Positions 1 to 64,000 of a stretch of DNA of 64,000 bases are shown one piece after another. A program made the position numbers and the translations under genes. Origin of the DNA: [Mycobacterium] zoologicum (lineage in GTDB: Bacteria; Actinomycetota; Actinomycetes; Mycobacteriales; Mycobacteriaceae); assembly GCF_020172665.1 (NCBI RefSeq), contig NZ_CP083985.1:3178040-3242039 (forward strand). The letters run 5' to 3'. The notes below the pieces were generated by a model. It did not search any database. It saw only the letters and a list, made by a program, of their open reading frames with translations, and was not told the DNA's origin. How positions within the stretch are numbered: the stretch's first letter is position 1; every line of letters begins with the position of its first letter.

Positions 1-994
1 CGCAGCGGGAGCCGAAGCGGTGGTGTCGGTGCGCGCCGACCGCCCGATTCCCCGCGACACCGCCGTGCGGGTATCGGGCCTGTCGGTCGCCGGTGAGCAG
101 TACCTCGACTTTCGCCCCGAGCACGAGAACGGGCCCTACCTGACCGACGGCTCACTGATCGGTCAGGAACAGACAGGCGTGCCGGTGTCGCTGCCCCAGA
201 TCATCGACGACAGCCGTGGCGCGCTGGGCCAGGTGGATGCCGAGAAGCTCACCGCGGTCTTCAACGAACTGCGGGTCAGCCCGGAAGGCGGCAAGAAGCT
301 GTCCGCGCTGTTGGACGGCACTGTGTTGCTGGCCTCGACACTCGACGGCGTACTGCCCGAGACCGTCAGCATGCTGCGCAACACCCGGATCACGTTCACC
401 ACCTTCGGCGACGTCGCCCCGGGACTGCGTGGAACCAGCAAAGACCTGCAGCAGATCCTCGAGGGCGTCAACACGATGGACGGCGGATTCCGCACCCTGG
501 TCGACCTCGGCAGCACCGAACTCGGGCAGGTCGACGGCTTCATCGGCGACAACCGCGAGAACGTCTACGCCCTGCTGGGCAACCTCACCACCCTGTCGCA
601 GATCTTCTACCTGCGGGTGCCTGCCCTGCAGGACCTGTGGCGCCCCGACCACCAGTCCCTGGTGGATCGCCTGGCCGGCACCGTGCACGACGGCGGGGTC
701 TGGGTGATCGCCGACATCTACCCGCGGCATCGCTGCGACTACGGCCTGCCGCGCAAGTCGCCGTCGGCGGTGAATTTCCCTGCCCCCTACCGCAATACCT
801 ATTGTCCCGATGACGACCCGTCCTTGTTGGTCCGCGGTGCCCGCAATGCGCCGCGCCCCCCGGGGGATGACACCGCCGGCCCGGTGCCCGGAAGTGATCC
901 GCTGGCGACTCTGGATCCGCCACCGGTCTACCCGCCCTACACCCTGCCCACTCCCGACGGCGGTCCCGCGCTGCCCGCATGGATCCCCAACTGA
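1..994 (+). CDS. Mce family protein, last subunit (MceF-type), 5' partial
   Basis: This is the C-terminal part of a virulence-factor Mce protein; the frame is already open at the window edge, so the MlaD-like N-terminal domain is mostly missing. What remains is the end of that domain (about 40 residues), the helical Mce region and a Pro-rich tail ending PALPAWIPN. Mce proteins form the periplasmic lipid shuttle of YrbE/Mce importers in the mycobacterial envelope. The next gene starts inside the stop codon (TGATG), so the two are translationally coupled. Two Mce-associated genes follow directly, which marks this as the last mce gene of the operon; the F-type call rests on that position and the Pro-rich tail. 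The gene contents downstream resemble the mce3 locus. Confidence 0.85.
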   Translation, partial: AAGAEAVVSVRADRPIPRDTAVRVSGLSVAGEQYLDFRPEHENGPYLTDGSLIGQEQTGVPVSLPQIIDDSRGALGQVDAEKLTAVFNELRVSPEGGKKLSALLDGTVLLASTLDGVLPETVSMLRNTRITFTTFGDVAPGLRGTSKDLQQILEGVNTMDGGFRTLVDLGSTELGQVDGFIGDNRENVYALLGNLTTLSQIFYLRVPALQDLWRPDHQSLVDRLAGTVHDGGVWVIADIYPRHRCDYGLPRKSPSAVNFPAPYRNTYCPDDDPSLLVRGARNAPRPPGDDTAGPVPGSDPLATLDPPPVYPPYTLPTPDGGPALPAWIPN

Positions 995-1608
995 TGAGAA
1001 AGCCGAGCCCCATGGGAAATACCCGCGAGCGCGACGTCTTCGACGAACTCCTCGGAGACTACGAGCCCGATGCCGCACCGACCGAGGCCGAGACGGCCAC
1101 GCCCGATCCCGTGGAATCCAGCGCGCCGTCGACGCGGAGAACCCGGGCGGCGGCGCTGCTGGCCGCGCTGGTCATCGCGGCACTGGCCTATTCGGGGTAC
1201 GCGGGTTGGCGCCTGCACCAGGTCGATGCGAGTGCAGCGGCCGCGCAGTCCGCGTTGGCGGCCGCCAAGGACTACGCCATCGCCCTGACCACCCTGGACA
1301 CCGCCGACATCGACGGAAACTACGCCCGCGCACTCGACGGAGCGACCGGAGGGTTCAAGGAGGCCTACAGCCTGGGCGCCAAGCAATTACGCCAGATCCT
1401 GATCGACAACAAGGCCTCCGGAAAGGGCGTCGTCATCGACGCGGCGGTCAAGTCGGCCACCACAAAACGGGTCGAGGTGTTGCTGTTCGTCGACCAATCC
1501 ATCACCAACGCGGTCCGCTCCCAACCACGTATCGACCGCAACCGGATCCAGATGACCATGGAACGCGTCGACGGCCAATGGCTGGCCAGCCAAGTCGACC
1601 TGATCTGA
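994..1608 (+). CDS. Mce-associated membrane protein (Rv1972-like)
   Basis: A 204-residue protein with an acidic N-terminal cytosolic segment, one transmembrane helix at about residues 50-70 and an extracytoplasmic domain of about 130 residues ending in VDGQWLASQVDLI. Mce-associated (Mas) proteins are thought to stabilise Mce importer complexes. I chose the ATG at 994 because it overlaps the mceF stop (TGATG); an ATG 15 bases upstream (979) and one 18 bases downstream (1012) are alternatives. It is paralogous to the next gene: both contain a D(G/D)xTGGF motif and a VLLFV(D/Q)Q strand. Confidence 0.8.
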   Translation: MRKPSPMGNTRERDVFDELLGDYEPDAAPTEAETATPDPVESSAPSTRRTRAAALLAALVIAALAYSGYAGWRLHQVDASAAAAQSALAAAKDYAIALTTLDTADIDGNYARALDGATGGFKEAYSLGAKQLRQILIDNKASGKGVVIDAAVKSATTKRVEVLLFVDQSITNAVRSQPRIDRNRIQMTMERVDGQWLASQVDLI

Positions 1609-1626
1609 CCAGTGAAGAGAGCACCC

Positions 1627-2136
1627 ATGACCACCCGACTGCGGCGCATCGTGAAACCGGCAGCCGTGCTCACCGCGATTGCCGTGATCACCGGCACCGG
1701 ATATCAGAGCTGGCTGCTCTACCAACACCATCGCTGCGGTGTCGCCGCCCACGAAGCGCTCGACGCCGCAGCGCAATACGCGGCGATCCTGACCACCGCG
1801 AGCCCCGGCACCATCGACGGGCAGATCACCAGAATCCTTGACGGGTCCACCGGTGGGTTCCACGATCGCTACGCCAAGCAGAGTTCGGATCTTCGGGCGC
1901 TGCTGCTCGCCAACCAGGTGACCACCCGCGGCAGCGTGGTCAACTCGGCGGTGAAGTCGGCTGATGCCCGCAGCGCCACCGTGTTGTTGTTCGTTCAGCA
2001 GACCTTCACCAGCGCCAAGGCGAAAGGCGCACCCGGCGATCCGCCGTCCGACGTCACCCCGATGGCGATCACCCTGCAGAAGGTGGACGGGCGCTGGCTT
2101 GCCAGTGACGTCGCTGCCGCGGAGCTGAACCCGTGA
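1627..2136 (+). CDS. Mce-associated membrane protein (Rv1973-like)
   Basis: A 169-residue single-pass protein: a short basic N-terminus, a transmembrane helix at about residues 10-32, then an extracytoplasmic domain with DGSTGGFHDRY and VLLFVQQTF. It shares architecture with its upstream neighbour, so the pair looks like an old tandem duplication, as in the mce3 operon. The ATG at 1627 follows a purine-rich GAAGAGAG; a GTG at 1612 would add five residues. Its stop overlaps the next start (GTGA), so all these genes appear to form one transcription unit. Confidence 0.78.
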   Translation: MTTRLRRIVKPAAVLTAIAVITGTGYQSWLLYQHHRCGVAAHEALDAAAQYAAILTTASPGTIDGQITRILDGSTGGFHDRYAKQSSDLRALLLANQVTTRGSVVNSAVKSADARSATVLLFVQQTFTSAKAKGAPGDPPSDVTPMAITLQKVDGRWLASDVAAAELNP

Positions 2137-2933
2137 CCGGGCGCCTCGCCGCCGCGGCAGCCGCGACGGGAACCGTTACCGCGCTGCTGTTCTGCGCACC
2201 GGCGCCTGCCGGCTCCGCCGCGGGGTTCTGTGGCGAACTGCAGGCCGGCTGGGACGGCCAGCGGTGTAGCACCCTGGTCGTCTCACCCCGAAAAGCCGAG
2301 CGCTACATCGCCTTCGACCTTCCCGAACCGATGCTGGACGACGCCACAGCGGGCCCTGTGGTGCGCGACTTCTACCAGCGACTGATGAGTGGGTGGCGCA
2401 GTTCGGGTGCCGAGGCCGCGCGCGACAGCAGCGCGATCGCCTACTACGAGAGCTTTCCCGGGCCGGGCTCGGTGCAGTCACTGGTCATTCATGAATGCCT
2501 GGAGCCGTTTGGGATGCAGGCCAACAACGCCTACCGCACCTTCGTCTTCGACATGGCCTCAGGGCGCCGGCTCGGCCTGGGCGACCTGTTCAAGCCGGGT
2601 GTCGACCCGATGAGCGTCATCCCACCCGCAGCGGCCCCGGTGCTCCCGGCGGCCCTGGACGCCGCGGCTCCCCCGCACGCGCCGAACACCTATCCGTTCA
2701 CCGCGCAGGAGTTTTCGCCCGGCCCCCGCGGCAATGGATACACCGGCGACTACCGGGCTTTCGCGCTGTCCACCGACCACCTCGTGCTGTACCTGCCCGA
2801 TGCCCCGATGCTGCGGGAGACACCGCAGCCCGCCGACCGGTTGGTGTGGTCGATGGACGGCGGGGCGGTGGTGGTCCGGGTGCCGTTGGAGGCACTGTCG
2901 GGCGTCCTGCGTCCGCAATACGGTGGAACATGA
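2133..2933 (+). CDS. Secreted DUF3298/RsiV-like protein (Rv1975/MPT64-type)
   Basis: A 266-residue exported protein. An Ala-rich signal peptide (about residues 1-28, ending near PAGSAAG) precedes a mixed alpha/beta domain. The segment SLVIHECLEPFGMQANNAYRT followed by FDMASGRRLGLGDLFKPGVD matches the DUF3298 signature, in which a short helix precedes the 'xLxLxDLF' stretch; this family includes RsiV and mycobacterial MPT64. The biochemical role is unknown. The GTG start overlaps the preceding stop by four bases (GTGA). Its place directly after two Mce-associated genes matches the Rv1972-Rv1975 arrangement of the M. tuberculosis mce3 operon. Confidence 0.7.
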   Translation: MTGRLAAAAAATGTVTALLFCAPAPAGSAAGFCGELQAGWDGQRCSTLVVSPRKAERYIAFDLPEPMLDDATAGPVVRDFYQRLMSGWRSSGAEAARDSSAIAYYESFPGPGSVQSLVIHECLEPFGMQANNAYRTFVFDMASGRRLGLGDLFKPGVDPMSVIPPAAAPVLPAALDAAAPPHAPNTYPFTAQEFSPGPRGNGYTGDYRAFALSTDHLVLYLPDAPMLRETPQPADRLVWSMDGGAVVVRVPLEALSGVLRPQYGGT

Positions 2934-2961
2934 ACCGCACACTGATTGGAGGGCCCCGCCG

Positions 2962-3141
2962 ATGATGGTTCTGGTATGGATCATCGACCTTGTCGTCAGC
3001 TTGCTGCGCTACCTGGCCTCCCCCGAAGGCCGGCTGCTGCGCGTCGGCGTGCTGGTCGTGCTCTTTTTCGGTGCACTGGTGGGGGTTGCCGGGCTCATCT
3101 GGGGACTCGCCCAACTACCGCACTACCTGGCCGGACCGTAG
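2962..3141 (+). CDS. Small hydrophobic membrane protein, 59 aa
   Basis: A short open frame starting with ATG-ATG, behind a GGAGGG ribosome-binding site about eight bases upstream. The protein has a hydrophobic start (MMVLVWIIDLVVSLLRYL), a short charged turn (SPEGRLLR) and a second hydrophobic segment, so it probably spans the membrane twice. I do not recognise a family. It lies between the secreted DUF3298 gene and the first MpaB-type gene, with 28 and 23 bases of spacing, so it is very likely co-transcribed with them. Confidence 0.6.
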   Translation: MMVLVWIIDLVVSLLRYLASPEGRLLRVGVLVVLFFGALVGVAGLIWGLAQLPHYLAGP

Positions 3142-3164
3142 CCCAATCGAAAGGATCGCGGAGT

Positions 3165-4046
3165 ATGTCCACCCTGCATGAACTCACCACCGACCAGACG
3201 CGGATCAGCGTTGAGACCTACACCCCGCGCTGGGACGACGAACCCGTCAACCTCACCGAGGCACTGGACTTCTGGTCGGCCGCCGCATCGGCCGCCAACG
3301 TCGTCATGCAGATGAGCATGCCCGGCGTCGGACACGGCGTCGTGGAGAGCCGGGTGGAATCCGGTGCGCTGATGGAACATCCGTGGAAGCGGCTGCGCAC
3401 CACCGCGCAATACATGGCGGTCGCGGTGCTGGGCACCGACGAGGAACGCGACGCCTACCGCGATGCGATCAACGTCGCGCACCGGCAGGTCCGCTCCACC
3501 GATGAGAGTCCGGTCAAATACAACGCCTTCGACAGGGACCTGCAATTGTGGGTCGCCGCATGCCTTTTCGTCTTCTACGAAGACACCTATCAGCTGCTGC
3601 GCGGCAAGATGACCGAGGAACAGGCCGAGGAGTTCTACCACCACGCCTGGCCACTGGGCACCACCCTGCAGGTCACCGCCGACCAGTGGCCGGCCACCCG
3701 GGCCGAATTCGACACTTATTGGAACACCACCTGCCGAACACTGGAGATGGACGACGCGGTCCGCGAGTTCCTGCTGCGACTGATCGGATTGAAGATGGTC
3801 AATCCGCTCCTGCGAGTGCTGTTCGCTCCACTGTTGCGGTTCTTGACCATCGGGTTTCTCTCACCGGTCTTTCGGGAGCTGCTCGCCGTCGAATGGTCGC
3901 CGACCGAACAGCGCCGGTTCGAGAACCTCTTCCTGTTCGTGTCATTCGTCAACCGCTTCATTCCCCGGTTCATCCGCACCGCCAACTACGCCGTGCTGAT
4001 GGGCGATCTGCGGTATCGCCGCCGCCGGAACAAGTCGCTGATCTGA
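3165..4046 (+). CDS. MpaB/DUF2236 family oxygenase-like protein 1
   Basis: A 293-residue DUF2236 protein (ER-bound oxygenase MpaB/rubber oxygenase Lcp family; characterised members bind haem b). Supporting motifs are the YNAFDRDLQLWVAACLFVFYED helix region, the WPATRAEFDTYW segment and a basic C-terminus rich in Arg and Pro. Start ATG 3165 has AAAGGA upstream. Only two bases separate it from a second DUF2236 gene. Substrate unknown; placement in an mce3-type operon suggests a lipid or terpenoid substrate, which is inference. Confidence 0.75.
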   Translation: MSTLHELTTDQTRISVETYTPRWDDEPVNLTEALDFWSAAASAANVVMQMSMPGVGHGVVESRVESGALMEHPWKRLRTTAQYMAVAVLGTDEERDAYRDAINVAHRQVRSTDESPVKYNAFDRDLQLWVAACLFVFYEDTYQLLRGKMTEEQAEEFYHHAWPLGTTLQVTADQWPATRAEFDTYWNTTCRTLEMDDAVREFLLRLIGLKMVNPLLRVLFAPLLRFLTIGFLSPVFRELLAVEWSPTEQRRFENLFLFVSFVNRFIPRFIRTANYAVLMGDLRYRRRRNKSLI

Positions 4047-4048
4047 TC

Positions 4049-4852
4049 ATGTCGCGACGCCACGACGACGGATTGGGACCCCACAGCATCCTGTGGCATG
4101 TCCTGGCCGACCGGCGCTACCTGTTCGTGCTGCCCCGGGCGGTATGTCTGCTGATGCTGCATCCCGGTATCGCCGCCGGGATCACCGAGCACGCCCTGAT
4201 GCGTGATCGCATCTGGCTGCACAAGCGGCGCACCGTCACCCAGGCCGTCAACTACGCCTACTCCGACCGCGACATGAGTCCTCAGATGCGGTTCTCCCAC
4301 GAACATGTCAAAGGCGTCGACGCGTTCGGCCAGAAGTACCACGCACTGAATCCCGATACCTTCCATTTTCAGCACAGTGCCTACGTAGAGTCCCTATTCG
4401 TCATGGTCAACACATTCATCCGCCGGCTCGACGCCGACGAGCACGAGCAGCTCTACTCCGAATGCTGCTCCTGGTATCGCCGGTATGGCCTGTCCACCCG
4501 GCCGATGCCGGCGACCTGGCCCGAATTCGGCGAGTACTTCCAGGACTACTGTCGCGCAAACCTGATGTCCGGCCCGCACTTCGAGCCGTACCGCGAACAG
4601 ATCTTCGCCCCCACCGACTGGTGGATGCGCGCGGTCCCCCAACGTGCGATCCGCGCACTGCAGCATCCCCTGGCCCGAGAACTCACCGGAATCGACGTCA
4701 ACGCAGCCGACCGATGGTCGCTGCGGCAGTTCGTCCGGTTGAGCCAGATGTCGACGCTGACCCCCAGGCACCGCTGGAACGCCCGGGCGCGCGCCGCACT
4801 TCGCGCCAGCAGCGCAGCACAATCCGATAACACCGCTGAGCGCCGTCCGTGA
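4049..4852 (+). CDS. MpaB/DUF2236 family oxygenase-like protein 2
   Basis: A 267-residue DUF2236 protein with HEHVKGVDAFGQKYHALNPD followed by a TFHFQHSAYVESLF helix. The histidines in 'KYHALxPxxFxxxH' are typical of the family and several are absent from paralogue 1, so the two may be non-equivalent partners. It starts two bases after the previous stop and its own stop overlaps the regulator's GTG start (GTGA), giving a tight oxygenase-oxygenase-regulator unit. Enzymatic activity is not shown by sequence alone. Confidence 0.75.
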   Translation: MSRRHDDGLGPHSILWHVLADRRYLFVLPRAVCLLMLHPGIAAGITEHALMRDRIWLHKRRTVTQAVNYAYSDRDMSPQMRFSHEHVKGVDAFGQKYHALNPDTFHFQHSAYVESLFVMVNTFIRRLDADEHEQLYSECCSWYRRYGLSTRPMPATWPEFGEYFQDYCRANLMSGPHFEPYREQIFAPTDWWMRAVPQRAIRALQHPLARELTGIDVNAADRWSLRQFVRLSQMSTLTPRHRWNARARAALRASSAAQSDNTAERRP

Positions 4853-6084
4853 CTGATACCGCACCCACGGTTCGACGACGACGCCCCAAGGACCGCAAAG
4901 ACCAGATCGTGCGGGCCGCAGCCGAATCGTTCAGCAGTCAGGGCTATCACACGGTCGGCGTGGAAGACATCGCCACCGAGGTCGGCATCTCGGCTCCTGC
5001 CCTCTACCGGCACTACGCCAGCAAGTACGACCTGTTCAGGGTCGCGGTGTTGGCGCTGAGCCAACAACTGGTCGACGACACCGACATCGAACCCGGCCCC
5101 GACGCCGGCCCGTCCGGGACGCTGGATCAGCTCATCACGGCCCTGATCGACACCGCGCTGCGCAACCGCGAATCCGGGGGCCTCTACCGATGGCAGGCCC
5201 GTTATCTGCGCGACGACGACGCCACCCGGCTGTTGGATCAGCTGCGGATGGTCAACCAACGCCTCCAGCTGCCGATGGCCGAGCTCCTGCCGGAATCCCC
5301 ACCGCTGCATCATCAGATGCTGTCGGCGGCGGTGCTCAGCGTTGTCGGCGGCATCACCGATCACCGACTGCGCGCCCCCGCCGACGACATCAAAGAGCTG
5401 CTGGTGCAGGCGTCGTGGGCAATGCTGAACACCCCCCTGCCCACCCCGGACGACTTCACACCCGGCGTGCGCGGAGAACGTATCTTGACCGCGGATGCCG
5501 GAGTCTACGAGGCGGTGCTGCACGCCGCGATGACGCTGTTTCACCGACACGGTTACCCCGAGACCAGTGTGGCCCAGATCGCCAAGGTCGCCCACCTGCG
5601 GGCATCGGGAATCTACCGCTACTTTCCGGGCAAGGCCGACATCCTCAGCACCGCGTTGCGGCGCTCATCGGATCGGCTCTCCGCGGAGCTGTCGGTGGTC
5701 AACACCAACGGTTCCGAACCGCGAGATGCATTGACACAACTGGTCGACATCTACGTGGCCACCTCGTTCGCCAACCCGGAGCTCGCCTCGATCTACTACA
5801 GCGAGCAGGTCCACCTGTGCGCGATCGACCGCACACTGCTGCGCAATGTGCAGCGATCCACCATCGACTCCTGGGTGGGTTTGCTGGTGGCCGTGCGCCC
5901 CGATCTCAGCGCGATGCCCGCGCGATTCCTGGTCCACGCGGCCATGGGCCTGGTGGTCGATATCGGGCGGCTGGTGCACTACGACCGGCCCGACCCGGCC
6001 TTGGAGACCTCCGAGACGCCGCACCTGGCCTACGAGCAGGCATGCGTGCGCACGCTGATGCACGCCGTGCTGTTCGGCGCCTGA
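4849..6084 (+). CDS. mce3R: Tandem double-TetR transcriptional regulator (Mce3R-like)
   Basis: A 411-residue protein with two complete TetR units. The first helix-turn-helix is at about residues 17-65 (AAESFSSQGYHTVGVEDIA, then APALYRHYASKYDLF). The second is at about 215-262 (AMTLFHRHGYPETSVAQIA, then ASGIYRYFPGKADIL). Each is followed by its own helical ligand domain. M. tuberculosis Mce3R has the same unusual one-chain duplication and similar length (about 406 residues) and represses mce3 and lipid-related genes. Here the gene is the last of the mce-side unit rather than divergent from it, so feedback control of the whole operon is plausible but inferred. Confidence 0.8.
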   Translation: MTDTAPTVRRRRPKDRKDQIVRAAAESFSSQGYHTVGVEDIATEVGISAPALYRHYASKYDLFRVAVLALSQQLVDDTDIEPGPDAGPSGTLDQLITALIDTALRNRESGGLYRWQARYLRDDDATRLLDQLRMVNQRLQLPMAELLPESPPLHHQMLSAAVLSVVGGITDHRLRAPADDIKELLVQASWAMLNTPLPTPDDFTPGVRGERILTADAGVYEAVLHAAMTLFHRHGYPETSVAQIAKVAHLRASGIYRYFPGKADILSTALRRSSDRLSAELSVVNTNGSEPRDALTQLVDIYVATSFANPELASIYYSEQVHLCAIDRTLLRNVQRSTIDSWVGLLVAVRPDLSAMPARFLVHAAMGLVVDIGRLVHYDRPDPALETSETPHLAYEQACVRTLMHAVLFGA

Positions 6085-6099
6085 GCCGCCTCCCGCGTC

Positions 6100-9060
6100 C
6101 TACTTGGTGTTGTTGAACTTCTCCATGGCGTCGTCGAGGCGCTGCAGGGCCGCACCGTAGGAGGCGAAGTCGCCCCGGCGCTGGGTGTCGCGCACCGCGT
6201 TGATCGCCGCGTCGATCTCGCGCAGCGCGGCCGCCTTCGCCGGCGACAGGCCCGCAGCACCCGACGGCGGAGGCGGTGCGGGCACCGCCGCGACCGGCGG
6301 GGCGGCCACCGGCTTCTGCTGCTGGGCCCCGCCTTCTGTGGGAGTGATGTCGGTGGCCGCCGCACTGGCGCCCGGTCCGAACAACCCGGTCAGCGCATCG
6401 GAGACCGTCGGCCCGTACCCGATCTTGTCGTTGTACATCATCGCCACCCGAATAAGGCGCGGGTAGGACGACGCGGCGTCACTGGAACCCGGTGAGGCAT
6501 AGACGGGCTCGACGTAGAGCAGGCCGCCCTGGGCCACCGGCAGCGTCAGCAGATTGCCCCACCGGATGCGGTTCTGGTTGTCGCGCCCGATCACACCCAG
6601 GTCCTGGCTGACGGCGGTGTCGGTGGTGATCGCGTTGTTGGCCAGCTTGGGACCGTTGACCTGACCGGGAATGGTCAGAACGGTGATCTTGCCGTAGGTG
6701 TCCGGGTCGGAGCTGGCCGAGATGTAGGCCGCCAGGTAGTCGCGCTTGAACCGGTTCATCGCGCTGGTCAGCTGGTACGAAGCCGAACCATCCTCTTTCA
6801 CAAGGTTTTTCGCCACGATGTAGAACGGCGGCTGGAAGCTGCTGGCGGTCGGGTTGGGGTCCAGCGGCACATCCCAGAAGTCCGACGTGGAGAAGAAGGT
6901 CACCGGGTCGTTGACGTGATACTTGGCCAGCAGCATGCGCTGCACCTTGAACAGGTCCTCGGGATAGCGCAGGTGGTCGGCCAACTCGGGCGAGATGTCC
7001 GCCTTGGGCTTGACCGTTCCCGGGAACACCTTCATCCACGCCTGCAGCACCGGGTCCTGCTCGTCCTGGGCGTAGAGGTGCACCGTTCCGTCGTAGGCGT
7101 CGACGGTGGCCTTGACCGAGTTGCGAATGTAGGACACCCGCCGATCCGGCAGCAGCCGGTTGAACTCCACCTCTTTGGAGTCCATGGTCGCCGACGACAG
7201 TGACGTCAGCTCCGAGTACGGGTAGTTGTCCAAGGTGGTGTAGCCGTCGATGATCCACACCAGCCGCTTGTTGACGATCGCCGGGTACACCGTCGAGTCG
7301 GTGGTCAGCCATGGTGCCACGGCCTGCACGCGGCCGGCCGGGTCACGGTTGAACAGAATCTTGCTGTCCGAGCCGATCACATTGGAGAACAAGAAATTTC
7401 GCTCGGCGAACTTCGCGGCGAACACGCTGCGGGCCAACCAGTTTCCGATGTCGACCCCGCCGGTACCGGTGTAGGTGTAGTTCTTGGTCTCGGTGTTGGT
7501 CTCGTAGTCGTATTCGCGGTCGTTGCCATTGCGCCCGACGATCGCGTAGTCCGCGAGGGTGTCGGCGATCACCGGTCCGTAGTAGACGCGCGGCTGGTCC
7601 AGGCGGGCCGGCCCCTGGGAGACCACCCCGCCGTTGGCCCCGACGACGTTGGCCAGGAACTCCGGGTAGCCGCCGTTCTGGTTGGGGTCGTTGGCGATTC
7701 CGCGCACGGTGTTGGCCGGCGAGGCGATGAACCCGTTGCCGTGGGTGTAGACGGTGTGCCGGTTGATCCAGTCGCGCTGGTTGTCGATCAACCGGTCCGG
7801 GTTGAGCTCTCGGGCGGCGACGACATAGTCGCGCAGCTGGCCGTCGTCGTCTCGGTAGCGGTCGATGGTGAGCTGGTCGGGGAAGAAGTAGAAGTTCTTG
7901 CCCTGCTGGAACTGCGTGAAGGCCGGACTGACGATCGTCGGGTCCAGCAGCCGGATGTTCGATGTGGTGGCCGCGTCGGCGCCCACCTGCGCGGCGGTGG
8001 CCCGGGTATCCGAGCCGTAGTTGCGGTAAGTCACCACGTCCTCAGTCAGCCCGTAGGCGTGCCGGGTCGCCGTGATGGAACGCGAGATGTATTCGCTTTC
8101 CTTCTGTGCCGCGTTGGGTTTGACGCTGAACTGCTCCACTATCAGCGGCCAGCCCGCGCCGACGATCACCGACGACAGCAGCAACAGCACCAGACCGACC
8201 GCCGGAATCTGCAAGTCGCGCAACACGATCGCCGAGAACACCGCCACCGCGCAGATCAGCGCGATCGCCAGCAGGATCATCTTGGCGGGCAGCACCGCAT
8301 TGATGTCGGTGTAGCCGGCGCCGGTGAAGGGTTTGCCGGCCCGGGTATGGCTGAGCAGTTCATAGCGGTCCAGCCAGTAGGACCCGGCCTTGAGCAGCAC
8401 CAGGGTGCCGACCAGGCTGACCACCTGAATGCGGGCCGGACGGCTCAGCGCACCGGCCCGGCCGGACAGCCGGATTCCACCGAAGATGTAGTGCGTCGTC
8501 AGGTTCGCCAGTGCGGCCAGGAAGAACGTCACCAGCAGCAGCCCGAGCACAAGTCGGTAGAACGGTAGATCGAAGGCGTAGAAACCGAGGTCCCTGCCGA
8601 ATTGCGGATCCGCGATACCGAATTCACCGCCGTGCAGGAACAGCTGGATACGCACCCAGTAGCTCTGCGCGACGATCCCGGCCAGCAGGCCCACACCCGC
8701 AGGGATCCCGAACCCGACCACCCGCAGCCGCGACAGCACGACGGTGCGGTAGCGCGCAACCGGATCGTTGGCGCCGCCTGACGGCACGAACACCGGCCGG
8801 ACCCGAAACGCCATCGCCATCCCGGCGAACACGATCCCGCCGACCATCAGCGCCACCACCACGAAGGCGACCAGGCGGGTCAGCAGCGTCGTGACGAACA
8901 CCGACCGGTAGCCCAGCTCCCCGAACCACAGCCAGTCGACGTAGCCGTCGATCATCCGCGGCGCCACCAGCAGCAACAGGATCACGGTGATGGCACTGCC
9001 GACCATGATCCGGCTGCGCGGGGTCAGTTTCGGCATCCTCGCGGTGGGTCGCATACCCAC
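6100..9060 (-). CDS. UPF0182 family large membrane protein (Rv3193c-like)
   Basis: A 986-residue integral membrane protein. About seven transmembrane helices occupy residues 15-300, followed by a large extracytoplasmic domain containing [14 protein letters not shown] and [17 protein letters not shown], both typical of UPF0182. The C-terminus is a Pro/Ala-rich linker and a helical tail. Function is unknown. The GTG at 9060 has an AGGAG ten bases upstream; an ATG two codons later is the alternative. It is 57 bases downstream of the PDZ protease gene on the same strand, matching Rv3194c-Rv3193c. Confidence 0.88.
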
Positions 9061-9117
9061 AGGCCACGCTCCTAATTCGGTTGGGTGCTGATCCGCCCAC
9101 TGTAGCCAACCGCCCGC

Positions 9118-10137
9118 TCAGCAGGACGGTGGCTGACCTCCGGCGGCAAGGGTCTTCAACGCATCCACCGCCCGGGCCAGACTGTCGACCTTGACCAGTT
9201 GCAGACCGACATCGTCCGACCGCGCCTCGTAGCAGTTGTCGGTGGGCACCAGAAAGACCGTCGCGCCGGCCTCCCGGGCCGCGATCATCTTGTGGGTGAT
9301 ACCGCCGATCGGGTCGACCTGGCCGTTCGACTTGATGACACCCGTTCCGGCAATGAATTTCGGCCCGGCCAACTCCCCGGTGGTGAGCTTGTCGATCACC
9401 GCCAGGGAGAACATCAGCCCCGCCGACGGCCCGCCGATGTTGGCCAGGTTGAATTCGATGGTGAACGGCGCCCACGGCGCATCGAGTACCGAGACACCCA
9501 GAAATCCGTTGGCGCGGTCCTTGTTCTCCCCCAGCGTAATCCGGGCGGTTCCGGGCGCGGCGTTCTTGCGCCGGTAGTCGATCACCACCTTCTCACCGGG
9601 CTTGGTGGCCGCCAGTCGCTTGGTGAACTGCTCCACGGTGTAGACGGGTTCACCGTTGACCGCATCGACCGCGTCGCCACGCTTCAGGGCACCCGCAGAA
9701 GGGCCCGGGTCGTGTACGTCGGCCAGCGTCACCGCGCTCGGGTAACGCAGGTAACCCAGCGCGGCGTATTCGGCGCTCTGCTCGGAGGCCCGGAAGTCGT
9801 CGTCGTTGTCGCGGTCCACCTCCTCACGGGACTTGTCGGGCGGATAGACCAGGTCACGAGGCATCAACTGCTCGCGACCGGACAACCACAGCGTCAGCGC
9901 CTCGCCGAGGGTGAGCCCGTCGCGCTGCGAGACCGTGGTCATGTTGAGGTGGCCGGTGGTGGGGTGCGTCTCGGTGCCCTGGATGTCGACCACCTGCTTG
10001 CCGTCGACCGTGCCGAGGGTGTCGAAGGTGGGCCCCGGGCCCAGCGACACGAAGGGCACCGTCACCACCGCCAGCAGCGCGCCGAACACGACCATCGGCA
10101 GCACCGCGGCCAACAGCGTCACAATCCGCCTGTTCAC
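9118..10137 (-). CDS. Membrane-anchored PDZ/Lon-type (S16) serine protease
   Basis: A 339-residue YlbL-like protein. An N-terminal hydrophobic anchor (residues about 6-30) is followed by a PDZ domain (DVHDPGPSAGALKRGDAVDAV) and a Lon catalytic domain. The Ser nucleophile is in NIGGPSAGLMFSLAV and the Lys in GGITHKMIAAREAGA, the Ser-Lys dyad of family S16. It probably acts on envelope proteins outside the membrane. The start is a GTG (V-N-R-R-I). It is divergent from the DUF2342 gene across about 100 bases. Confidence 0.87.
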   Translation of the reverse strand: MNRRIVTLLAAVLPMVVFGALLAVVTVPFVSLGPGPTFDTLGTVDGKQVVDIQGTETHPTTGHLNMTTVSQRDGLTLGEALTLWLSGREQLMPRDLVYPPDKSREEVDRDNDDDFRASEQSAEYAALGYLRYPSAVTLADVHDPGPSAGALKRGDAVDAVNGEPVYTVEQFTKRLAATKPGEKVVIDYRRKNAAPGTARITLGENKDRANGFLGVSVLDAPWAPFTIEFNLANIGGPSAGLMFSLAVIDKLTTGELAGPKFIAGTGVIKSNGQVDPIGGITHKMIAAREAGATVFLVPTDNCYEARSDDVGLQLVKVDSLARAVDALKTLAAGGQPPSC

Positions 10138-10236
10138 CCCGGAAATGGTAAACGGCCGCCGTCGGGACCGGGGCAAGCCCGACCATCGACGACGTAGGTG
10201 CCACGCCGGCCAATACAGATCGGTACCGTTGGGTCC

Positions 10237-11598
10237 ATGGCTGATCTGCCCTTCGGATTCTCTACCGGGGACGACCCCGACCGCGACCGGTCCGGTTCGG
10301 GCCCGGGTCCCAGCGACCCGTTCGGCATGGGCTTTGGCACCGGCGGGGCGTTCAACATGGGCGACCTGGGCCAGATGTTCACCCAGCTCGGCCAGATGTT
10401 CAGCGGCGCCGGCCGCGTCGGCGGCGACGGAAAGGCGGCGGGGCCGGTCAACTACGACCTGGCCCGCCAGGTCGCGGCCAAGTCCATCGGTTCGGTGGCG
10501 CCGGTCACCGACTCGACCAACACCGCGATCGGCGACGCGGTGCACCTGGCCGAGACCTGGCTCAACGGCGTGACCTCGCTGCCGGCCGGCACCACCGCCG
10601 CTGTCGCCTGGACTCCAGTGGACTGGGTAGAGCACACCATGGCCACCTGGCAGCGGCTGTGCGACCCGATGGCCGAGCAGGTCTCGTCGGTGTGGGCGTC
10701 GGCGCTGCCCGAAGAGGCCAAGAGCATGGCCGGTCCGCTGCTGTCGGTGATGTCGCAGATGGGCGGGCTGGCGTTCGGATCACAGCTCGGCCAGGCCCTG
10801 GGCCGGCTCTCCGGAGAGGTGCTCACCTCCACCGACATCGGACTTCCCTTGGGCCCCAAGGGAACCGCCGCCCTGCTGCCCGGTGCCATCGAGGAACTGG
10901 CAGCCGGGCTGGAGCTGCCACGCAGTGAGATCGTCACGTTCCTGGCGGCGCGCGAGGCCGCCCATCACCGGCTGTTCACCCACGTGCCGTGGCTGGCCGG
11001 CCAACTGCTGAGCACCGTCGAGGCCTACGCGCGGGGCATGAAGATCGACATCCGCGGCATCGAGGAACTGGCCCAGGGCTTCGACCCGATGTCGATGGGC
11101 GACCCGTCGGCCATGGCCGAATTGCTCAACCAGGGGGTGTTCGAGCCCAAGTCCACCCCCGAACAGCTGGCCGCCCTGGAGCGACTGGAGACCCTGCTGG
11201 CCCTGATCGAGGGCTGGGTGCGCACCGTGGTGACCGCCGCCCTCGGCGACCGGATCCCGGGAACCGCCGCGCTCTCGGAGACGCTGCGCCGCCGCCGGGC
11301 CACCGGTGGACCGGCCGAGCAGACCTTCGCCACCCTGGTCGGCCTGGAACTGCGTCCGCGCAAGCTGGCCGAGGCCGCGGTGCTCTGGGAGCGGCTCACC
11401 ACCGCCGTCGGCATCGACGCCCGCGACCAGGTCTGGGCGCACCCCGACCTGTTGCCCAGCGCCGCCGACATCGACGACCCGGCCGCGTTCATCGACCGGA
11501 TCATCGGCGGCTCCAGCGAGATCGACTCGGCCATCGACGCCGCGATCGCCGAGTTCCAGCGGGAAGCCGACAAAGGTGAGGACGACACCGGCGCCTGA
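10237..11598 (+). CDS. DUF2342 zinc-dependent hydrolase-like protein (Rv3195-like)
   Basis: A 453-residue protein of the actinobacterial 'zinc-dependent metalloprotease / coenzyme F420 biosynthesis-associated' family (DUF2342). Residues 1-60 are low-complexity Gly/Asp/Met. The core carries the family motif REAAHHRLF near residue 240, where the second His and Glu are proposed metal/catalytic residues, followed by the long helical DIRGIEELAQGFDP region. No enzymatic activity is established. ATG 10237 is chosen because family members start M-A-D-L-P-F. It ends 17 bases before the convergent islet gene, so it marks the left edge of the accessory insertion. Confidence 0.82.
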   Translation: MADLPFGFSTGDDPDRDRSGSGPGPSDPFGMGFGTGGAFNMGDLGQMFTQLGQMFSGAGRVGGDGKAAGPVNYDLARQVAAKSIGSVAPVTDSTNTAIGDAVHLAETWLNGVTSLPAGTTAAVAWTPVDWVEHTMATWQRLCDPMAEQVSSVWASALPEEAKSMAGPLLSVMSQMGGLAFGSQLGQALGRLSGEVLTSTDIGLPLGPKGTAALLPGAIEELAAGLELPRSEIVTFLAAREAAHHRLFTHVPWLAGQLLSTVEAYARGMKIDIRGIEELAQGFDPMSMGDPSAMAELLNQGVFEPKSTPEQLAALERLETLLALIEGWVRTVVTAALGDRIPGTAALSETLRRRRATGGPAEQTFATLVGLELRPRKLAEAAVLWERLTTAVGIDARDQVWAHPDLLPSAADIDDPAAFIDRIIGGSSEIDSAIDAAIAEFQREADKGEDDTGA

Positions 11599-11615
11599 CG
11601 CGACGCTTCTGAAAG

Positions 11616-12398
11616 TCACCCGAGCTTCTGGCTCCACCGTTGAAGCTTCTCGCGTGCCTTCCTAAGCGGGCGTATGTCGACCTCCGGAGTATCGGCGTGA
11701 TTGAGTGCGGCATCGATCAGCGCCAGGCGGTCATCGATTTCGGCGCGGCTGTAGGCGAAGAGTCCGATCTCATCCAAGCCGCGACCTTCGAGCGGGGCAT
11801 CGTCCTCCCCCAAACGCACGTGCCCTGCGGTCGGCCGAGCACCGGCGTCGTCACGCTCGATCTTCACCAACTCGGTCAGCAGCTCTGATTCCGGACGGAC
11901 CCCGTCGAGCCGGTTCATCAACTCCCGCACCTTTGTCGGTCGGACGTTGAGCATGTCAGCGATGGCGCTGACATCGACGGTCCCCTCTTCCATCAGCCGC
12001 ACCGCCCGAACCACGAGGTCCAGCTTGGGGGCGCCCGAGTCAACGAGCATAGGGCTTGGCACCGACCGCCACCCCATTCGTTGGCGGGCGTTGAACAACG
12101 CATTGTGTTCACTGATCCTCAAGAACATCGACCGATCCTTCTGCGGTACGGCCAGCTTGACCGTCGAGCTCTCGTGCAAGTTGTTATAGGCGATGAGCCC
12201 TGCCCCGCGGAGTGCCTTCATGTCTTCGGAGAACCGACGATGGAGCGCGCCGTCGTTTCGGCCCGGATAGCAGTCGTAGTACCACAGACGATCACGTAGG
12301 TGACTGGGCCGCATGCCGTTGCGCCCCGCATGCTTGAGCAGGCCGAGAATCAACAGCTGCCGGATCTCAGGGAGATACGCCTGCTGGTTGTGGCCCAT
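11616..12398 (-). CDS. Putative helix-turn-helix regulator of the islet
   Basis: A 260-residue protein without a recognised name. The N-terminus (LLILGLLKHAG ... FSEDMKALRGAGLI) resembles the winged helix of WYL/PafBC-type regulators, and a second helix-turn-helix-like segment lies near residues 135-160 (VDVSAIADMLNVRPTKVREL). No WYL sensor domain follows; the C-terminus is charged and helical. ATG 12398 has GAGGTGA just upstream. It is divergent from the three-gene operon starting at 12506, the usual layout of a local regulator. Function is inferred from structure and position only. Confidence 0.5.
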   Translation of the reverse strand: MGHNQQAYLPEIRQLLILGLLKHAGRNGMRPSHLRDRLWYYDCYPGRNDGALHRRFSEDMKALRGAGLIAYNNLHESSTVKLAVPQKDRSMFLRISEHNALFNARQRMGWRSVPSPMLVDSGAPKLDLVVRAVRLMEEGTVDVSAIADMLNVRPTKVRELMNRLDGVRPESELLTELVKIERDDAGARPTAGHVRLGEDDAPLEGRGLDEIGLFAYSRAEIDDRLALIDAALNHADTPEVDIRPLRKAREKLQRWSQKLG

Positions 12399-12505
12399 CG
12401 GATCACCTCGACACAAAAACGTCCAGTTGGGTGTCAATCGTCGCTGATCCTGATCTAACAGGCCCCGCATGGTGCGGTGCGGCAAATCAACAGCGAAGGG
12501 AAATC

Positions 12506-12880
12506 ATGAGCAGAGTGGGACAAGCGGTCATCTGGGGATTCGGCCGCGGAGCATGCAATACAGATCTGTTCGATCTGGTCGACGGGCAGGTTCAAACCTG
12601 GCGAGGTGGGCCGACCATGGACGTCTTCGTCGATGCCCTGCTGGCCAACCTGTTCGCCAGCTACCTGGTCGGCCACCTGGGCGTCGAAGCCGTAGCCGAA
12701 CTGCTCGACGCCGACGACCTCGCAGCCGCGCTGTACCGGCGTCTAGCCGGACATCACGTCACAGTCGTGCGCTACCGGGGTTGTGCGGTCACCGATACCG
12801 AGATCGCCGCAGCTCGCGACCATGGGGTCATCATCGACGTCGTTGAACCCGAGGCGATGACGACGGGGAGCGACCGATGA
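12506..12880 (+). CDS. Hypothetical protein, first gene of GGCT operon
   Basis: A 124-residue protein I cannot assign. It begins AVIWGFGRGACNTDLFDLVDG, has a central helical region and ends with an alternating strand/helix pattern (HHVTVVRYRGCAVTDTEIAAAR). ATG 12506 has GAAGGGAAA immediately upstream. Its stop overlaps the next start (ATGA), so it is translationally coupled to the first gamma-glutamylcyclotransferase-fold gene. There is no signal peptide or membrane segment. Confidence 0.6.
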   Translation: MSRVGQAVIWGFGRGACNTDLFDLVDGQVQTWRGGPTMDVFVDALLANLFASYLVGHLGVEAVAELLDADDLAAALYRRLAGHHVTVVRYRGCAVTDTEIAAARDHGVIIDVVEPEAMTTGSDR

Positions 12881-13521
12881 GCGACTGGACCCGACTGCCG
12901 GCAAGCAAGTGGCCGGAATATCCCTACCCCGGGGAGAGACCGGACACGTCGTGGCGACTGGTCGGCGATTGGGTACATGCCTTGGCGCGAGTGGATGACA
13001 TGTGGATCGACACGCACACCGGCGAGACCGTCGACCCCGACGGCCGGAGGTACGTCTTGGCGTACGGGTCCAACGCGAATCCCATGAAGCTGCTGCGCGA
13101 GGCCAAAAAGCGCGATCTCCGTGATGTCGCCGTTCTTGACGCAACCGTCCGCGGCGCACAGGCGGTCTGGAGTAGCGGGCGCCGACGCGCCGACCGCCGC
13201 CTAGTAGCGACGATCGTCGAGAAACCCGGCCACAGCGAACGGTGTCCTGTCCTTGCCGTACCCGCTGACGACCTTCCCAAGGTCGATGGATGGGAGGGAT
13301 ACGACGCCAACCAGGCAGACAATCCGTGGTACGTCCGGCAGTCGTTCTGGGGTACCTGCACGGTCGAAAGTGACGCCGCCGCAACCACTCCCGAGCATAT
13401 CGGTGATGCTTGGGTGTACGTCGGCGGATCCAACCGGCAGCCGGCGGTTCACCAGGGCCGGTACGTGCCGTTGAGCGAATTCGGCTACGACGACGTCGAG
13501 GGATTGTTCCCCTATGACTAG
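12877..13521 (+). CDS. Gamma-glutamylcyclotransferase-fold protein 1 (YGSN type)
   Basis: A 214-residue protein. After an extension of about 58 residues it contains YVLAYGSNANPMKLL, the YGSN glycine-rich loop that binds the gamma-glutamyl moiety in GGCT/AIG2-fold enzymes. Further on, KVDGWEGYDAN could supply the catalytic Glu equivalent (family pattern 'lDxxEG'). The substrate cannot be read from sequence. It overlaps the upstream gene by four bases and the downstream one by eight. The N-terminal extension is not something I recognise and may be a protein-interaction part. Confidence 0.6.
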   Translation: MSDWTRLPASKWPEYPYPGERPDTSWRLVGDWVHALARVDDMWIDTHTGETVDPDGRRYVLAYGSNANPMKLLREAKKRDLRDVAVLDATVRGAQAVWSSGRRRADRRLVATIVEKPGHSERCPVLAVPADDLPKVDGWEGYDANQADNPWYVRQSFWGTCTVESDAAATTPEHIGDAWVYVGGSNRQPAVHQGRYVPLSEFGYDDVEGLFPYD

Positions 13522-13867
13522 CCACGTCTTCGTATACGGCACCCTGATGCCGGGGCAATGCCGTTGGCCAACGCTTGCCATGTGGGCTGACGGGCCGCCC
13601 GAGCCCGATTCGGTCGACGGCGAACTTTTTGATACCGGTTTTGGTTACCCGGCCGCAGTCGTCGGACCGAGCGGGCGCATCCCCGGTTTCACCGTTGCGC
13701 TATCGCCCCAGTCCTTGCCGGAGGCCCTCGCTGTACTCGACGGCATCGAGGGCACCGGCCACGGGCTGTACCAGCGCATCAGCATCGTCACCGAAGGCGG
13801 GACGCCGGCATGGATCTACACGTGGCCCACGAGCGCCGCTGGCTTCACACGAATCACCGAGTGGTGA
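13514..13867 (+). CDS. Gamma-glutamylcyclotransferase-fold protein 2 (AIG2/YtfP type)
   Basis: A 117-residue compact AIG2-like protein: the start HVFVYGTLMPGQ is the nucleotide-fold-like binding loop, ELFDTGFGYPA the second loop, and VLDGIEGTG carries the expected catalytic Glu. Members of this family cyclise or process gamma-glutamyl-amine compounds. It starts inside the preceding gene (eight-base overlap) and has a different GGCT subtype, so the operon encodes two distinct GGCT folds. The hexanucleotide repeat begins about 25 bases after its stop. Confidence 0.72.
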   Translation: MTSHVFVYGTLMPGQCRWPTLAMWADGPPEPDSVDGELFDTGFGYPAAVVGPSGRIPGFTVALSPQSLPEALAVLDGIEGTGHGLYQRISIVTEGGTPAWIYTWPTSAAGFTRITEW

Positions 13868-13891
13868 ATATGGCCGCTGCCCATGCCCAGG

Positions 13892-13975
13892 GCCAGGGCC
13901 AAGGCCAACGCCAACGCCAACGCCAACGCCAACGCCAACGCCAACGCCAACGCCAACGCCAACGCCAACGCCAAG
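13892..13975. repeat. Hexanucleotide tandem repeat, (GCCAAC)11 with flanking variants
   Basis: Fourteen consecutive six-base units fill 84 bases: GCCAGG, GCCAAG, eleven perfect GCCAAC copies (13904-13969) and a final GCCAAG. It lies entirely in the 118-base gap between the convergent ends of the GGCT operon and the 75-residue gene. Copy-number change would not shift any gene's frame. No recognisable spacers exist, so it is not a CRISPR. It may be a slippage-prone tract or part of the convergent terminator region. Confidence 0.95.
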
Positions 13976-13985
13976 GATGTGAGCA

Positions 13986-14213
13986 TCAAGCAGAGGTGCG
14001 CTGATCAAGCAAGTGGCCGAATCCCTTGCTGCGCAAGGTGAAGATCATCGTCCTGCCCGGCTCATGTGTCTTCAGCCATCCCCGAATCCCGTCCTCTTGC
14101 TGGTGGCGGGATGCGTTCTCAAGGTGCAGATGGGCCAGCAACGCCTGCACGGTGCCCGGCACGTAGTCCTCCGGCGCGACGAGATGGAGGTCATCCGAAA
14201 ATCTGCTGGTCAC
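13986..14213 (-). CDS. Small hypothetical protein coupled to ART-like gene
   Basis: A 75-residue soluble protein of unknown family (MTSRFSDDLHLVAPEDYVPG...), ending RSKGFGHLLDQRTSA. Its ATG overlaps the stop of the upstream ADP-ribosyltransferase-like gene (ATGA), so the two are translated together. Size and coupling would suit an antitoxin, immunity or specificity partner, but nothing in the sequence proves this. Its stop is 10 bases from the hexanucleotide repeat. Confidence 0.5.
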   Translation of the reverse strand: MTSRFSDDLHLVAPEDYVPGTVQALLAHLHLENASRHQQEDGIRGWLKTHEPGRTMIFTLRSKGFGHLLDQRTSA

Positions 14214-14731
14214 GGCCGACTCACCTCCGCCTCGATCATTGGCAGGCCACTCATAGTGGCCACCGCCAGGATACGCAGCATGGAACCGGGAATGAGGAGC
14301 AATTCACCCTGATACGCCACATCCGGATCGCCGATCGGCGGTATCCATATGGCGCCTGTTCCAGCTTTCGCCCTAATTTTTAAGACCGCGGGATCCCGGC
14401 CGGGGCCCGTGAACTCGTCGCGTGCAACATTTGGATCGATCGCGGCAGCCACGAACCACACGGTGATGTGTGTTGTTCCGGCGCACAACTCCCCGATGCC
14501 CACGTGGAAAGAGTCGCGGACGGAACGAATACCTCGCCAGACCTGCACGTCGTCCAGCAGCGGCCGCGCGAGGTCGTGCAAAACGCTGACCACCTTCCGT
14601 GCGTCATCTGAGGCGTCTGGATCGCCTTGGGCGGCGCGTTGCACCTGCTCGTAGTACCGATCCTTCGCCTGCCAGCGCATGACCGCAGATCGCTGACCCG
14701 GCGTCGCAGAATGCGTCTGGTCCGCGAACAT
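14210..14731 (-). CDS. Divergent ADP-ribosyltransferase-fold protein (ART, R-S-E clan)
   Basis: From the ATG at 14731 the protein is 173 residues; the frame stays open to 14920, so the true start may lie further upstream. It follows the ART layout. An N-terminal helix (TPGQRSAVMRWQAKDRYYEQV) comes first. The first catalytic segment is DVQVWRGI with the NAD-binding Arg. Then comes WFVAAAIDPNVARDEF, aligned to the usual 'F-STS-xDPxVA' core, and last YQGELLLIPGSMLRI, aligned to the 'ExE' loop. The STS triad is replaced by AAA and the first Glu by Gln, giving Q-x-E. The fold looks convincing; activity is uncertain. No good ribosome-binding site is visible at 14731. Confidence 0.6.
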   Translation of the reverse strand: MFADQTHSATPGQRSAVMRWQAKDRYYEQVQRAAQGDPDASDDARKVVSVLHDLARPLLDDVQVWRGIRSVRDSFHVGIGELCAGTTHITVWFVAAAIDPNVARDEFTGPGRDPAVLKIRAKAGTGAIWIPPIGDPDVAYQGELLLIPGSMLRILAVATMSGLPMIEAEVSRP

Positions 14732-14918
14732 CTGGTTCAGCCGATGGCGGGCGTCACCGGCGCCTGGCCGCCCTGGGTCCGCCGGCTTCACAATTGTCTG
14801 CAGCTCGGCGCCATGGGTCCTGATCTTGTCGCCTGAAGCACACCGACGACCGTCAGCGCCAAGACACCCTGTGGATAACCGAATGAACGTCGCGGCTGTG
14901 GATGCCAAGCTCGGGTGC

Positions 14919-15776
14919 ATGCCCGCCCAGACCGCCTACGCCCTGGACCCCTCGCTGCCGGTGCTGCTGCGCCCCGACGGCGCGGTGCAGGTCGGCTGGG
15001 ATCCGCAGCGCGCCGTGCTGGTGCAGCCGCCCAGCGGCCTGAGCACGGCCGGGCTGGCCGCGGTGCTGCGCAGCATGCAGACCCCCTCCACGGTGGCCGC
15101 GTTGCGCCGCGAGGCCGCCGCACACGGGCCGGTGGACGCCGAGTGGTTGGACCGCCTGCTGGCCGCGCTCGTCGAGGCGCGGGTCGCCGCGTGCGACACC
15201 GGGGCGGCCCGGTCACGCCGGGCGGCATCGCTGCGGGTGCACGGCCGCGGGCCGCTGTCGGATCTGCTGGTCGAATCGCTGCGCTGCTCGGGTGCGGTGG
15301 TCCGGCGCAGCAGCCACCCGCACGCCGTGGTCAGCGGCGCCGGAACAGATCTGGTGGTGCTCGCCGATGCCCTGGTCACCGAGCCGCGGCTGCTCCGCGA
15401 ACTGCACGCCGAGCAGGTGGCCCACCTGCCGGTGCGGGTGCGCGACGGCACCGGCGTCGTCGGCCCACTGGTCCTGCCCGGCCGGACCAGCTGTTTGAGC
15501 TGCGCTGATCTGCATCGCCGCGACCGCGACGCCGCCTGGCCGGCAGTGGCCGCCCAACTGCGCGACACCGTCGCACACACCGACCGCGCCACGGTGCTGG
15601 CGACCGCCGCGCTGGCACTGAGCCAGATCGAGCAGGTGATCGCCGCCGTGCGTGGGACGGCCGCCGACCGCCGGATGGCGCCGCCCCCGACCCTTGACGC
15701 CACTTTGGAAGTGGACCTGTCCACCGGCTCGATCATGACGCGACGCTGGGTCCGCCACCCGCTGTGCGATTGCTGA
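14919..15776 (+). CDS. ThiF/cyclodehydratase-like protein (Rv3196-like)
   Basis: A 285-residue protein resembling the E1-like/leader-binding half of TOMM (thiazole/oxazole) cyclodehydratases. It contains a nucleotide-fold region (LVVLADALVTEPRLLREL) and the characteristic PGRTSCLSCADLHRRDRDAAWP segment near residue 190 with a CxxC. The C-terminus ends RHPLCDC, which may complete a metal site. No YcaO partner or precursor peptide is visible nearby. ATG 14919 is one choice; ATG 14883 would add 12 residues. It is the right boundary of the islet and precedes the AarF gene as in M. tuberculosis. Confidence 0.65.
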   Translation: MPAQTAYALDPSLPVLLRPDGAVQVGWDPQRAVLVQPPSGLSTAGLAAVLRSMQTPSTVAALRREAAAHGPVDAEWLDRLLAALVEARVAACDTGAARSRRAASLRVHGRGPLSDLLVESLRCSGAVVRRSSHPHAVVSGAGTDLVVLADALVTEPRLLRELHAEQVAHLPVRVRDGTGVVGPLVLPGRTSCLSCADLHRRDRDAAWPAVAAQLRDTVAHTDRATVLATAALALSQIEQVIAAVRGTAADRRMAPPPTLDATLEVDLSTGSIMTRRWVRHPLCDC

Positions 15777-15831
15777 CGCCCCGCAGGTCCGCGCCGATTG
15801 GCTACGCGGTGACCCGGGACACAACGCCGTC

Positions 15832-17157
15832 ATGGATGATGGACTCGTGTCGGAGATCAAGCGTGGGAGCGTGGCGCGAAACGCGAAGCTGGCCAGCCTG
15901 CCGGTCGGCTTCGCCGGCCGGGCCGCGCTGGGCCTCGGTAAGCGGCTGACCGGCAAGTCGAAAGACGAGGTCACCGCCGAGCTGATGGAGAAGGCCGCCA
16001 ACCAGTTGTTCACCGTCCTGGGTGAACTCAAGGGCGGGGCCATGAAGGTCGGCCAAGCGCTGTCGGTGATGGAGGCGGCCATCCCCGAGGAGTTCGGCGA
16101 GCCCTACCGGGAGGCGCTGACCAAGCTGCAGAAGGACGCCCCGCCGCTGCCTGCCGACAAGGTGCACCGGGTACTCGACGGCCAGCTGGGCACCAAGTGG
16201 CGGGAGCGATTCAGCTCCTTCGACGACGAGCCGGTCGCCTCGGCCAGCATCGGCCAGGTGCACCGCGGGGTCTGGGCGGACGGCCGGAAGGTGGCGGTCA
16301 AGATCCAGTACCCCGGCGCCGACGAGGCACTGCGCGCCGACCTCAAGACCATCCGGCGGCTGACCGGCGTCTTCAAGCAGCTGGCCCCCGGCGTGGATGT
16401 GCAGGGCGTGGTCGACGAGCTGATCGAGCGCACCGAGATGGAGCTGGACTACCGGCTGGAAGCCGACAACCAGCGGATCTTCGCCAAGGCCTACAAGGAC
16501 CACCCGCATTTCGTCATCCCCAACGTGGTGGCCTCAGCGCCCAAGACGGTGATCCAGGAGTGGATCGACGGCGTCGGGATGGCCGAGATCATCCGCAACG
16601 GCACCGTCGAGCAGCGCGACCTGATGGGCACCCGGCTGGCCGAGTTCACCTGGGACGCCGCACGCCGGCTGGAGCTGATCCACGGCGACGCCCACCCCGG
16701 CAACTTCATGCTGATCGACGGCACCAAGATGGGCGTCATCGACTTCGGTGCGGTCGCCCCGATGCCGGGCGGGTTCCCGGCCGAACTGGGCGCCGCGGTC
16801 CGCTACGCGCGGGACAAGGACTACGACCAGGTCATCGCGACGATGCGCCAGGGCGGCTTCATCCAGAAGGGGCAGGAGGTCTCGGTCCGCGAGATCGACG
16901 AGATGCTGCGCCAGTACGTCGAGCCGGTGCAAGTCGAGGTGTTCCACTACAGCCGCAAATGGCTGATGCGGATGGCCGGCAAGCAGTTGGAGCGTCCCGT
17001 CGAGCAGCTCAAGACCGCGCGTCAGCTCGACCTGCCGCCCAAGCTGGCGATGCCGATGCGGGTGCTCGCCTCGACCACAGCGATCATGTGTCAGCTCGAC
17101 GCTCACGTGCCGGTCAAGCGCCTGTCCGAGGAGTACGTGCCGGGCTTCACCGCCTGA
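15832..17157 (+). CDS. AarF/ABC1/UbiB-family atypical kinase (Rv3197-like)
   Basis: A 441-residue ABC1-family protein. It has the KxGQ motif (GGAMKVGQALS), the Ala-rich loop variant VASASIGQVH (about residue 132), the ATP-binding Lys strand VAVKIQYPG, the E-L-D-Y-R-L-E-A motif, the catalytic loop HGDAHPGNF (about 283) and the IDFG metal motif (about 302). These proteins are ATPases/kinases linked to isoprenoid lipid metabolism. The gene converges on whiB7 with only nine bases between stops, and it belongs to the antibiotic-tolerance neighbourhood of whiB7 in mycobacteria. A GTG at 15847 is an alternative start. Confidence 0.85.
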   Translation: MDDGLVSEIKRGSVARNAKLASLPVGFAGRAALGLGKRLTGKSKDEVTAELMEKAANQLFTVLGELKGGAMKVGQALSVMEAAIPEEFGEPYREALTKLQKDAPPLPADKVHRVLDGQLGTKWRERFSSFDDEPVASASIGQVHRGVWADGRKVAVKIQYPGADEALRADLKTIRRLTGVFKQLAPGVDVQGVVDELIERTEMELDYRLEADNQRIFAKAYKDHPHFVIPNVVASAPKTVIQEWIDGVGMAEIIRNGTVEQRDLMGTRLAEFTWDAARRLELIHGDAHPGNFMLIDGTKMGVIDFGAVAPMPGGFPAELGAAVRYARDKDYDQVIATMRQGGFIQKGQEVSVREIDEMLRQYVEPVQVEVFHYSRKWLMRMAGKQLERPVEQLKTARQLDLPPKLAMPMRVLASTTAIMCQLDAHVPVKRLSEEYVPGFTA

Positions 17158-17166
17158 GCACGTGCC

Positions 17167-17412
17167 TTACGCCGCCACCGGTTCCTTGCGCGGCCGCCCA
17201 CGCGGCCGTTTGCGACCGATGACGGCGCCACGGTCGAGGATCTCCCCGCCCCACACCCCCCACGGTTCGGCGCGCTGCAACGCCGCCGCCAGGCACCGCT
17301 GACGGATTCCGCAGCCGCCGCACAGCGTCTTGGCCCGCTCCAGGTCGGCGGGGTCGTCGGCGAACCACAGGTCGGGTGCGGTGCGACACGGCAACCGCAA
17401 TCGGTTCTTCAT
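17167..17412 (-). CDS. whiB7: WhiB7 redox-sensitive transcriptional activator
   Basis: An 81-residue Wbl protein. Cys9, Cys31, Cys34 and Cys40 (C...CxxCx5C) bind a [4Fe-4S] cluster, AEPWGVWGGE is the WhiB7 signature that contacts SigA, and KRPRGRPRK is the C-terminal AT-hook. WhiB7 activates intrinsic antibiotic-resistance genes and itself. ATG 17412 is preceded by AGGAG at eight bases. Expression is controlled by the leader described below: a uORF, then an attenuator hairpin just upstream of the start codon. Confidence 0.95.
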   Translation of the reverse strand: MKNRLRLPCRTAPDLWFADDPADLERAKTLCGGCGIRQRCLAAALQRAEPWGVWGGEILDRGAVIGRKRPRGRPRKEPVAA

Positions 17413-17430
17413 CGGGATGCTCCTAGCTGG

Positions 17431-17473
17431 AAAACGAAAAATGGCCACGGATCCTCAGGGGGTCCGTGGCCAT
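17431..17473 (-). terminator. whiB7 leader attenuator hairpin
   Basis: On the minus strand a 14-base stem (arms at 17460-17473 and 17441-17454, one C-A mismatch, five-base loop) is followed by UUUUUCGUUUU, a rho-independent terminator shape. It ends about 20 bases before the whiB7 start codon and lies between the uORF and the gene. In other mycobacteria an equivalent terminator stops whiB7 transcription unless uORF translation is disturbed by antibiotics; the same mechanism is inferred here. Confidence 0.85.
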
Positions 17474-17493
17474 CGGGTCGGTCAGTTGACGGG

Positions 17494-17583
17494 CTAACCG
17501 AAACCACGATGCACGGACACGCCGGCAGCGGCATGCGCTGCGGCGGGTGCGGCGGCTACCGCGACCGTGCTTCGGATGGTCAT
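17494..17583 (-). CDS. whiB7 upstream ORF (leader peptide), 29 aa
   Basis: A 29-codon frame on the minus strand, starting at the ATG at 17583 and ending with TAG at 17494. It encodes a mostly Ala/Val peptide with N-terminal MTIRSTVAVAAA. It starts only about eight bases after a plausible -10 element, so it could be read from a leaderless transcript. It ends about 21 bases before the attenuator stem. Position and size fit the known regulatory uORF of mycobacterial whiB7; the peptide itself probably matters only through ribosome stalling. Confidence 0.7.
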   Translation of the reverse strand: MTIRSTVAVAAAPAAAHAAAGVSVHRGFG

Positions 17584-17591
17584 GGTCTGGG

Positions 17592-17630
17592 AGGGTATCC
17601 GGTCACGATCCAGGTGCACAACTGGTTTTT
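17592..17630 (-). promoter_or_regulatory. whiB7 promoter with A-tract (WhiB7 autoregulation site)
   Basis: On the minus strand an AAAAA tract (17626-17630) lies four bases upstream of a TTGTGC -35-like hexamer (17616-17621). After 18 bases comes TACCCT (17592-17597) as a possible -10. An AT-rich patch just upstream of -35 is the established WhiB7 AT-hook target, so autoregulation is likely. The -10 is weak, so the exact start site is uncertain. Confidence 0.55.
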
Positions 17631-17708
17631 GCGAGCCGGGCGACCCGCTACCGTCCCCTGCGGGGGCCACCACCTCTTTTCGCGCCGGACCGTCGATGGG
17701 AGCACACG

Positions 17709-18335
17709 GTGTTTGACGTCACAGCGCTGGCCGCCGCCGAACGGGCTGACCTCGCGGTATTGCTGCGGTCACTTACCCCGCAGCAGTGGCAGACACCGTC
17801 ACTGTGTGCAGGCTGGAGCGTTCGCGACGTCGTCACCCACATGCTCAGCTACGAGGAGCTGAACCCGACCGGGTTCGCGCGCCGGTACGCGCGCGGCCGG
17901 CTGCGGCTCTACCGGGCCAACACGATCGGGCTGGACGACTACGCCGGGCACGGCCCGCAGCAGTTGCTCGACCTGCTCGACCGCAGCATCCGGCCACGCG
18001 GGTTCACCACCGCGTTCGGCGGCCGGATCGCCCTGACCGACGGAATGATCCACCAGCAGGACATCCGCCGCCCGCTGGGCATCCTCCGCGAGATCCCGGC
18101 CGAGCGGCTGGTACCCGCCCTGAATTTCGCCCGCATTGCACCACCGCTGGGTGCCGGGTGGCGGATCCGCGGCCTGCGGCTGGCCGCCACCGATTTCGAC
18201 TGGGCCGCCGGGCGGGGACCGGAGGTGCGGGGGCCGGGCGAAGCGTTGCTGCTGTGCATCGCCGGGCGCCGGGGCGTCGCCGAGGAACTTGAGGGCCCCG
18301 GCCAGGCGATCCTGCGCGCGCGGATCGACCGTTGA
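17709..18335 (+). CDS. Mycothiol-dependent maleylpyruvate isomerase-like (TIGR03083/DinB fold)
   Basis: A 208-residue DinB-fold protein. The N-terminal helix pair contains SLCAGWSVRDVVTHM, the MDMPI N-terminal signature whose His is a metal ligand, and IHQQDIRRPLG supplies the later His motif typical of this family. Members use mycothiol as a thiol cofactor in detoxification, but the substrate here is unknown. The GTG start at 17709 lies just after an ACACG stretch. It is divergent from whiB7 and converges with uvrD2 (13 bases between stops), an arrangement that links it loosely to stress functions. Confidence 0.72.
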   Translation: MFDVTALAAAERADLAVLLRSLTPQQWQTPSLCAGWSVRDVVTHMLSYEELNPTGFARRYARGRLRLYRANTIGLDDYAGHGPQQLLDLLDRSIRPRGFTTAFGGRIALTDGMIHQQDIRRPLGILREIPAERLVPALNFARIAPPLGAGWRIRGLRLAATDFDWAAGRGPEVRGPGEALLLCIAGRRGVAEELEGPGQAILRARIDR

Positions 18336-18348
18336 CGCCGGCGACGGC

Positions 18349-20439
18349 TCAGCCGCGGTTGCGGACCAGTTCCAGCACGTCGGAGCCGAACTGTTCCAGC
18401 TTGCGCGCACCAATGCCCGGGATCGCCACCAGCGCGGCCTCGTCCACCGGCAGCATCTCGGCGATCGCGGTCAAGGTGTTGTCGGAAAAGACGATGTAGG
18501 CGGGCACTTTCAGCTCGGTGGCGGTGCGCAGCCGCCAGTCCTTGAGCGCCACCAGCAGCTCAGTGTCGACATCGGCCGCGCAGGTCTCGCACCGGCTCAA
18601 CATGATGGCGGCCGGGGTGGCCAGGTCCTTGCTGCAGACCCGGCAGCGTTTCGGGGCGCCGCGGGCCCGGCGCTTGGCCGGAGTGGCGGCAACGTCGGCC
18701 TGCGGCGCGATCCCCTGCAAGAACCGCGACGGTTTGCGCGACGCCCGCCCGCCCGGGGCGCGGGCCAGCGCCCAGCTCAACGCCAGGTGAATGCGCGCGC
18801 GGGTAACACCGACATAGAGCAGCCGGCGCTCCTCTTCGACGGCTTCGCTGTCCGGGCCGTGCGCCAGGGCATGCGAGATCGGCAGCGTGCCGTCGGCCAG
18901 GCCCACCAGGAACACCGCGTCCCACTCCAGGCCCTTGGCGGCATGCAGCGAAGCCAGCGTGACGCCCTGAACGGTCGGTGGATGCCGGGAGTCGGCGCGC
19001 ATCCGCAGTTCGGCCAGCAGCGCAGGCAGATCCAGGTCCGGGCGTTGGGCCACTTCGTCGTCGACGAGTTCGGCCAGCGCGCCGAGGGCCTCCCAGCGTT
19101 CCCGCGCCTGGGCTCCGGCCGGCGGCTCGGCGGTCAGACCGAGGGGCTCCAGCACGGCACGCACCAGCACCGGCAGGGCCTGACCCTCGGTGTCGCGCTG
19201 GGCGGCCCGCTGCAACGCGACCAGCGCCTGGCGGATCTCCTGGCGGGTGAAGAATCCCTCTCCCCCGCGCACCTGGTAGGCGACACCGGCCTCGGTGAGC
19301 GCCTCCTCGTAGACCTCCGACTGCGCGTTGATCCGGTACAGCACCGCGATCTCGGCTGCGGCCGTGCCGCCCTCGATCAGCCTGGCGATCGACTTGGCCA
19401 CCGCGGTGGCCTCAGCGACCTCGTCGGGATGCTCTCGAAAGGTGGGCGTCGGACCGGACTCGCGCTGACCGATCAGCTTCAGCTTGCTGCCCGCCACCCG
19501 CCCGCGGGCCGCGGCGATCACCCGGTTGGCCAGCGACACCACCTCAGGGGTGGACCGGTAGTCGCGTTCGAGGCGCACCAGTGCGGCGTCGGGGAAGCGG
19601 CGGGTGAAGTCCAGCAGGTAGCGCGGGGAGGCGCCGGTGAACGAGTAGATGGTCTGGTTGGCGTCACCGACGACGGTCAGGTCGTCGCGCTGGCCCAGCC
19701 AGGCCGACAGCACCCGCTGCTGCAGCGGGGTGACGTCCTGGTATTCGTCGACGACGAAGCAGCGGTAGCGATCCCGGAACTCCGCGGCCACCGCCGCGTC
19801 GTTCTCGATGGCGGCGGCGGTGTGCAGCAGCAGGTCGTCGAAGTCGAGCATCGTGACGTCGCCGCGGACCTTCAGCGCCTCATACCCGGCGTAGACCGCG
19901 GCCAGCTGCGCGGCATCCACCGGGGTGTCGCGGCCGGCGGCGGCGACGGCCTCGGGATACTGCTCCGGGGAGATCAGGGACGCCTTGGCCCACTCGATCT
20001 CGCCGGCCACGTCGCGCACGTCGTCGTTGGAGAGGCGCAGCCCGGCATGGCCGGCGGCGCGGGCCACGACCCCGAACTTGCGGTCCAGCAGCTCCCAGGA
20101 GGTATCGCCGACCACCCGCGGCCAGAAGTAGCGCAGCTGTCGGCGCGCGGCGGCGTGGAAGGTCAGCGCCTGAACGCTGCCCACGCCACTGCCACCGTTG
20201 ACCGCGTTGCCCAGCGCGCGCAACCGGGAGCGCATCTCCCCGGCGGCACGCTGGGTGAACGTGACCGCCAGCACCTGCCCGGCCGCGACATGACCGCCCG
20301 TCACCAGCGCCGCGATCCGGTGGGTGATGGTGCGGGTCTTGCCGGTCCCGGCGCCGGCCAGCACACACACCGGCCCGCGCGGCGCCAGCACGGCGGCACG
20401 CTGCTCGTCGTCTAGGGCGGCGATCAGCGAGTCGGACAT
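18349..20439 (-). CDS. uvrD2: UvrD2, SF1A DNA helicase with HRDC domain
   Basis: A 696-residue UvrD-like helicase. Motif I is [10 protein letters not shown], motif [11 protein letters not shown], and YDEYRST-type motif III/IV segments follow. After the helicase core a four-Cys motif (CRVC...CETC) precedes a C-terminal HRDC domain ([23 protein letters not shown]). This architecture defines mycobacterial UvrD2, an essential 3'-5' helicase. The start ATG 20439 gives the canonical [14 protein letters not shown]-terminus. It is divergent from mrx1 by about 50 bases. Confidence 0.95.
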
Positions 20440-20492
20440 GGGGACCATCTTGGCAGGCACCTCTGACTCGCCTTCGACTAGTTTGGACAGCT

Positions 20493-20753
20493 ATGACCGT
20501 TAGCGATCCGCCGCTCATCATGTACACCACGCAGTGGTGCGGGTATTGCCGCCAGCTCAAGAAGTCCCTGGAGAAGTTCGAGATCGCCTACGACGAGATC
20601 GACATCGAAATGGATCCGACCGCCGCGGAGTTCGTCGCCTCGGCCAACGGCGGCAACCGAACGGTGCCGACGCTGCGCTTCTCCGACGGTTCGACATTGA
20701 CGAACCCGACTGGCCGGGAGGTCAAGGCGAAGCTGGAGCGCCTCGCGGGCTGA
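20493..20753 (+). CDS. mrx1: Mycoredoxin-1
   Basis: An 86-residue glutaredoxin-fold protein with the active site WCGYC (Cys16, Cys19), a cis-Pro loop (TVPTL) and a GG-type C-terminal helix. Mycoredoxin reduces mycothiol-protein mixed disulfides using mycothiol. It corresponds to Rv3198A in position between uvrD2 and nudC. It converges on nudC with eight bases between the stops. Confidence 0.93.
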   Translation: MTVSDPPLIMYTTQWCGYCRQLKKSLEKFEIAYDEIDIEMDPTAAEFVASANGGNRTVPTLRFSDGSTLTNPTGREVKAKLERLAG

Positions 20754-20761
20754 CCCCCTAC

Positions 20762-21685
20762 TCAGCCGTCCGCTTCGGCCCAGGATTCGATGATGGTCCT
20801 GGCGATCGAGATCGAGCCGGGCAGTAGGAGTTTCGCGTCCGCGTTGCCGCCGTCCCAGGCACCGGCGGCCAGCGCGGTCCGCACCTCGTCGCGGGTGAAC
20901 CAGTTGGCCTCGGTGATCTCGCCGTCACTGAAGACGAACTCCTCACCCCCGTCGGCGACCGCGTGAAAGCCCACCATCAGCGAGCGCGGGAACGGCCAGG
21001 GCTGGCTGCCCAGATAGGTCACCTCCCGCACCGACAGTCCGACCTCTTCGCGCACCTCGCGGGCCACGCAGGCCTCGAACGACTCGCCCGCCTCGACGAA
21101 TCCGGCCAGCAGCGAGAACATCCGGACCGGCCAGTTGTGCTGGCGAGCCAGCACCACCCGATCGGCGCCGTCATGCACCAGGCAGATCACCGCCGGATCG
21201 ATCCGCGGGAACTCCTCGGCACCGGTGAGCGGATTGGTTCGCGCCCACCCGCTGCGCGCCGAGCGGGTCGCTGTGCCGTCGACCGGCGAAAACCGCGCGC
21301 TGTCATGCCAATTCAGTAGAGCTATGGCTGAGGACACCAGCTGGGCGCTGGCGTCGTCGAAGATGTCGCCGGTCGCACGCAGGTCCAGCACGCTGACATC
21401 GGAGCCGGGCGGGGCCTGCAGCGCGCCGCGGACCGCCCAGACATGCCGGCCGTCGTCGATACGGCCGAGGAAGACCGCGTCGGCCGGCGGGGTTGCGCCG
21501 AGTTCGCGCGCGTCGTGCAGCACCACCCGGCCGTCGGCGACCAGCACCTGATTGCGCGGGTCCACCCGCATCAGCGCCGCGGCCGACCAGCCCGCGACGG
21601 CGGCGTCGGTGTCGGAACGCAACTGGTCGGCCCGATCCGCCCCGACCCGCGACAGCAGGGGCACCTGGTGCAGCCGGAAGGTCAC
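20762..21685 (-). CDS. nudC: NudC, NAD+ diphosphatase (Nudix)
   Basis: A 307-residue Nudix hydrolase. The Nudix box is GFVEAGESFEACVAREV followed by REEVGL, with the NADH-specific SQPWPFPRSLM motif downstream. The N-terminal domain is the NADH pyrophosphatase type. The four-Cys zinc ribbon found in enterobacterial NudC is absent: the corresponding region (FSPVDG...ARSGWARTNPLTG) has no cysteine. The enzyme hydrolyses NAD(H) and can influence isoniazid-NAD adducts and NAD-capped RNA (family knowledge). Its start overlaps the channel gene's stop (ATGA), so they are co-transcribed. Confidence 0.9.
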   Translation of the reverse strand: MTFRLHQVPLLSRVGADRADQLRSDTDAAVAGWSAAALMRVDPRNQVLVADGRVVLHDARELGATPPADAVFLGRIDDGRHVWAVRGALQAPPGSDVSVLDLRATGDIFDDASAQLVSSAIALLNWHDSARFSPVDGTATRSARSGWARTNPLTGAEEFPRIDPAVICLVHDGADRVVLARQHNWPVRMFSLLAGFVEAGESFEACVAREVREEVGLSVREVTYLGSQPWPFPRSLMVGFHAVADGGEEFVFSDGEITEANWFTRDEVRTALAAGAWDGGNADAKLLLPGSISIARTIIESWAEADG

Positions 21686-22758
21686 TGGTTGCCCATCGTT
21701 CGCACATAGAGCAGCCGGTCGCCGTCCTCAATGGCGTCCACGTCCGGGGTGTCCAGCCGCAACAGCCGGCCTTCCCGGACCACACCGAGCACGATCTCAT
21801 TGAGGTGCTTGGCCGATGCGCCGACCTCGTTGCGCTCCACCTCCCGTTCGGCGATGGCGTAGCCGGCGTCCGGGGTGAGCAGATCCTCGATGATCTCGAC
21901 CACGTTGGGCGTGGTGGTGGCGATGCCGAGCAGCCGCCCGGCGGTCTCGGAGGACACCACCACCGAGTTGGCGCCGGACTGCTCCAGCAGGTGCTGGTTC
22001 TCGGCTTCGCGGATGGCCGCCACGATGGTTGCCTCTGGAGCGATCTCGCGGGCGGTCAGGGTGACCAGCGCCGCGGTGGCATCCGAGCCGGTGGCCACCA
22101 CGATCGCCGACGCGCGCTGTGCGCTGGCCAGCCGCAGCACATCCGACCGGGTCGCATCGCCGTCGACGGTCACCAGCCCGGCGGCTTTGGCGCGGTCGAG
22201 GACGGCCTTGTCGTTGTCCACTACGACGATGTCACTCGGGGTGGTCTCGTCGTCGCCGAGCATGGCGGCGATCGCCGTCTTCCCCTTGGTGCCGTAGCCG
22301 ATCACGATGGTGTGGTCTTTCACTCTTTTCCTCCAACGCTGAATCCGGAATGCCTGCTGGGAGGTCTCGGTGAACGCCTCCACGGTCGTTCCGACCAGCA
22401 GGATCAGAAAGGCGATCCGCAGCGGGGTGATGATCAGCACGTTGATCATGCGGGCGAACTCGGTGACGGGTGTGATGTCGCCGTACCCGGTCGTCGACAG
22501 GGTCACCGCCGAGTAGTACAGGCAGTCCAGGAAAGTCAGCCGGTCACCCTGCACATCCTGGTAGCCGTCGCGGTCGGCGTAGACGAACAACGCGGACACC
22601 ACCAGTGCCGCCAGCGCGATGAGGCTTCGCTTGTAGACGGTACGGCCGGGACTGGACTGCCCTTGTGGGATGCGCAGTACGCCGACGAGCGCGTGGCTGG
22701 GTTGGGCGGTCAGCGACTCGTCGAGCCGACGCAACCGCCGCCAGCTAGCTCCTGCCAC
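21682..22758 (-). CDS. Two-TM potassium channel with RCK domains (Rv3200c-like)
   Basis: A 358-residue ion channel. Two transmembrane helices (about residues 45-62 and 95-125) flank the selectivity filter STTGYGD. An RCK_N Rossmann domain (IVIGYGTKGKTAIAAML) and an RCK_C domain follow. It resembles MthK-type channels gated by a cytosolic ring. The start is a GTG. It is coupled to nudC downstream and lies 56 bases after adnB, consistent with the leftward operon adnA-adnB-channel-nudC. Confidence 0.9.
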   Translation of the reverse strand: MAGASWRRLRRLDESLTAQPSHALVGVLRIPQGQSSPGRTVYKRSLIALAALVVSALFVYADRDGYQDVQGDRLTFLDCLYYSAVTLSTTGYGDITPVTEFARMINVLIITPLRIAFLILLVGTTVEAFTETSQQAFRIQRWRKRVKDHTIVIGYGTKGKTAIAAMLGDDETTPSDIVVVDNDKAVLDRAKAAGLVTVDGDATRSDVLRLASAQRASAIVVATGSDATAALVTLTAREIAPEATIVAAIREAENQHLLEQSGANSVVVSSETAGRLLGIATTTPNVVEIIEDLLTPDAGYAIAEREVERNEVGASAKHLNEIVLGVVREGRLLRLDTPDVDAIEDGDRLLYVRTMGNQ

Positions 22759-22814
22759 GACGAACGGTCATCGGTCGCACCTGATGCACGGACCCACTGT
22801 AACCACACGGGTGG

Positions 22815-25800
22815 TCAACAGTTCAGCAGTGCGGCGAGCTCGGTCAAACCGGGCAGCTCGTCGGGGACGACGGTGGTGCCGCTGCGCACGTAGTGGAAGG
22901 CCGCCCGTACCTGCGATTCCGGGCAACCGGTCAGTGCCGCCCAGGCCAGCCGGTAAACCCCGAGCTGGACGGTGGCGTGTCGGCGTGCCTCGGGCCCGTC
23001 GGGGGCGGCGCCGGTCTTCCAGTCGACCACGGTGACCCCGCCGTCCGGGTCGGCGAACACCGCGTCGATACGGCCGCGCACCAGGGTCTGCCCGACGGCC
23101 ATCTCGAAGGGCACCTCGACGTCGGTCGGGGTGCGGGCGGCCCATGGCGAATCCAGGAACGCCGTCTGCAGTGCGGCCAGGTCCTGCGCGTCGGCCCGGG
23201 CCTGGTCGGCGTCGGCGGCACCGGGCAGGTCGTCGAGTTCGAACAGCCGCTCGGCGCCGTAGAGACGCTGCACCCACTCGTGAAATGCGGTGCCCAACAA
23301 CGCATGCGGGTCGGGGCGATTCGGCAGCCGGCGGGTGAGCCGCTGGGCGGCACCGTCCGGGTCGCGACTCAGCTCGACCAGGTTGCTCACCGAGACCTGG
23401 CCGGGCAGGAGGCGTTGCGGCGGCTCGGCGGCGCGGGCCCGCTCGGCCAGCAGCGCCTCGACCTCGACAGACCATGAGCCGGCCTGCCGGCCCTCGGGCT
23501 CGCCGGCGGCCAGCGCCCCGGCGACCAATGCCGCACCGCGCTCGACATCACTGCGCCGGCCGGCCAGCGGGTCGGCTGGCCAACTGGCTTCGACGGCGAC
23601 CTCCGACAGGGGGTTGGGCTCACCGGGGGCGGGTTCCGGCACCCACTGGTCGACGGTTCCGCAGGGCGATCCGGCGGCGGCCGAGTCGTCGAGGACGGCC
23701 TTGAGCTCGGTGAGGAACTCCGAGGGACCGCGCGGCGTAGCCTCACCCGACCCCCAGTGGTGGCCGGAGACCAGCAGGGTGTCCTCGGCGCGGGTGACCG
23801 CGACGTAGAGCAGTCGGCGCTCCTCGTCGACCCGGCGTTGGTCCAGCCGGCGCTGATGCCCCTCGATGGACTCCTGCAGCTGCTTGCGGTTGGTGACCGC
23901 CTCGACGTCGAGCACCGGGACACCGTGATCGCCGGATCGGGCCCGGTCGCCGCGCAGCAGCGGCGGCAGTTCGGCGGCGTCGGAGAGCCAGTCGCGCCGC
24001 GACGCGGTCGAGGGAAACACCCGAGACACCAAGTGCGGCACCGCCACCACCTGCCATTCCAGGCCCTTGGCAGCATGCACGGTGAGGATCTGCACCCGGT
24101 CGGCGGCAACAGCTGGGGCAGCGGGCGTCAGCCCGTTCTCCGCATCGGCGGCCACCGCGAGGTAGCCCAGCAGGCCCGGCAGGCAGGCCGCTCCCCCGAC
24201 CCCCTCGACATAGCCGGCGACCACATCGGCGAAGGCGTCGAGCTGCTCGGTGCCGGACGCCTCGCCGGTCACCGGCTGCGCGGCGCGTACCTCGGTGTCC
24301 AGGCCGAGCACCCGGCGCACCTCGGCGACGAGATCGGGCAGCGGATGCCACAGGTGGCCGCGCAGCACCCTCAGTTCCTCGGCCAGGGCGACGATACGGC
24401 GGTGCCCGGCGGCCGAATACCCTTCGGCGGGGCCGGGATCGGCGAGTGCGTCGGCCAGGCAGGCGATGTCGGAGTCGACTCCGGCCACGGCGGCGATCTC
24501 GGTGGCCGATTCACCAGGATGGCCGGGCCGGGCCAATTGTGTTGCGCGCCGCCACAATGCGGCCAGGTCGGCAGCCCCGATCCGCCACCGCGCACCGGTC
24601 AGCACCCGCATCGCCGCGGACCCGGCGGTCGGCTCCTGGATCAGCCTCAGCATCGCGACCAGGTCAGCGACCTCCGGCACCGCCAGCAGGCCGGCCAGTC
24701 CCACCACCTCCACCGGGACACCGCGGGCCCGGATCGCCTCGGCCAGCGGCACGGCATCGGCGTTGCGCCGCACCAGCACTGCCGCCGTGGGCGGGGCGAC
24801 ACCTTCGGCGGCGGCCCGCGCATAGCGCTGCTCCAACTGCTCGGCGACCCACTGCTGTTCGGCGTTGACGTCAGGCAACAGGGCAAGACGCACATCGCCC
24901 TGCGGTGCATCCGGGCGGGGCCGCAGCGACTGCACGGTGACCGAGCGCTGCCGGGCCTGCGCGGAGATCTCATTGGCCAGGTGCAGCACCTCCGGCGGGT
25001 TGCGCCAGCTGGTCCGCAGTTCCAGGGTGGGCGCGGGACTGCCGTCGGACAGCGGGAAGTCGGTGGCGAATCGGGGCAGGTTGGTCGCCGAGGCGCCGCG
25101 CCAGCCGTAGATCGACTGGATCGGGTCGCCCACCGCTGTGAGCGCCAGGCCGTCGTCGGCGCCACGGCCGAACAACGCCGACAAGGCGATGCGCTGGGCG
25201 TGTCCGGTGTCCTGGTACTCGTCGAGCAAAACCACCCGGTAGGTGGCCCGCAGCCGGGCGCCGACGGCCTCGTCGGCCTGTGCCAGCCGGGCAGCGGTGG
25301 ACATCTGGGCTCCGAAGTCCATCACCCGCTCCGCGCGCATCCGCTGGTGCAGGGCGTCGATGAATGGTACCAGTTCGGCGCGACCGGTCTGGGTGTCCAG
25401 CATTTTCAGCAGCGCCTGGTTCGGTTCGGCGCGCTGACGCGGGCCTGGCCGCAGGGTGTGGACCAGACGCTCCAGTTCCAGGTGGGTGTCGCGCAGTGCA
25501 TCGGTGTCCACCAGGTGTTCGGCGAGCTGGCCGGCCAGCCCCAGCACCGCCCGGGTGACCGCGGCCGGGTCCCGGTCGGTGCGCAGCTCGCCGGGATGCC
25601 TGTTGACCACGTCGAAGGCCAGCTGCCACAGTCCGGTCTCGGTGAGCAGCCGGGTGTCGGGTTCGATCCCCAGGCGCAGCCCGTGCTCGCGCAGCAACGC
25701 ACCGGCGAAGGCGTGATACGTGCTGACGGTGGGAGCCGCCGGAGCGGCATCGGGCCCGGCACCGACGGGTTCGGGGATCACCAGCCCGACCCCCGCGAGC

Positions 25801-26066
25801 CGGGCGAGGCGGGAACGGACCCGGCGCAGCAGCTGACCGGCGGCCTTGCGGGTGAACGTCAGCCCCAGCACCTGGCCGGGGTCGGCGTGGCCGTTGGCCA
25901 CCAGCCACACCACCCGGGCTGCCATGGTCTCGGTCTTGCCGGCGCCGGCGCCGGCGATCACCACCAGCGGGCCCGGCGGGGCGGCGATCACCGCGGCCTG
26001 CTCGTCGGTGGGTTGATGCAGCCCGAGCGCGGACGCCAGTTCGGCGGGGTCGTAACGATTCGTCAT
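22815..26066 (-). CDS. adnB: AdnB, helicase-nuclease subunit of the AdnAB complex
   Basis: A 1083-residue protein with an N-terminal UvrD-type motor (Walker A GAGAGKTETMAARV; Walker B VVLLDEYQDTGHAQ) and a C-terminal RecB-family nuclease (VTVVDWKTG with the catalytic D-x-K). AdnAB is the mycobacterial end-resecting motor-nuclease; AdnB is the main translocating motor. The ATG at 26066 overlaps the adnA stop by four bases (ATGA), fixing the start and showing translational coupling. The C-terminus ends LTELAALLNC. Confidence 0.95.
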   Translation of the reverse strand: MTNRYDPAELASALGLHQPTDEQAAVIAAPPGPLVVIAGAGAGKTETMAARVVWLVANGHADPGQVLGLTFTRKAAGQLLRRVRSRLARLAGVGLVIPEPVGAGPDAAPAAPTVSTYHAFAGALLREHGLRLGIEPDTRLLTETGLWQLAFDVVNRHPGELRTDRDPAAVTRAVLGLAGQLAEHLVDTDALRDTHLELERLVHTLRPGPRQRAEPNQALLKMLDTQTGRAELVPFIDALHQRMRAERVMDFGAQMSTAARLAQADEAVGARLRATYRVVLLDEYQDTGHAQRIALSALFGRGADDGLALTAVGDPIQSIYGWRGASATNLPRFATDFPLSDGSPAPTLELRTSWRNPPEVLHLANEISAQARQRSVTVQSLRPRPDAPQGDVRLALLPDVNAEQQWVAEQLEQRYARAAAEGVAPPTAAVLVRRNADAVPLAEAIRARGVPVEVVGLAGLLAVPEVADLVAMLRLIQEPTAGSAAMRVLTGARWRIGAADLAALWRRATQLARPGHPGESATEIAAVAGVDSDIACLADALADPGPAEGYSAAGHRRIVALAEELRVLRGHLWHPLPDLVAEVRRVLGLDTEVRAAQPVTGEASGTEQLDAFADVVAGYVEGVGGAACLPGLLGYLAVAADAENGLTPAAPAVAADRVQILTVHAAKGLEWQVVAVPHLVSRVFPSTASRRDWLSDAAELPPLLRGDRARSGDHGVPVLDVEAVTNRKQLQESIEGHQRRLDQRRVDEERRLLYVAVTRAEDTLLVSGHHWGSGEATPRGPSEFLTELKAVLDDSAAAGSPCGTVDQWVPEPAPGEPNPLSEVAVEASWPADPLAGRRSDVERGAALVAGALAAGEPEGRQAGSWSVEVEALLAERARAAEPPQRLLPGQVSVSNLVELSRDPDGAAQRLTRRLPNRPDPHALLGTAFHEWVQRLYGAERLFELDDLPGAADADQARADAQDLAALQTAFLDSPWAARTPTDVEVPFEMAVGQTLVRGRIDAVFADPDGGVTVVDWKTGAAPDGPEARRHATVQLGVYRLAWAALTGCPESQVRAAFHYVRSGTTVVPDELPGLTELAALLNC

Positions 26067-29000
26067 GCATCGCCCCCGTTGTGGGCGGGGCAGATCGGCC
26101 GGACCGGGCAGTGCCGGCAGCCGAGGTTGACCCGGGCGGTGAACTCCGGGCCTGCGGTGGCCGCGGCGGCCTCGGCGATCCGTTCCCGCCACTGCTGACT
26201 GGTGTCGGGGGTGAGCGGGTCCTGGTCGCGTTCGGTGGCGCCGCCGTCGCGGGGTTTGGCCGGGTAGACCAGCCGGGCGCCGCCGGGCACTTCGCCGGAT
26301 CCGACCAGGCCGGCTTCCACGGCGAGCTGGTAGACGGCCAACTGGGCGTGCTGTTGCGCGTCGTCCTTGGTGGCCGGGCTCTTGGCGGTCTTGACGTCGA
26401 CCACCACCAGCCGGTCGGCGGCATCGCGTTCGACCCGGTCGATGCGCCCGCGCAACCGGACCCCGTCGCCGGCGTCGATCACCCCGTCGAAGGCGATCTC
26501 GGTGCCGACTTCGGTGAACTGGTCGCGGGTCTGCGCCCGCCACTCCAGGAAGGTTTCCAGCATGGCGCGGTGCCGGTCACGCTCGTTGGCCGCATACCAC
26601 TGCGCGTCGAACGGCAGCTGCTGCCAGGCTCGGTCCAGTTCGGCGAGCAGCTGTTCGCGGGTACCCGACGATTGGGCGACCAGCGCGTGCATCACCGATC
26701 CGATGGTCGAGCGCAGGTCGCGGCCGTCGGCGCCGCCGTGCCGTTCGGCCAGCCAGCGCAGCGGGCAGTCCAGCAAATTCCCCAGCGCCGACGGTGACAG
26801 CGTGACGGGCGGCCCGGTCCCGGTGTGCCACAGCGGTTCGGTGGAGCTGACCGGCGTGGTGCCGTACCAATCGTCCGGGTCGGCGCCGGGCACCCCAGCC
26901 CGAGCCAACCTGGCCAATTGCGTTGCTGCCTGGGATCGTTCATCATCACCGACCGCGTCATCCGGCGCGCAGACCACGGCCCGAAGCCGTCCGACGAGCC
27001 CGGCCGCCGACAGCACCGGCGGGGCCACCACCGGCGGCACCCGCACGGCCCTCTCCCCGGTCGTGCAGCCGAGAAGTTCGGTGAGGAACTCCGACGGGAT
27101 CTGCTCGTCACCACCGGCCTCCCCGTCGACCGCGGTGACCATCAGACTGCGCCGCGCCCGGCCCATCGCGGCCACCAGCAGACGGCGCTCCTCGGCGAGC
27201 AGCGGCGCCCGGGCCGAGACGTCGTCACCGAGACCGCGCAGGGCGTCCAGCAGCCGCTGGGTTCCCAGCACTCCGCCGCGCGGAATGGTATTGGGCCACA
27301 GTCCCTCCTGAACGCCGGCTATCACCACCAGGTCCCATTCGCGTCCGAGCGCGGCGTGCGCGCTGAGCACATCGACCGTCTCGGTGCCCGTTGCCGGTTC
27401 GGCGCGCGGCGCCACCAACTGCATGGCGGTGACGTACTCGATGAGTCCCGCCAAGCTGGCCCCGGCAGTGCGCGCCGCATACTGCTCGGCCAGGTCGAAC
27501 AATGCGGTCACCGCGTCCAGGTCCCGACCGGCCTGCGCTCCGGCCGGGCCGCCCCGCTCGGCGGCTGAGAGCCAACGTTGTTGCAGCCCTGAGCGATTCC
27601 ATGCCTGCCACAGGGTGTGGTGCGGGTCGTGGCCCTGGGCATGGCTGCGTGCCGCGGCCTGCAACACCGCGTGCACCCGGCGCAGCGGCCGGATATGGCC
27701 GGCCGGCAGCGAGCCGGTGTCGCCGCGCAGCGCCGCCGCCAGCCGGTCATCCTGCTCGTCGCCACCTCCCCGGCGCAGAGCCCGCTGCAGCTGCCGCAAC
27801 GAGATCGGGTCCACCCGGCCGATCGGCCCGGTGAGCAGTGCCAGCGCCCGGGGCTCGTCGACCCCGCGGGCCGTGCATTCCAGCACGCTGAGCAGCGCGG
27901 CCACCGCCGGCTGTTCGGCGAGCAGCCCGCCGCCTGCCGGAACGCTCACCGGGATACCAGCGGCGGCCAGGACGCGGGGCAGCCGGGCGGCCGCGCGCGG
28001 CACCGAGCGGACGATCACCGCCATCTGCGACCACGGCACCCCGTCGATCAGGTGGGCGCGGCGCAGGGTGTCGGCGATCAGGGCGGCCTCGGCGTGCCCG
28101 GTGGCCGCGGTGCGCACGGTCACCGATCCGGCATCGGACCCGGTGCCCTCCAGGCGCCGGGTGGCGCTGATGCCGGGCAGCCGCCGGCCGACGGCGTTGA
28201 CGGCCGCGACCACCGCCGGGGCGCACCGGTGCGACGTCGTCAAAGCAACCACGGGCACCGTGGCCCCGTCAGCCAACAACGCCGCGGGTTCGGCACCCCG
28301 GAATCCGTACACCGCCTGATCCGGATCCCCGGCGATCACGGTGCTCTGGACTCCGGCGGCCAACACCCGCACCAGCCGGGCGGCCTGCGGGTCGAGTTGC
28401 TGGGCGTCGTCAACCAGCAGCAGCCGGATGCGGCTGCGCGCCTCGGCCAGCAGCTCGGCGTCGGCGGCGAACGCCTCCAGGGCGGCCCCGACCAGCTCGG
28501 CGGCGCCCAGCGCCGGCGTGGTCGCCTGCGGTGCGGCGGTGCCGACCGCGGCCCGCAGCAGCATCACCTGCTCGTACTGCTGAGCGAAGCGGCCAGCGGC
28601 CGTCCACTCCGGGCGGCGGTGCTGCTTGCCCAGCCTGATCAGCTGCGCGGGGTCGACGCCGCGTTCGGCGCAGCGCGCCATCAGGTCCCGCAGTTCGGTG
28701 GCGAAGCCGTCGGTGGCCAGCGCGGCGTGCAGCGACGCCGGCCAGGCGCCGGCGCCGTCGCCGGCGAGCAGTTCGCGGATGACGCTGTCCTGCTCGGCGC
28801 CGGTGACCAGCCGGGGCGGAGCGGCCTCGGCCCGCCGGGCGGCGCGCTGCAGCACCGCGAACGCATAGCTGTGCACGGTGCGCACCACCGATTCGCGGAT
28901 CACCGACCGGCCGGCGGGGCGGGCACCCAGCAGTGCCGCCGTCATCGCCGCACGCGCAGCGGTGCTGACGCGGCCGGGGGTGAGCAGCAGCACCGATTCC

Positions 29001-29146
29001 GGGTCGACGCCGCCGGCTACATGGGCGACGGCCGCATCCACCAGCAGGCTGGTCTTGCCGGTGCCGGGCCCGCCCAGGACGCGCAGCACCCCGCGCCGCG
29101 CCGGGTCCAGCGCGGCGCACGCGTCGGGACTCCAGCGTTGCGACAT
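26063..29146 (-). CDS. adnA: AdnA, helicase-nuclease subunit of the AdnAB complex
   Basis: A 1027-residue protein with an N-terminal SF1 motor and a C-terminal RecB-family nuclease (LVVVDVKTAK). Walker A is GGPGTGKTSLL, but Walker B reads LLVDDAQQLD, with Asp-Asp where active motors have Asp-Glu. Four cysteines frame the nuclease domain: one in LLDCPLRWLAERHG and three in CRHCPVRPIC near the C-terminus. This is the AddB-type [4Fe-4S] pattern. The ATG at 29146 gives the family N-terminus MSQRWSPDACAAL. It is divergent from lipV over 78 bases. Confidence 0.95.
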   Translation of the reverse strand: MSQRWSPDACAALDPARRGVLRVLGGPGTGKTSLLVDAAVAHVAGGVDPESVLLLTPGRVSTAARAAMTAALLGARPAGRSVIRESVVRTVHSYAFAVLQRAARRAEAAPPRLVTGAEQDSVIRELLAGDGAGAWPASLHAALATDGFATELRDLMARCAERGVDPAQLIRLGKQHRRPEWTAAGRFAQQYEQVMLLRAAVGTAAPQATTPALGAAELVGAALEAFAADAELLAEARSRIRLLLVDDAQQLDPQAARLVRVLAAGVQSTVIAGDPDQAVYGFRGAEPAALLADGATVPVVALTTSHRCAPAVVAAVNAVGRRLPGISATRRLEGTGSDAGSVTVRTAATGHAEAALIADTLRRAHLIDGVPWSQMAVIVRSVPRAAARLPRVLAAAGIPVSVPAGGGLLAEQPAVAALLSVLECTARGVDEPRALALLTGPIGRVDPISLRQLQRALRRGGGDEQDDRLAAALRGDTGSLPAGHIRPLRRVHAVLQAAARSHAQGHDPHHTLWQAWNRSGLQQRWLSAAERGGPAGAQAGRDLDAVTALFDLAEQYAARTAGASLAGLIEYVTAMQLVAPRAEPATGTETVDVLSAHAALGREWDLVVIAGVQEGLWPNTIPRGGVLGTQRLLDALRGLGDDVSARAPLLAEERRLLVAAMGRARRSLMVTAVDGEAGGDEQIPSEFLTELLGCTTGERAVRVPPVVAPPVLSAAGLVGRLRAVVCAPDDAVGDDERSQAATQLARLARAGVPGADPDDWYGTTPVSSTEPLWHTGTGPPVTLSPSALGNLLDCPLRWLAERHGGADGRDLRSTIGSVMHALVAQSSGTREQLLAELDRAWQQLPFDAQWYAANERDRHRAMLETFLEWRAQTRDQFTEVGTEIAFDGVIDAGDGVRLRGRIDRVERDAADRLVVVDVKTAKSPATKDDAQQHAQLAVYQLAVEAGLVGSGEVPGGARLVYPAKPRDGGATERDQDPLTPDTSQQWRERIAEAAAATAGPEFTARVNLGCRHCPVRPICPAHNGGDA

Positions 29147-29224
29147 GCCGACATCACAGCATTGGGGTGTGACAAGTCCCGGTCGGCGCAGCGTCGACGC
29201 GCCGCGGCTGGCAGCATCACCGAG

Positions 29225-30010
29225 GTGAGCGATCTCCTGCATGTGCACCGCTACGGCCCACCCGGACCGGTTCGAATCCTGGCGATTCACGGCCTGACCG
29301 GCCACGGCCAACGCTGGCAGCATCTGGCCGATGATCACCTGGCCGAGTTCGGGGTCGTCGCACCGGATCTGCTCGGACACGGCCGTTCGTCGTGGGCGGC
29401 CCCGTGGAGCATCGACGCCAACGTCGCCGAGCTCGCGGCACTGTTGGAGACGGCCGCCGATCAGCCGGTCGTAGTGGTGGCGCATTCGTTCGGCGGCGCC
29501 GTCGCCCTGCAGCTGGCCGCCGCCCGCCCGGATCTGGTGGCCGCGCTGGTCCTGCTCGACCCGGCGGCCGGCTTGGACGGCGCCTGGATGGCGCGGATCG
29601 CCGACGCGATGCTGGCGTCCCCCGACTACCCCGATGCCGCCGAGGCACGCGCGGAGAAGGAGCACGGCTCCTGGTCGGATGTTCCGGCGGCCGTACTCGA
29701 CGCCGAAGTCGACGAACACCTCATCACGTTGCCCAGTGGACGCGTCGGCTGGCGGATCAGCGTGCCGGCGATGATGTCGTACTGGAGCGAGTTGGCCCGC
29801 CCGCTGGCACTGCCCGACGCGACGCCGACGACACTGGTGCGGGCCACCCACACATCGCCGCCGTATGTGAGCCAGCAGCTCATCACCGCGCTCGAAGAGC
29901 GCCCAGGAACGGATTTCCGGTTGGTGGACATCGACTCTCAGCACATGGTGCCGCACGCCCAGCCGGCCGCAGTCGCGGCGCTGATCCGCGAGCGGTTGCC
30001 GGTGATCTGA
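29225..30010 (+). CDS. lipV: LipV-like alpha/beta hydrolase
   Basis: A 261-residue alpha/beta-hydrolase. The oxyanion motif is ILAIHGLTGHGQRW, the nucleophile elbow is AHSFGG (Ser near residue 88), and the C-terminal catalytic His is in DIDSQHMVPH. It corresponds in position to Rv3203 (lipV), an esterase. The GTG start at 29225 gives M-S-D-L-L-H-V-H. Its stop overlaps the ATG of the alkyltransferase-like gene (TGATG). Confidence 0.85.
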   Translation: MSDLLHVHRYGPPGPVRILAIHGLTGHGQRWQHLADDHLAEFGVVAPDLLGHGRSSWAAPWSIDANVAELAALLETAADQPVVVVAHSFGGAVALQLAAARPDLVAALVLLDPAAGLDGAWMARIADAMLASPDYPDAAEARAEKEHGSWSDVPAAVLDAEVDEHLITLPSGRVGWRISVPAMMSYWSELARPLALPDATPTTLVRATHTSPPYVSQQLITALEERPGTDFRLVDIDSQHMVPHAQPAAVAALIRERLPVI

Positions 30011-30306
30011 TGGCCCCGGTGACCGAAGACCAGGTCGAGCTGGTGCGCGCGCTGGTCGCCGCGATACCTGCCGGCCGGGTCGCCACCTACGGTGACGTCG
30101 CCGATGCCGCAGGGCTTTCCAGTCCGCGCATCGTCGGATGGATCATGCGCACCGATTCCGCCGACCTGCCGTGGCACCGGGTGATCCTGGCATCGGGGCG
30201 ACCGGCGGCGCACCTGCAGACCGCGCAACTGGAACGCCTGCGCGCCGAAGGAGTGCTGGCCGACGACGGGCGGGTCCGGCTCAGCGAGGCGCGGCACCGG
30301 TTCTGA
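30010..30306 (+). CDS. Alkyltransferase-like protein (ATL, MGMT fold without Cys)
   Basis: A 98-residue protein matching the DNA-binding domain of O6-alkylguanine-DNA alkyltransferase: RVATYGDVADAAGL, the helix-turn-helix SSPRIVGWIMRT, then DLPWHRVI. The catalytic PCHR motif is PWHR here, so the acceptor Cys is Trp55. That is the definition of ATL proteins, which bind alkylated guanine and hand it to nucleotide-excision repair instead of repairing it. It is translationally coupled to lipV (TGATG). Position matches Rv3204. Confidence 0.88.
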   Translation: MAPVTEDQVELVRALVAAIPAGRVATYGDVADAAGLSSPRIVGWIMRTDSADLPWHRVILASGRPAAHLQTAQLERLRAEGVLADDGRVRLSEARHRF

Positions 30307-30317
30307 AAAGGCAGCCG

Positions 30318-31172
30318 CTACAGCGCCAGACGCACCAGCGCCGCGGTGCGCGCCAGGCCGGGAAACGCCTCCGCCGTCGACCGCGGATGCAAAGCATGTA
30401 CCGCGAGCCGGAACATCAAGGCACGCAACAACATCTGGGGCCACTCCGGCAGCGTCTCCCAGCGCTCGATCAGACCGTCGTCAGCGTCGCCCCAGGACAG
30501 CGCGTCCACCACCACCACCCCGGCCGCCCAGGAGGCCGGTCGCCAGTAGGGGGTGATGTCGGTGATGCCCGGTGCGGCGGCGCCGGAGAACAGCACCGTG
30601 CCGTACAGGTCGCCGTGCACCAGCTGGCTGGCGCTCTTGGTCGGTTTACGAAGCGTCGCAAGCTGATTGATCAGGTCGATCGACCGCTGGCCGTCCACCG
30701 AACCCGGGGCCAGCCGAGCGCCGCCCTGCAGCGAGGCGAACGGACGGTCCTCCCAGGCGGCCCGGTCCGCAGCGATGAACACGTCGACGTCGGCCCACGG
30801 CGCCACCGGCGCCTGGGTCAGGAACCGGGGCCGCTCCATCTTGGAGGTGGCCTCGTGCAGCCTGGCCGCCGCCGACACCACCTCGTCATGGCGGGGTTCG
30901 GGGCTGCCGGCGACGAAGGTGTCCGCGCGCCACCCCGACACCACGTAGCGTCCGTCGGTGGAGCGCACCGGACGGGCCAGCCGGATTCCGTCGGCGAACA
31001 GTGTCTCGCGCACCTTTGCCGACCAGGCGGCCCTGGCGTGGTCGGCGACCATCGACAGCACCACTTCCCCGCACTTCCAACCGTCTTCCCAGCCGGCGCC
31101 GAGTGGGGTGGGTGTGACATTGCGGATGCCGAAGGTTGCCAGCACATGCTCGGGCGGCGGCTCGACTGTCAC
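30318..31172 (-). CDS. TIGR02569/phosphotransferase-like protein (Rv3205c-like)
   Basis: A 284-residue protein of the actinobacterial TIGR02569 family with an APH-like kinase fold. LVHGDLYGTVLF carries the catalytic HGD; the metal-binding position is replaced in ITDITPYWRPASW. The N-terminal part (VEPPPEHVLATFGI, GWKCGEVVLSM) is typical of the family. No substrate is known. I use the GTG at 31172 because the family begins close to that residue; GTG 31241 would add 23 Arg-rich residues. Confidence 0.65.
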   Translation of the reverse strand: MTVEPPPEHVLATFGIRNVTPTPLGAGWEDGWKCGEVVLSMVADHARAAWSAKVRETLFADGIRLARPVRSTDGRYVVSGWRADTFVAGSPEPRHDEVVSAAARLHEATSKMERPRFLTQAPVAPWADVDVFIAADRAAWEDRPFASLQGGARLAPGSVDGQRSIDLINQLATLRKPTKSASQLVHGDLYGTVLFSGAAAPGITDITPYWRPASWAAGVVVVDALSWGDADDGLIERWETLPEWPQMLLRALMFRLAVHALHPRSTAEAFPGLARTAALVRLAL

Positions 31173-31261
31173 GCGATAAGAGTAACCGCGGTGATCGCGA
31201 GCGCGGCGGAGCCGGGCGCGGCGGGTCACCGCCATCAACACGGCGTACTACGTTCAGAGCG

Positions 31262-34611
<3,350 letters not shown>

Positions 34612-34856
34612 GCCGGCCCCTTTCGTTTCGCGGTGGGCGTTGTAAGCAGGCTAGTGGACGGCGTCGCGGTTGGTGCGCACCGGCCGTTCGCCGTCGGCGA
34701 TAACGCCGGATCCCGTACGTCCCAGCTCTATCAGGCCCGGCGCCTGCGGCGAGCGCTATCGCCGGCGATATCCGATCCGTAAAGATCTCACCCCACCAGC
34801 TCAGAGGCCAAAGTTATTCAGGATGCTCTTGTGACACCAGGGATTGGGACGCCGCT

Positions 34857-35552
34857 TCAGGCCAGCCCGAGTTCGCGCATCCGTTCGTCATGGGTGTGCT
34901 GGACCCGGTCAAAGAACGCCGCCAGGTGGCTGAGCCCCGCCGAGCCCGACACCACCAGGTCCACGAGTTCATCGTGGTCGGCCAACACGTACTGGGCCTG
35001 GGTGATCGCCTCGCCGAGCAGCCGGCGCGACCACAGCGCAAGCCGGCTGCGCTGTTTGGCGCTGGCCGTCACCGCGCTGCGCACCTCCTCCAGCACGAAC
35101 TGGGAGTGGTGGGTCTCGGCGAGCACGGCGCGCACCACGTCGGCCGCCTCATCGGGGAGCCCGTCGGCGATATGCCGGTAGAGGTCGGCGGCCATCGCGT
35201 CACCGACGTAGGTCTTGACCAGAGCCTCCAGCCAGGTGCTGGGCATGGTCAGTCGATGGTAATTGTCCAGGGCGGTGGCGTATTTCGACATCGCGGCCAC
35301 CACGTCGACGCCACGGGAGTGCAGTGCCGCACGCAGCAGTTCGTAGTGCCCCATCTCGGCTGCGGCCATGGCCGCCATCGAGATCCGACCACGTAGGTCG
35401 GGCGCCATCCGGGCCTCGTCGGTGAGCCGGTAGAACGCCGCCACCTCGCCGTAGGCCAGCAGCGCGAAAAGCTCGTTGACACCGGGATGATCGGCGGACA
35501 ACCGCGGCTTTTCAGCCTGCGCCACCGGGTCGGCCGAGGGAACCGAATTCAT
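34857..35552 (-). CDS. Ferritin-like-fold protein (Rv3210c-like)
   Basis: A 231-residue helical protein of the ferritin-like/tRNA-hydroxylase-like type. Candidate di-iron ligands come as E-x-x-H pairs: YGEVAAFYRL, AAEMGHYELL and AETHHSQFVLEE. The function is unproven. The ATG at 35552 is chosen; in-frame GTGs at 35558 and 35555 immediately precede it. It is divergent from rhlE across about 240 bases (35553-35791), which must hold both promoters; no specific site is clear there. Confidence 0.8.
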   Translation of the reverse strand: MNSVPSADPVAQAEKPRLSADHPGVNELFALLAYGEVAAFYRLTDEARMAPDLRGRISMAAMAAAEMGHYELLRAALHSRGVDVVAAMSKYATALDNYHRLTMPSTWLEALVKTYVGDAMAADLYRHIADGLPDEAADVVRAVLAETHHSQFVLEEVRSAVTASAKQRSRLALWSRRLLGEAITQAQYVLADHDELVDLVVSGSAGLSHLAAFFDRVQHTHDERMRELGLA

Positions 35553-35791
35553 CACCACACTGTAGGCGTTGCGCTGCGATAGGCGGATGTCCGGCCCGAC
35601 CAGGTACTATGACCAGCAGGCAGTGCCGTTCTCGGCGCTGCCGCGCAATATGCGTGCACGCGGGTGGCCCGCCTCCTCAGCGAGTGTGAGGCCCCGAATC
35701 GGCAAGGTATCGACTGTCGCAGTGTGTGCGCCCGAACCACACCGCGATCGACTGACATACCGCGCCGACTTCGAAAGGCATCTGCCAGCGC

Positions 35792-37285
35792 ATGACCCCG
35801 CTTATCTCCACCACCACCCCGACCACTCCCCCGAGCTTCGCCGAACTGGGCGTCCGCGATGAGATCGTGCGCGCCCTGGCCGAGGACGGCATCGAGCATG
35901 CCTTCGCGATTCAGGAGCTGACGCTGCCGCTGGCCCTGGCCGGCGACGACCTGATCGGCCAGGCCCGCACCGGCATGGGTAAGACCTACGGCTTCGGCGT
36001 CCCGCTGCTGCAGCGGGTGACCACCAGCACCGACCGGCCGCTGTCCGGCATTCCGCGGGCGCTGGTCGTGGTGCCCACCCGTGAGCTGTGCATCCAGGTC
36101 TCCGGCGACCTCGCCGACGCGGCCAAGTACCTGACTGCCGGAGAGCGTCCGCTGTCGGTGCAGGCCATCTACGGCGGCCGGCCCTACGAGCCGCAGATCG
36201 AGGCGCTGCAGGCCGGCGCCGACGTGGTGGTGGGCACCCCGGGCCGCCTGCTCGACCTGGCCCAGCAGGGCCACCTGCAGCTGGGCGGCTTGGCGGTCCT
36301 GGTACTCGATGAGGCCGACGAGATGCTGGACCTGGGCTTTTTGCCCGACATCGAGCGCATCCTGGCCCGCATCCCCGACGACCGGCAGTCGATGCTGTTC
36401 TCGGCGACCATGCCCGGCCCGATCATCACGCTGGCCCGCAGCTTCATGAACCAGCCCACCCACATCCGCGCCGAGGCGCCGCACTCCTCGGCGGTGCACG
36501 ACGCGACCGAGCAGTTCGTCTACCGCGCCCACGCGCTGGACAAGGCGGAACTGGTCGCCCGGGTGCTGCAGGCCCGCGGCCGCGGCGCGACGATGATCTT
36601 CACCCGCACCAAGCGCACCGCGCAGAAGGTCGCCGACGATCTGGGCGAGCGCGGTTTCAAGGTCGGGGCGGTGCACGGCGACCTGGGTCAGGTGGCCCGG
36701 GAGAAGGCGCTCAAGCAGTTCCGCGGCGGTGAGATCGATGTGCTGGTGGCCACCGACGTGGCCGCCCGCGGTATCGACATCGACGACGTCACGCACGTCA
36801 TCAACTACCAGTGCCCCGACGACGAGAAGACCTACGTGCACCGGATCGGCCGCACCGGCCGGGCGGGCCGCACCGGCGTCGCGGTCACGCTGGTGGACTG
36901 GGACGAGCTGGCCCGCTGGACGATGATCGACAAGGCATTGAACCTGTGCTGCCCGGACCCGGCCGAGACCTACTCCAGCTCCCCGCATCTGTTCACCGAG
37001 CTCAACATCCCCACCGATGTAACCGGCAGCATCGGCAAGCCGCGCCGCGCACCGGCCAAGCGGGAGGACGGCGAGCGCCGCGAGACCTCCGCCGACCGCC
37101 GGCGCGAGCCCCGCAACCCGAACCGGTCACGGCGGCGCACCCGCGGCGGCCAGGGCGACGGCACCGCACCGCAGACCACTGCCGAGACCGCAGCGGCCAC
37201 TGACGACAACGGCCAGGCCGCGCCACGGCGTCGTCGCCGCCGGCGGCCGAACAAGCCCGCCGTCGCGGCCGCGAACGGCAGCTGA
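35792..37285 (+). CDS. rhlE: RhlE-type DEAD-box RNA helicase
   Basis: A 497-residue DEAD-box helicase: Q-motif (FAIQELTLPLALAGDD), Walker A (ARTGMGKT), VLDEADEMLD (DEAD), LFSATMPG (SAT), ATDVAARGIDID and HRIGRTGRAGR (motif VI). The C-terminal tail of about 90 residues is rich in Arg/Pro/Thr, probably an RNA-binding tail. In mycobacteria RhlE takes part in RNA degradation and ribosome biogenesis. The next gene follows after 11 bases. Confidence 0.92.
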   Translation: MTPLISTTTPTTPPSFAELGVRDEIVRALAEDGIEHAFAIQELTLPLALAGDDLIGQARTGMGKTYGFGVPLLQRVTTSTDRPLSGIPRALVVVPTRELCIQVSGDLADAAKYLTAGERPLSVQAIYGGRPYEPQIEALQAGADVVVGTPGRLLDLAQQGHLQLGGLAVLVLDEADEMLDLGFLPDIERILARIPDDRQSMLFSATMPGPIITLARSFMNQPTHIRAEAPHSSAVHDATEQFVYRAHALDKAELVARVLQARGRGATMIFTRTKRTAQKVADDLGERGFKVGAVHGDLGQVAREKALKQFRGGEIDVLVATDVAARGIDIDDVTHVINYQCPDDEKTYVHRIGRTGRAGRTGVAVTLVDWDELARWTMIDKALNLCCPDPAETYSSSPHLFTELNIPTDVTGSIGKPRRAPAKREDGERRETSADRRREPRNPNRSRRRTRGGQGDGTAPQTTAETAAATDDNGQAAPRRRRRRRPNKPAVAAANGS

Positions 37286-37296
37286 GCGCAGGTCCG

Positions 37297-38532
37297 ATGG
37301 TCCGACCGGAACGCCGCACCAGAGGCGATCTGATGGCTGCCGCAGCGATAGCCGCCGCGGTCGTGATCGCCGGGGCAGCCATCTGGTGGACCAGTGACGC
37401 CCGCGCCACCGTCCTCCGCCCGGCATCGGACACCTCAGCCAACCCGCAGTCGGCGGTCATGGTGCCAACGGCACTGAGCCAGCGCTGGACCGCGGCCAGC
37501 CCGGCCACCGGTTCCCCGGTGGTGGTCTCCGGCACGCTGATCACCGGCGACGGGCCGCAGATGACCGGGCGCGACCCCAATACCGGCGAGCAGCGCTGGA
37601 GCTATGCGCGCGGGGTCGACCTGTGCGCGGTGTCGTGGATCTACCGTCAGGCCGTCGGGGTGTATCCCGACTCCCGCGGCTGCGGCCAGGTCAGCACCGT
37701 CACCGCTGCGACCGGCATGCGCGGGCCGTCCCGGACCAGCTACGCCGACAAGACCGTCACCGTCACCTCGGAGGGCAGCGCGGTGCTCTCGGCCGGGCGC
37801 ACCCGCCTGGAACTATGGCGCTCGGACATGGTGCGGGTGCTGTCCTACGGCGAGATCGACGCCCGGGTGAAGCCGTCGGCCCGCGGCCGCGGCCAGGGCT
37901 GCATCCTGGTGTCGGCGGCGGCGTCGTCCGCGGCGGTCTCGGTGCTGGAGTCCTGCGCCGGCCAGGCAGATCTGCAATTGACGCTGCTGCGCCCCGCCAA
38001 GGACGAGGACGAACCCGAACAGCAGCATGTCCCCGACCTGGGGGTGGCCGCCGACTCCGGGGCCCGGGTGCTGGCGGTCACCGAATCCGACACCGGCACC
38101 AACACCGCGGTGTACCTGCCCACCCCGGAGCCGCGGGTCGAGGTCTTCGACCAGACCGGCACCGTGATCGCCAAGACACTGCTGCCGGCCGAACCCACCG
38201 CCGCCAGCGCCGCCGTGACGGTGTCGCGGCCCACCGGGTTGATCTGCTGGTGGACCGGCGACGCGGTGCTGGTGTTCGATTCGGGCACCCTGGCCTACCG
38301 GTACACCATCGGCGCGTCCGGGCCCGCGGTTCCGCTGGGGCCCGCGGCGATCATGGCCGATCGGCTGCTGATTCCCGTCACCGGCGGCGTCGGCGTCTAC
38401 GACCAGAAGACCGGTGCACCCGAACGCGTTATCCCGGTCAGTCGTCCGGCCGGGGTGTCCTCGGTGTTTCCGGTGGTGTCCGGCCCGATGATCCTCGAAC
38501 AGCGCGACGACACCGTGGTGGGGCTGGGCTGA
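37297..38532 (+). CDS. Membrane-anchored PQQ-like beta-propeller protein (Rv3212-like)
   Basis: A 411-residue protein with an N-terminal membrane anchor (about residues 13-32, AAAAIAAAVVIAGAAIWW) and an extracytoplasmic domain of repeated WD/PQQ-like strands (GRDPNTGEQRWSYARG, LELWRSD, YDQKTGAPERVIPV). Paired Cys residues (GVDLCAVSW, SRGCGQVS) may form a disulfide. Its role is unknown; the repeat pattern suggests a binding or scaffold function in the envelope. It is likely co-transcribed with rhlE. Confidence 0.75.
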   Translation: MVRPERRTRGDLMAAAAIAAAVVIAGAAIWWTSDARATVLRPASDTSANPQSAVMVPTALSQRWTAASPATGSPVVVSGTLITGDGPQMTGRDPNTGEQRWSYARGVDLCAVSWIYRQAVGVYPDSRGCGQVSTVTAATGMRGPSRTSYADKTVTVTSEGSAVLSAGRTRLELWRSDMVRVLSYGEIDARVKPSARGRGQGCILVSAAASSAAVSVLESCAGQADLQLTLLRPAKDEDEPEQQHVPDLGVAADSGARVLAVTESDTGTNTAVYLPTPEPRVEVFDQTGTVIAKTLLPAEPTAASAAVTVSRPTGLICWWTGDAVLVFDSGTLAYRYTIGASGPAVPLGPAAIMADRLLIPVTGGVGVYDQKTGAPERVIPVSRPAGVSSVFPVVSGPMILEQRDDTVVGLG

Positions 38533-38543
38533 GTTTTCCCGGG

Positions 38544-39335
38544 CTAGACCTCCGGGGTGAAAGTCGGCAGCGCCTTGCCGTTCTTCCAGTGCTTGAGCAG
38601 CGCCTCGGCCAGCTGCCGGTAGGCCTGCGCGCCCTTGTTCTTGCGCCCGGCGATCACCGAGGCTCCCGACGCGCTGGCCTCGGCGAAGCGCACCGTGCGC
38701 GGGATCGGCGGGGCCAGCACCGGCAGGCTGTAGCGGTCGGCGACGTCGAGCAACACGTCACGGCTGTGCGTGGTGCGCGAGTCATACAGGGTGGGCAGCG
38801 CCCCGAGCAGACGCAGCTTCGGGTTGGTGATCTGCTGGACGTCGTTGACGGTGCGCAGGAACTGCCCGACGCCGCGGTGCGCCAGGGTCTCGCACTGCAG
38901 CGGCACGATCACCTCGCCGGCCGCGGTGAGCCCGTTGAGGGTGAGCACCCCCAGTGACGGCGGGCAGTCGATGATGGCCACGTCGAACTGGTCGTCCAGT
39001 TTGGCCAGCGCCCGCTGCAAGGCGTACTCGCGGCCAGCCCTCATCAGCAGCATCGCCTCCGCGCCGGCCAGGTCGATGTTGGCCGGCAGCAACGTCATAC
39101 CTTCGCCGGTCGGCACCAGTGCGGCGCTGGGTTCGACATCACCGAGCAGCACCTCGTGCACCGATACCGGCAGCTTGTCGGGGTCGTGTCCCAACGAGAA
39201 CGTCAGGCAGCCCTGCGGGTCGAGGTCGACCAGCAGCACCCGCCGGCCCAGCTCGGCCATCGCCGCGCCCAGCGAGGCCACGGTCGTGGTCTTGGCCACG
39301 CCGCCTTTCTGATTGGCAACCGCCAAGATTCGCAT
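38544..39335 (-). CDS. ParA/Soj-like ATPase (Rv3213c-like)
   Basis: A 263-residue ParA-family ATPase with the deviant Walker A KGGVAKTTT near the N-terminus, Walker A' VLLVDLDPQG, and the Walker B strand VAIIDCPPSLG. No ParB-like gene or parS-like cluster is adjacent, so this is an orphan ParA rather than the chromosome-partitioning one. The ATG at 39335 gives MRILAVANQKGG. It converges with the beta-propeller gene (11 bases between stops). Confidence 0.85.
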   Translation of the reverse strand: MRILAVANQKGGVAKTTTVASLGAAMAELGRRVLLVDLDPQGCLTFSLGHDPDKLPVSVHEVLLGDVEPSAALVPTGEGMTLLPANIDLAGAEAMLLMRAGREYALQRALAKLDDQFDVAIIDCPPSLGVLTLNGLTAAGEVIVPLQCETLAHRGVGQFLRTVNDVQQITNPKLRLLGALPTLYDSRTTHSRDVLLDVADRYSLPVLAPPIPRTVRFAEASASGASVIAGRKNKGAQAYRQLAEALLKHWKNGKALPTFTPEV

Positions 39336-39403
39336 GCCCGTCACACCGACATACTGGCACGCCCGGTGACCCGACAGTCTGCCGTCGGGCAGAATCGGCA
39401 GGC

Positions 39404-40003
39404 GTGGGGATCGACGGGCACCGCCTGCTGCTGCTGCGCCACGGTGAGACCGAGTGGTCCCGCAGCGGCCGGCACACCGGACGCACCGACCTGGATCTGA
39501 CCGACATCGGCCGGCGTCAGGCCGTCGCCGCCCGCGCGACGCTGACCAAGCTGGCGCCCGACAACGCGCTGGTGATCTGCAGCCCGCGCCGGCGCGCCCA
39601 AGTGACCGCCGAACTCGCCGGCCTGCATGTCGATGAGACCTCCGAGGACCTCGCCGAATGGGACTACGGGCGCTACGAGGGACTGACCACGCCAGAGATC
39701 CGCGAATCGGAATCCGATTGGCTGGTCTGGACACACGGCAGCCCCGGCGGCGAGACCGTGGCCCAGGTCAGCGACCGCGCCGATCGGATGGTGGCAGTCG
39801 CGCTGGCGCAGTTGGCGACCCGCGACGTGGTGTTCGTCGGGCACGCGCATTTCTCCCGGGCGGTGATCACCCGCTGGCTGGATCTGGCACTGGCCGACGG
39901 CGCCCGGTTCGCGATGCCGCCGGCGTCGGTGGCCGTCTGCGGATTCGAGCACGGAGTACGCCAGCTGGCGGCACTCGGCCTGACCGGGCCGGAAGCACCG
40001 TGA
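39404..40003 (+). CDS. gpm2: Histidine phosphatase family protein (Gpm2, Rv3214-like)
   Basis: A 199-residue phosphoglycerate-mutase-fold phosphatase. LLLRHGETEW holds the catalytic RHG (Arg12, His13, Gly14), and VFVGHAHFSRAVI supplies the second His. Despite the historical mutase name, the homologue in M. tuberculosis is a broad phosphatase. The GTG start at 39404 has no obvious ribosome-binding site. It overlaps entC by four bases (GTGA). Confidence 0.88.
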   Translation: MGIDGHRLLLLRHGETEWSRSGRHTGRTDLDLTDIGRRQAVAARATLTKLAPDNALVICSPRRRAQVTAELAGLHVDETSEDLAEWDYGRYEGLTTPEIRESESDWLVWTHGSPGGETVAQVSDRADRMVAVALAQLATRDVVFVGHAHFSRAVITRWLDLALADGARFAMPPASVAVCGFEHGVRQLAALGLTGPEAP

Positions 40004-41112
40004 GCACACCGGCATTCGTGCTGTCCGGACCGGGCGGAACGCTGTGGGCCGATGAGGTGGCAGCCGGCTTCAGCGACGTCGCTGACGCGCGAGCCGCACT
40101 GGCCGATGGCCGAGCGTCAATTATTCTGGGCGCGTTGCCTTTCCGACCGGGCGCCGCGACCGCGCTGTTCACCCCCCATCGGGTGTACCGCACCGATGCC
40201 CTGCCACCGCAGGCGGATCCGGTGATGCCTGCGGTGCACATCGCCGGGGCCCTGCCCGAGCCCGAGGAGCACCGAGCCCGGATTCGCCGGGCACTCGACG
40301 AGCTGAGGGCACCGCGAGCGGTGCTGCACAAGGTGGTGCTGGCCCGCGGGCTGGCGCTGGCCGCCGACGCACCGCTGGACGCCGGCGCCGTGTTGCGCCG
40401 CCTGGTGGCCGCCGACCCGAGCAGTTACGGCTACCTGTCCGACCTGAGCGCGGCCGGCGGTGAGCACACCGGCACGGTGCTGGTGGGCGCCAGCCCCGAG
40501 TTGCTGGTCGCCCGCGACGGCGGCCGGGTCACCTGCCGGCCGTTCGCCGGCTCCGCACCCCGCTCTCCCGACCCGGACGTCGACGCCGCCAACGGCGCCG
40601 CGCTGGCCGAATCCGGCAAGAACCGCCACGAGCACCAGCTCGTCGTCGATCAGCTGCGGGCCGTGCTGGAACCGCTCTGCGCCGAGTTGGACGTCGCGCC
40701 CGCTCGGCTGACCGGCACCGCAGCGGTGTGGCACCTGAGCACCCCGATCAGCGGCCGGCTGCGCGACACCTCCACCACGGCACTGGATCTGGCGCTGGCG
40801 CTGCACCCGACCGCCGCGGTCGGCGGCGTCCCTACCGCCGCCGCGGTCGACCTGATCACCGAACTGGAAGGCGACCGGGGTTTCTATGCCGGCGCGGTGG
40901 GCTGGTGCGACGCCGACGGTGACGGCGCCTGGGTGGTGTCGATCCGCGGCGCGCGGCTCTCCGCTGACCGGCGATCCGCACTGGCGCACGCCGGCGGCGG
41001 GATCGTCGCCGAATCCGATCCGGCCGACGAACTGGCCGAGACCGTGACGAAGTTCAGGACGATCCTGACGGCGCTGGGCGCCCAGCTGCCCAGCGCAGCG
41101 CCGCCGGACTGA
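40000..41112 (+). CDS. entC: Isochorismate synthase (EntC/MenF)
   Basis: A 370-residue chorismate-binding enzyme. Conserved pieces are VLHKVVLARGL, a VGASPELLV segment, CRPFAGSAPR, HEHQLVVDQ (the general base region) and GRLRDTSTTALDLALALHPTAAVGGVP; the C-terminus contains FYAGAVGW. It converts chorismate to isochorismate for menaquinone or siderophore synthesis. The start is a GTG overlapping the phosphatase stop. Its last 59 bases overlap the convergent membrane-protein gene. Confidence 0.9.
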   Translation: MSTPAFVLSGPGGTLWADEVAAGFSDVADARAALADGRASIILGALPFRPGAATALFTPHRVYRTDALPPQADPVMPAVHIAGALPEPEEHRARIRRALDELRAPRAVLHKVVLARGLALAADAPLDAGAVLRRLVAADPSSYGYLSDLSAAGGEHTGTVLVGASPELLVARDGGRVTCRPFAGSAPRSPDPDVDAANGAALAESGKNRHEHQLVVDQLRAVLEPLCAELDVAPARLTGTAAVWHLSTPISGRLRDTSTTALDLALALHPTAAVGGVPTAAAVDLITELEGDRGFYAGAVGWCDADGDGAWVVSIRGARLSADRRSALAHAGGGIVAESDPADELAETVTKFRTILTALGAQLPSAAPPD

Positions 41113-41464
41113 ACAGCGCCGCCAGCACCGCCAGCGCCACCACCGCGACCGCCACGCCGTAACCCCAGCGCTGCGATCCGACACCCAGATACCAGGCGAC
41201 CGGCAGCAGGGTCAGGTTGGTGATCACCGCGACGCCGCGCCCGGCCCGCCGTCCCCGCAGCAGAGTCCAGCCGGCGGCCAGCACCGCGGCACCGATCAGC
41301 GCGAACCACACCGCAGTGCCGTAACCGCTGACCACCTGCTGATCCGCGCCTGCCAGGCCGCGCACCACCAGCACCGCCGCCACCGCCAGCGCGGCCGCCC
41401 CCTGAGCCGCGACGATCCCGCCGGCAACGAGCACGGCGGGCGGCCGGTCGGCGTGGTCGGTCAC
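41054..41464 (-). CDS. Four-helix integral membrane protein (Rv3217c-like)
   Basis: A 136-residue protein with four predicted transmembrane helices, low in charged residues apart from RGRRAGRG between helices two and three. No function can be assigned. It begins with a GTG at 41464 and its C-terminus overlaps the end of entC on the other strand by 59 bases. It corresponds in position to Rv3217c. Confidence 0.78.
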   Translation of the reverse strand: MTDHADRPPAVLVAGGIVAAQGAAALAVAAVLVVRGLAGADQQVVSGYGTAVWFALIGAAVLAAGWTLLRGRRAGRGVAVITNLTLLPVAWYLGVGSQRWGYGVAVAVVALAVLAALFSPAALRWAAGRPAPSGSS

Positions 41465-41520
41465 GCGGCCAGCCTAACCACGCCCCGACCACCCGCCGAT
41501 TGCCCATAGACTCTTACCTT

Positions 41521-42486
41521 GTGCGTGCCGTGCTGATCGTGAATCCCAATGCCACCTCCACCACCGCGGCCGGCCGCGATCTGTTGGCGCACGCCCTCAA
41601 GAGCCGGCTCGAGCTGACCGTCGCGCACACCGACTACCGCGGCCACGCCATCGAGATCAGCCAGGCCGCCGCCCGCGATGGGATCGACCTGGTGATCGCC
41701 CACGGCGGCGACGGCACCGTGCACGGTGTGGTCAACGGTCTACTCGGCGAGCCCGGCTCCGCGCCGCCGCCGCACCTGCCCGCGGTGGCGGTGGTGCCCG
41801 GCGGGTCGGCGAATGTCTTCGCCCGTTCACTCGGGATGGCCGCCGACCCTATCGCGGCTACCAATCAACTGATCGAGTTGATCGAAGATGTTGACAGACA
41901 CCCGAATTGGCGTCGAATCGGGTTGATCGACTGCGGTGAGCGGTGGTCTGTGCTCAACGCCGGCATGGGCCTCGACGGTGCGGTTGTGGCCGCGGTCGAG
42001 GCCGAGCGCGAGAAGGGCGGCGATGTCAGCGCACTGCGCTACATCCGCGCGGCGGTCCGCACGGTGCTGGCCGCCACCCGGCGTGAACCGACCCTGACCC
42101 TGCAGATCAACGACGCCGACCCGATCACCGGCGTGCACTTCGCCTTCATCTCGAACTGCAGCCCGTGGACCTACGCCGATCAGCGGTCGGTGTTCACCAA
42201 CCCCGACACCACTTTCGAGTCGGGCATGGGCTTATTCGCTACCACCAGCCTGAAGGTGCTGCCGACCCTGCGACTGGTCCGCCAGATGCTGTCGAAACGA
42301 CCGAACCCGCGCGCCAAACAACTCATTCGCGATGACAATGTGGCCACTTTGCGCGTCGACGCGGGCGACACGCCTATCGCCACCCAGATCGACGGCGAGT
42401 ACCTTGGGCTGCGTACCTCGATGACGTTCCGCGCGGTCCCGGACGCTTTGAGCGTGGTGGCGCCGCCGGCTAAAATACTTTGCTGA
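41521..42486 (+). CDS. Diacylglycerol kinase-family lipid kinase (Rv3218-like)
   Basis: A 321-residue DAGK_cat protein. VLIVNPNATSTTA starts the fold, HGGDGTVHGVVNGL is the GGDGT nucleotide-binding motif (about residue 61) and VVPGGSANVFARSL the following substrate/nucleotide loop. It probably phosphorylates a lipid such as diacylglycerol or a sphingoid/undecaprenol-like substrate; specificity cannot be told. The GTG start at 41521 gives M-R-A-V-L-I-V. Confidence 0.85.
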   Translation: MRAVLIVNPNATSTTAAGRDLLAHALKSRLELTVAHTDYRGHAIEISQAAARDGIDLVIAHGGDGTVHGVVNGLLGEPGSAPPPHLPAVAVVPGGSANVFARSLGMAADPIAATNQLIELIEDVDRHPNWRRIGLIDCGERWSVLNAGMGLDGAVVAAVEAEREKGGDVSALRYIRAAVRTVLAATRREPTLTLQINDADPITGVHFAFISNCSPWTYADQRSVFTNPDTTFESGMGLFATTSLKVLPTLRLVRQMLSKRPNPRAKQLIRDDNVATLRVDAGDTPIATQIDGEYLGLRTSMTFRAVPDALSVVAPPAKILC

Positions 42487-42580
42487 ACTGCGGAGATGGC
42501 GAACATTCCGGTGACGAGCGCACAGAGGGTCTCATGTTAGTACATCCCTGCGGAATCTCCGGGAGCAGCCCCGCGCGGAC

Positions 42581-42608
42581 GTGACGTCGGCCACGTGATA
42601 AAGCGCAC
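42581..42608. promoter_or_regulatory. Two adjacent CRP-like sites upstream of whiB1
   Basis: Two GTG-N8-CAC elements lie head to tail: 42581-42594 (GTGACGTCGGCCAC) and 42595-42608 (GTGATAAAGCGCAC). A TTGACA hexamer follows at 42611-42616. The M. tuberculosis whiB1 promoter is controlled by the cAMP receptor protein through two upstream sites, and GTG-N8-CAC is that protein's core. The centres are 14 bases apart here. The rest of the 255-base gap (42487-42741) shows nothing else I can name. Confidence 0.5.
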
Positions 42609-42741
42609 CCTTGACATCTGTCCAGGCTGTGAAACGATCAATCGATCGGACGTAAGCCGTAACCATTTCTTGCGCCGCACATAACAGTTAAGAAACATCG
42701 TTGCGCACGCCGCTGCGCCCAGAGTGAGGAGTTGGAGACCT

Positions 42742-42996
42742 ATGGATTGGCGCCACAAGGCGGTCTGTCGCGACGAGGACCCGGAGCTGTTCTTCCCGGT
42801 GGGAAACAGCGGTCCCGCGCTTGCTCAGATCGCGGCCGCGAAGCAGGTCTGCACCCGGTGCCCAGTGGTCACCGAATGCCTCACGTGGGCGCTGGAAACC
42901 GGTCAGGACGCCGGCGTGTGGGGCGGCATGAGCGAAGACGAGCGGCGTGCGCTCAAGCGCCGCAACGCCCGCACTCGGGCACGCAGCGGGGTCTGA
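42742..42996 (+). CDS. whiB1: WhiB1, nitric-oxide-responsive Wbl regulator
   Basis: An 84-residue Wbl protein with Cys9, Cys37, Cys40 and Cys46 for the [4Fe-4S] cluster, the GVWGGMSEDERR turn and a basic C-terminal DNA-binding tail (RRALKRRNARTRARSGV). WhiB1 is essential in M. tuberculosis and its cluster reacts with NO, converting it to a DNA-binding form. ATG 42742 has GGAG four bases upstream. A strong GC hairpin follows the stop. Confidence 0.97.
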   Translation: MDWRHKAVCRDEDPELFFPVGNSGPALAQIAAAKQVCTRCPVVTECLTWALETGQDAGVWGGMSEDERRALKRRNARTRARSGV

Positions 42997-43015
42997 CCCG
43001 CCAAGCACTGCTAGA

Positions 43016-43052
43016 CGGCGCGGCCCCGACCTTCCCGGTCGGGGCCGCGCCG
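43016..43052 (+). terminator. GC-rich hairpin terminator between whiB1 and pdtaS
   Basis: A perfect 15-base stem (arms 43017-43031 and 43037-43051, extendable by one C-G pair) with a five-base TTCCC loop, followed by GTTT. It sits between the convergent stops of whiB1 and pdtaS, so it could serve both directions. Confidence 0.85.
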
Positions 43053-43066
43053 TTTCGCATCGGGTT

Positions 43067-44584
43067 CTACAGTGCCTGGCGGGGCCGTCGGCTCCCGACC
43101 GGCACCCGCAGCACCATCTCGGTCCCCCCGCCCGGGGCGTCGCGCGCGGTCAGCGAACCGTCGAGCTCCCCGGACACCAGGGTGTTGACGATATGCAGCC
43201 CGAGCCGGTCGGAGTTCTCCAGGCTGAAACCCTCCGGCAGTCCGTGACCGTCGTCGTGCACCACCACGTCGAGCCAGCGCGCTGAGCGTTCGGCCCGGAT
43301 CATCACACCGCGCGGATGCTCGCCGGCGTCGAAGGCGTGCTCAATCGCGTTCTGCACCAGCTCGGTGATCACCATGATCAGCGCGGTGGCCCGGTCGGCG
43401 TCCAGCGCGCCGAGAACACCCGTCCGGCTGACGTGGATCGGGGTGTCCACGCTGGCGACGTCGTTCATCATCGGCAGAATCCGATCGATCACCTTGTCGA
43501 GGTTCACCACCTCATCGACCGCCATCGACAGGGCTTCGTGGACCAGCGCGATGGACGCCACCCGCCGCACCGACTCCAACAGTGCCTCGCGTCCCTCGGT
43601 GCTGGCGGTGCGGCGGGCCTGCAGGCGCAGCAGTGCCGCGACGGTCTGCAGGTTGTTCTTCACCCGGTGGTGGATCTCGCGGATCGTCGCATCCTTGGAC
43701 AGCAGGGCGCGGTCCCGGCGCTTCACCTCGGTGACATCACGCACCAGCACGGCGGCCCCGGTCGGCTCGCCGTTCGCGATCAGCGGCAGCGTGCGCAGCA
43801 GTACAACCGCGCCGCCGGCGTCGACCTCGAAGCGCATACTCGCCCCGCCGGACAGTGATTCGCCGACGTGCTCGGCCAACTCGCGCGCCTCGAACGGGTC
43901 CGAGATCAGGGGTCGGGTGACGGCCACCAGGTCGTGCCCGGCCAGCTCCGCGTCCAAGCCCATCCGGTGATACGCCGACACCGCATTCGGGCTGGCGTAG
44001 CGCACCGTGCCGTCGACCCCGACCCGGATGAAGCCGTCACCGACCCGCGGACCCGAGTGCGACACCACCAGGTCACCGGTTCCCGGGAAGGTGCCCTGGG
44101 AAATCATCTGCAACAGATCCGCCGCGCAGTCCAGGTACGCCGCCTCCAGCCGGCTCGGTTCGCGCCCGGAGGCGTGCGCGTGCTGATGGGTCAGAACAGC
44201 CACCACCCGATCCTCGAACCGGATCGGGACGGCTTCAATATTGTTTGGGGACTCTTCTTGCACGACAATGCTTTCCGAGATCTCAACGTCGGCTCTCTCT
44301 ATCGTTTCCGATGCGAAGGCCGCCACCACCAACGGCAGCGCTTCGGCGGCGACGACGGTGCCGACGGCGTCGCTGAGCAGCACCGTGGAGGCGGTGTTGG
44401 GCCGGCACTGCGCCACGCAGACCAGCGGCTCACCGGCGTCGGCGTCACCGCGCACCCACATCAGATAGTCGGCGAACGACAGGTCCGCCAGCAGCTGCCA
44501 CTCCCCGACCACGACGTGCAGATGATCCACCGCCCTGCCCGGCAGGACGGTGTGCTCGGCCAGCAGGTCACCGAGGGTGGACAT
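43067..44584 (-). CDS. pdtaS: PdtaS, cytosolic sensor histidine kinase
   Basis: A 505-residue kinase with an N-terminal GAF domain (about 1-150), a PAS domain (about 180-290), a HisKA_2 segment with the phospho-acceptor in REIHHRVKNNLQT, and an HWE/HATPase domain (ELVQNAIEHAF; HDDGHGLPEGF; GLHIVNTLV). It pairs with the RNA-binding antiterminator PdtaR in a ribosome/nutrient and metal stress pathway; pdtaR is not in the window. No transmembrane helix is present, matching the known soluble kinase. Confidence 0.93.
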   Translation of the reverse strand: MSTLGDLLAEHTVLPGRAVDHLHVVVGEWQLLADLSFADYLMWVRGDADAGEPLVCVAQCRPNTASTVLLSDAVGTVVAAEALPLVVAAFASETIERADVEISESIVVQEESPNNIEAVPIRFEDRVVAVLTHQHAHASGREPSRLEAAYLDCAADLLQMISQGTFPGTGDLVVSHSGPRVGDGFIRVGVDGTVRYASPNAVSAYHRMGLDAELAGHDLVAVTRPLISDPFEARELAEHVGESLSGGASMRFEVDAGGAVVLLRTLPLIANGEPTGAAVLVRDVTEVKRRDRALLSKDATIREIHHRVKNNLQTVAALLRLQARRTASTEGREALLESVRRVASIALVHEALSMAVDEVVNLDKVIDRILPMMNDVASVDTPIHVSRTGVLGALDADRATALIMVITELVQNAIEHAFDAGEHPRGVMIRAERSARWLDVVVHDDGHGLPEGFSLENSDRLGLHIVNTLVSGELDGSLTARDAPGGGTEMVLRVPVGSRRPRQAL

Positions 44585-44613
44585 CGTTCATTCGCGCGGC
44601 GCGAATGCCGGGA

Positions 44614-44829
44614 TCAGCTGATGACGGCAATCAGGTCGCCGGCCTGGATGACGTCACCGACCTTCACAGCCACCTTGCTGACGGTGCCGGCGTTCTCGGC
44701 CAGCACCGGGATCTCCATCTTCATCGACTCGAGCAGCACCACGGTGTCGCCCTCGTTGATCTGTTCGCCCTCGCGGACCACGACTTCGAGCACGCTGGCC
44801 ACGATCTCCGCGCGAACATCCTCGGCCAT
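44614..44829 (-). CDS. Biotinylated/lipoyl-domain protein TB7.3
   Basis: A 71-residue single biotinyl domain. The modification site is ESMKMEIPV, with Lys37 as the biotin acceptor. It resembles a stand-alone acyl-CoA carboxylase carrier domain and matches Rv3221c. ATG 44829 is chosen because GAGG lies five bases upstream; an ATG at 44847 would add six residues. It is about 30 bases upstream of pdtaS on the same strand. Confidence 0.92.
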   Translation of the reverse strand: MAEDVRAEIVASVLEVVVREGEQINEGDTVVLLESMKMEIPVLAENAGTVSKVAVKVGDVIQAGDLIAVIS

Positions 44830-45088
44830 CTTCACCTCGTTCATCACCTGGTCGCCCTGATCGGAGAAAATCCTTGGTCTTTATGGAACCACAACACCCC
44901 CGGACGTTGAGCACGGCGCTCGGGTAAGCGAACTCCAAGATCTCTAAGAGGACGTAGAGAGTTCCGAACGTGACAGTGTCGTGTTTCTCCTGTGACATTT
45001 GCATAGCACCGTTACTCGAGTGTTTCGAACGCGTGACGTATTCGCCGTGGCGCGAGACGAGTCGAAGTCGAACTTGAGGAGTAGTGCC

Positions 45089-45649
45089 TTGTTTGTTTCC
45101 CGGTCTGTTGCCTGGTCCGTTGCCCCTTGGTCTGTCGCCCAGTCCCGTTCCCGGTCCTTTCCCCGGTCCCTTCCCAGCATCTCCGACCCGCGGGTCCGGT
45201 TGCCCCTGGTGTGCGTCAGCGCCATGACGGCGGCCACCCTCGGATTCGGTGTCGCCTCCGCCAAGGCCGCCCCGACCCTGGTCGACGACCCGATGCCGAT
45301 CCCGGCCCCGATCAGTGCCCCCGCGTTGCCCGGTGCCGCAGCGTTGCCCGGGGTGCCCGGTGTGCCCGGTGTGCCCGGAGCCGCCGTGGGAAACTCCTCG
45401 GCCGGCGTCAACGCCGCCAACTCCTTCCTGCAGGTGCTCAACGGCATGCTCAACAAAGTGGTGCCCGGCGTCGGCTCGATCATGCCGTCCGATGTCAGCT
45501 CCTTGACGCCGCCGGCCGCCGGCGCCCCGGGTGCACCCGCCCTGGAGACGCCGCCGGTCGGGACGCCACCCGCTGCCGCCGCGCCGGCGCCGGGGTTCGT
45601 ACCGCAGACCCTGGCGGGGTCGCGGACGTTCAGCGGATCCAAGAACTAG
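45089..45649 (+). CDS. Secreted Ala/Pro-rich protein, TTG start
   Basis: A 186-residue exported protein. The long n-region is rich in Ser/Arg/Trp, the h-region is LPLVCVSAMTAATLGFGVAS, and cleavage is likely at ASAKA/AP. The mature part is Pro/Ala-rich with a PGVPGVPGVPG repeat and a short helical NSFLQVLNGMLNKVVPG segment. No family is recognised. TTG 45089 is supported by GAGGAG seven bases upstream; a TTG at 44999 lacks one. The region 44830-45088 upstream contains no other gene I can support. Confidence 0.6.
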   Translation: MFVSRSVAWSVAPWSVAQSRSRSFPRSLPSISDPRVRLPLVCVSAMTAATLGFGVASAKAAPTLVDDPMPIPAPISAPALPGAAALPGVPGVPGVPGAAVGNSSAGVNAANSFLQVLNGMLNKVVPGVGSIMPSDVSSLTPPAAGAPGAPALETPPVGTPPAAAAPAPGFVPQTLAGSRTFSGSKN

Positions 45650-45662
45650 CTCGACGGGGCGC

Positions 45663-45693
45663 GGCGGCGGGGCGGCCTTGCGGCCCCGCCGCC
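45663..45693 (+). terminator. Putative hairpin terminator after secreted-protein gene
   Basis: An 11-base perfect stem (GGCGGCGGGGC at 45663-45673 with its complement at 45683-45693) and a nine-base loop, 13 bases after the stop codon. No T-tract follows, which is common for mycobacterial terminators but lowers certainty. Confidence 0.5.
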
Positions 45694-45754
45694 CGCGTCA
45701 CACCCGGCGGTATGAGAGACTGTCCAGCCGGAATACCTGCTAGGAGGGTCAATC

Positions 45755-45847
45755 ATGGCAAAGCGTGGCCGCAAGAAGCGCGATCGTAAGCACAGCAAAG
45801 CCAACCACGGCAAGCGGCCCAACGCCGGCTCGAAGGCCGTGAAGTAG
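45755..45847 (+). CDS. 50S ribosomal protein bL37 (30 aa)
   Basis: A 30-residue, extremely basic peptide (MAKRGRKKRDRKHSKANHGK...) matching the tiny mycobacterial large-subunit protein bL37, which was missed by most annotation. AGGAGGG lies seven bases upstream of the ATG. The gene sits between the secreted-protein gene and convergent rshA, seven bases from the rshA stop. Members elsewhere are about 24 residues; this one has a few extra at the C-terminus. Confidence 0.88.
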   Translation: MAKRGRKKRDRKHSKANHGKRPNAGSKAVK

Positions 45848-45853
45848 GCGCTT

Positions 45854-46144
45854 CTACTCGTAAGTCCGGATGATCGTGGTCTGGCTGATCTCCAACCGCA
45901 CCCGCTCGTAAAGCTTCGGCGGCGCCTTGTCGCCACTGCATTTGGTGGCGATCAGCGCCTTGATCCGCTCCTCGACCCCGTAATGCCGCAGGCAGCCCGG
46001 GCATGCTTCGAGGTGCTCCCGCAGCCTGGCCTTGCTCTCAGCGGTGCACTCACCGTCCAGCAGCGTCCACACCTCGGCGATCACCTCGGAACAGTCCACC
46101 ATCGACTGATCCGGGTTCGGCGTGCTGTGCCCGTGTTCGGTCAC
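45854..46144 (-). CDS. rshA: RshA, zinc-containing anti-sigma factor for SigH
   Basis: A 96-residue ZAS-family anti-sigma factor with H44-x3-C48-x2-C51 (HLEACPGC), the redox-sensing zinc motif. Cys18 and Cys33 are also near the fold. Oxidative or heat stress oxidises it and releases SigH. The start codon (GTG at 46144) overlaps the sigH stop by four bases, so the pair is translationally coupled. It is a full-length copy. Confidence 0.93.
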
Positions 46145-46854
46145 GACGACATCTCCTCGGGTGCGTGGCCGTCGCGGATGAAACCGCGGTCTCGGGCCAC
46201 ATCTGCCAATAACGTGCGCAGCTGACGCCTGCCGCGGTGCAGTCGCGACATCACCGTGCCGATCGGTGTATCCATGATCTCGGCGATCTCCTTGTAGGGG
46301 AATCCTTCGACGTCGGCGTAGTACACCGCCATCCGGAACTCTTCGGGCAGCTGCTGCAGCGCCTCTTTGATCTCGGTGTCCGGCAGCGACTCCAAGGCCT
46401 CCACCTCCGCGGAGCGCAGCCCTGTCGAGGTGTGCTCGGCGGTGGCCGCCAGCTGCCAGTCGGTGATCTCCTCGGTGGGGTATTCCGCCGGTGAGCGCTG
46501 CTTCTTGCGGTAGCTGTTGATGTAGGTGTTGGTCAGGATGCGGTACAGCCAGGCCTTGAGGTTGGTGCCGTCGCGGAACGAGCGGAACCCGGCGTAGGCC
46601 TTGACCATGGTCTCCTGCAGCAGGTCCTCGGCGTCGGCGGGATTGCGCGTCATCCGCAGCGCACCCCCGTAGAGCTGATCGAGCATCGGGATCGCGTCGC
46701 GCTCGAAGCGCGCGGTCAGCTGCTCGTCGGTTTCGTCGGTACGCACGGGGGTCTTGGTGCCTTCGGCGTCAGCCATGTCGATTGCAGCGGTCCCTTCTCT
46801 CGCGATGCTCACGTCCAGTGGCTCGATTTCCAGCAGACCGACCGCCGTTGACAT
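46141..46854 (-). CDS. sigH: SigH, ECF sigma factor for oxidative and heat stress
   Basis: A 237-residue ECF sigma factor from ATG 46854: sigma-2 ([39 protein letters not shown]) and sigma-4 ([35 protein letters not shown]). GGAAGGAG eight bases upstream supports 46854. The shorter start at 46776 (MADAEGTKT, 211 residues) matches the start I remember for M. tuberculosis but has no close ribosome-binding site. SigH controls thioredoxin, other ECF factors and itself; the promoter below fits self-regulation. Confidence 0.93.
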
Positions 46855-46920
46855 CGACGACTCCTTCCGATCCTAGGACCGTGGCCGGCAGCATATGCAG
46901 CGACCACACGACTGCCTTGC

Positions 46921-46949
46921 TCAACAGCGTGAGCCATACGGCTATTTCC
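46921..46949 (-). promoter_or_regulatory. Putative SigH-dependent promoter of sigH-rshA
   Basis: On the minus strand GGAAAT (46944-46949) is followed after 18 bases by GTTG (46922-46925), close to the SigH consensus (GGAAY...GTT). The start would give a 5' leader of about 60 bases before the ATG at 46854. It lies in the short divergent gap with the broken ybaK gene. Confidence 0.5.
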
Positions 46950-46967
46950 GGCCGTTATCCTGGCCCG

Positions 46968-47346
46968 GTGAGTCGCGCGGCAACCCGGGCCATTGCGGCC
47001 CTGGTCGCCGCACAGGTGCCCCATGAGGTGCTGCGCTACCACCACGATCCCCGCAGCCAGACCTTCGGCGACGAAGCTGTCACTCAAGGCGGTCGCCGCC
47101 GCCCTCGGGGCGGCCAAGGCCGCGATGGCCGATCCGGCGACGGCGCAACGGTCGAGCGGGTACGTGCTGGGTGGCATTTCGCCGCTCGGGCAGCGCAAGG
47201 CGTTGCCGACGGTGGTGGACTCCTCGGCACTGGGCTTCGAGAAGGTGCTGTGCAGCGCCGGGCAGCGCGGCTGGGACGTGGCGCTGGCACCTGCGGATCT
47301 GATTCGGCTGACCGGCGCGGTGACCGCCGATATCCGGGCTCGCTGA
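46968..47346 (+). pseudogene. Broken YbaK/EbsC-type aminoacyl-tRNA deacylase
   Basis: The gene starts with GTG 46968 in one frame (AATRAIAALVAAQVPHEVLRY then SQTFGDEA) and continues in another frame from about 47072 (LSLKAVAAALGAAKAAM, then YVLGGISPLGQRKALPTVVD). Both halves are recognisably YbaK, which removes mischarged amino acids from tRNA-Pro. Intact YbaK proteins have about 30-40 more residues between the halves, so an internal deletion of roughly 100 bases that also shifts the frame is the simplest explanation. The second half retains the GGISP-x-G motif. A TATCCT box at 46956-46961 suggests the original promoter, perhaps leaderless. Confidence 0.75.
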
Positions 47347-47353
47347 GCGCGAA

Positions 47354-47389
47354 GCCGCCCGGTGCGCCGTGGCCGGCGCACCGGGCGGC
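47354..47389. terminator. Perfect 15-base hairpin between ybaK remnant and csbD-like gene
   Basis: Arms GCCGCCCGGTGCGCC (47354-47368) and its exact complement (47375-47389) with a six-base loop. It lies between the ends of two convergent genes and could terminate both. No T-tract is present. Confidence 0.7.
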
Positions 47390-47401
47390 GTGCTGGATCA
47401 G

Positions 47402-47575
47402 CTAATCCTTGAAGGCGTCTTTGATGTTCTCGCCGGCCTGTTTCAGGCTGGACTTGGCTTGATCGGCCTTGCCCTCGTTGCGCAGGTCGTCGTCGCCGGT
47501 GACATTGCCGACGGCCTCTTTGGCCTTACCTGCGATGTCCTGCGCGGCGTGCTTGGCCTTGTCTGCCAGTCCCAT
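47402..47575 (-). CDS. CsbD-family small stress protein
   Basis: A 57-residue hydrophilic protein rich in Lys, Ala, Asp and Glu (MGLADKAKHAAQDIAGKAK). It shows the CsbD pattern of short helices with E-A-V-G-x-x-T-G-D-D and KADQAKSSLKQAGENIKDAF. CsbD proteins are induced by general stress; their mechanism is unknown. ATG 47575 has GGGAGGAG eight bases upstream. Confidence 0.82.
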   Translation of the reverse strand: MGLADKAKHAAQDIAGKAKEAVGNVTGDDDLRNEGKADQAKSSLKQAGENIKDAFKD

Positions 47576-47653
47576 CGTGAAGCTCCTCCCTACTTATGAC
47601 AGTGCAACACCGCAGGTACCCACGCCGGCCACCACGTAAACCTCGGCGGCCGG

Positions 47654-47944
47654 CTACTGTCCGGGCGCCTTGACGTCACTGGGGTGCGTTGCCAGCGGTG
47701 TCACCCGGATATCCATGTAGGCGAACAACGGCAGGCCCGAAAGAATCTCGTGGAGTTCGTCATTGGATTCCACGTCGAATATCGAGAAGTTGGAGTACTG
47801 CCCGGCGATCCGCCAGATGTGCGGCCACTTGCCGGACCGCTGCAGCTCCTGCGAGTAGGCCTTTTCGCGGGCGACGATCTCGGCGCACTGCCGCGGGTCG
47901 AGATCATGCGGGATCCGCACATCCATCCGGACGTGAAACAGCAT
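47654..47944 (-). CDS. catC: Muconolactone isomerase CatC
   Basis: A 96-residue protein, the usual length of muconolactone delta-isomerase. MLFHVRMDVRIPHDLD begins the conserved fold and EKAYSQELQRSGKWPHIWRIAG the active-site helix. It converts (+)-muconolactone to beta-ketoadipate enol-lactone as a decamer. It follows catA after four bases, so both are in one transcript. catD (pcaD) is not in the window. Confidence 0.92.
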   Translation of the reverse strand: MLFHVRMDVRIPHDLDPRQCAEIVAREKAYSQELQRSGKWPHIWRIAGQYSNFSIFDVESNDELHEILSGLPLFAYMDIRVTPLATHPSDVKAPGQ

Positions 47945-47948
47945 GGCC

Positions 47949-48806
47949 TCAAACCCCCGGGTCGAGGACGAAGTCATAGCGCAACGTGAAGCTGCCGTCG
48001 GGTTGCTCCACCGGGTTGAGCATCAACTCCGGCTTCACCGCGGTGGCGACATCGTCGTCGTTGTGCGGGTCGCCGGGGAAGTACAGCTGCGCGGTGAGCA
48101 GTTCGTGCCCCGGAGCGGACACCTTGACGTGCAGGTGCGCCGGGCGCCACGCGTGCCAGCCTGCCGCGGCGATCAGTTTGCCGCAGGCGCCGTCGGTGGG
48201 AATCTGGTACGGCGCGGGCCGGATCGTGGTGATCTCGAATCTGCCGTCGGCACCGGTGCAGAACGTGCCGCGCAGATTCCACTCCGGCAGCCCCGGCGCG
48301 TACTGCGAATAGAAGCCGTCGGAGTCGGCGTGCCAGAGCTCGACCTTGCCGGCGAGGGGTTTGCCGTCGGTGCCGGTGATGGTGCCCTGCCACACCAGCG
48401 GTCTGCCCTTCTCCTCCGGCCGCATCGGGACGGCGCCGCGGGCACCGCGCTCGGGCGCATCCGGCACGTAGTACGGCCCCTCGATGCTGCCCTTGTTGCC
48501 CTGCCGGCCAGATGTGGCGACCTCCTCGATGACGTGCTCGACCCAGACATCGAGGAACAGCGGCCATTCGCCGTCGGCGCCGACCTGGATCAGCCAGGCC
48601 TTGAGCGCGTTGTACTCGTCATAGCTGACCCGGTGGCGCCGGATGGTCGCGTGCACCGCGTCGAGCACCTCGCGGGCCAGCATGTCCACCCGTTCGACCG
48701 GGGTGTCTTTGACCTTCGCGAACGCGGATTTATCAAGGCTGAATCGTTCGGTCGCCGCATTGCCCGACGCTGCGGCGGTCGCCTGCGAGGTATCCATCGT
48801 GGTCAT
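47949..48806 (-). CDS. catA: Catechol 1,2-dioxygenase CatA
   Basis: A 285-residue intradiol dioxygenase. The Fe(III) ligands are visible: Tyr113 (EGPYYVPDAP), Tyr200 (RPAPYQIP), His224 and His226 (HLHVKV). An N-terminal helical dimerisation domain precedes them. It cleaves catechol to cis,cis-muconate. ATG 48806 has GAGGAGAAG upstream. It is the middle gene of catB-catA-catC, a common order in Actinobacteria. Confidence 0.95.
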   Translation of the reverse strand: MTTMDTSQATAAASGNAATERFSLDKSAFAKVKDTPVERVDMLAREVLDAVHATIRRHRVSYDEYNALKAWLIQVGADGEWPLFLDVWVEHVIEEVATSGRQGNKGSIEGPYYVPDAPERGARGAVPMRPEEKGRPLVWQGTITGTDGKPLAGKVELWHADSDGFYSQYAPGLPEWNLRGTFCTGADGRFEITTIRPAPYQIPTDGACGKLIAAAGWHAWRPAHLHVKVSAPGHELLTAQLYFPGDPHNDDDVATAVKPELMLNPVEQPDGSFTLRYDFVLDPGV

Positions 48807-48826
48807 CGTCTCTTCTCCTCGGTAAC

Positions 48827-49930
48827 TCAGGAATCGGTTCGGTAGCGTGCGAGCTTGTCGGGATCGATCGCCACCCCGAGTCCGTTTCCGGGCGGCACGT
48901 GCAGGACGCCGTCGCGGATCTGCAGCGGTTCGGCGAGCAGGTCGTCGCTCATGTCCAGGAAGTTGGACAACTCCCCGGCGCGGCGCGACGTCAGCTGGTA
49001 GGCGGCGCCGAACGTCACCGCGCAGGCCGTGCCGAGCTGACCGTCGATCTGGTTGCCCATCACCACCTCGACGCCGAGCCCCTCGGCGAGGTGGTGCACC
49101 CGCTGCGAGCCGGTGAACCCGGTGCGGGCGGTCTTGATCGAGATGGCGGTGGCCGATCCGCCGAGCACCTCGCGGGTGACCTCGGCCGGGGTGGGCACCG
49201 ATTCGTCGGCGATGAACGGCACGTCGAGCCGGCTCACCAGCCAGCGCCGGCCCAGCACGTCGTCGGCCGGGCACAACTCCTCGGCGAAAAGCAGGTCCAG
49301 ATCGGCCATCTCTTTCATCGCGCGCAGCGACTCCGAGGCCGTCCAGCCGCGGTTGCCGTCGACGTAGAGTTCGATGGCGTCCCCGAATCTCTCCCGCAGG
49401 GCGCGGACGACGGCGGTGTCCAGGGCGACCGGCCGGCGCCCCACCTTCACCTTGAAGGTGGTGATGCCGTAGGTATCCCGCATCCGCTCGGCGTCGGCGA
49501 CCATCACCGCCGGGTCGTCGAAGCCGAGCATGTGCGACACCCGCATCCGGTCGGTGAAGCCGCCGAGCAGTTCGCTGACCGGCAGCCCCAGCGTCTGCCC
49601 CAACGCATCCCAGATCGCCATGTCGACCGCGGCTTTGGCCGTCGGGTTGCCCACCGTGCGGGCCAGCCGGGCACCGGCCGTCTCGCGGTCGAGCAGGGTC
49701 AGCCCGATCAGCTGCGGCGCGAAGATCTGCTCGATCACCGCGATGATGCCGTCCTGGGTCTCGCCGTAGGTGAACGGCCGCGGCGGCGCCTCGGCGACAC
49801 CGACCACGCCGTCGTCGGTGTGCACCCGAACCAGGACGTGCTGGGCGACGTGCACCTCGCCGGAGGCGAACTTGAGCGGCTTGGTGTACGGGATGGCGAA
49901 CGGAATCACTTCCAGCGCAGTTATTTTCAC
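48827..49930 (-). CDS. catB: Muconate cycloisomerase CatB
   Basis: A 367-residue enolase-superfamily enzyme. FKVKVG contains the catalytic Lys-x-Lys, YVDGNRGW the first metal-ligand Asp, FAEELCP the Glu and FIADESV the next acidic ligand; SIKTARTG carries the second catalytic Lys. It converts cis,cis-muconate to muconolactone. The start ATG 49930 overlaps the LysR regulator's stop (ATGA). Confidence 0.93.
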   Translation of the reverse strand: MKITALEVIPFAIPYTKPLKFASGEVHVAQHVLVRVHTDDGVVGVAEAPPRPFTYGETQDGIIAVIEQIFAPQLIGLTLLDRETAGARLARTVGNPTAKAAVDMAIWDALGQTLGLPVSELLGGFTDRMRVSHMLGFDDPAVMVADAERMRDTYGITTFKVKVGRRPVALDTAVVRALRERFGDAIELYVDGNRGWTASESLRAMKEMADLDLLFAEELCPADDVLGRRWLVSRLDVPFIADESVPTPAEVTREVLGGSATAISIKTARTGFTGSQRVHHLAEGLGVEVVMGNQIDGQLGTACAVTFGAAYQLTSRRAGELSNFLDMSDDLLAEPLQIRDGVLHVPPGNGLGVAIDPDKLARYRTDS

Positions 49931-50829
49931 CCCACACCTCCGGTGGTCAGCATCGGAAACGCTGTCCGGACGACGCTGACGACCGCGTCGATGACCGGGT
50001 TGTCCTCACCGGCACGCCAGGCCAGCGACAGTTCGATGGTTCCGGCGTCGAGCAGTTCGCGGAACACCACGCCCTCCAGCGGCAGCCCACGCACCGATTC
50101 GGGCACCACGGCCACCCCCAGGCCCGCGGCCACCAGCGCCAGCAGCACCGCGGTGCCCGGCGCGAGATGTTCGCGGTGCGGGACGAATCCGGCTTGGCGG
50201 CAACTGCGCAGCACCGCGTCGTTCACCGCCGACTCGCGGCTCTGATAGGCGACGAAGCTCTCATTGCGCAGATCCGACAGCGAGACCACCGGCTCGACGG
50301 CGAGTCGATGGTCGGCGGAGACGGCCAGCACCAGCGGCTCGACGGCGATCGTGCGCAGTGCGAGTCCCTCGCCGAGCGCCGGGGGCCGCAGCACGCCCAG
50401 ATCCAGCGCGCCGGCGCGCAGCGCGTCGCACTGTGCCGGGGTGAGCATGTCGGCGCGAATCTCCAGATCGACGCCGGGCAGCTCGGCCTTGACCGCGCGG
50501 GCCAGCCGCGGCAGATGCGAGAACGCGGCCGTGCCGGTGATGCCCAGCCGGATCAGCCCGCTGCGACCGTCGGCGATCCGCCGCACCCCGCGGGTGGCCG
50601 CGGACACGCCCGCCAGGATGCGCACCGCCTCGCCCTGGAGGAATTCACCGGCGGGGGTGAGTGCGACCTGTCGGGTGGTCCGGGTGAAGAGGCTGACGCC
50701 AAGCTCGGCCTCCAGCTGCCTGATCGCGTACGACAGTGCCGGCTGCGCGACGTGGAGCTGGTCGGCCGCCTTGCCGAAATGGCAGGTCTCGGCCACTGCG
50801 CAGAAGTAGCGTAGGTGCCGCAGCTCCAT
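49927..50829 (-). CDS. catR: LysR-type regulator of catechol degradation (CatR/CatM-like)
   Basis: A 300-residue LysR protein. N-terminal helix-turn-helix: MELRHLRYFCAVAETCHFG, then ADQLHVAQPALSYAIRQLE. The two-lobed ligand domain carries STAF-like and VALVAAGLGVAVVPES motifs. The closest functional analogues (CatM/BenM) use cis,cis-muconate as inducer. Unusually it is the first gene of its own target operon, coupled to catB by ATGA, rather than divergent from it; it is divergent from benA instead, so one intergenic region could serve both operons. Confidence 0.82.
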   Translation of the reverse strand: MELRHLRYFCAVAETCHFGKAADQLHVAQPALSYAIRQLEAELGVSLFTRTTRQVALTPAGEFLQGEAVRILAGVSAATRGVRRIADGRSGLIRLGITGTAAFSHLPRLARAVKAELPGVDLEIRADMLTPAQCDALRAGALDLGVLRPPALGEGLALRTIAVEPLVLAVSADHRLAVEPVVSLSDLRNESFVAYQSRESAVNDAVLRSCRQAGFVPHREHLAPGTAVLLALVAAGLGVAVVPESVRGLPLEGVVFRELLDAGTIELSLAWRAGEDNPVIDAVVSVVRTAFPMLTTGGVG

Positions 50830-50892
50830 GGTTTTCGCTCCTTATTCGCCCAAGGTGACGGGCGATACATGTTCAGACTATGGCCGATATCC

Positions 50893-50943
50893 ATACAGAA
50901 CAAGGATGCGTATTCCGGTTATTAATAACCAGAATTCATGAAT
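50893..50943. promoter_or_regulatory. Palindromes in the catR-benA divergent region
   Basis: The 202-base gap (50830-51031) holds an inverted repeat ATAC (50893-50896) / GTAT (50910-50913), a perfect 14-base palindrome GGTTATTAATAACC (50917-50930), and a 10-base palindrome ATTCATGAAT (50934-50943). One or more are probably regulator sites for the divergent cat and ben promoters. The ATAC/GTAT half-sites resemble CatM/BenM half-sites but are spaced 13, not seven, bases apart. Confidence 0.5.
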
Positions 50944-51031
50944 CGATGCCCAGTACACGACTAGGCATTTGCCTGGTGTGACCGTCGACACGCGGTGCGA
51001 GGGTTGAGGGATCAGACCGATGGAGGCCCCC

Positions 51032-52444
51032 ATGAGCGCACCGACCACATCTCGACTCGACCGCCTGGCGAGCATTCTCGACGACGCGGTGATCGACGAC
51101 CCCGAAGCCGGCAACTACCGGGTGCACCGGCAGATCTTCACCGACCCGGATATCTTCGAGCTGGAGATGCGCTACATCTTCGAGGGCAACTGGGTCTTCC
51201 TGGCGCACGAGAGCCAGATCCCCAACCCGGGCGACTACTTCACCACCGACATCGGCCGCAGCCCGGTGGTGATCACCCGCGACAAGGACGGCGAACTGCA
51301 CTGCCTGATCAATGCATGCGCACACCGCGGGGCCCTGCTGTGCCGGCGCAAGACCGACAACCGGTCGACGTTCACCTGCCCGTTCCACGGGTGGACGTTC
51401 CGCAACGACGGCAAGCTGCTGAAGGTCAAGCTGCCCGAAGGCGCCGGCTATCCACCCGAGTTCGACACCAACGGATCCCACGACATGACCAAGGTCGCCC
51501 GCTTCGAGAGCTACCGCGGCTTCCTGTTCGGCAGCCTCAACCCCGACGTGGTGCCGCTGACCGAATACCTCGGTGACTCAACCAAAGTCATCGACCTGCT
51601 GGTCGACCAGTCACCCCAGGGACTGGAGGTGCTGCGCGGCACGTCCACCTACACGCTGCACGCCAACTGGAAGGTGCAGATCGAGAACGGCGCCGACGGC
51701 TACCACGTGACCTCGGTGCACTGGAACTACGCCGCCACCACCTCACGGCGCGCCACCGGCGACTCCGCCAACGAGACCAAGGCCCTGGACGCCTCCAAGT
51801 GGGCCGAAGAGGGCGGCGGCTACTGGGCGTTCCCGAACGGCCACATCTGCCTGTGGACCCAGGCGGCCAACCCGCAGGACCGGCCACTGTACAGCGAGAT
51901 CGACCGGCTCCGGGAAACACACGGAAAAGCCAAGGGCGAGTTCATGGTTTCCGGATCCCGCAACCTGTGCCTGTACCCCAACGTCTACCTGATGGATCAG
52001 TTCTCCACCCAGATCCGCCGGATCAAGCCCATCTCGGCCGATAAGACCGACATCACCATCTACTGCATCGCCCCCAAGGGTGAGAGCGCCGAGGCCCGCG
52101 CCAACCGGATCCGCCAGTACGAGGACTTCTTCAACGCCAGCGGGATGGCGACCCCCGACGACCTGGAGGAGTTCCGCTCGGTGCAGACCGGCTTCGGGGC
52201 CCGCACCGCGCCGTGGAACGACGTCAGCCGCGGTGCCCAGCACTGGATCTCCGGCCCGGACCCGGTCGCCGAGTCCCTGGGCATGCACCACGTGGTGTCC
52301 TCGGGGGTCAAGGCCGAGGACGAAGGCCTGTTCGTCGTGCAGGACCAGTACTGGCTGGAGGCGATGCGCGACGCCGTGCAGCGCGAACGCGCCAAAGAAC
52401 TCGCCGGGACCAACGGATTCGACCGCACCCCCTGCGGCCACTGA
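51032..52444 (+). CDS. benA: Benzoate 1,2-dioxygenase large subunit BenA
   Basis: A 470-residue ring-hydroxylating oxygenase alpha subunit. The Rieske [2Fe-2S] ligands are C96-x-H98 and C116-x2-H119. The mononuclear iron site begins at [17 protein letters not shown] (His pair) with a downstream Asp. It inserts O2 into benzoate to give the 1,2-cis-diol carboxylate. ATG 51032 has TGGAGG just upstream; the in-frame ATG 51020 is an alternative. Confidence 0.95.
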
Positions 52445-52458
52445 ACGAAGGCATCGAC

Positions 52459-52983
52459 ATGACGACCACCGAATCCCCGCAGACCGCCACCAAGCACATC
52501 ACCCAGAACGCGATCGAGGCGTTCCTCTACCGGGAAGCCCGCTACCTCGACGACCGCGAGTTCGAGAAGTGGCTGGAGTGCTACGCCGACGACGTCGTGT
52601 TCTGGATGCCCGCCTGGGACGTCGACGACCGCCTCACCGAGGACCCGCAGACCGAGATCTCGCTGATGTACTACGCGAACAAGGGCGGCCTGCACGATCG
52701 GGTCTTCCGGATCCGCACCGAGCGTTCGTCGGCGACGTCGCTGCCCGACCCGCGCACCAGCCACAACATCGCCAATGTGGAGGTCATCGAGCGCCGCGGC
52801 GACGTGGTGGACGTCCGGTTCAACTGGCACACCATGTATTACCGCTACGAACAGGTCGACCCGTACTACGGGACGTCGTTCTACACCATCGACTTCTCCG
52901 GCGAGCAGCCCCTGATCCGGCGAAAGACCGTGGTGCTCAAGAACGACTACATCGACCACGTCGTGGACATCTATCACATCTGA
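52459..52983 (+). CDS. benB: Benzoate 1,2-dioxygenase small subunit BenB
   Basis: A 174-residue ring-hydroxylating beta subunit of the NTF2-like fold (AFLYREARYLDDREFEKWLE; WFMPAW-type core FWMPAWDVDD; RTSHNIANVEVIE). It holds the alpha subunits together in the oxygenase hexamer. It lies 14 bases after benA and 10 bases before the benC-benD gene. Confidence 0.95.
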   Translation: MTTTESPQTATKHITQNAIEAFLYREARYLDDREFEKWLECYADDVVFWMPAWDVDDRLTEDPQTEISLMYYANKGGLHDRVFRIRTERSSATSLPDPRTSHNIANVEVIERRGDVVDVRFNWHTMYYRYEQVDPYYGTSFYTIDFSGEQPLIRRKTVVLKNDYIDHVVDIYHI

Positions 52984-52993
52984 GGACTCGAAT

Positions 52994-55714
52994 ATGACCG
53001 TCACATCGCACCCGCAATCCTCGGTGGACTCCGCGAACGGCGCCAAGCTGCACCAGGTGGCGCTCGGTTTCGAAGACGGTGTCACCCGCTTCGTCGAGTG
53101 CGCCGAGGATCAGACGGTCGCCGGGGCGTCCTACCGCCAACGGGTGAACATCCCGGTGGACTGCCTGGACGGCGTGTGCGGCACCTGTAAGGCGTTCTGC
53201 GAGTCGGGAAGCTACGACCTGGGCGGTTACCTGCCGGACGCGCTCACCGAGGACGAGGCCGCGGCCGGCTACTGCCTGCCGTGCGTGATGAAACCGCGCT
53301 CGGATCTGGTGCTGCAGATCCGCAGCACCTCCGAGGTCGCCAAGACCCAGGCCACCGCCTACACCGGCACCCTGGCGCAACTCGAACGCCTGTCGGCGAC
53401 CACCATGGCGATCGCAGTGACGATCGAGCACCGGGCCGAGCTGACGTTTCTGCCCGGCCAGTACGCCAACATCGCGGTGCCGGGCACCGACCAGACGCGG
53501 TCGTATTCGTTCAGCAACGCCCCCAACGATGACCGGCTGACGTTTCTGGTCAAGCTGACGCCCGGCGGGGTGATGTCGACCTACCTCACCGATCGCGCCG
53601 CGGTCGGAGACCGCCTGGAGTTCACCGGACCGCACGGGTCGTTCTTCCTGCGCGAGACCGAACGCCCGGTGCTGCTGCTGGCCGGCGGCACCGGCCTGGC
53701 CCCGGTGCTGTCGATTCTGCGCAAGCTGCGCGACGACGGCAGCCGCCGCCGGGCCCACCTGATCTACGGGGTCAGCACCGACACCGACCTGGTGGCGCTC
53801 GATGCGATCGCATCGGTCGCCGACGGGCTGCCCGGATTCAGTTGGGATTACTGCGTTTCCGACCCGCACAGCACCGCGCGCAACCACGGGCCGGAGCGGG
53901 CGCACGTGATGAGCCTGATCTCCCCCGAGCACCTCTACGACGGCGACGTCGCCACCTACGTCTGCGGCCCACCGCCCATGGTCGAGGCGGTGCGCAAACA
54001 CCTCACCGACGCCCAGGTCCCGCTGACCGGCTTCTACTACGAGAAGTTCGCCCTGGCGGCGCCGGCCGCCGCGGAGGCGCCCGCCGCCCAACCGGAGGCT
54101 CCGGTGAGCCCGGCGGCCAGAGCGGTCCGCACCGAGGACCTGGTGCCCGCACCCGACGCCCGCGCCGTGATCGGCCAGCCGATGCTGCCCGCCGCCGACA
54201 TCGCCCCGTGGCCGGGCGCCGTGGTCACCACCGCCGAGGGCGACATCGCGTACCGGGTGCTGGGCCAGCTGCTGACCCCGGCCGGTGCCGGTGGCGACGT
54301 CGGCCTGGACGAGGACGGCGACCTGCTGCCGGCCTTCGAGGGCCGCGCCGTGATCGGCCAGGAGCTCTTTCCGGCCGCACCGCCGGAGATCACACCGCCC
54401 GAACCGGCGCCCGCCACCGTCGCCCCCGACGGTTATCAGATCGGCGAAGAGCATCCCGCGGTGCACGAATCCGACGCGATCTTCGAGGCGCGCGAGGCCC
54501 TGGAACTGGGCGCGGTGGAGCTGACCCTGGGCCGGCTCAGCGGCGGACAACTCACCGGCTATCGGCTGCTGGCCGAATCCACGCTGCCCTACGTCGACGG
54601 CGACCGACTCGTCGACGCCGCCGCGTACACCGATACGAACGCGGCCTTCCACGAATATCTGTTCACGATGACCGGTAACGAGCATCTGCTGCAGGCGTAT
54701 CAGGCACTGGGGGTGAAGGGCCGGATGGGCGAGGTGTTGCGCAACGCCACCTGGTGTCACCCGCTGTGCGCCCGCGACCACGTCGACATCGTCACCGCCT
54801 TCGAAGCCGGTGACCGCGCCGGCGCCCGAGCACTGATCTCCGCACACGCCGACCGGGCCAAGCAGACCATGCGCCGCGCCATGGCCGACACGCTGGCGGC
54901 CCGCCGGCCCAAACTCATCACCCCCGGACGTTTCGACGGCCAGGTCGTTGTCATCACCGGGGCGGCACAGGGCATCGGGGAACGCACCGCCCGACGAATC
55001 CATGCCGAGGGCGGGACCCTGGTGCTGGCGGATCGCTCCGAGCTGGTCGCCGGTCTGGCCGCCGAACTCACCGACACACCGGTCCCCGGCAATGCCCCGG
55101 CGCTGGCCGTCACCGTCGACCTCGAGCAGGCCGAAGGCGCCGCCGCCCTGGTGCGACAAGCACTTTCGCGGTTCGGTCATATCGACGTACTGATCAACAA
55201 CGTCGGCGGGGCGATCAACTTCAAACCGTTCACCGAATTCACCGACGCCGAGATCCGCGCCGAGGTGGATCGCTCGCTGCTGACCACCCTGTACTCCTGC
55301 CGGGCGGCGCTGCCGGCCATGGTCGCCCGCGGCAGCGGTGTGATCGTCAACGTCTCGTCGGCCGCGACCCGGGGGGTGCACCGCATTCCGTATTCGGCCG
55401 CCAAGGGCGGGGTCAACGCCATCACGGCCTCGCTGGCCATGGAGTACGCCGACGCCGGGATCCGGGTGTGCGCCACCGCGCCCGGGGGCACCCAGGCGCC
55501 GCCGCGGCGGATCCCGCGGGGCACTCCAGAGCTCACCGGCGACACCGAGCAGGCGTGGTTTCAGGCCCACATCGACCAGACGATCGACTCGTCGTTGCTC
55601 AAGCGCTACGGCACCCTCGATGAGCAAGCCGCGGTGATCTGCTTCCTGGCCTCGCAGGAGGCGTCCTACATCACCGGCACCGTGCTGCCGGTGGCCGGTG
55701 GCGATCAGGGCTGA
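52994..55714 (+). CDS. benCD: Fused benzoate dioxygenase reductase - FCD-like domain - diol dehydrogenase (BenC-BenD)
   Basis: A 906-residue single open frame with no internal stop. Residues 1-353 are BenC: plant-type [2Fe-2S] (Cys57, 62, 65, 97), FAD (RSYSFSN) and NAD (LLAGGTGLAP) domains, ending FYYEKFA. Residues 354-490 are a Pro/Ala linker in which R-A-V-I-G-Q occurs twice. Residues about 495-640 look like a GntR-family FCD ligand domain without its winged helix: EAREALELGAVELTL, AFHEYLFTMTGNEHL, with N549 (or D547), H553, H596 and H618 as candidate metal ligands. Residues 645-906 are a short-chain dehydrogenase (ITGAAQGIGE; YSAAKGG), matching BenD. It would both feed electrons to BenAB and oxidise the diol to catechol. 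BenC and BenD are normally separate proteins. Confidence 0.88.
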   Translation: MTVTSHPQSSVDSANGAKLHQVALGFEDGVTRFVECAEDQTVAGASYRQRVNIPVDCLDGVCGTCKAFCESGSYDLGGYLPDALTEDEAAAGYCLPCVMKPRSDLVLQIRSTSEVAKTQATAYTGTLAQLERLSATTMAIAVTIEHRAELTFLPGQYANIAVPGTDQTRSYSFSNAPNDDRLTFLVKLTPGGVMSTYLTDRAAVGDRLEFTGPHGSFFLRETERPVLLLAGGTGLAPVLSILRKLRDDGSRRRAHLIYGVSTDTDLVALDAIASVADGLPGFSWDYCVSDPHSTARNHGPERAHVMSLISPEHLYDGDVATYVCGPPPMVEAVRKHLTDAQVPLTGFYYEKFALAAPAAAEAPAAQPEAPVSPAARAVRTEDLVPAPDARAVIGQPMLPAADIAPWPGAVVTTAEGDIAYRVLGQLLTPAGAGGDVGLDEDGDLLPAFEGRAVIGQELFPAAPPEITPPEPAPATVAPDGYQIGEEHPAVHESDAIFEAREALELGAVELTLGRLSGGQLTGYRLLAESTLPYVDGDRLVDAAAYTDTNAAFHEYLFTMTGNEHLLQAYQALGVKGRMGEVLRNATWCHPLCARDHVDIVTAFEAGDRAGARALISAHADRAKQTMRRAMADTLAARRPKLITPGRFDGQVVVITGAAQGIGERTARRIHAEGGTLVLADRSELVAGLAAELTDTPVPGNAPALAVTVDLEQAEGAAALVRQALSRFGHIDVLINNVGGAINFKPFTEFTDAEIRAEVDRSLLTTLYSCRAALPAMVARGSGVIVNVSSAATRGVHRIPYSAAKGGVNAITASLAMEYADAGIRVCATAPGGTQAPPRRIPRGTPELTGDTEQAWFQAHIDQTIDSSLLKRYGTLDEQAAVICFLASQEASYITGTVLPVAGGDQG

Positions 55715-55736
55715 GCCGGCGATCGGCGAATACCAT

Positions 55737-58352
55737 GTGGCGGTGACCACACCGGCGTGCGTCGGCCGTGATCGGGAGCTGGCACAACTGAGCCGCCCGG
55801 CCGATGGCGCGCGCGTGGTGGCGATCCTCGGCCCGCCCGGGATCGGCAAGACCGCTCTGCTGCACCGAACCGCGGCTCGGCACCCCGGCCCGGTCTGGCG
55901 CGCCGATGCCGCGACCTGGGAGTCCGCCATTCCGGGGGCGGTGCTGCGACAGCTGTTGCAGGCGCCGGTGCCCGATGCGATACCCGCCGCCGCCGAGGAG
56001 GTGGCGGCCCGGCTCACCACGGCCGGCACCCTGGTGATCGTCGACGATGCCGACCACGCGGACGCGTTCTCCCTGCAGGCGCTGGGCACGCTGACGCGCC
56101 GCCACCGCGACCTTGCGGTGACGATCCTGCTCGCCGCGACGACATCGACTCCACTGCTGGCCGAACTCGCCGACGACGAGCTGGTGCTGGACGCCCTGGA
56201 CACCGCGGCGGTCACGGAGCTGGCCGGATCGCACGGCCGCATCCTGCATCCGGCGATGGCCGCCGCGCTGACCCGGCACACCCGCGGCAACCCGCGTGAC
56301 GTGCTGGCGCTGATCACCGAGTTGCCCGCTTCGGTGTGGGCGCAGGCGAATTCGCCGCTTCCGGCGCCCGCGCACGTCATCGAAGACGTCCGCGCGCGGC
56401 TGCACCGATGCGGCCCGGCAGGCCGTGAACTGGTGCAGGCGCTGGCAATCCTCGGCGACGACGAATCCCTGGGTGCGGCAGCCGAACTGGCGGGTCTGGC
56501 CGATCCGCTCGCCGCGGTGGACGACGCCGCCGCCGCCGGACTTCTCGCGGCCTCACCGCAATACCAACTGCGCCTTCGTGATCCGCTCACCCGGGCCGCG
56601 GTGATCGCGATCATCGGATTCGATGTTGCCGCGCAGATCCACCGTCACGCGGCGGCGATCCTCACCGATCCGGCACGTCGACTGCGGCACCTGGTCGCGG
56701 CCACACCCATCCCGGACGCCGAACTGGCCGAGCAGGTCGAGCGGCTCGCCCACCAGCGCGGCGCCGAGGGCGCCTGGGCCCAGGCCGCCACCCTGTTCCG
56801 TGACGCCAGCCGGCTGACCGCGGATCCGCTGCTGCACGACGACAGGCTGACCCGATCGGTGGACGCCCTGGTGGCGGCCGGTGACTGCGTGGGCGCCGGG
56901 GCGATGGTTCCGGCGGTGGAGAGCCTGCGCGAGACACCGCTGCGCGACGCCGTGCTGGCCTACCTGGCCGTGGTGCGCGGCCGCGGCGCCGAGGCCCAGG
57001 TGCGACTCGACCGCGCCTGGGACATCGTGAACACCGAACGCGACCCGGCGACCGCCGCCCTGATCGCCCAGCGCTACGTGCTGCACTCGCTGATGCGGTG
57101 CCGGGGAGCGGAATTGGTCACCTGGGCCGATCGTGCGATCGAGTTGGCCGGCGACCGGTCACCGGCCGGCGTCGAGGCCGCCGCCATCCGCGGCCTGGGG
57201 CTGGCCGCCACCGGTGGGGCCCGGGAGGCGATCGCCGGCTATGACGATCTGGCGGCCCGGGTCCGGCACGGCGCCCAGGCCCAGCGCGTCACGATGGGAC
57301 GCGGCTGGCTGCAACTGGCCACCGACGACTTCGACGGCGCCCGCAGCAGTCTGGAGAGCGCAGTGGCCATGGCTGAACTGGGCGGTTCGACGCGGATCAC
57401 GCTGTGGGCACTGGGCTGGCTGGCTCGGGTCCAGTTCGCGATCGGCGACTGGGATCGAGCGCTGCACAGCGTGGATCGCGGACGCGCCCTGGCCGCGGCC
57501 AGCGGGATCGTGCTGGTCGGTCCGCTACTGGAGTGGACGGCGGCGCAGATTCACACGCTGCGCGGCGACCGGGCGGCCACGGCCGCGGCGGTGACGGCTG
57601 CCGATGCTGTCGGCGGCGACTACGAGCTGATGCGGCTCCCGGCGCTGCTCGCCCGCGCCCAGGTCGCCGAGGCCGACTCCGACCACCCGACGGTGCAGCG
57701 GGTGCTGGAACCGCTGTCCCGGATGCCATGGGACACCGCGCTGCATCAGCCTGGCTTGTGGCCGTGGGCCGACGTGCTGGCGACGGCCCTGGTCGCCAAC
57801 GGCCGCCTGGAGGTCGCCGAGACCGTATTGGATACCCACGAGGAGGCCGCTCGCGGCCACCGTTCCGCGACCGCCCGGCTGCGTTCGGCTCGTGGCCGAC
57901 TGCTCGGCGCCCGGGGGGACCTGCCGGGCGCGATCCGCTCCTTCGACGAGGCGATCGCACTGCTCGACGGTCTGCCGCTGCGCTACGACCTGGCTCGGGT
58001 CAACTTCGCCTACGGCCAGACGCTGCGCCGGGCCGGCAAACGGCGTGACGCGGACACCGTGATCAACGCCGCCCGCGAGCTGTACCTGTCAGTCGGTGCG
58101 CGCTCCTTCGTGGAGCGGTGCGAACGCGAACTGAAGGCCGGTGGTGTCCACCAGATCCGCGGCCCGCGCAGCAACGTCGAGCTGACGCCACAGGAAGATG
58201 CGGTGACATCGCTTGTGGTCCAAGGACTTTCAAACCGGGACGTGGCCGCCGAACTCTACATCTCCCCCAAGACTGTGCAGTATCACCTGACCCGGGTCTA
58301 CGCCAAGCTCGGGGTGCGCTCGCGCACCGAGCTGGCCGCGCTGCGGCACTGA
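55737..58352 (+). CDS. benR: LuxR-family STAND ATPase regulator (BenR-like)
   Basis: An 871-residue LAL-type regulator. The P-loop is GPPGIGKTALL, followed by a Walker-B-type VIVDDADHAD and a long helical repeat region. The C-terminal LuxR helix-turn-helix is LTPQEDAVTSLVVQGLSNRD with AELYISPKTVQYHLTRVYAK. In Corynebacterium glutamicum a LuxR/ATPase regulator (BenR) immediately follows benD and controls ben genes; the order here is the same. The start is uncertain among GTG 55698, 55737 and 55743; I prefer 55737 because it lies after the benCD stop with GGCGAA upstream. Confidence 0.8.
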   Translation: MAVTTPACVGRDRELAQLSRPADGARVVAILGPPGIGKTALLHRTAARHPGPVWRADAATWESAIPGAVLRQLLQAPVPDAIPAAAEEVAARLTTAGTLVIVDDADHADAFSLQALGTLTRRHRDLAVTILLAATTSTPLLAELADDELVLDALDTAAVTELAGSHGRILHPAMAAALTRHTRGNPRDVLALITELPASVWAQANSPLPAPAHVIEDVRARLHRCGPAGRELVQALAILGDDESLGAAAELAGLADPLAAVDDAAAAGLLAASPQYQLRLRDPLTRAAVIAIIGFDVAAQIHRHAAAILTDPARRLRHLVAATPIPDAELAEQVERLAHQRGAEGAWAQAATLFRDASRLTADPLLHDDRLTRSVDALVAAGDCVGAGAMVPAVESLRETPLRDAVLAYLAVVRGRGAEAQVRLDRAWDIVNTERDPATAALIAQRYVLHSLMRCRGAELVTWADRAIELAGDRSPAGVEAAAIRGLGLAATGGAREAIAGYDDLAARVRHGAQAQRVTMGRGWLQLATDDFDGARSSLESAVAMAELGGSTRITLWALGWLARVQFAIGDWDRALHSVDRGRALAAASGIVLVGPLLEWTAAQIHTLRGDRAATAAAVTAADAVGGDYELMRLPALLARAQVAEADSDHPTVQRVLEPLSRMPWDTALHQPGLWPWADVLATALVANGRLEVAETVLDTHEEAARGHRSATARLRSARGRLLGARGDLPGAIRSFDEAIALLDGLPLRYDLARVNFAYGQTLRRAGKRRDADTVINAARELYLSVGARSFVERCERELKAGGVHQIRGPRSNVELTPQEDAVTSLVVQGLSNRDVAAELYISPKTVQYHLTRVYAKLGVRSRTELAALRH

Positions 58353-58374
58353 CCATCGCGACACCGGCCACGGC

Positions 58375-58403
58375 TTGACGCGTCCCGCGCTGCAACATAT
58401 ATT
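58375..58403 (+). promoter_or_regulatory. Strong promoter of the badI operon
   Basis: TTGACG (58375-58380) and TATATT (58398-58403) are separated by exactly 17 bases, a near-ideal housekeeping sigma factor promoter. Transcription should begin near 58410, giving an 80-base leader to the badI ATG. Such close consensus is unusual in this GC-rich genome and implies control by a repressor. Confidence 0.8.
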
Positions 58404-58438
58404 CATCGTTAATGAATCTGTATTCACTGATCGTGAAC
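58401..58438. promoter_or_regulatory. Tandem operator palindromes over badI promoter
   Basis: Two inverted repeats with the same architecture: ATTCAT-N5-ATGAAT (58401-58417, perfect) and ATTCAC-N5-GTGAAC (58422-58438, five of six pairs). Their centres (58409 and 58430) are 21 bases apart, two DNA turns on one face. The first covers the -10 end and the transcription start, the second the start downstream. The layout suits a dimeric repressor, for example TetR-type. The cognate regulator is not obvious in the window. Confidence 0.75.
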
Positions 58439-58488
58439 AACACCTCATTATCGTTTCGCCGACCACCCGGACCGGACCAGGAGCTCCG

Positions 58489-59286
58489 ATGAACACCGCC
58501 TACGAAGACATCACCTACGAGGTCGACGGCCCCGCCGCCGTCATCACGATCAACCGCCCGCACCGCTACAACGCCTTCCGCGGCCAGACGGTCGAAGAGC
58601 TGATCAAGGCGTTCCGGGCGGCCTGGGCCGATACCCGCGTCGCGGCGATCATCTTGACCGGGGCCGGCGAGAAGGCCTTCTGCACCGGCGGCGATGTCAA
58701 GCAGCGCGCCGAGACCGGTGACTACGGCCCCACCGAGAGCGGCATGTTCGAGATCGGCTACCTGCACAAGCTGATTCGCGATGTGCCCAAGCCGGTGATC
58801 GCCGCGGTCAATGGTGTCGCCGTCGGCGGCGGCCACGTGCTGCACGTGCTCTGCGACCTCTCGATCGCCTCACCGAACGCGAAGTTCGGCCAGGCCGGCC
58901 CCCGCGTCGGATCGTTCGACGCCGGATTCGGGTCGGCGTATTTGGCCCGGGTCGTCGGGGAGAAGCGGGCGCGGGAGATCTGGTATCTGTGCCGCCAGTA
59001 CGACGCCGCCACCGCCGAACGCTGGGGGCTGGTGAACTGGGTGGTCCCGGCCGAGCGCCTGCTCGACGAGGCGAAGGCGGTTGCCGCCGAGATCGCCGAG
59101 AAGAGTCCGACCGCACTGCGTTTCCTCAAGCAGTCGTTCAACGCCGACACCGACCACCAGGCCGGATTGAGCAACATGGCGATGTCGGCACTGGAGATCT
59201 TCGTCCACACCGATGAGGGCAGGGAGGGCGCCGCGGCGTTCGCCGAGAAGCGGCCCGCGGACTTCGGCCAGTTCGTCACGGCCTGA
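58489..59286 (+). CDS. badI: 2-Ketocyclohexanecarboxyl-CoA hydrolase-like crotonase (BadI)
   Basis: A 265-residue crotonase-fold enzyme closest to BadI/MenB: FCTGGDVKQRAETGDYGP, AAVNGVAVGGGHVLHVLCDL (oxyanion loop), AGPRVGSFDAGFGSAYLARV and ATAERWGLVNWVVP. BadI opens the ring of 2-ketocyclohexanecarboxyl-CoA to pimeloyl-CoA. MenB has the same motifs, but the menaquinone enzyme would not be expected beside badH/aliA. AGGAG lies five bases before ATG 58489. Confidence 0.8.
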   Translation: MNTAYEDITYEVDGPAAVITINRPHRYNAFRGQTVEELIKAFRAAWADTRVAAIILTGAGEKAFCTGGDVKQRAETGDYGPTESGMFEIGYLHKLIRDVPKPVIAAVNGVAVGGGHVLHVLCDLSIASPNAKFGQAGPRVGSFDAGFGSAYLARVVGEKRAREIWYLCRQYDAATAERWGLVNWVVPAERLLDEAKAVAAEIAEKSPTALRFLKQSFNADTDHQAGLSNMAMSALEIFVHTDEGREGAAAFAEKRPADFGQFVTA

Positions 59287-59308
59287 CAACGAGAACAGGA
59301 GCACCCCC

Positions 59309-60043
59309 ATGAGCGCAACGATTGCCCTGGTGACCGGCGCCGGCTCGGGCATCGGCAAGGCGATCGCGCTGGCCTTTGCCGCGCAGGGCGACCGGGTGGT
59401 CGCCGCCGATCTGGACCTGGCCGCCGCCGAAGCCACCGCCGGGCAATATCCGGGATTGATCACCGCGCTGCCGGTCGATATCGCCGACCGCGCCCGGGTG
59501 AACGAGCTGCGGGACCGTACCCACGCCGAAGTCGGCGTGCCCACCGTCGTCGTCAACGCCGCCGGCTGGGATCGCACCGACCAGTTCCTCAACGCCACAA
59601 CCGAATTCGCCGAGAAGGTGGTGGCGATCAACTACCTCGGTCCGGTGCACGTGTGCAGCGCGTTTCTGCCCGGGATGATCGAGGCCGGCGGCGCCGGGCG
59701 GATCGTGAACCTGGCCAGCGACGCCGGGCGGGTCGGCAGCGCCGGTGAGACGATCTACGCGGGCGCCAAGGGCGGTGTCATCGCGCTGACCAAGTCGTTG
59801 GCCCGGGAGATGGCGCGGCACCAGATCACCGTCAACTGCGTCTGCCCCGGCCCCACCGACACCCCGCTGTTCGCCGCCCAGCCCGAGAAGCTGAAAGAGG
59901 CTCTGGTCAAAGCGATTCCGTTTCGGCGACTGGCCCGGCCCGAGGAAGTCGCCGCGCCGGTGCTGTTCTTCGCCTCGGACGCCGCGTCGTTCATCACCGG
60001 TCAGGTGATCAGCGTCAGCGGCGGCCTCACCATGGCCGGCTGA
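59309..60043 (+). CDS. badH: 2-Hydroxycyclohexanecarboxyl-CoA dehydrogenase-like SDR (BadH)
   Basis: A 244-residue classical short-chain dehydrogenase: TGAGSGIGKAIALAF (NAD loop), VNAAGWDRTDQFLN (NNAG region, where the GWD is BadH-like), IVNLASDAGRVGS (Ser), YAGAKGG (Tyr-x3-Lys). It would oxidise 2-hydroxycyclohexanecarboxyl-CoA to the 2-keto ester, the substrate of BadI. It follows badI after 22 bases. Confidence 0.75.
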   Translation: MSATIALVTGAGSGIGKAIALAFAAQGDRVVAADLDLAAAEATAGQYPGLITALPVDIADRARVNELRDRTHAEVGVPTVVVNAAGWDRTDQFLNATTEFAEKVVAINYLGPVHVCSAFLPGMIEAGGAGRIVNLASDAGRVGSAGETIYAGAKGGVIALTKSLAREMARHQITVNCVCPGPTDTPLFAAQPEKLKEALVKAIPFRRLARPEEVAAPVLFFASDAASFITGQVISVSGGLTMAG

Positions 60044-60050
60044 TGCGACC

Positions 60051-61721
60051 ATGACCGCCGGCTACGACCCGAGCGTCTACCGGACGTTCTTCGAGCGGGA
60101 CTTCACCTATCTCAACGGGTTTCGCCGTAACACCGCCCGGTACGGCGACCGCCCGGCGCTCTGCGATCCCGACAGCGGGTATCAGCTGACCTACGCCCAG
60201 CTCGGCGCCCGGGTCGACCGACTTGCCGCCGGGCTGCTGGCCGTGGGCGCCGGACCCGGCGAGGTGATCGCCTACCAACTGTTCAACGGCCCGGAGTTCG
60301 CCGAGCTCTATCTGGCCACGCAGGCCGCGGGAATGGTCGGATCACCGATCAATTACCGGCTGGCCGCCGGCGAGGTGGCCCACATCCTCGACACCAGCCG
60401 GCCGGGGGTGTTCGTCTACGACGGCCGGCAGGCGCCGGTGCTCGGCGAAGCGCTGGACCGTGCGACGCATAGGCCGGCGGTGATCGTGGCCGTGGGTGAC
60501 GCCGAGCCGATCCGGGTTTCGGGCTCGACGGTGCTGCGCTACGCCGAACTGCCCGCCGACCAGTCGCTGCCCGACTGCGGTCGTACCGTCTGGGATGAGA
60601 CCACCCGGCTCTACACCTCGGGGACCACCGGCATGCCGAAAGCGGTGCCGCTCAACGGCATGATCGAGATATTCTCCGCCCACGACGTGATCATGCACTT
60701 CCCGCTGACCGCCGAGGACGTCACGCTGAACATGACGCCCTGGTTTCATCGGGGCGGATTGTATTCGGGCGGGCCCAATCCCACGTTCTACGTCGGCGGG
60801 CAGGTCGTCTCGATGAGCGGTTTCGACGCCGACCGCACCCTGGACGCGGTCGCCGGGCGCGGCGTCACGTTCCTGATCGGTGCGCCTACCAATCTCGCGT
60901 TGCTGGCCGCGGCGCAGCAGGACCGCCCGCGGGATCTATCCAGCCTGCGTGGAATCGTCACGATGGGCGCCCCGCTGGAGCGCGACGCGGCGCTGCACTA
61001 CCAGCAGGTGCTGCACCCGCGGATCTTCAACGGCTACGGCAGCACCGAGGGTTTCTGGAACACCTTCCTGCGTCCGGCCGATCTGCCCGAGCACGCCGGC
61101 AGTGCCGGACGGGCCTGCACCGACGACGACGTGCGGGTGGTGCGGCTGCACCCGGATCGGCTGGCCGGCCCCGACGAGCTGGTCGCAGCCGATGGCCACG
61201 ATGTCGGCGAGGTGATCGTGCGCTCACCCAAGTGCAGCGTGACCTATCTCGACGCCTCGGAGTCACAGCAGCAGAAGTTCCGAGGCGGCTGGCTGCACAT
61301 CGGCGATCTGGCCACCTGGGACACCGACGGATACCTCACGATCGTGGGCCGCAAGGACGACATGTTGGTCTCCGGCGGCGAGAACGTCCACCCGATTGCG
61401 GTCGAGGAAGCCATCAACACCCATCCGGGAGTGCGGGATTCACTGGTGGTCGGGGTGCCGCACCCGAAGTGGGGGCGGATGGTGGTGGCCTACATCGTCG
61501 CCGGCCGGCCGGCTCCCAGCGCTGAGGACCTCGACGACTTCTGCCGCAACCATGCAATGCTGTCGACGTTCAAGCGACCCCGCGCCTACCGTTTCGTCGA
61601 CATGCTGCCGGTGTCGGCCACCGGCAAGAAGCTGCACCATCAGGCAACCGTCAGGGCCGCCGAGGAATTCGCCGCCGGCGAGTTCATCCGGCCCACATCC
61701 ACAGTAAGGACGCCCCGATGA
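60051..61721 (+). CDS. aliA: AMP-forming acyl-CoA ligase, cyclohexanecarboxylate-CoA ligase-like (AliA)
   Basis: A 556-residue acyl-AMP synthetase: YTSGTTGMPKAVPL (P-loop), FNGYGSTEGFWN (A5 motif), GWLHIGDLATWDTDGYLTIVGRKDDM (A7/A8, Arg hinge) and KKLHHQ (C-terminal Lys region: ATGKKLHH). It activates a carboxylic acid as its CoA thioester. Neighbours badI, badH and acyl-CoA dehydrogenases point to cyclohexanecarboxylate; an aromatic acid is the alternative. The next gene overlaps by four bases (ATGA). Confidence 0.75.
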   Translation: MTAGYDPSVYRTFFERDFTYLNGFRRNTARYGDRPALCDPDSGYQLTYAQLGARVDRLAAGLLAVGAGPGEVIAYQLFNGPEFAELYLATQAAGMVGSPINYRLAAGEVAHILDTSRPGVFVYDGRQAPVLGEALDRATHRPAVIVAVGDAEPIRVSGSTVLRYAELPADQSLPDCGRTVWDETTRLYTSGTTGMPKAVPLNGMIEIFSAHDVIMHFPLTAEDVTLNMTPWFHRGGLYSGGPNPTFYVGGQVVSMSGFDADRTLDAVAGRGVTFLIGAPTNLALLAAAQQDRPRDLSSLRGIVTMGAPLERDAALHYQQVLHPRIFNGYGSTEGFWNTFLRPADLPEHAGSAGRACTDDDVRVVRLHPDRLAGPDELVAADGHDVGEVIVRSPKCSVTYLDASESQQQKFRGGWLHIGDLATWDTDGYLTIVGRKDDMLVSGGENVHPIAVEEAINTHPGVRDSLVVGVPHPKWGRMVVAYIVAGRPAPSAEDLDDFCRNHAMLSTFKRPRAYRFVDMLPVSATGKKLHHQATVRAAEEFAAGEFIRPTSTVRTPR

Positions 61722-62893
61722 CCACCCCCGCCTTCGACGCACTCGACCCGCTGAGCCTGGATTCGCTGCTGTCCGACGACGAGATCGCGGTGCGCGACAC
61801 CGTCGCGAAGTTCTGCGCCGAGCACGTGTTGCCGCACGTCGGCGAGTGGTTCGAGATCGGCGACCTGCCCGCCCGCGAGCTCGCGCGGGAGTTCGGCAAG
61901 CTCGGTCTGCTGGGGATGCACCTGCACGGTTACGGCTGCGGCGGGGCCTCGGCCGTGCACTACGGACTGGCCTGCACCGAACTCGAGGCCGCCGACTCCG
62001 GCATCCGTTCGCTGGTGAGCGTGCAGGGCTCGCTGGCGATGTTCGCGATCTACAACAACGGCTCCGAGGAGCAGAAGCAGCACTGGCTGCCGGGCATGGC
62101 CAGCGGGGAGCTGATCGGCTGTTTCGGGCTGACCGAACCCGACGTCGGCTCCGACCCGGCCGCCATGAAGACCCGGGCCCGCCGCGACGGCTCCGACTGG
62201 ATACTCAACGGCCGCAAGATGTGGATCACCAACGGATCCATCGCCGACGTCGCGGTGGTATGGGCAGCCACCGACGACGGCATCCGCGGCTTCATCGTGC
62301 CCACCGACACCCCCGGATTCAGCGCCAACACGATTCACCACAAACTGTCGCTGCGCGCCTCAATCACCAGCGAACTGGTGCTCGACGACGTGCGACTGCC
62401 CGCCGAGGCGATGCTGCCGCAGGCCCGCGGCGTCCGGGGCCCGCTGGAGTGCCTGTCCGAGGCACGTTATGGAATCATCTGGGGCGCAATGGGTGCCGCC
62501 CGATCCGCCTGGCAGGCCGCCCGCGACTACGCCACGGCGCGCATCCAGTTCGGCAAGCCGATCGCCGGTTTCCAGCTCACCCAGGCCAAACTCGTCGACA
62601 CCGCCGTCGAGTTGCACAAGGGCCAGCTGCTCTCGCTGCACCTGGGGCGACTCAAGGACTCCGTCGGGCTACGACCCGAGCAGGTCAGCTTCGGCAAGCT
62701 CAACAACACCCGCGAGGCGATCGAGATCTGCCGCACCGCACGAACCATCCTGGGCGGCAACGGGATATCGCTGGAGTACCCGGTGATCCGGCACATGGTC
62801 AACCTGGAGTCGGTGCTGACCTACGAGGGCACCCCCGAGATGCACCAGCTCATCCTCGGCAAAGCCTTCACCGGGCTTGCGGCATTCGACTAG
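61718..62893 (+). CDS. gcdH: Glutaryl-CoA dehydrogenase-like acyl-CoA dehydrogenase
   Basis: A 391-residue acyl-CoA dehydrogenase with GcdH features: ADSGIRSLVSVQGSL holds Arg97 and Ser98, the pair that binds the distal carboxylate of glutaryl-CoA. MVNLESVLTYEGTPEMHQL holds Glu370, the catalytic base, and ICRTARTILGGNGI is typical. GcdH oxidises and decarboxylates glutaryl-CoA to crotonyl-CoA, which would finish pimeloyl-CoA degradation. A role on another dicarboxyl-CoA of the same path is possible. Confidence 0.75.
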   Translation: MTTPAFDALDPLSLDSLLSDDEIAVRDTVAKFCAEHVLPHVGEWFEIGDLPARELAREFGKLGLLGMHLHGYGCGGASAVHYGLACTELEAADSGIRSLVSVQGSLAMFAIYNNGSEEQKQHWLPGMASGELIGCFGLTEPDVGSDPAAMKTRARRDGSDWILNGRKMWITNGSIADVAVVWAATDDGIRGFIVPTDTPGFSANTIHHKLSLRASITSELVLDDVRLPAEAMLPQARGVRGPLECLSEARYGIIWGAMGAARSAWQAARDYATARIQFGKPIAGFQLTQAKLVDTAVELHKGQLLSLHLGRLKDSVGLRPEQVSFGKLNNTREAIEICRTARTILGGNGISLEYPVIRHMVNLESVLTYEGTPEMHQLILGKAFTGLAAFD

Positions 62894-62904
62894 GAGCAAC
62901 TGCC

Positions 62905-64000
62905 ATGGCACTGACCTACACGCCCGAACATCAGCACTTCCGCGAGATGGTCGCCGACTTCGTGCAGCGGGTCGTCGTCCCGGCCCACGAGGACTGGGAA
63001 CGGTCCAGCGCGTGGGACCGGTCGCTGTTCACGCGGGCCGGCGAACTCGGCCTGCTGGGCTTCCCGGTTCCCGAAGAGTTCGGCGGGCCGGGCGTGCACG
63101 ACTACCGCTACCACGCGATCGTCATCGAGGAGTTGCAGCGCGCCGGAGCCGCCGCCGAGGCCATCGCGATCTCGCTGCAGAACGACGTGGTGCTGCCGTA
63201 TCTGACCGATCTGACCACACCCGAGCAGCAGCGGCGCTGGCTGCCCGGGGTGGTGACCGGCCAGACCGTGCTCGGTATCGCGATGACCGAGCCCGGCACC
63301 GGCAGCGACTTGGCGGGTATCCGCACCACCGCCCGCCGGGACGGTGACGAGTACGTGGTCAACGGCGCGAAGACCTTCATCTCCAACGGCCAGACCGGTG
63401 ATCTGTTCGTGGTCGCGGTGCGCACCGGCGAAGACCGGCACCGGGGCCTGTCGCTGCTGGTGGTCCCCGGCGACACCCCGGGCTTTCACCGCGGACGCAA
63501 TCTGGAGAAAATCGGCCTGCACGCCCAGGACACCTCCGAGCTGTCGTTCACCGACATGCGGGTGCCGGCCGACAACCTGCTCGGCGCCGAAGGCCAGGGC
63601 TTCTATCAGCTGGTGCGCAACCTCCCGCAGGAGCGGCTGTCGCTGGGGGTGGGCGCGGTAGCCGCGGCCGAGGGTGTACTCGCCGAGACCCTCGACTACG
63701 TCAAGTCGCGCCAGGCGTTCGGCTCCCCCATCGCGAGCTTCCAGAACACCCAGTTCGTGCTCGCCGAGATCGCCACCGAACTCGATGTGGCCCGCACCTT
63801 CCTCGACGACTGCATCGCCGAACACCTCGACGGCAGGCTCACCGCGGCACGGGCCGCCAAATTGAAGTGGTGGACCACCGACCTGCAGTTCCGCACCGCG
63901 GACCGCTGCCTGCAACTGTTCGGCGGCTACGGCTACATGCGCGAGTACCCGGTATCACGGGCGTTCGTCGACGCCCGCATCCAGACCATCTACGGTGGCA
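62905..64000 (+). CDS. Acyl-CoA dehydrogenase (AliB candidate), 3' truncated by window
   Basis: At least 365 residues of an acyl-CoA dehydrogenase: MALTYTPEHQHFREMVADF, IAMTEPGTGSDLAGIRTTAR (FAD/substrate), FISNGQTGDLFVV, the RQAFGSPIASFQNTQF helix and DRCLQLFGGYGYMREYPVSR. It has no GcdH carboxylate-binding pair. The operon context suggests cyclohexanecarboxyl-CoA dehydrogenase (AliB), but the family alone does not fix the substrate. Start ATG 62905 has TAGGAGC upstream. The frame is open at the window end. Confidence 0.75.
   Translation, partial: MALTYTPEHQHFREMVADFVQRVVVPAHEDWERSSAWDRSLFTRAGELGLLGFPVPEEFGGPGVHDYRYHAIVIEELQRAGAAAEAIAISLQNDVVLPYLTDLTTPEQQRRWLPGVVTGQTVLGIAMTEPGTGSDLAGIRTTARRDGDEYVVNGAKTFISNGQTGDLFVVAVRTGEDRHRGLSLLVVPGDTPGFHRGRNLEKIGLHAQDTSELSFTDMRVPADNLLGAEGQGFYQLVRNLPQERLSLGVGAVAAAEGVLAETLDYVKSRQAFGSPIASFQNTQFVLAEIATELDVARTFLDDCIAEHLDGRLTAARAAKLKWWTTDLQFRTADRCLQLFGGYGYMREYPVSRAFVDARIQTIYGG

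Follow-up and report, generated by a model that had tools for sequence, protein, structure and literature searches.

The window, by which we mean the whole stretch of 64,000 nucleotides analyzed here, carries a benzoate locus in which benC and benD are fused. On the forward strand, the gene for the dioxygenase large subunit, benA (51020..52444; TIGR03229, 769.9 bits, just below the cut-off of 780.95), was followed by that for the small subunit, benB (52513..52983; TIGR03232, 267.1 bits with a cut-off of 225.55), whose start was placed from the TIGR03232 match. Next on this strand were a benC-FCD-benD fusion gene encoding 906 amino acids in one uninterrupted frame (52994..55714) and a gene for a large ATP-binding LuxR-type regulator (55698..58352; GerE and AAA_16), the start of which is uncertain. 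The reverse strand carried lysR, a catB-like gene, and catA (47952..50829), with catA over its cut-off and catB under, so that the row benA-benB-(benC-FCD-benD)-luxR diverges from lysR, catB-like, and catA. The arrangement was the same on a Tsukamurella plasmid (L147), including the order of the divergent lysR, catB-like, and catA genes, and an HTH regulator followed the fusion there. A relative of the LuxR-type regulator lay downstream in nine of 15 loci (L132-L135, L140, L141, and L144-L146). A 1225-aa open frame on the reverse strand (52937-56614) spans the whole fusion gene and is probably a by-product of the high G+C content.

Pfam assigned Fer2, FAD_binding_6, NAD_binding_1, FCD (residues 496-620), and adh_short, in this order, to the 906-aa protein. 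The BenC part (residues 20-353; 53051..54052, forward strand), delimited by Pfam and alignment, contains the 2Fe-2S, FAD, and NAD(H) domains and exceeded the NF040810 equivalog cut-off (448.3 vs. 430 bits), while the aligned BenD part, a short-chain dehydrogenase (residues 646-906; 54929..55711, forward strand), exceeded that of NF040811 (392.3 vs. 380 bits). Cysteines 57, 62, 65, and 97 of BenC and Y800, K804, T655, G656, and A658-G662 of BenD were invariant in all 39 aligned sequences, with A657 nearly so, and by this alignment the motifs of both enzymes are intact in the fusion. Between them lie a variable linker of low model confidence (residues 356-480; 54059..54433, forward strand), defined by alignment, model, and motif count, and the FCD domain (residues 481-643; 54434..54922, forward strand), which abuts BenD directly in the fused forms (residues 643/646). 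The reading frame and the profile matches thus agree with the preliminary description, which had proposed a single 906-residue frame joining BenC, FCD, and BenD. The BenC of known structure, the 338-aa benzoate dioxygenase reductase 1krh, has neither FCD nor BenD.

The middle segment, at first described only as FCD-like, proved to be a true FCD domain. It matched PF07729 with 56.2 bits against a curated cut-off of 24.3, and its structure prediction (pLDDT 92.6) gave an all-helical FCD fold matching GntR-type effector domains; a chance helical resemblance was ruled out by these profile and fold matches. As had been noted from the sequence, no winged helix precedes the domain, since a Pfam search at E<=0.01 returned no PF00392 match over all 906 residues, and the protein therefore does not classify as a GntR transcription regulator, a class recognized by its N-terminal winged helix. 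The fusion shares the FCD fold with the VanR/FadR-type GntR regulators PS5454, Atu1419, TM0439, and DhdR, but unlike them has no DNA-binding domain. The ligand pattern of the metal-binding FCD subgroup (N/D-x3-H, H, H) was present at the proposed residues N549, H553, H596, and H618. Of 259 distinct sequences carrying both BenC and FCD, all but one (258) retained this quartet, and R500, E504, and T625 were invariant in all 259; the census indicates that the four-residue metal site is under strong constraint. The Ben ligand spacing (4/43/22) was compared with the corresponding quartets of PS5454 (N144-H148-H192-H214; PMC7674646) and Atu1419 (N137-H141-H192-H214; PMC7797058). We infer that the Ben FCD binds a divalent metal of the Zn or Ni type, and its reading as a carboxylate sensor is plausible.

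A protein search with the middle part scored 7994 proteins and retrieved 683 at E<=1e-3; the listing covers the best 120. In a scan of named genomes, 80 loci were kept out of 251 stretches encoding a relative, and the domain search found the triple fusion in every one of the 80. The same domain order, which the preliminary description had suggested seeking in other Actinobacteria, was thus found in many genera, including Mycolicibacterium, Gordonia, Williamsia, Nocardia, Amycolatopsis, Saccharopolyspora, Prauserella, Nocardioides, Kribbella, Flexivirga, Kitasatospora, and others. Among 83 triple-fusion proteins, mean pairwise identity was 0.774 for the FCD, 0.738 for BenC, 0.771 for BenD, and 0.330 for the linker, and FCD identity exceeded BenC identity in 2741 of 3403 pairs. 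Ten pairwise comparisons of five loci from the window's own group gave dN/dS values of 0.046-0.147 for the FCD, 0.107-0.185 for BenC, and 0.096-0.191 for BenD, indicating that the FCD evolves as slowly as the fused enzymes, under purifying selection. A hidden stop or sequencing error between BenC and BenD was ruled out by the recurrence in many genera together with this selection, and with 683 relatives from one search and 80 of 80 loci, there is next to no chance that the fusion is an artefact of sequencing or of accidental FCD resemblance. One of these loci encodes, upstream of the fused gene, another BenC-like reductase of more distant kinship (172 bits; L050:2864 onward).

The fusion is uncommon in the sampled genomes. 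A Ben-type or related FCD occurred in six of 396 genomes of the phylum sample (own genome included), two of the six being flavin reductases. BenC was found at E<=1e-60 in 47 of 397 genomes of the order sample (own included); the class sample, which shares genomes with it and is not independent of it, gave 14 of 394. The assertion that BenC and BenD are normally separate proteins held for all four of the proteobacterial plasmid loci opened but not for the order sample, where the stop-to-stop frame with the close BenC measured 749-1394 aa in 40 of the 47 genomes (counted by length, at least G742 and G678 being without FCD) and 357-661 aa in the other seven.

Relatives differed in how the three parts are combined. 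BenC stood without FCD in the four proteobacterial loci opened, and BenC and BenD were separate, again without FCD, in L132, L133, L135, L137, and also L138. BenC-FCD with BenD as its own gene was seen in all three BenC-FCD loci opened (L134, L136, and L141), and a further 61 proteins, most of 518-556 aa, combined FCD and BenC domains with no BenD on the chain; their named sources included Kocuria, Micrococcus, Citricoccus, Pseudarthrobacter, Nesterenkonia, and Brevibacterium. Two BenC-BenD fusions had no FCD, namely L109 and L140 (the same gene as L113), and the latter retains a stretch, AFEAGDRPAAR, that resembles the FCD's own AFEAGDRxxAR and is likely a deletion scar of the domain. FCD-BenD without a scored BenC was limited to six fragment-like proteins. 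Looking for standalone Ben-type FCD genes, we obtained 42 short proteins, most of which appear to be pieces of fused genes, together with P0221, a protein annotated as GntR (33%). In L138, BenD was spread over two frames (2894-4524, reverse strand), possibly a pseudogene or a sequencing error.

A BenC tree, obtained by a quick search with SH-aLRT support only and rooted on four proteobacterial BenC sequences, placed all BenD-fused rows together with L132/L133 in one clade (SH-aLRT 100), and the BenC-FCD rows L134 and L136, which belong to the window's family, fell just outside it. The tree suggests that BenC acquired the FCD first and BenD afterwards. It required two changes for the BenD fusion, readable as one gain and one loss, and five for the FCD. 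The positions of L109, L140, and the pair L132/L133 inside the fused clade suggest that the FCD was lost there three separate times on this quick tree, with the starred branches forcing one change only for L109 and L140, whose separate losses rest on moderate support. Since the FCD appears to have been lost within the fused clade, any gating by it would be dispensable. The FCD-less rows L135 and L137 branched near the base, so that one FCD gain with more losses and two gains are indistinguishable, a single origin being without starred branch support. In an FCD tree of 143 columns, with eight starred branches of 55, the 25 sampled Ben FCDs formed one clade (SH-aLRT 92, not starred) beside flavin-reductase FCDs and one GntR, a placement favored by the choice of the flavin-reductase FCDs and P0221 for their likeness to Ben FCDs. 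In the alignment with P0221, the GYQIGEEHP stretch ahead of the Ben FCD lies opposite GYYV, where the winged helix of that GntR ends, as if a winged helix had been cut away there.

The linker was variable apart from a recurrent motif. The window's linker contained two R-x-[IVL]-x-G-Q-x-x-[FLW] copies (residues 390 and 451) and a degenerate third ending at Q425. In 196 distinct triple-fusion linkers, the motif R-x-[IVL]-x-[GA]-Q-x-x-[FLW] was counted 353 times, and 190 linkers had at least one copy, with 0.3 expected after shuffling. Its consensus, A-R-x-[IV]-A-G-Q-x-[MVL]-[FL]-P, recurred at 54059-54433 of the window and in the linkers of L015-L094 within otherwise variable sequence. This G-Q motif was kept in both FCD-less fusions (L109 and L140) and occurred once, at the end, in the free BenC of the L132/L133 type, the other BenC-only rows being devoid of it. 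Only seven BenC-FCD rows carried it, three of which end at the locus edge and four of which appear partial. As a guess, the motif might be a docking peptide. The linkers of the fused forms measured 71-198 aa (median 132) and those of L134, L136, and L141 measured 25-46 aa. The full-length model was poor (pLDDT 64.6, pTM 0.39) and yielded no usable FCD-BenC contact; its contact listing covers mainly BenD and does not inform on the FCD.

Related FCDs were also found on flavin reductases, in flavin reductase-(GntR)-FCD proteins from distant genomes of the phylum (L142:4102-5331, L143:4053-5300, L191:3299-4522, and L192:2958-4166). These resemble the Ben fusion in bearing such a domain on an oxygenase-type reductase, but the reductase family differs from BenC. 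A PF00392 winged helix was detected between reductase and FCD in L142 and L192, with none at the Pfam level in L143 and L191. An HpaB-family oxygenase gene adjoined the fusion in two of the four (L142 and L143); when the L142 HpaB served as query against the flanks retrieved for L191 and L192, no such gene turned up. The L142 protein had matches at E<=1e-40 in four of 396 genomes of the phylum sample, and published work on such fusions was not found in the open-licence literature. Other long FCD frames were not supported as enzyme fusions. In the four from G741, the flavin-reductase query matched over its winged helix and FCD alone, and the one in the own genome (L169) looks, by eye, like a normal GntR preceded by a long frame.

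The idea that an enzyme using a transcription-factor sensor would be new was not upheld. In 2019, benC and benD of Gordonia alkanivorans YC-RL2 were stated to be fused along with an FCD domain typical of GntR regulators, in a benABCD operon flanked by LysR and LuxR regulators (PMC6362181). The accessible portion of that paper treats it as an annotation remark, calling the FCD C-terminal, without metal site, distribution, history, or mechanism. The product of a Rhodococcus benC has likewise been named an FCD domain-containing protein (PMC11858498). In HpaC (C1), the reductase of the 4-hydroxyphenylacetate 3-hydroxylase of A. baumannii, a C-terminal MarR domain restrains flavin reduction, and 4-HPA relieves this self-inhibition at least 30-fold (PMC10816480). 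Like BenC-FCD, HpaC serves an aromatic oxygenase as reductase and has a transcription-factor ligand domain following its catalytic part, but its sensor is a MarR rather than an FCD domain, it is the flavin reductase of a two-component monooxygenase rather than a Rieske-system reductase, and it is not fused to the next pathway enzyme as BenC-FCD is to BenD. The fusion is therefore already known, as is an oxygenase reductase bearing a sensor taken from a regulator, and the newness was overstated. The open-licence literature yielded no functional study of the Ben FCD.

BenC passes electrons from NADH to BenAB, and BenD returns NADH on making catechol from the diol acid, itself a carboxylate. In Rieske dioxygenases, NADH may be lost and O2 reduced with no product being formed. 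Our leading reading, which we hold tentatively, is that of a two-enzyme fusion whose FCD serves the reductase as an allosteric gate opened by benzoate or the diol acid. Through its metal, the FCD would bind benzoate or the cis-diol acid by the carboxylate, and ligand binding would shift the FCD helices and lift a block in BenC, either on hydride transfer from NADH to FAD or on transfer from the 2Fe-2S center to BenA. NADH and O2 would then be spared when the dioxygenase is empty, and BenD on the same chain would give back NADH from the diol, making the BenC/BenD pair redox-neutral on one polypeptide. Such a gate would act like the substrate-relieved MarR domain of HpaC, the precedent for its mechanism.

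The conserved quartet, the invariant R500, E504, and T625, and an FCD as conserved as the enzymes are in keeping with this gate. The BenC-FCD forms with a separate BenD gene in L134, L136, and L141 point to the reductase rather than the dehydrogenase as its target, as does the tree, since an FCD tied to BenC first would serve the reductase; the clade position of the Ben FCDs beside flavin-reductase FCDs, two of four next to HpaB-family oxygenase genes, also fits. Against it stand the BenC proteins that do without an FCD (four proteobacterial loci and L132, L133, L135, L137, and L138) and the long variable linker of the fused forms, which is awkward for tight allostery. The metal, moreover, may be merely structural, as the triple-His mutant (H3A) of Atu1419 had a melting temperature lowered by almost 20 degrees (PMC7797058). 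If the gating reading is true, a substrate sensor placed on the electron donor would counter uncoupling directly, and it would be present in many aromatic-degrading actinobacteria. The naturally occurring forms that have or lack the FCD, or have or lack the BenD fusion, are ready controls, which makes the gating question directly testable. A wider picture, somewhat more doubtful than the gate itself, is that a captured GntR-type metal/carboxylate sensor lets electrons flow from a Rieske-dioxygenase reductase to the oxygenase only once benzoate is there, that flavin reductases feeding HpaB-type oxygenases recruited the same FCD subfamily, so that regulator-derived sensors on oxygenase reductases would be a repeated solution to the uncoupled consumption of NADH and O2, that the fused BenD completes the NAD(H) cycle within a single chain, and that the G-Q linker motif docks the assembly to a partner.

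Unlikely, but the strongest of the alternatives, is an FCD that has lost sensing, keeps its metal for structure, and serves for dimerisation, assembling BenC and BenD (and BenAB) for NADH recycling and diol hand-over. The use of NADH by BenC and its production by BenD suit such a scaffold, as do the mere two changes needed for the BenD fusion on the BenC tree. The FCD domains of VanR-type regulators build dimer interfaces that are stabilised by metal (PMC7797058), but R500, E504, and T625, invariant in 259 of 259 sequences, are not obviously needed by a pure dimer interface. The FCD also seems older than the BenD fusion and would consequently not have arisen to hold two enzymes together.

It is improbable that the FCD instead works on the BenD side, capturing the unstable cis-diol acid, or sensing muconate or catechol, for channelling to or feedback on the dehydrogenase. 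Its direct junction with BenD and the carboxylate of the diol acid would suit this role, but the loci with BenC-FCD and a separate BenD gene, the 61 FCD-BenC proteins with no BenD on the chain, and the restriction of FCD-BenD to six fragment-like proteins speak against it. Very improbable is a moonlighting FCD that pairs with a full GntR-FCD regulator or reports the enzyme state to transcription: FCDs are regulator domains and the own genome has four other FCD matches at E<=1e-8, but the protein is without a winged helix, and the window locus, like L147, has its own LysR and LuxR-type regulators.

Past the LuxR-type gene, the window encodes a MenB/BadI-like hydratase, a BadH-like dehydrogenase, an acyl-CoA ligase, and an acyl-CoA dehydrogenase (58375-62893), all scoring under their equivalog cut-offs, which perhaps form a cyclohexanecarboxylate route feeding the same regulon.
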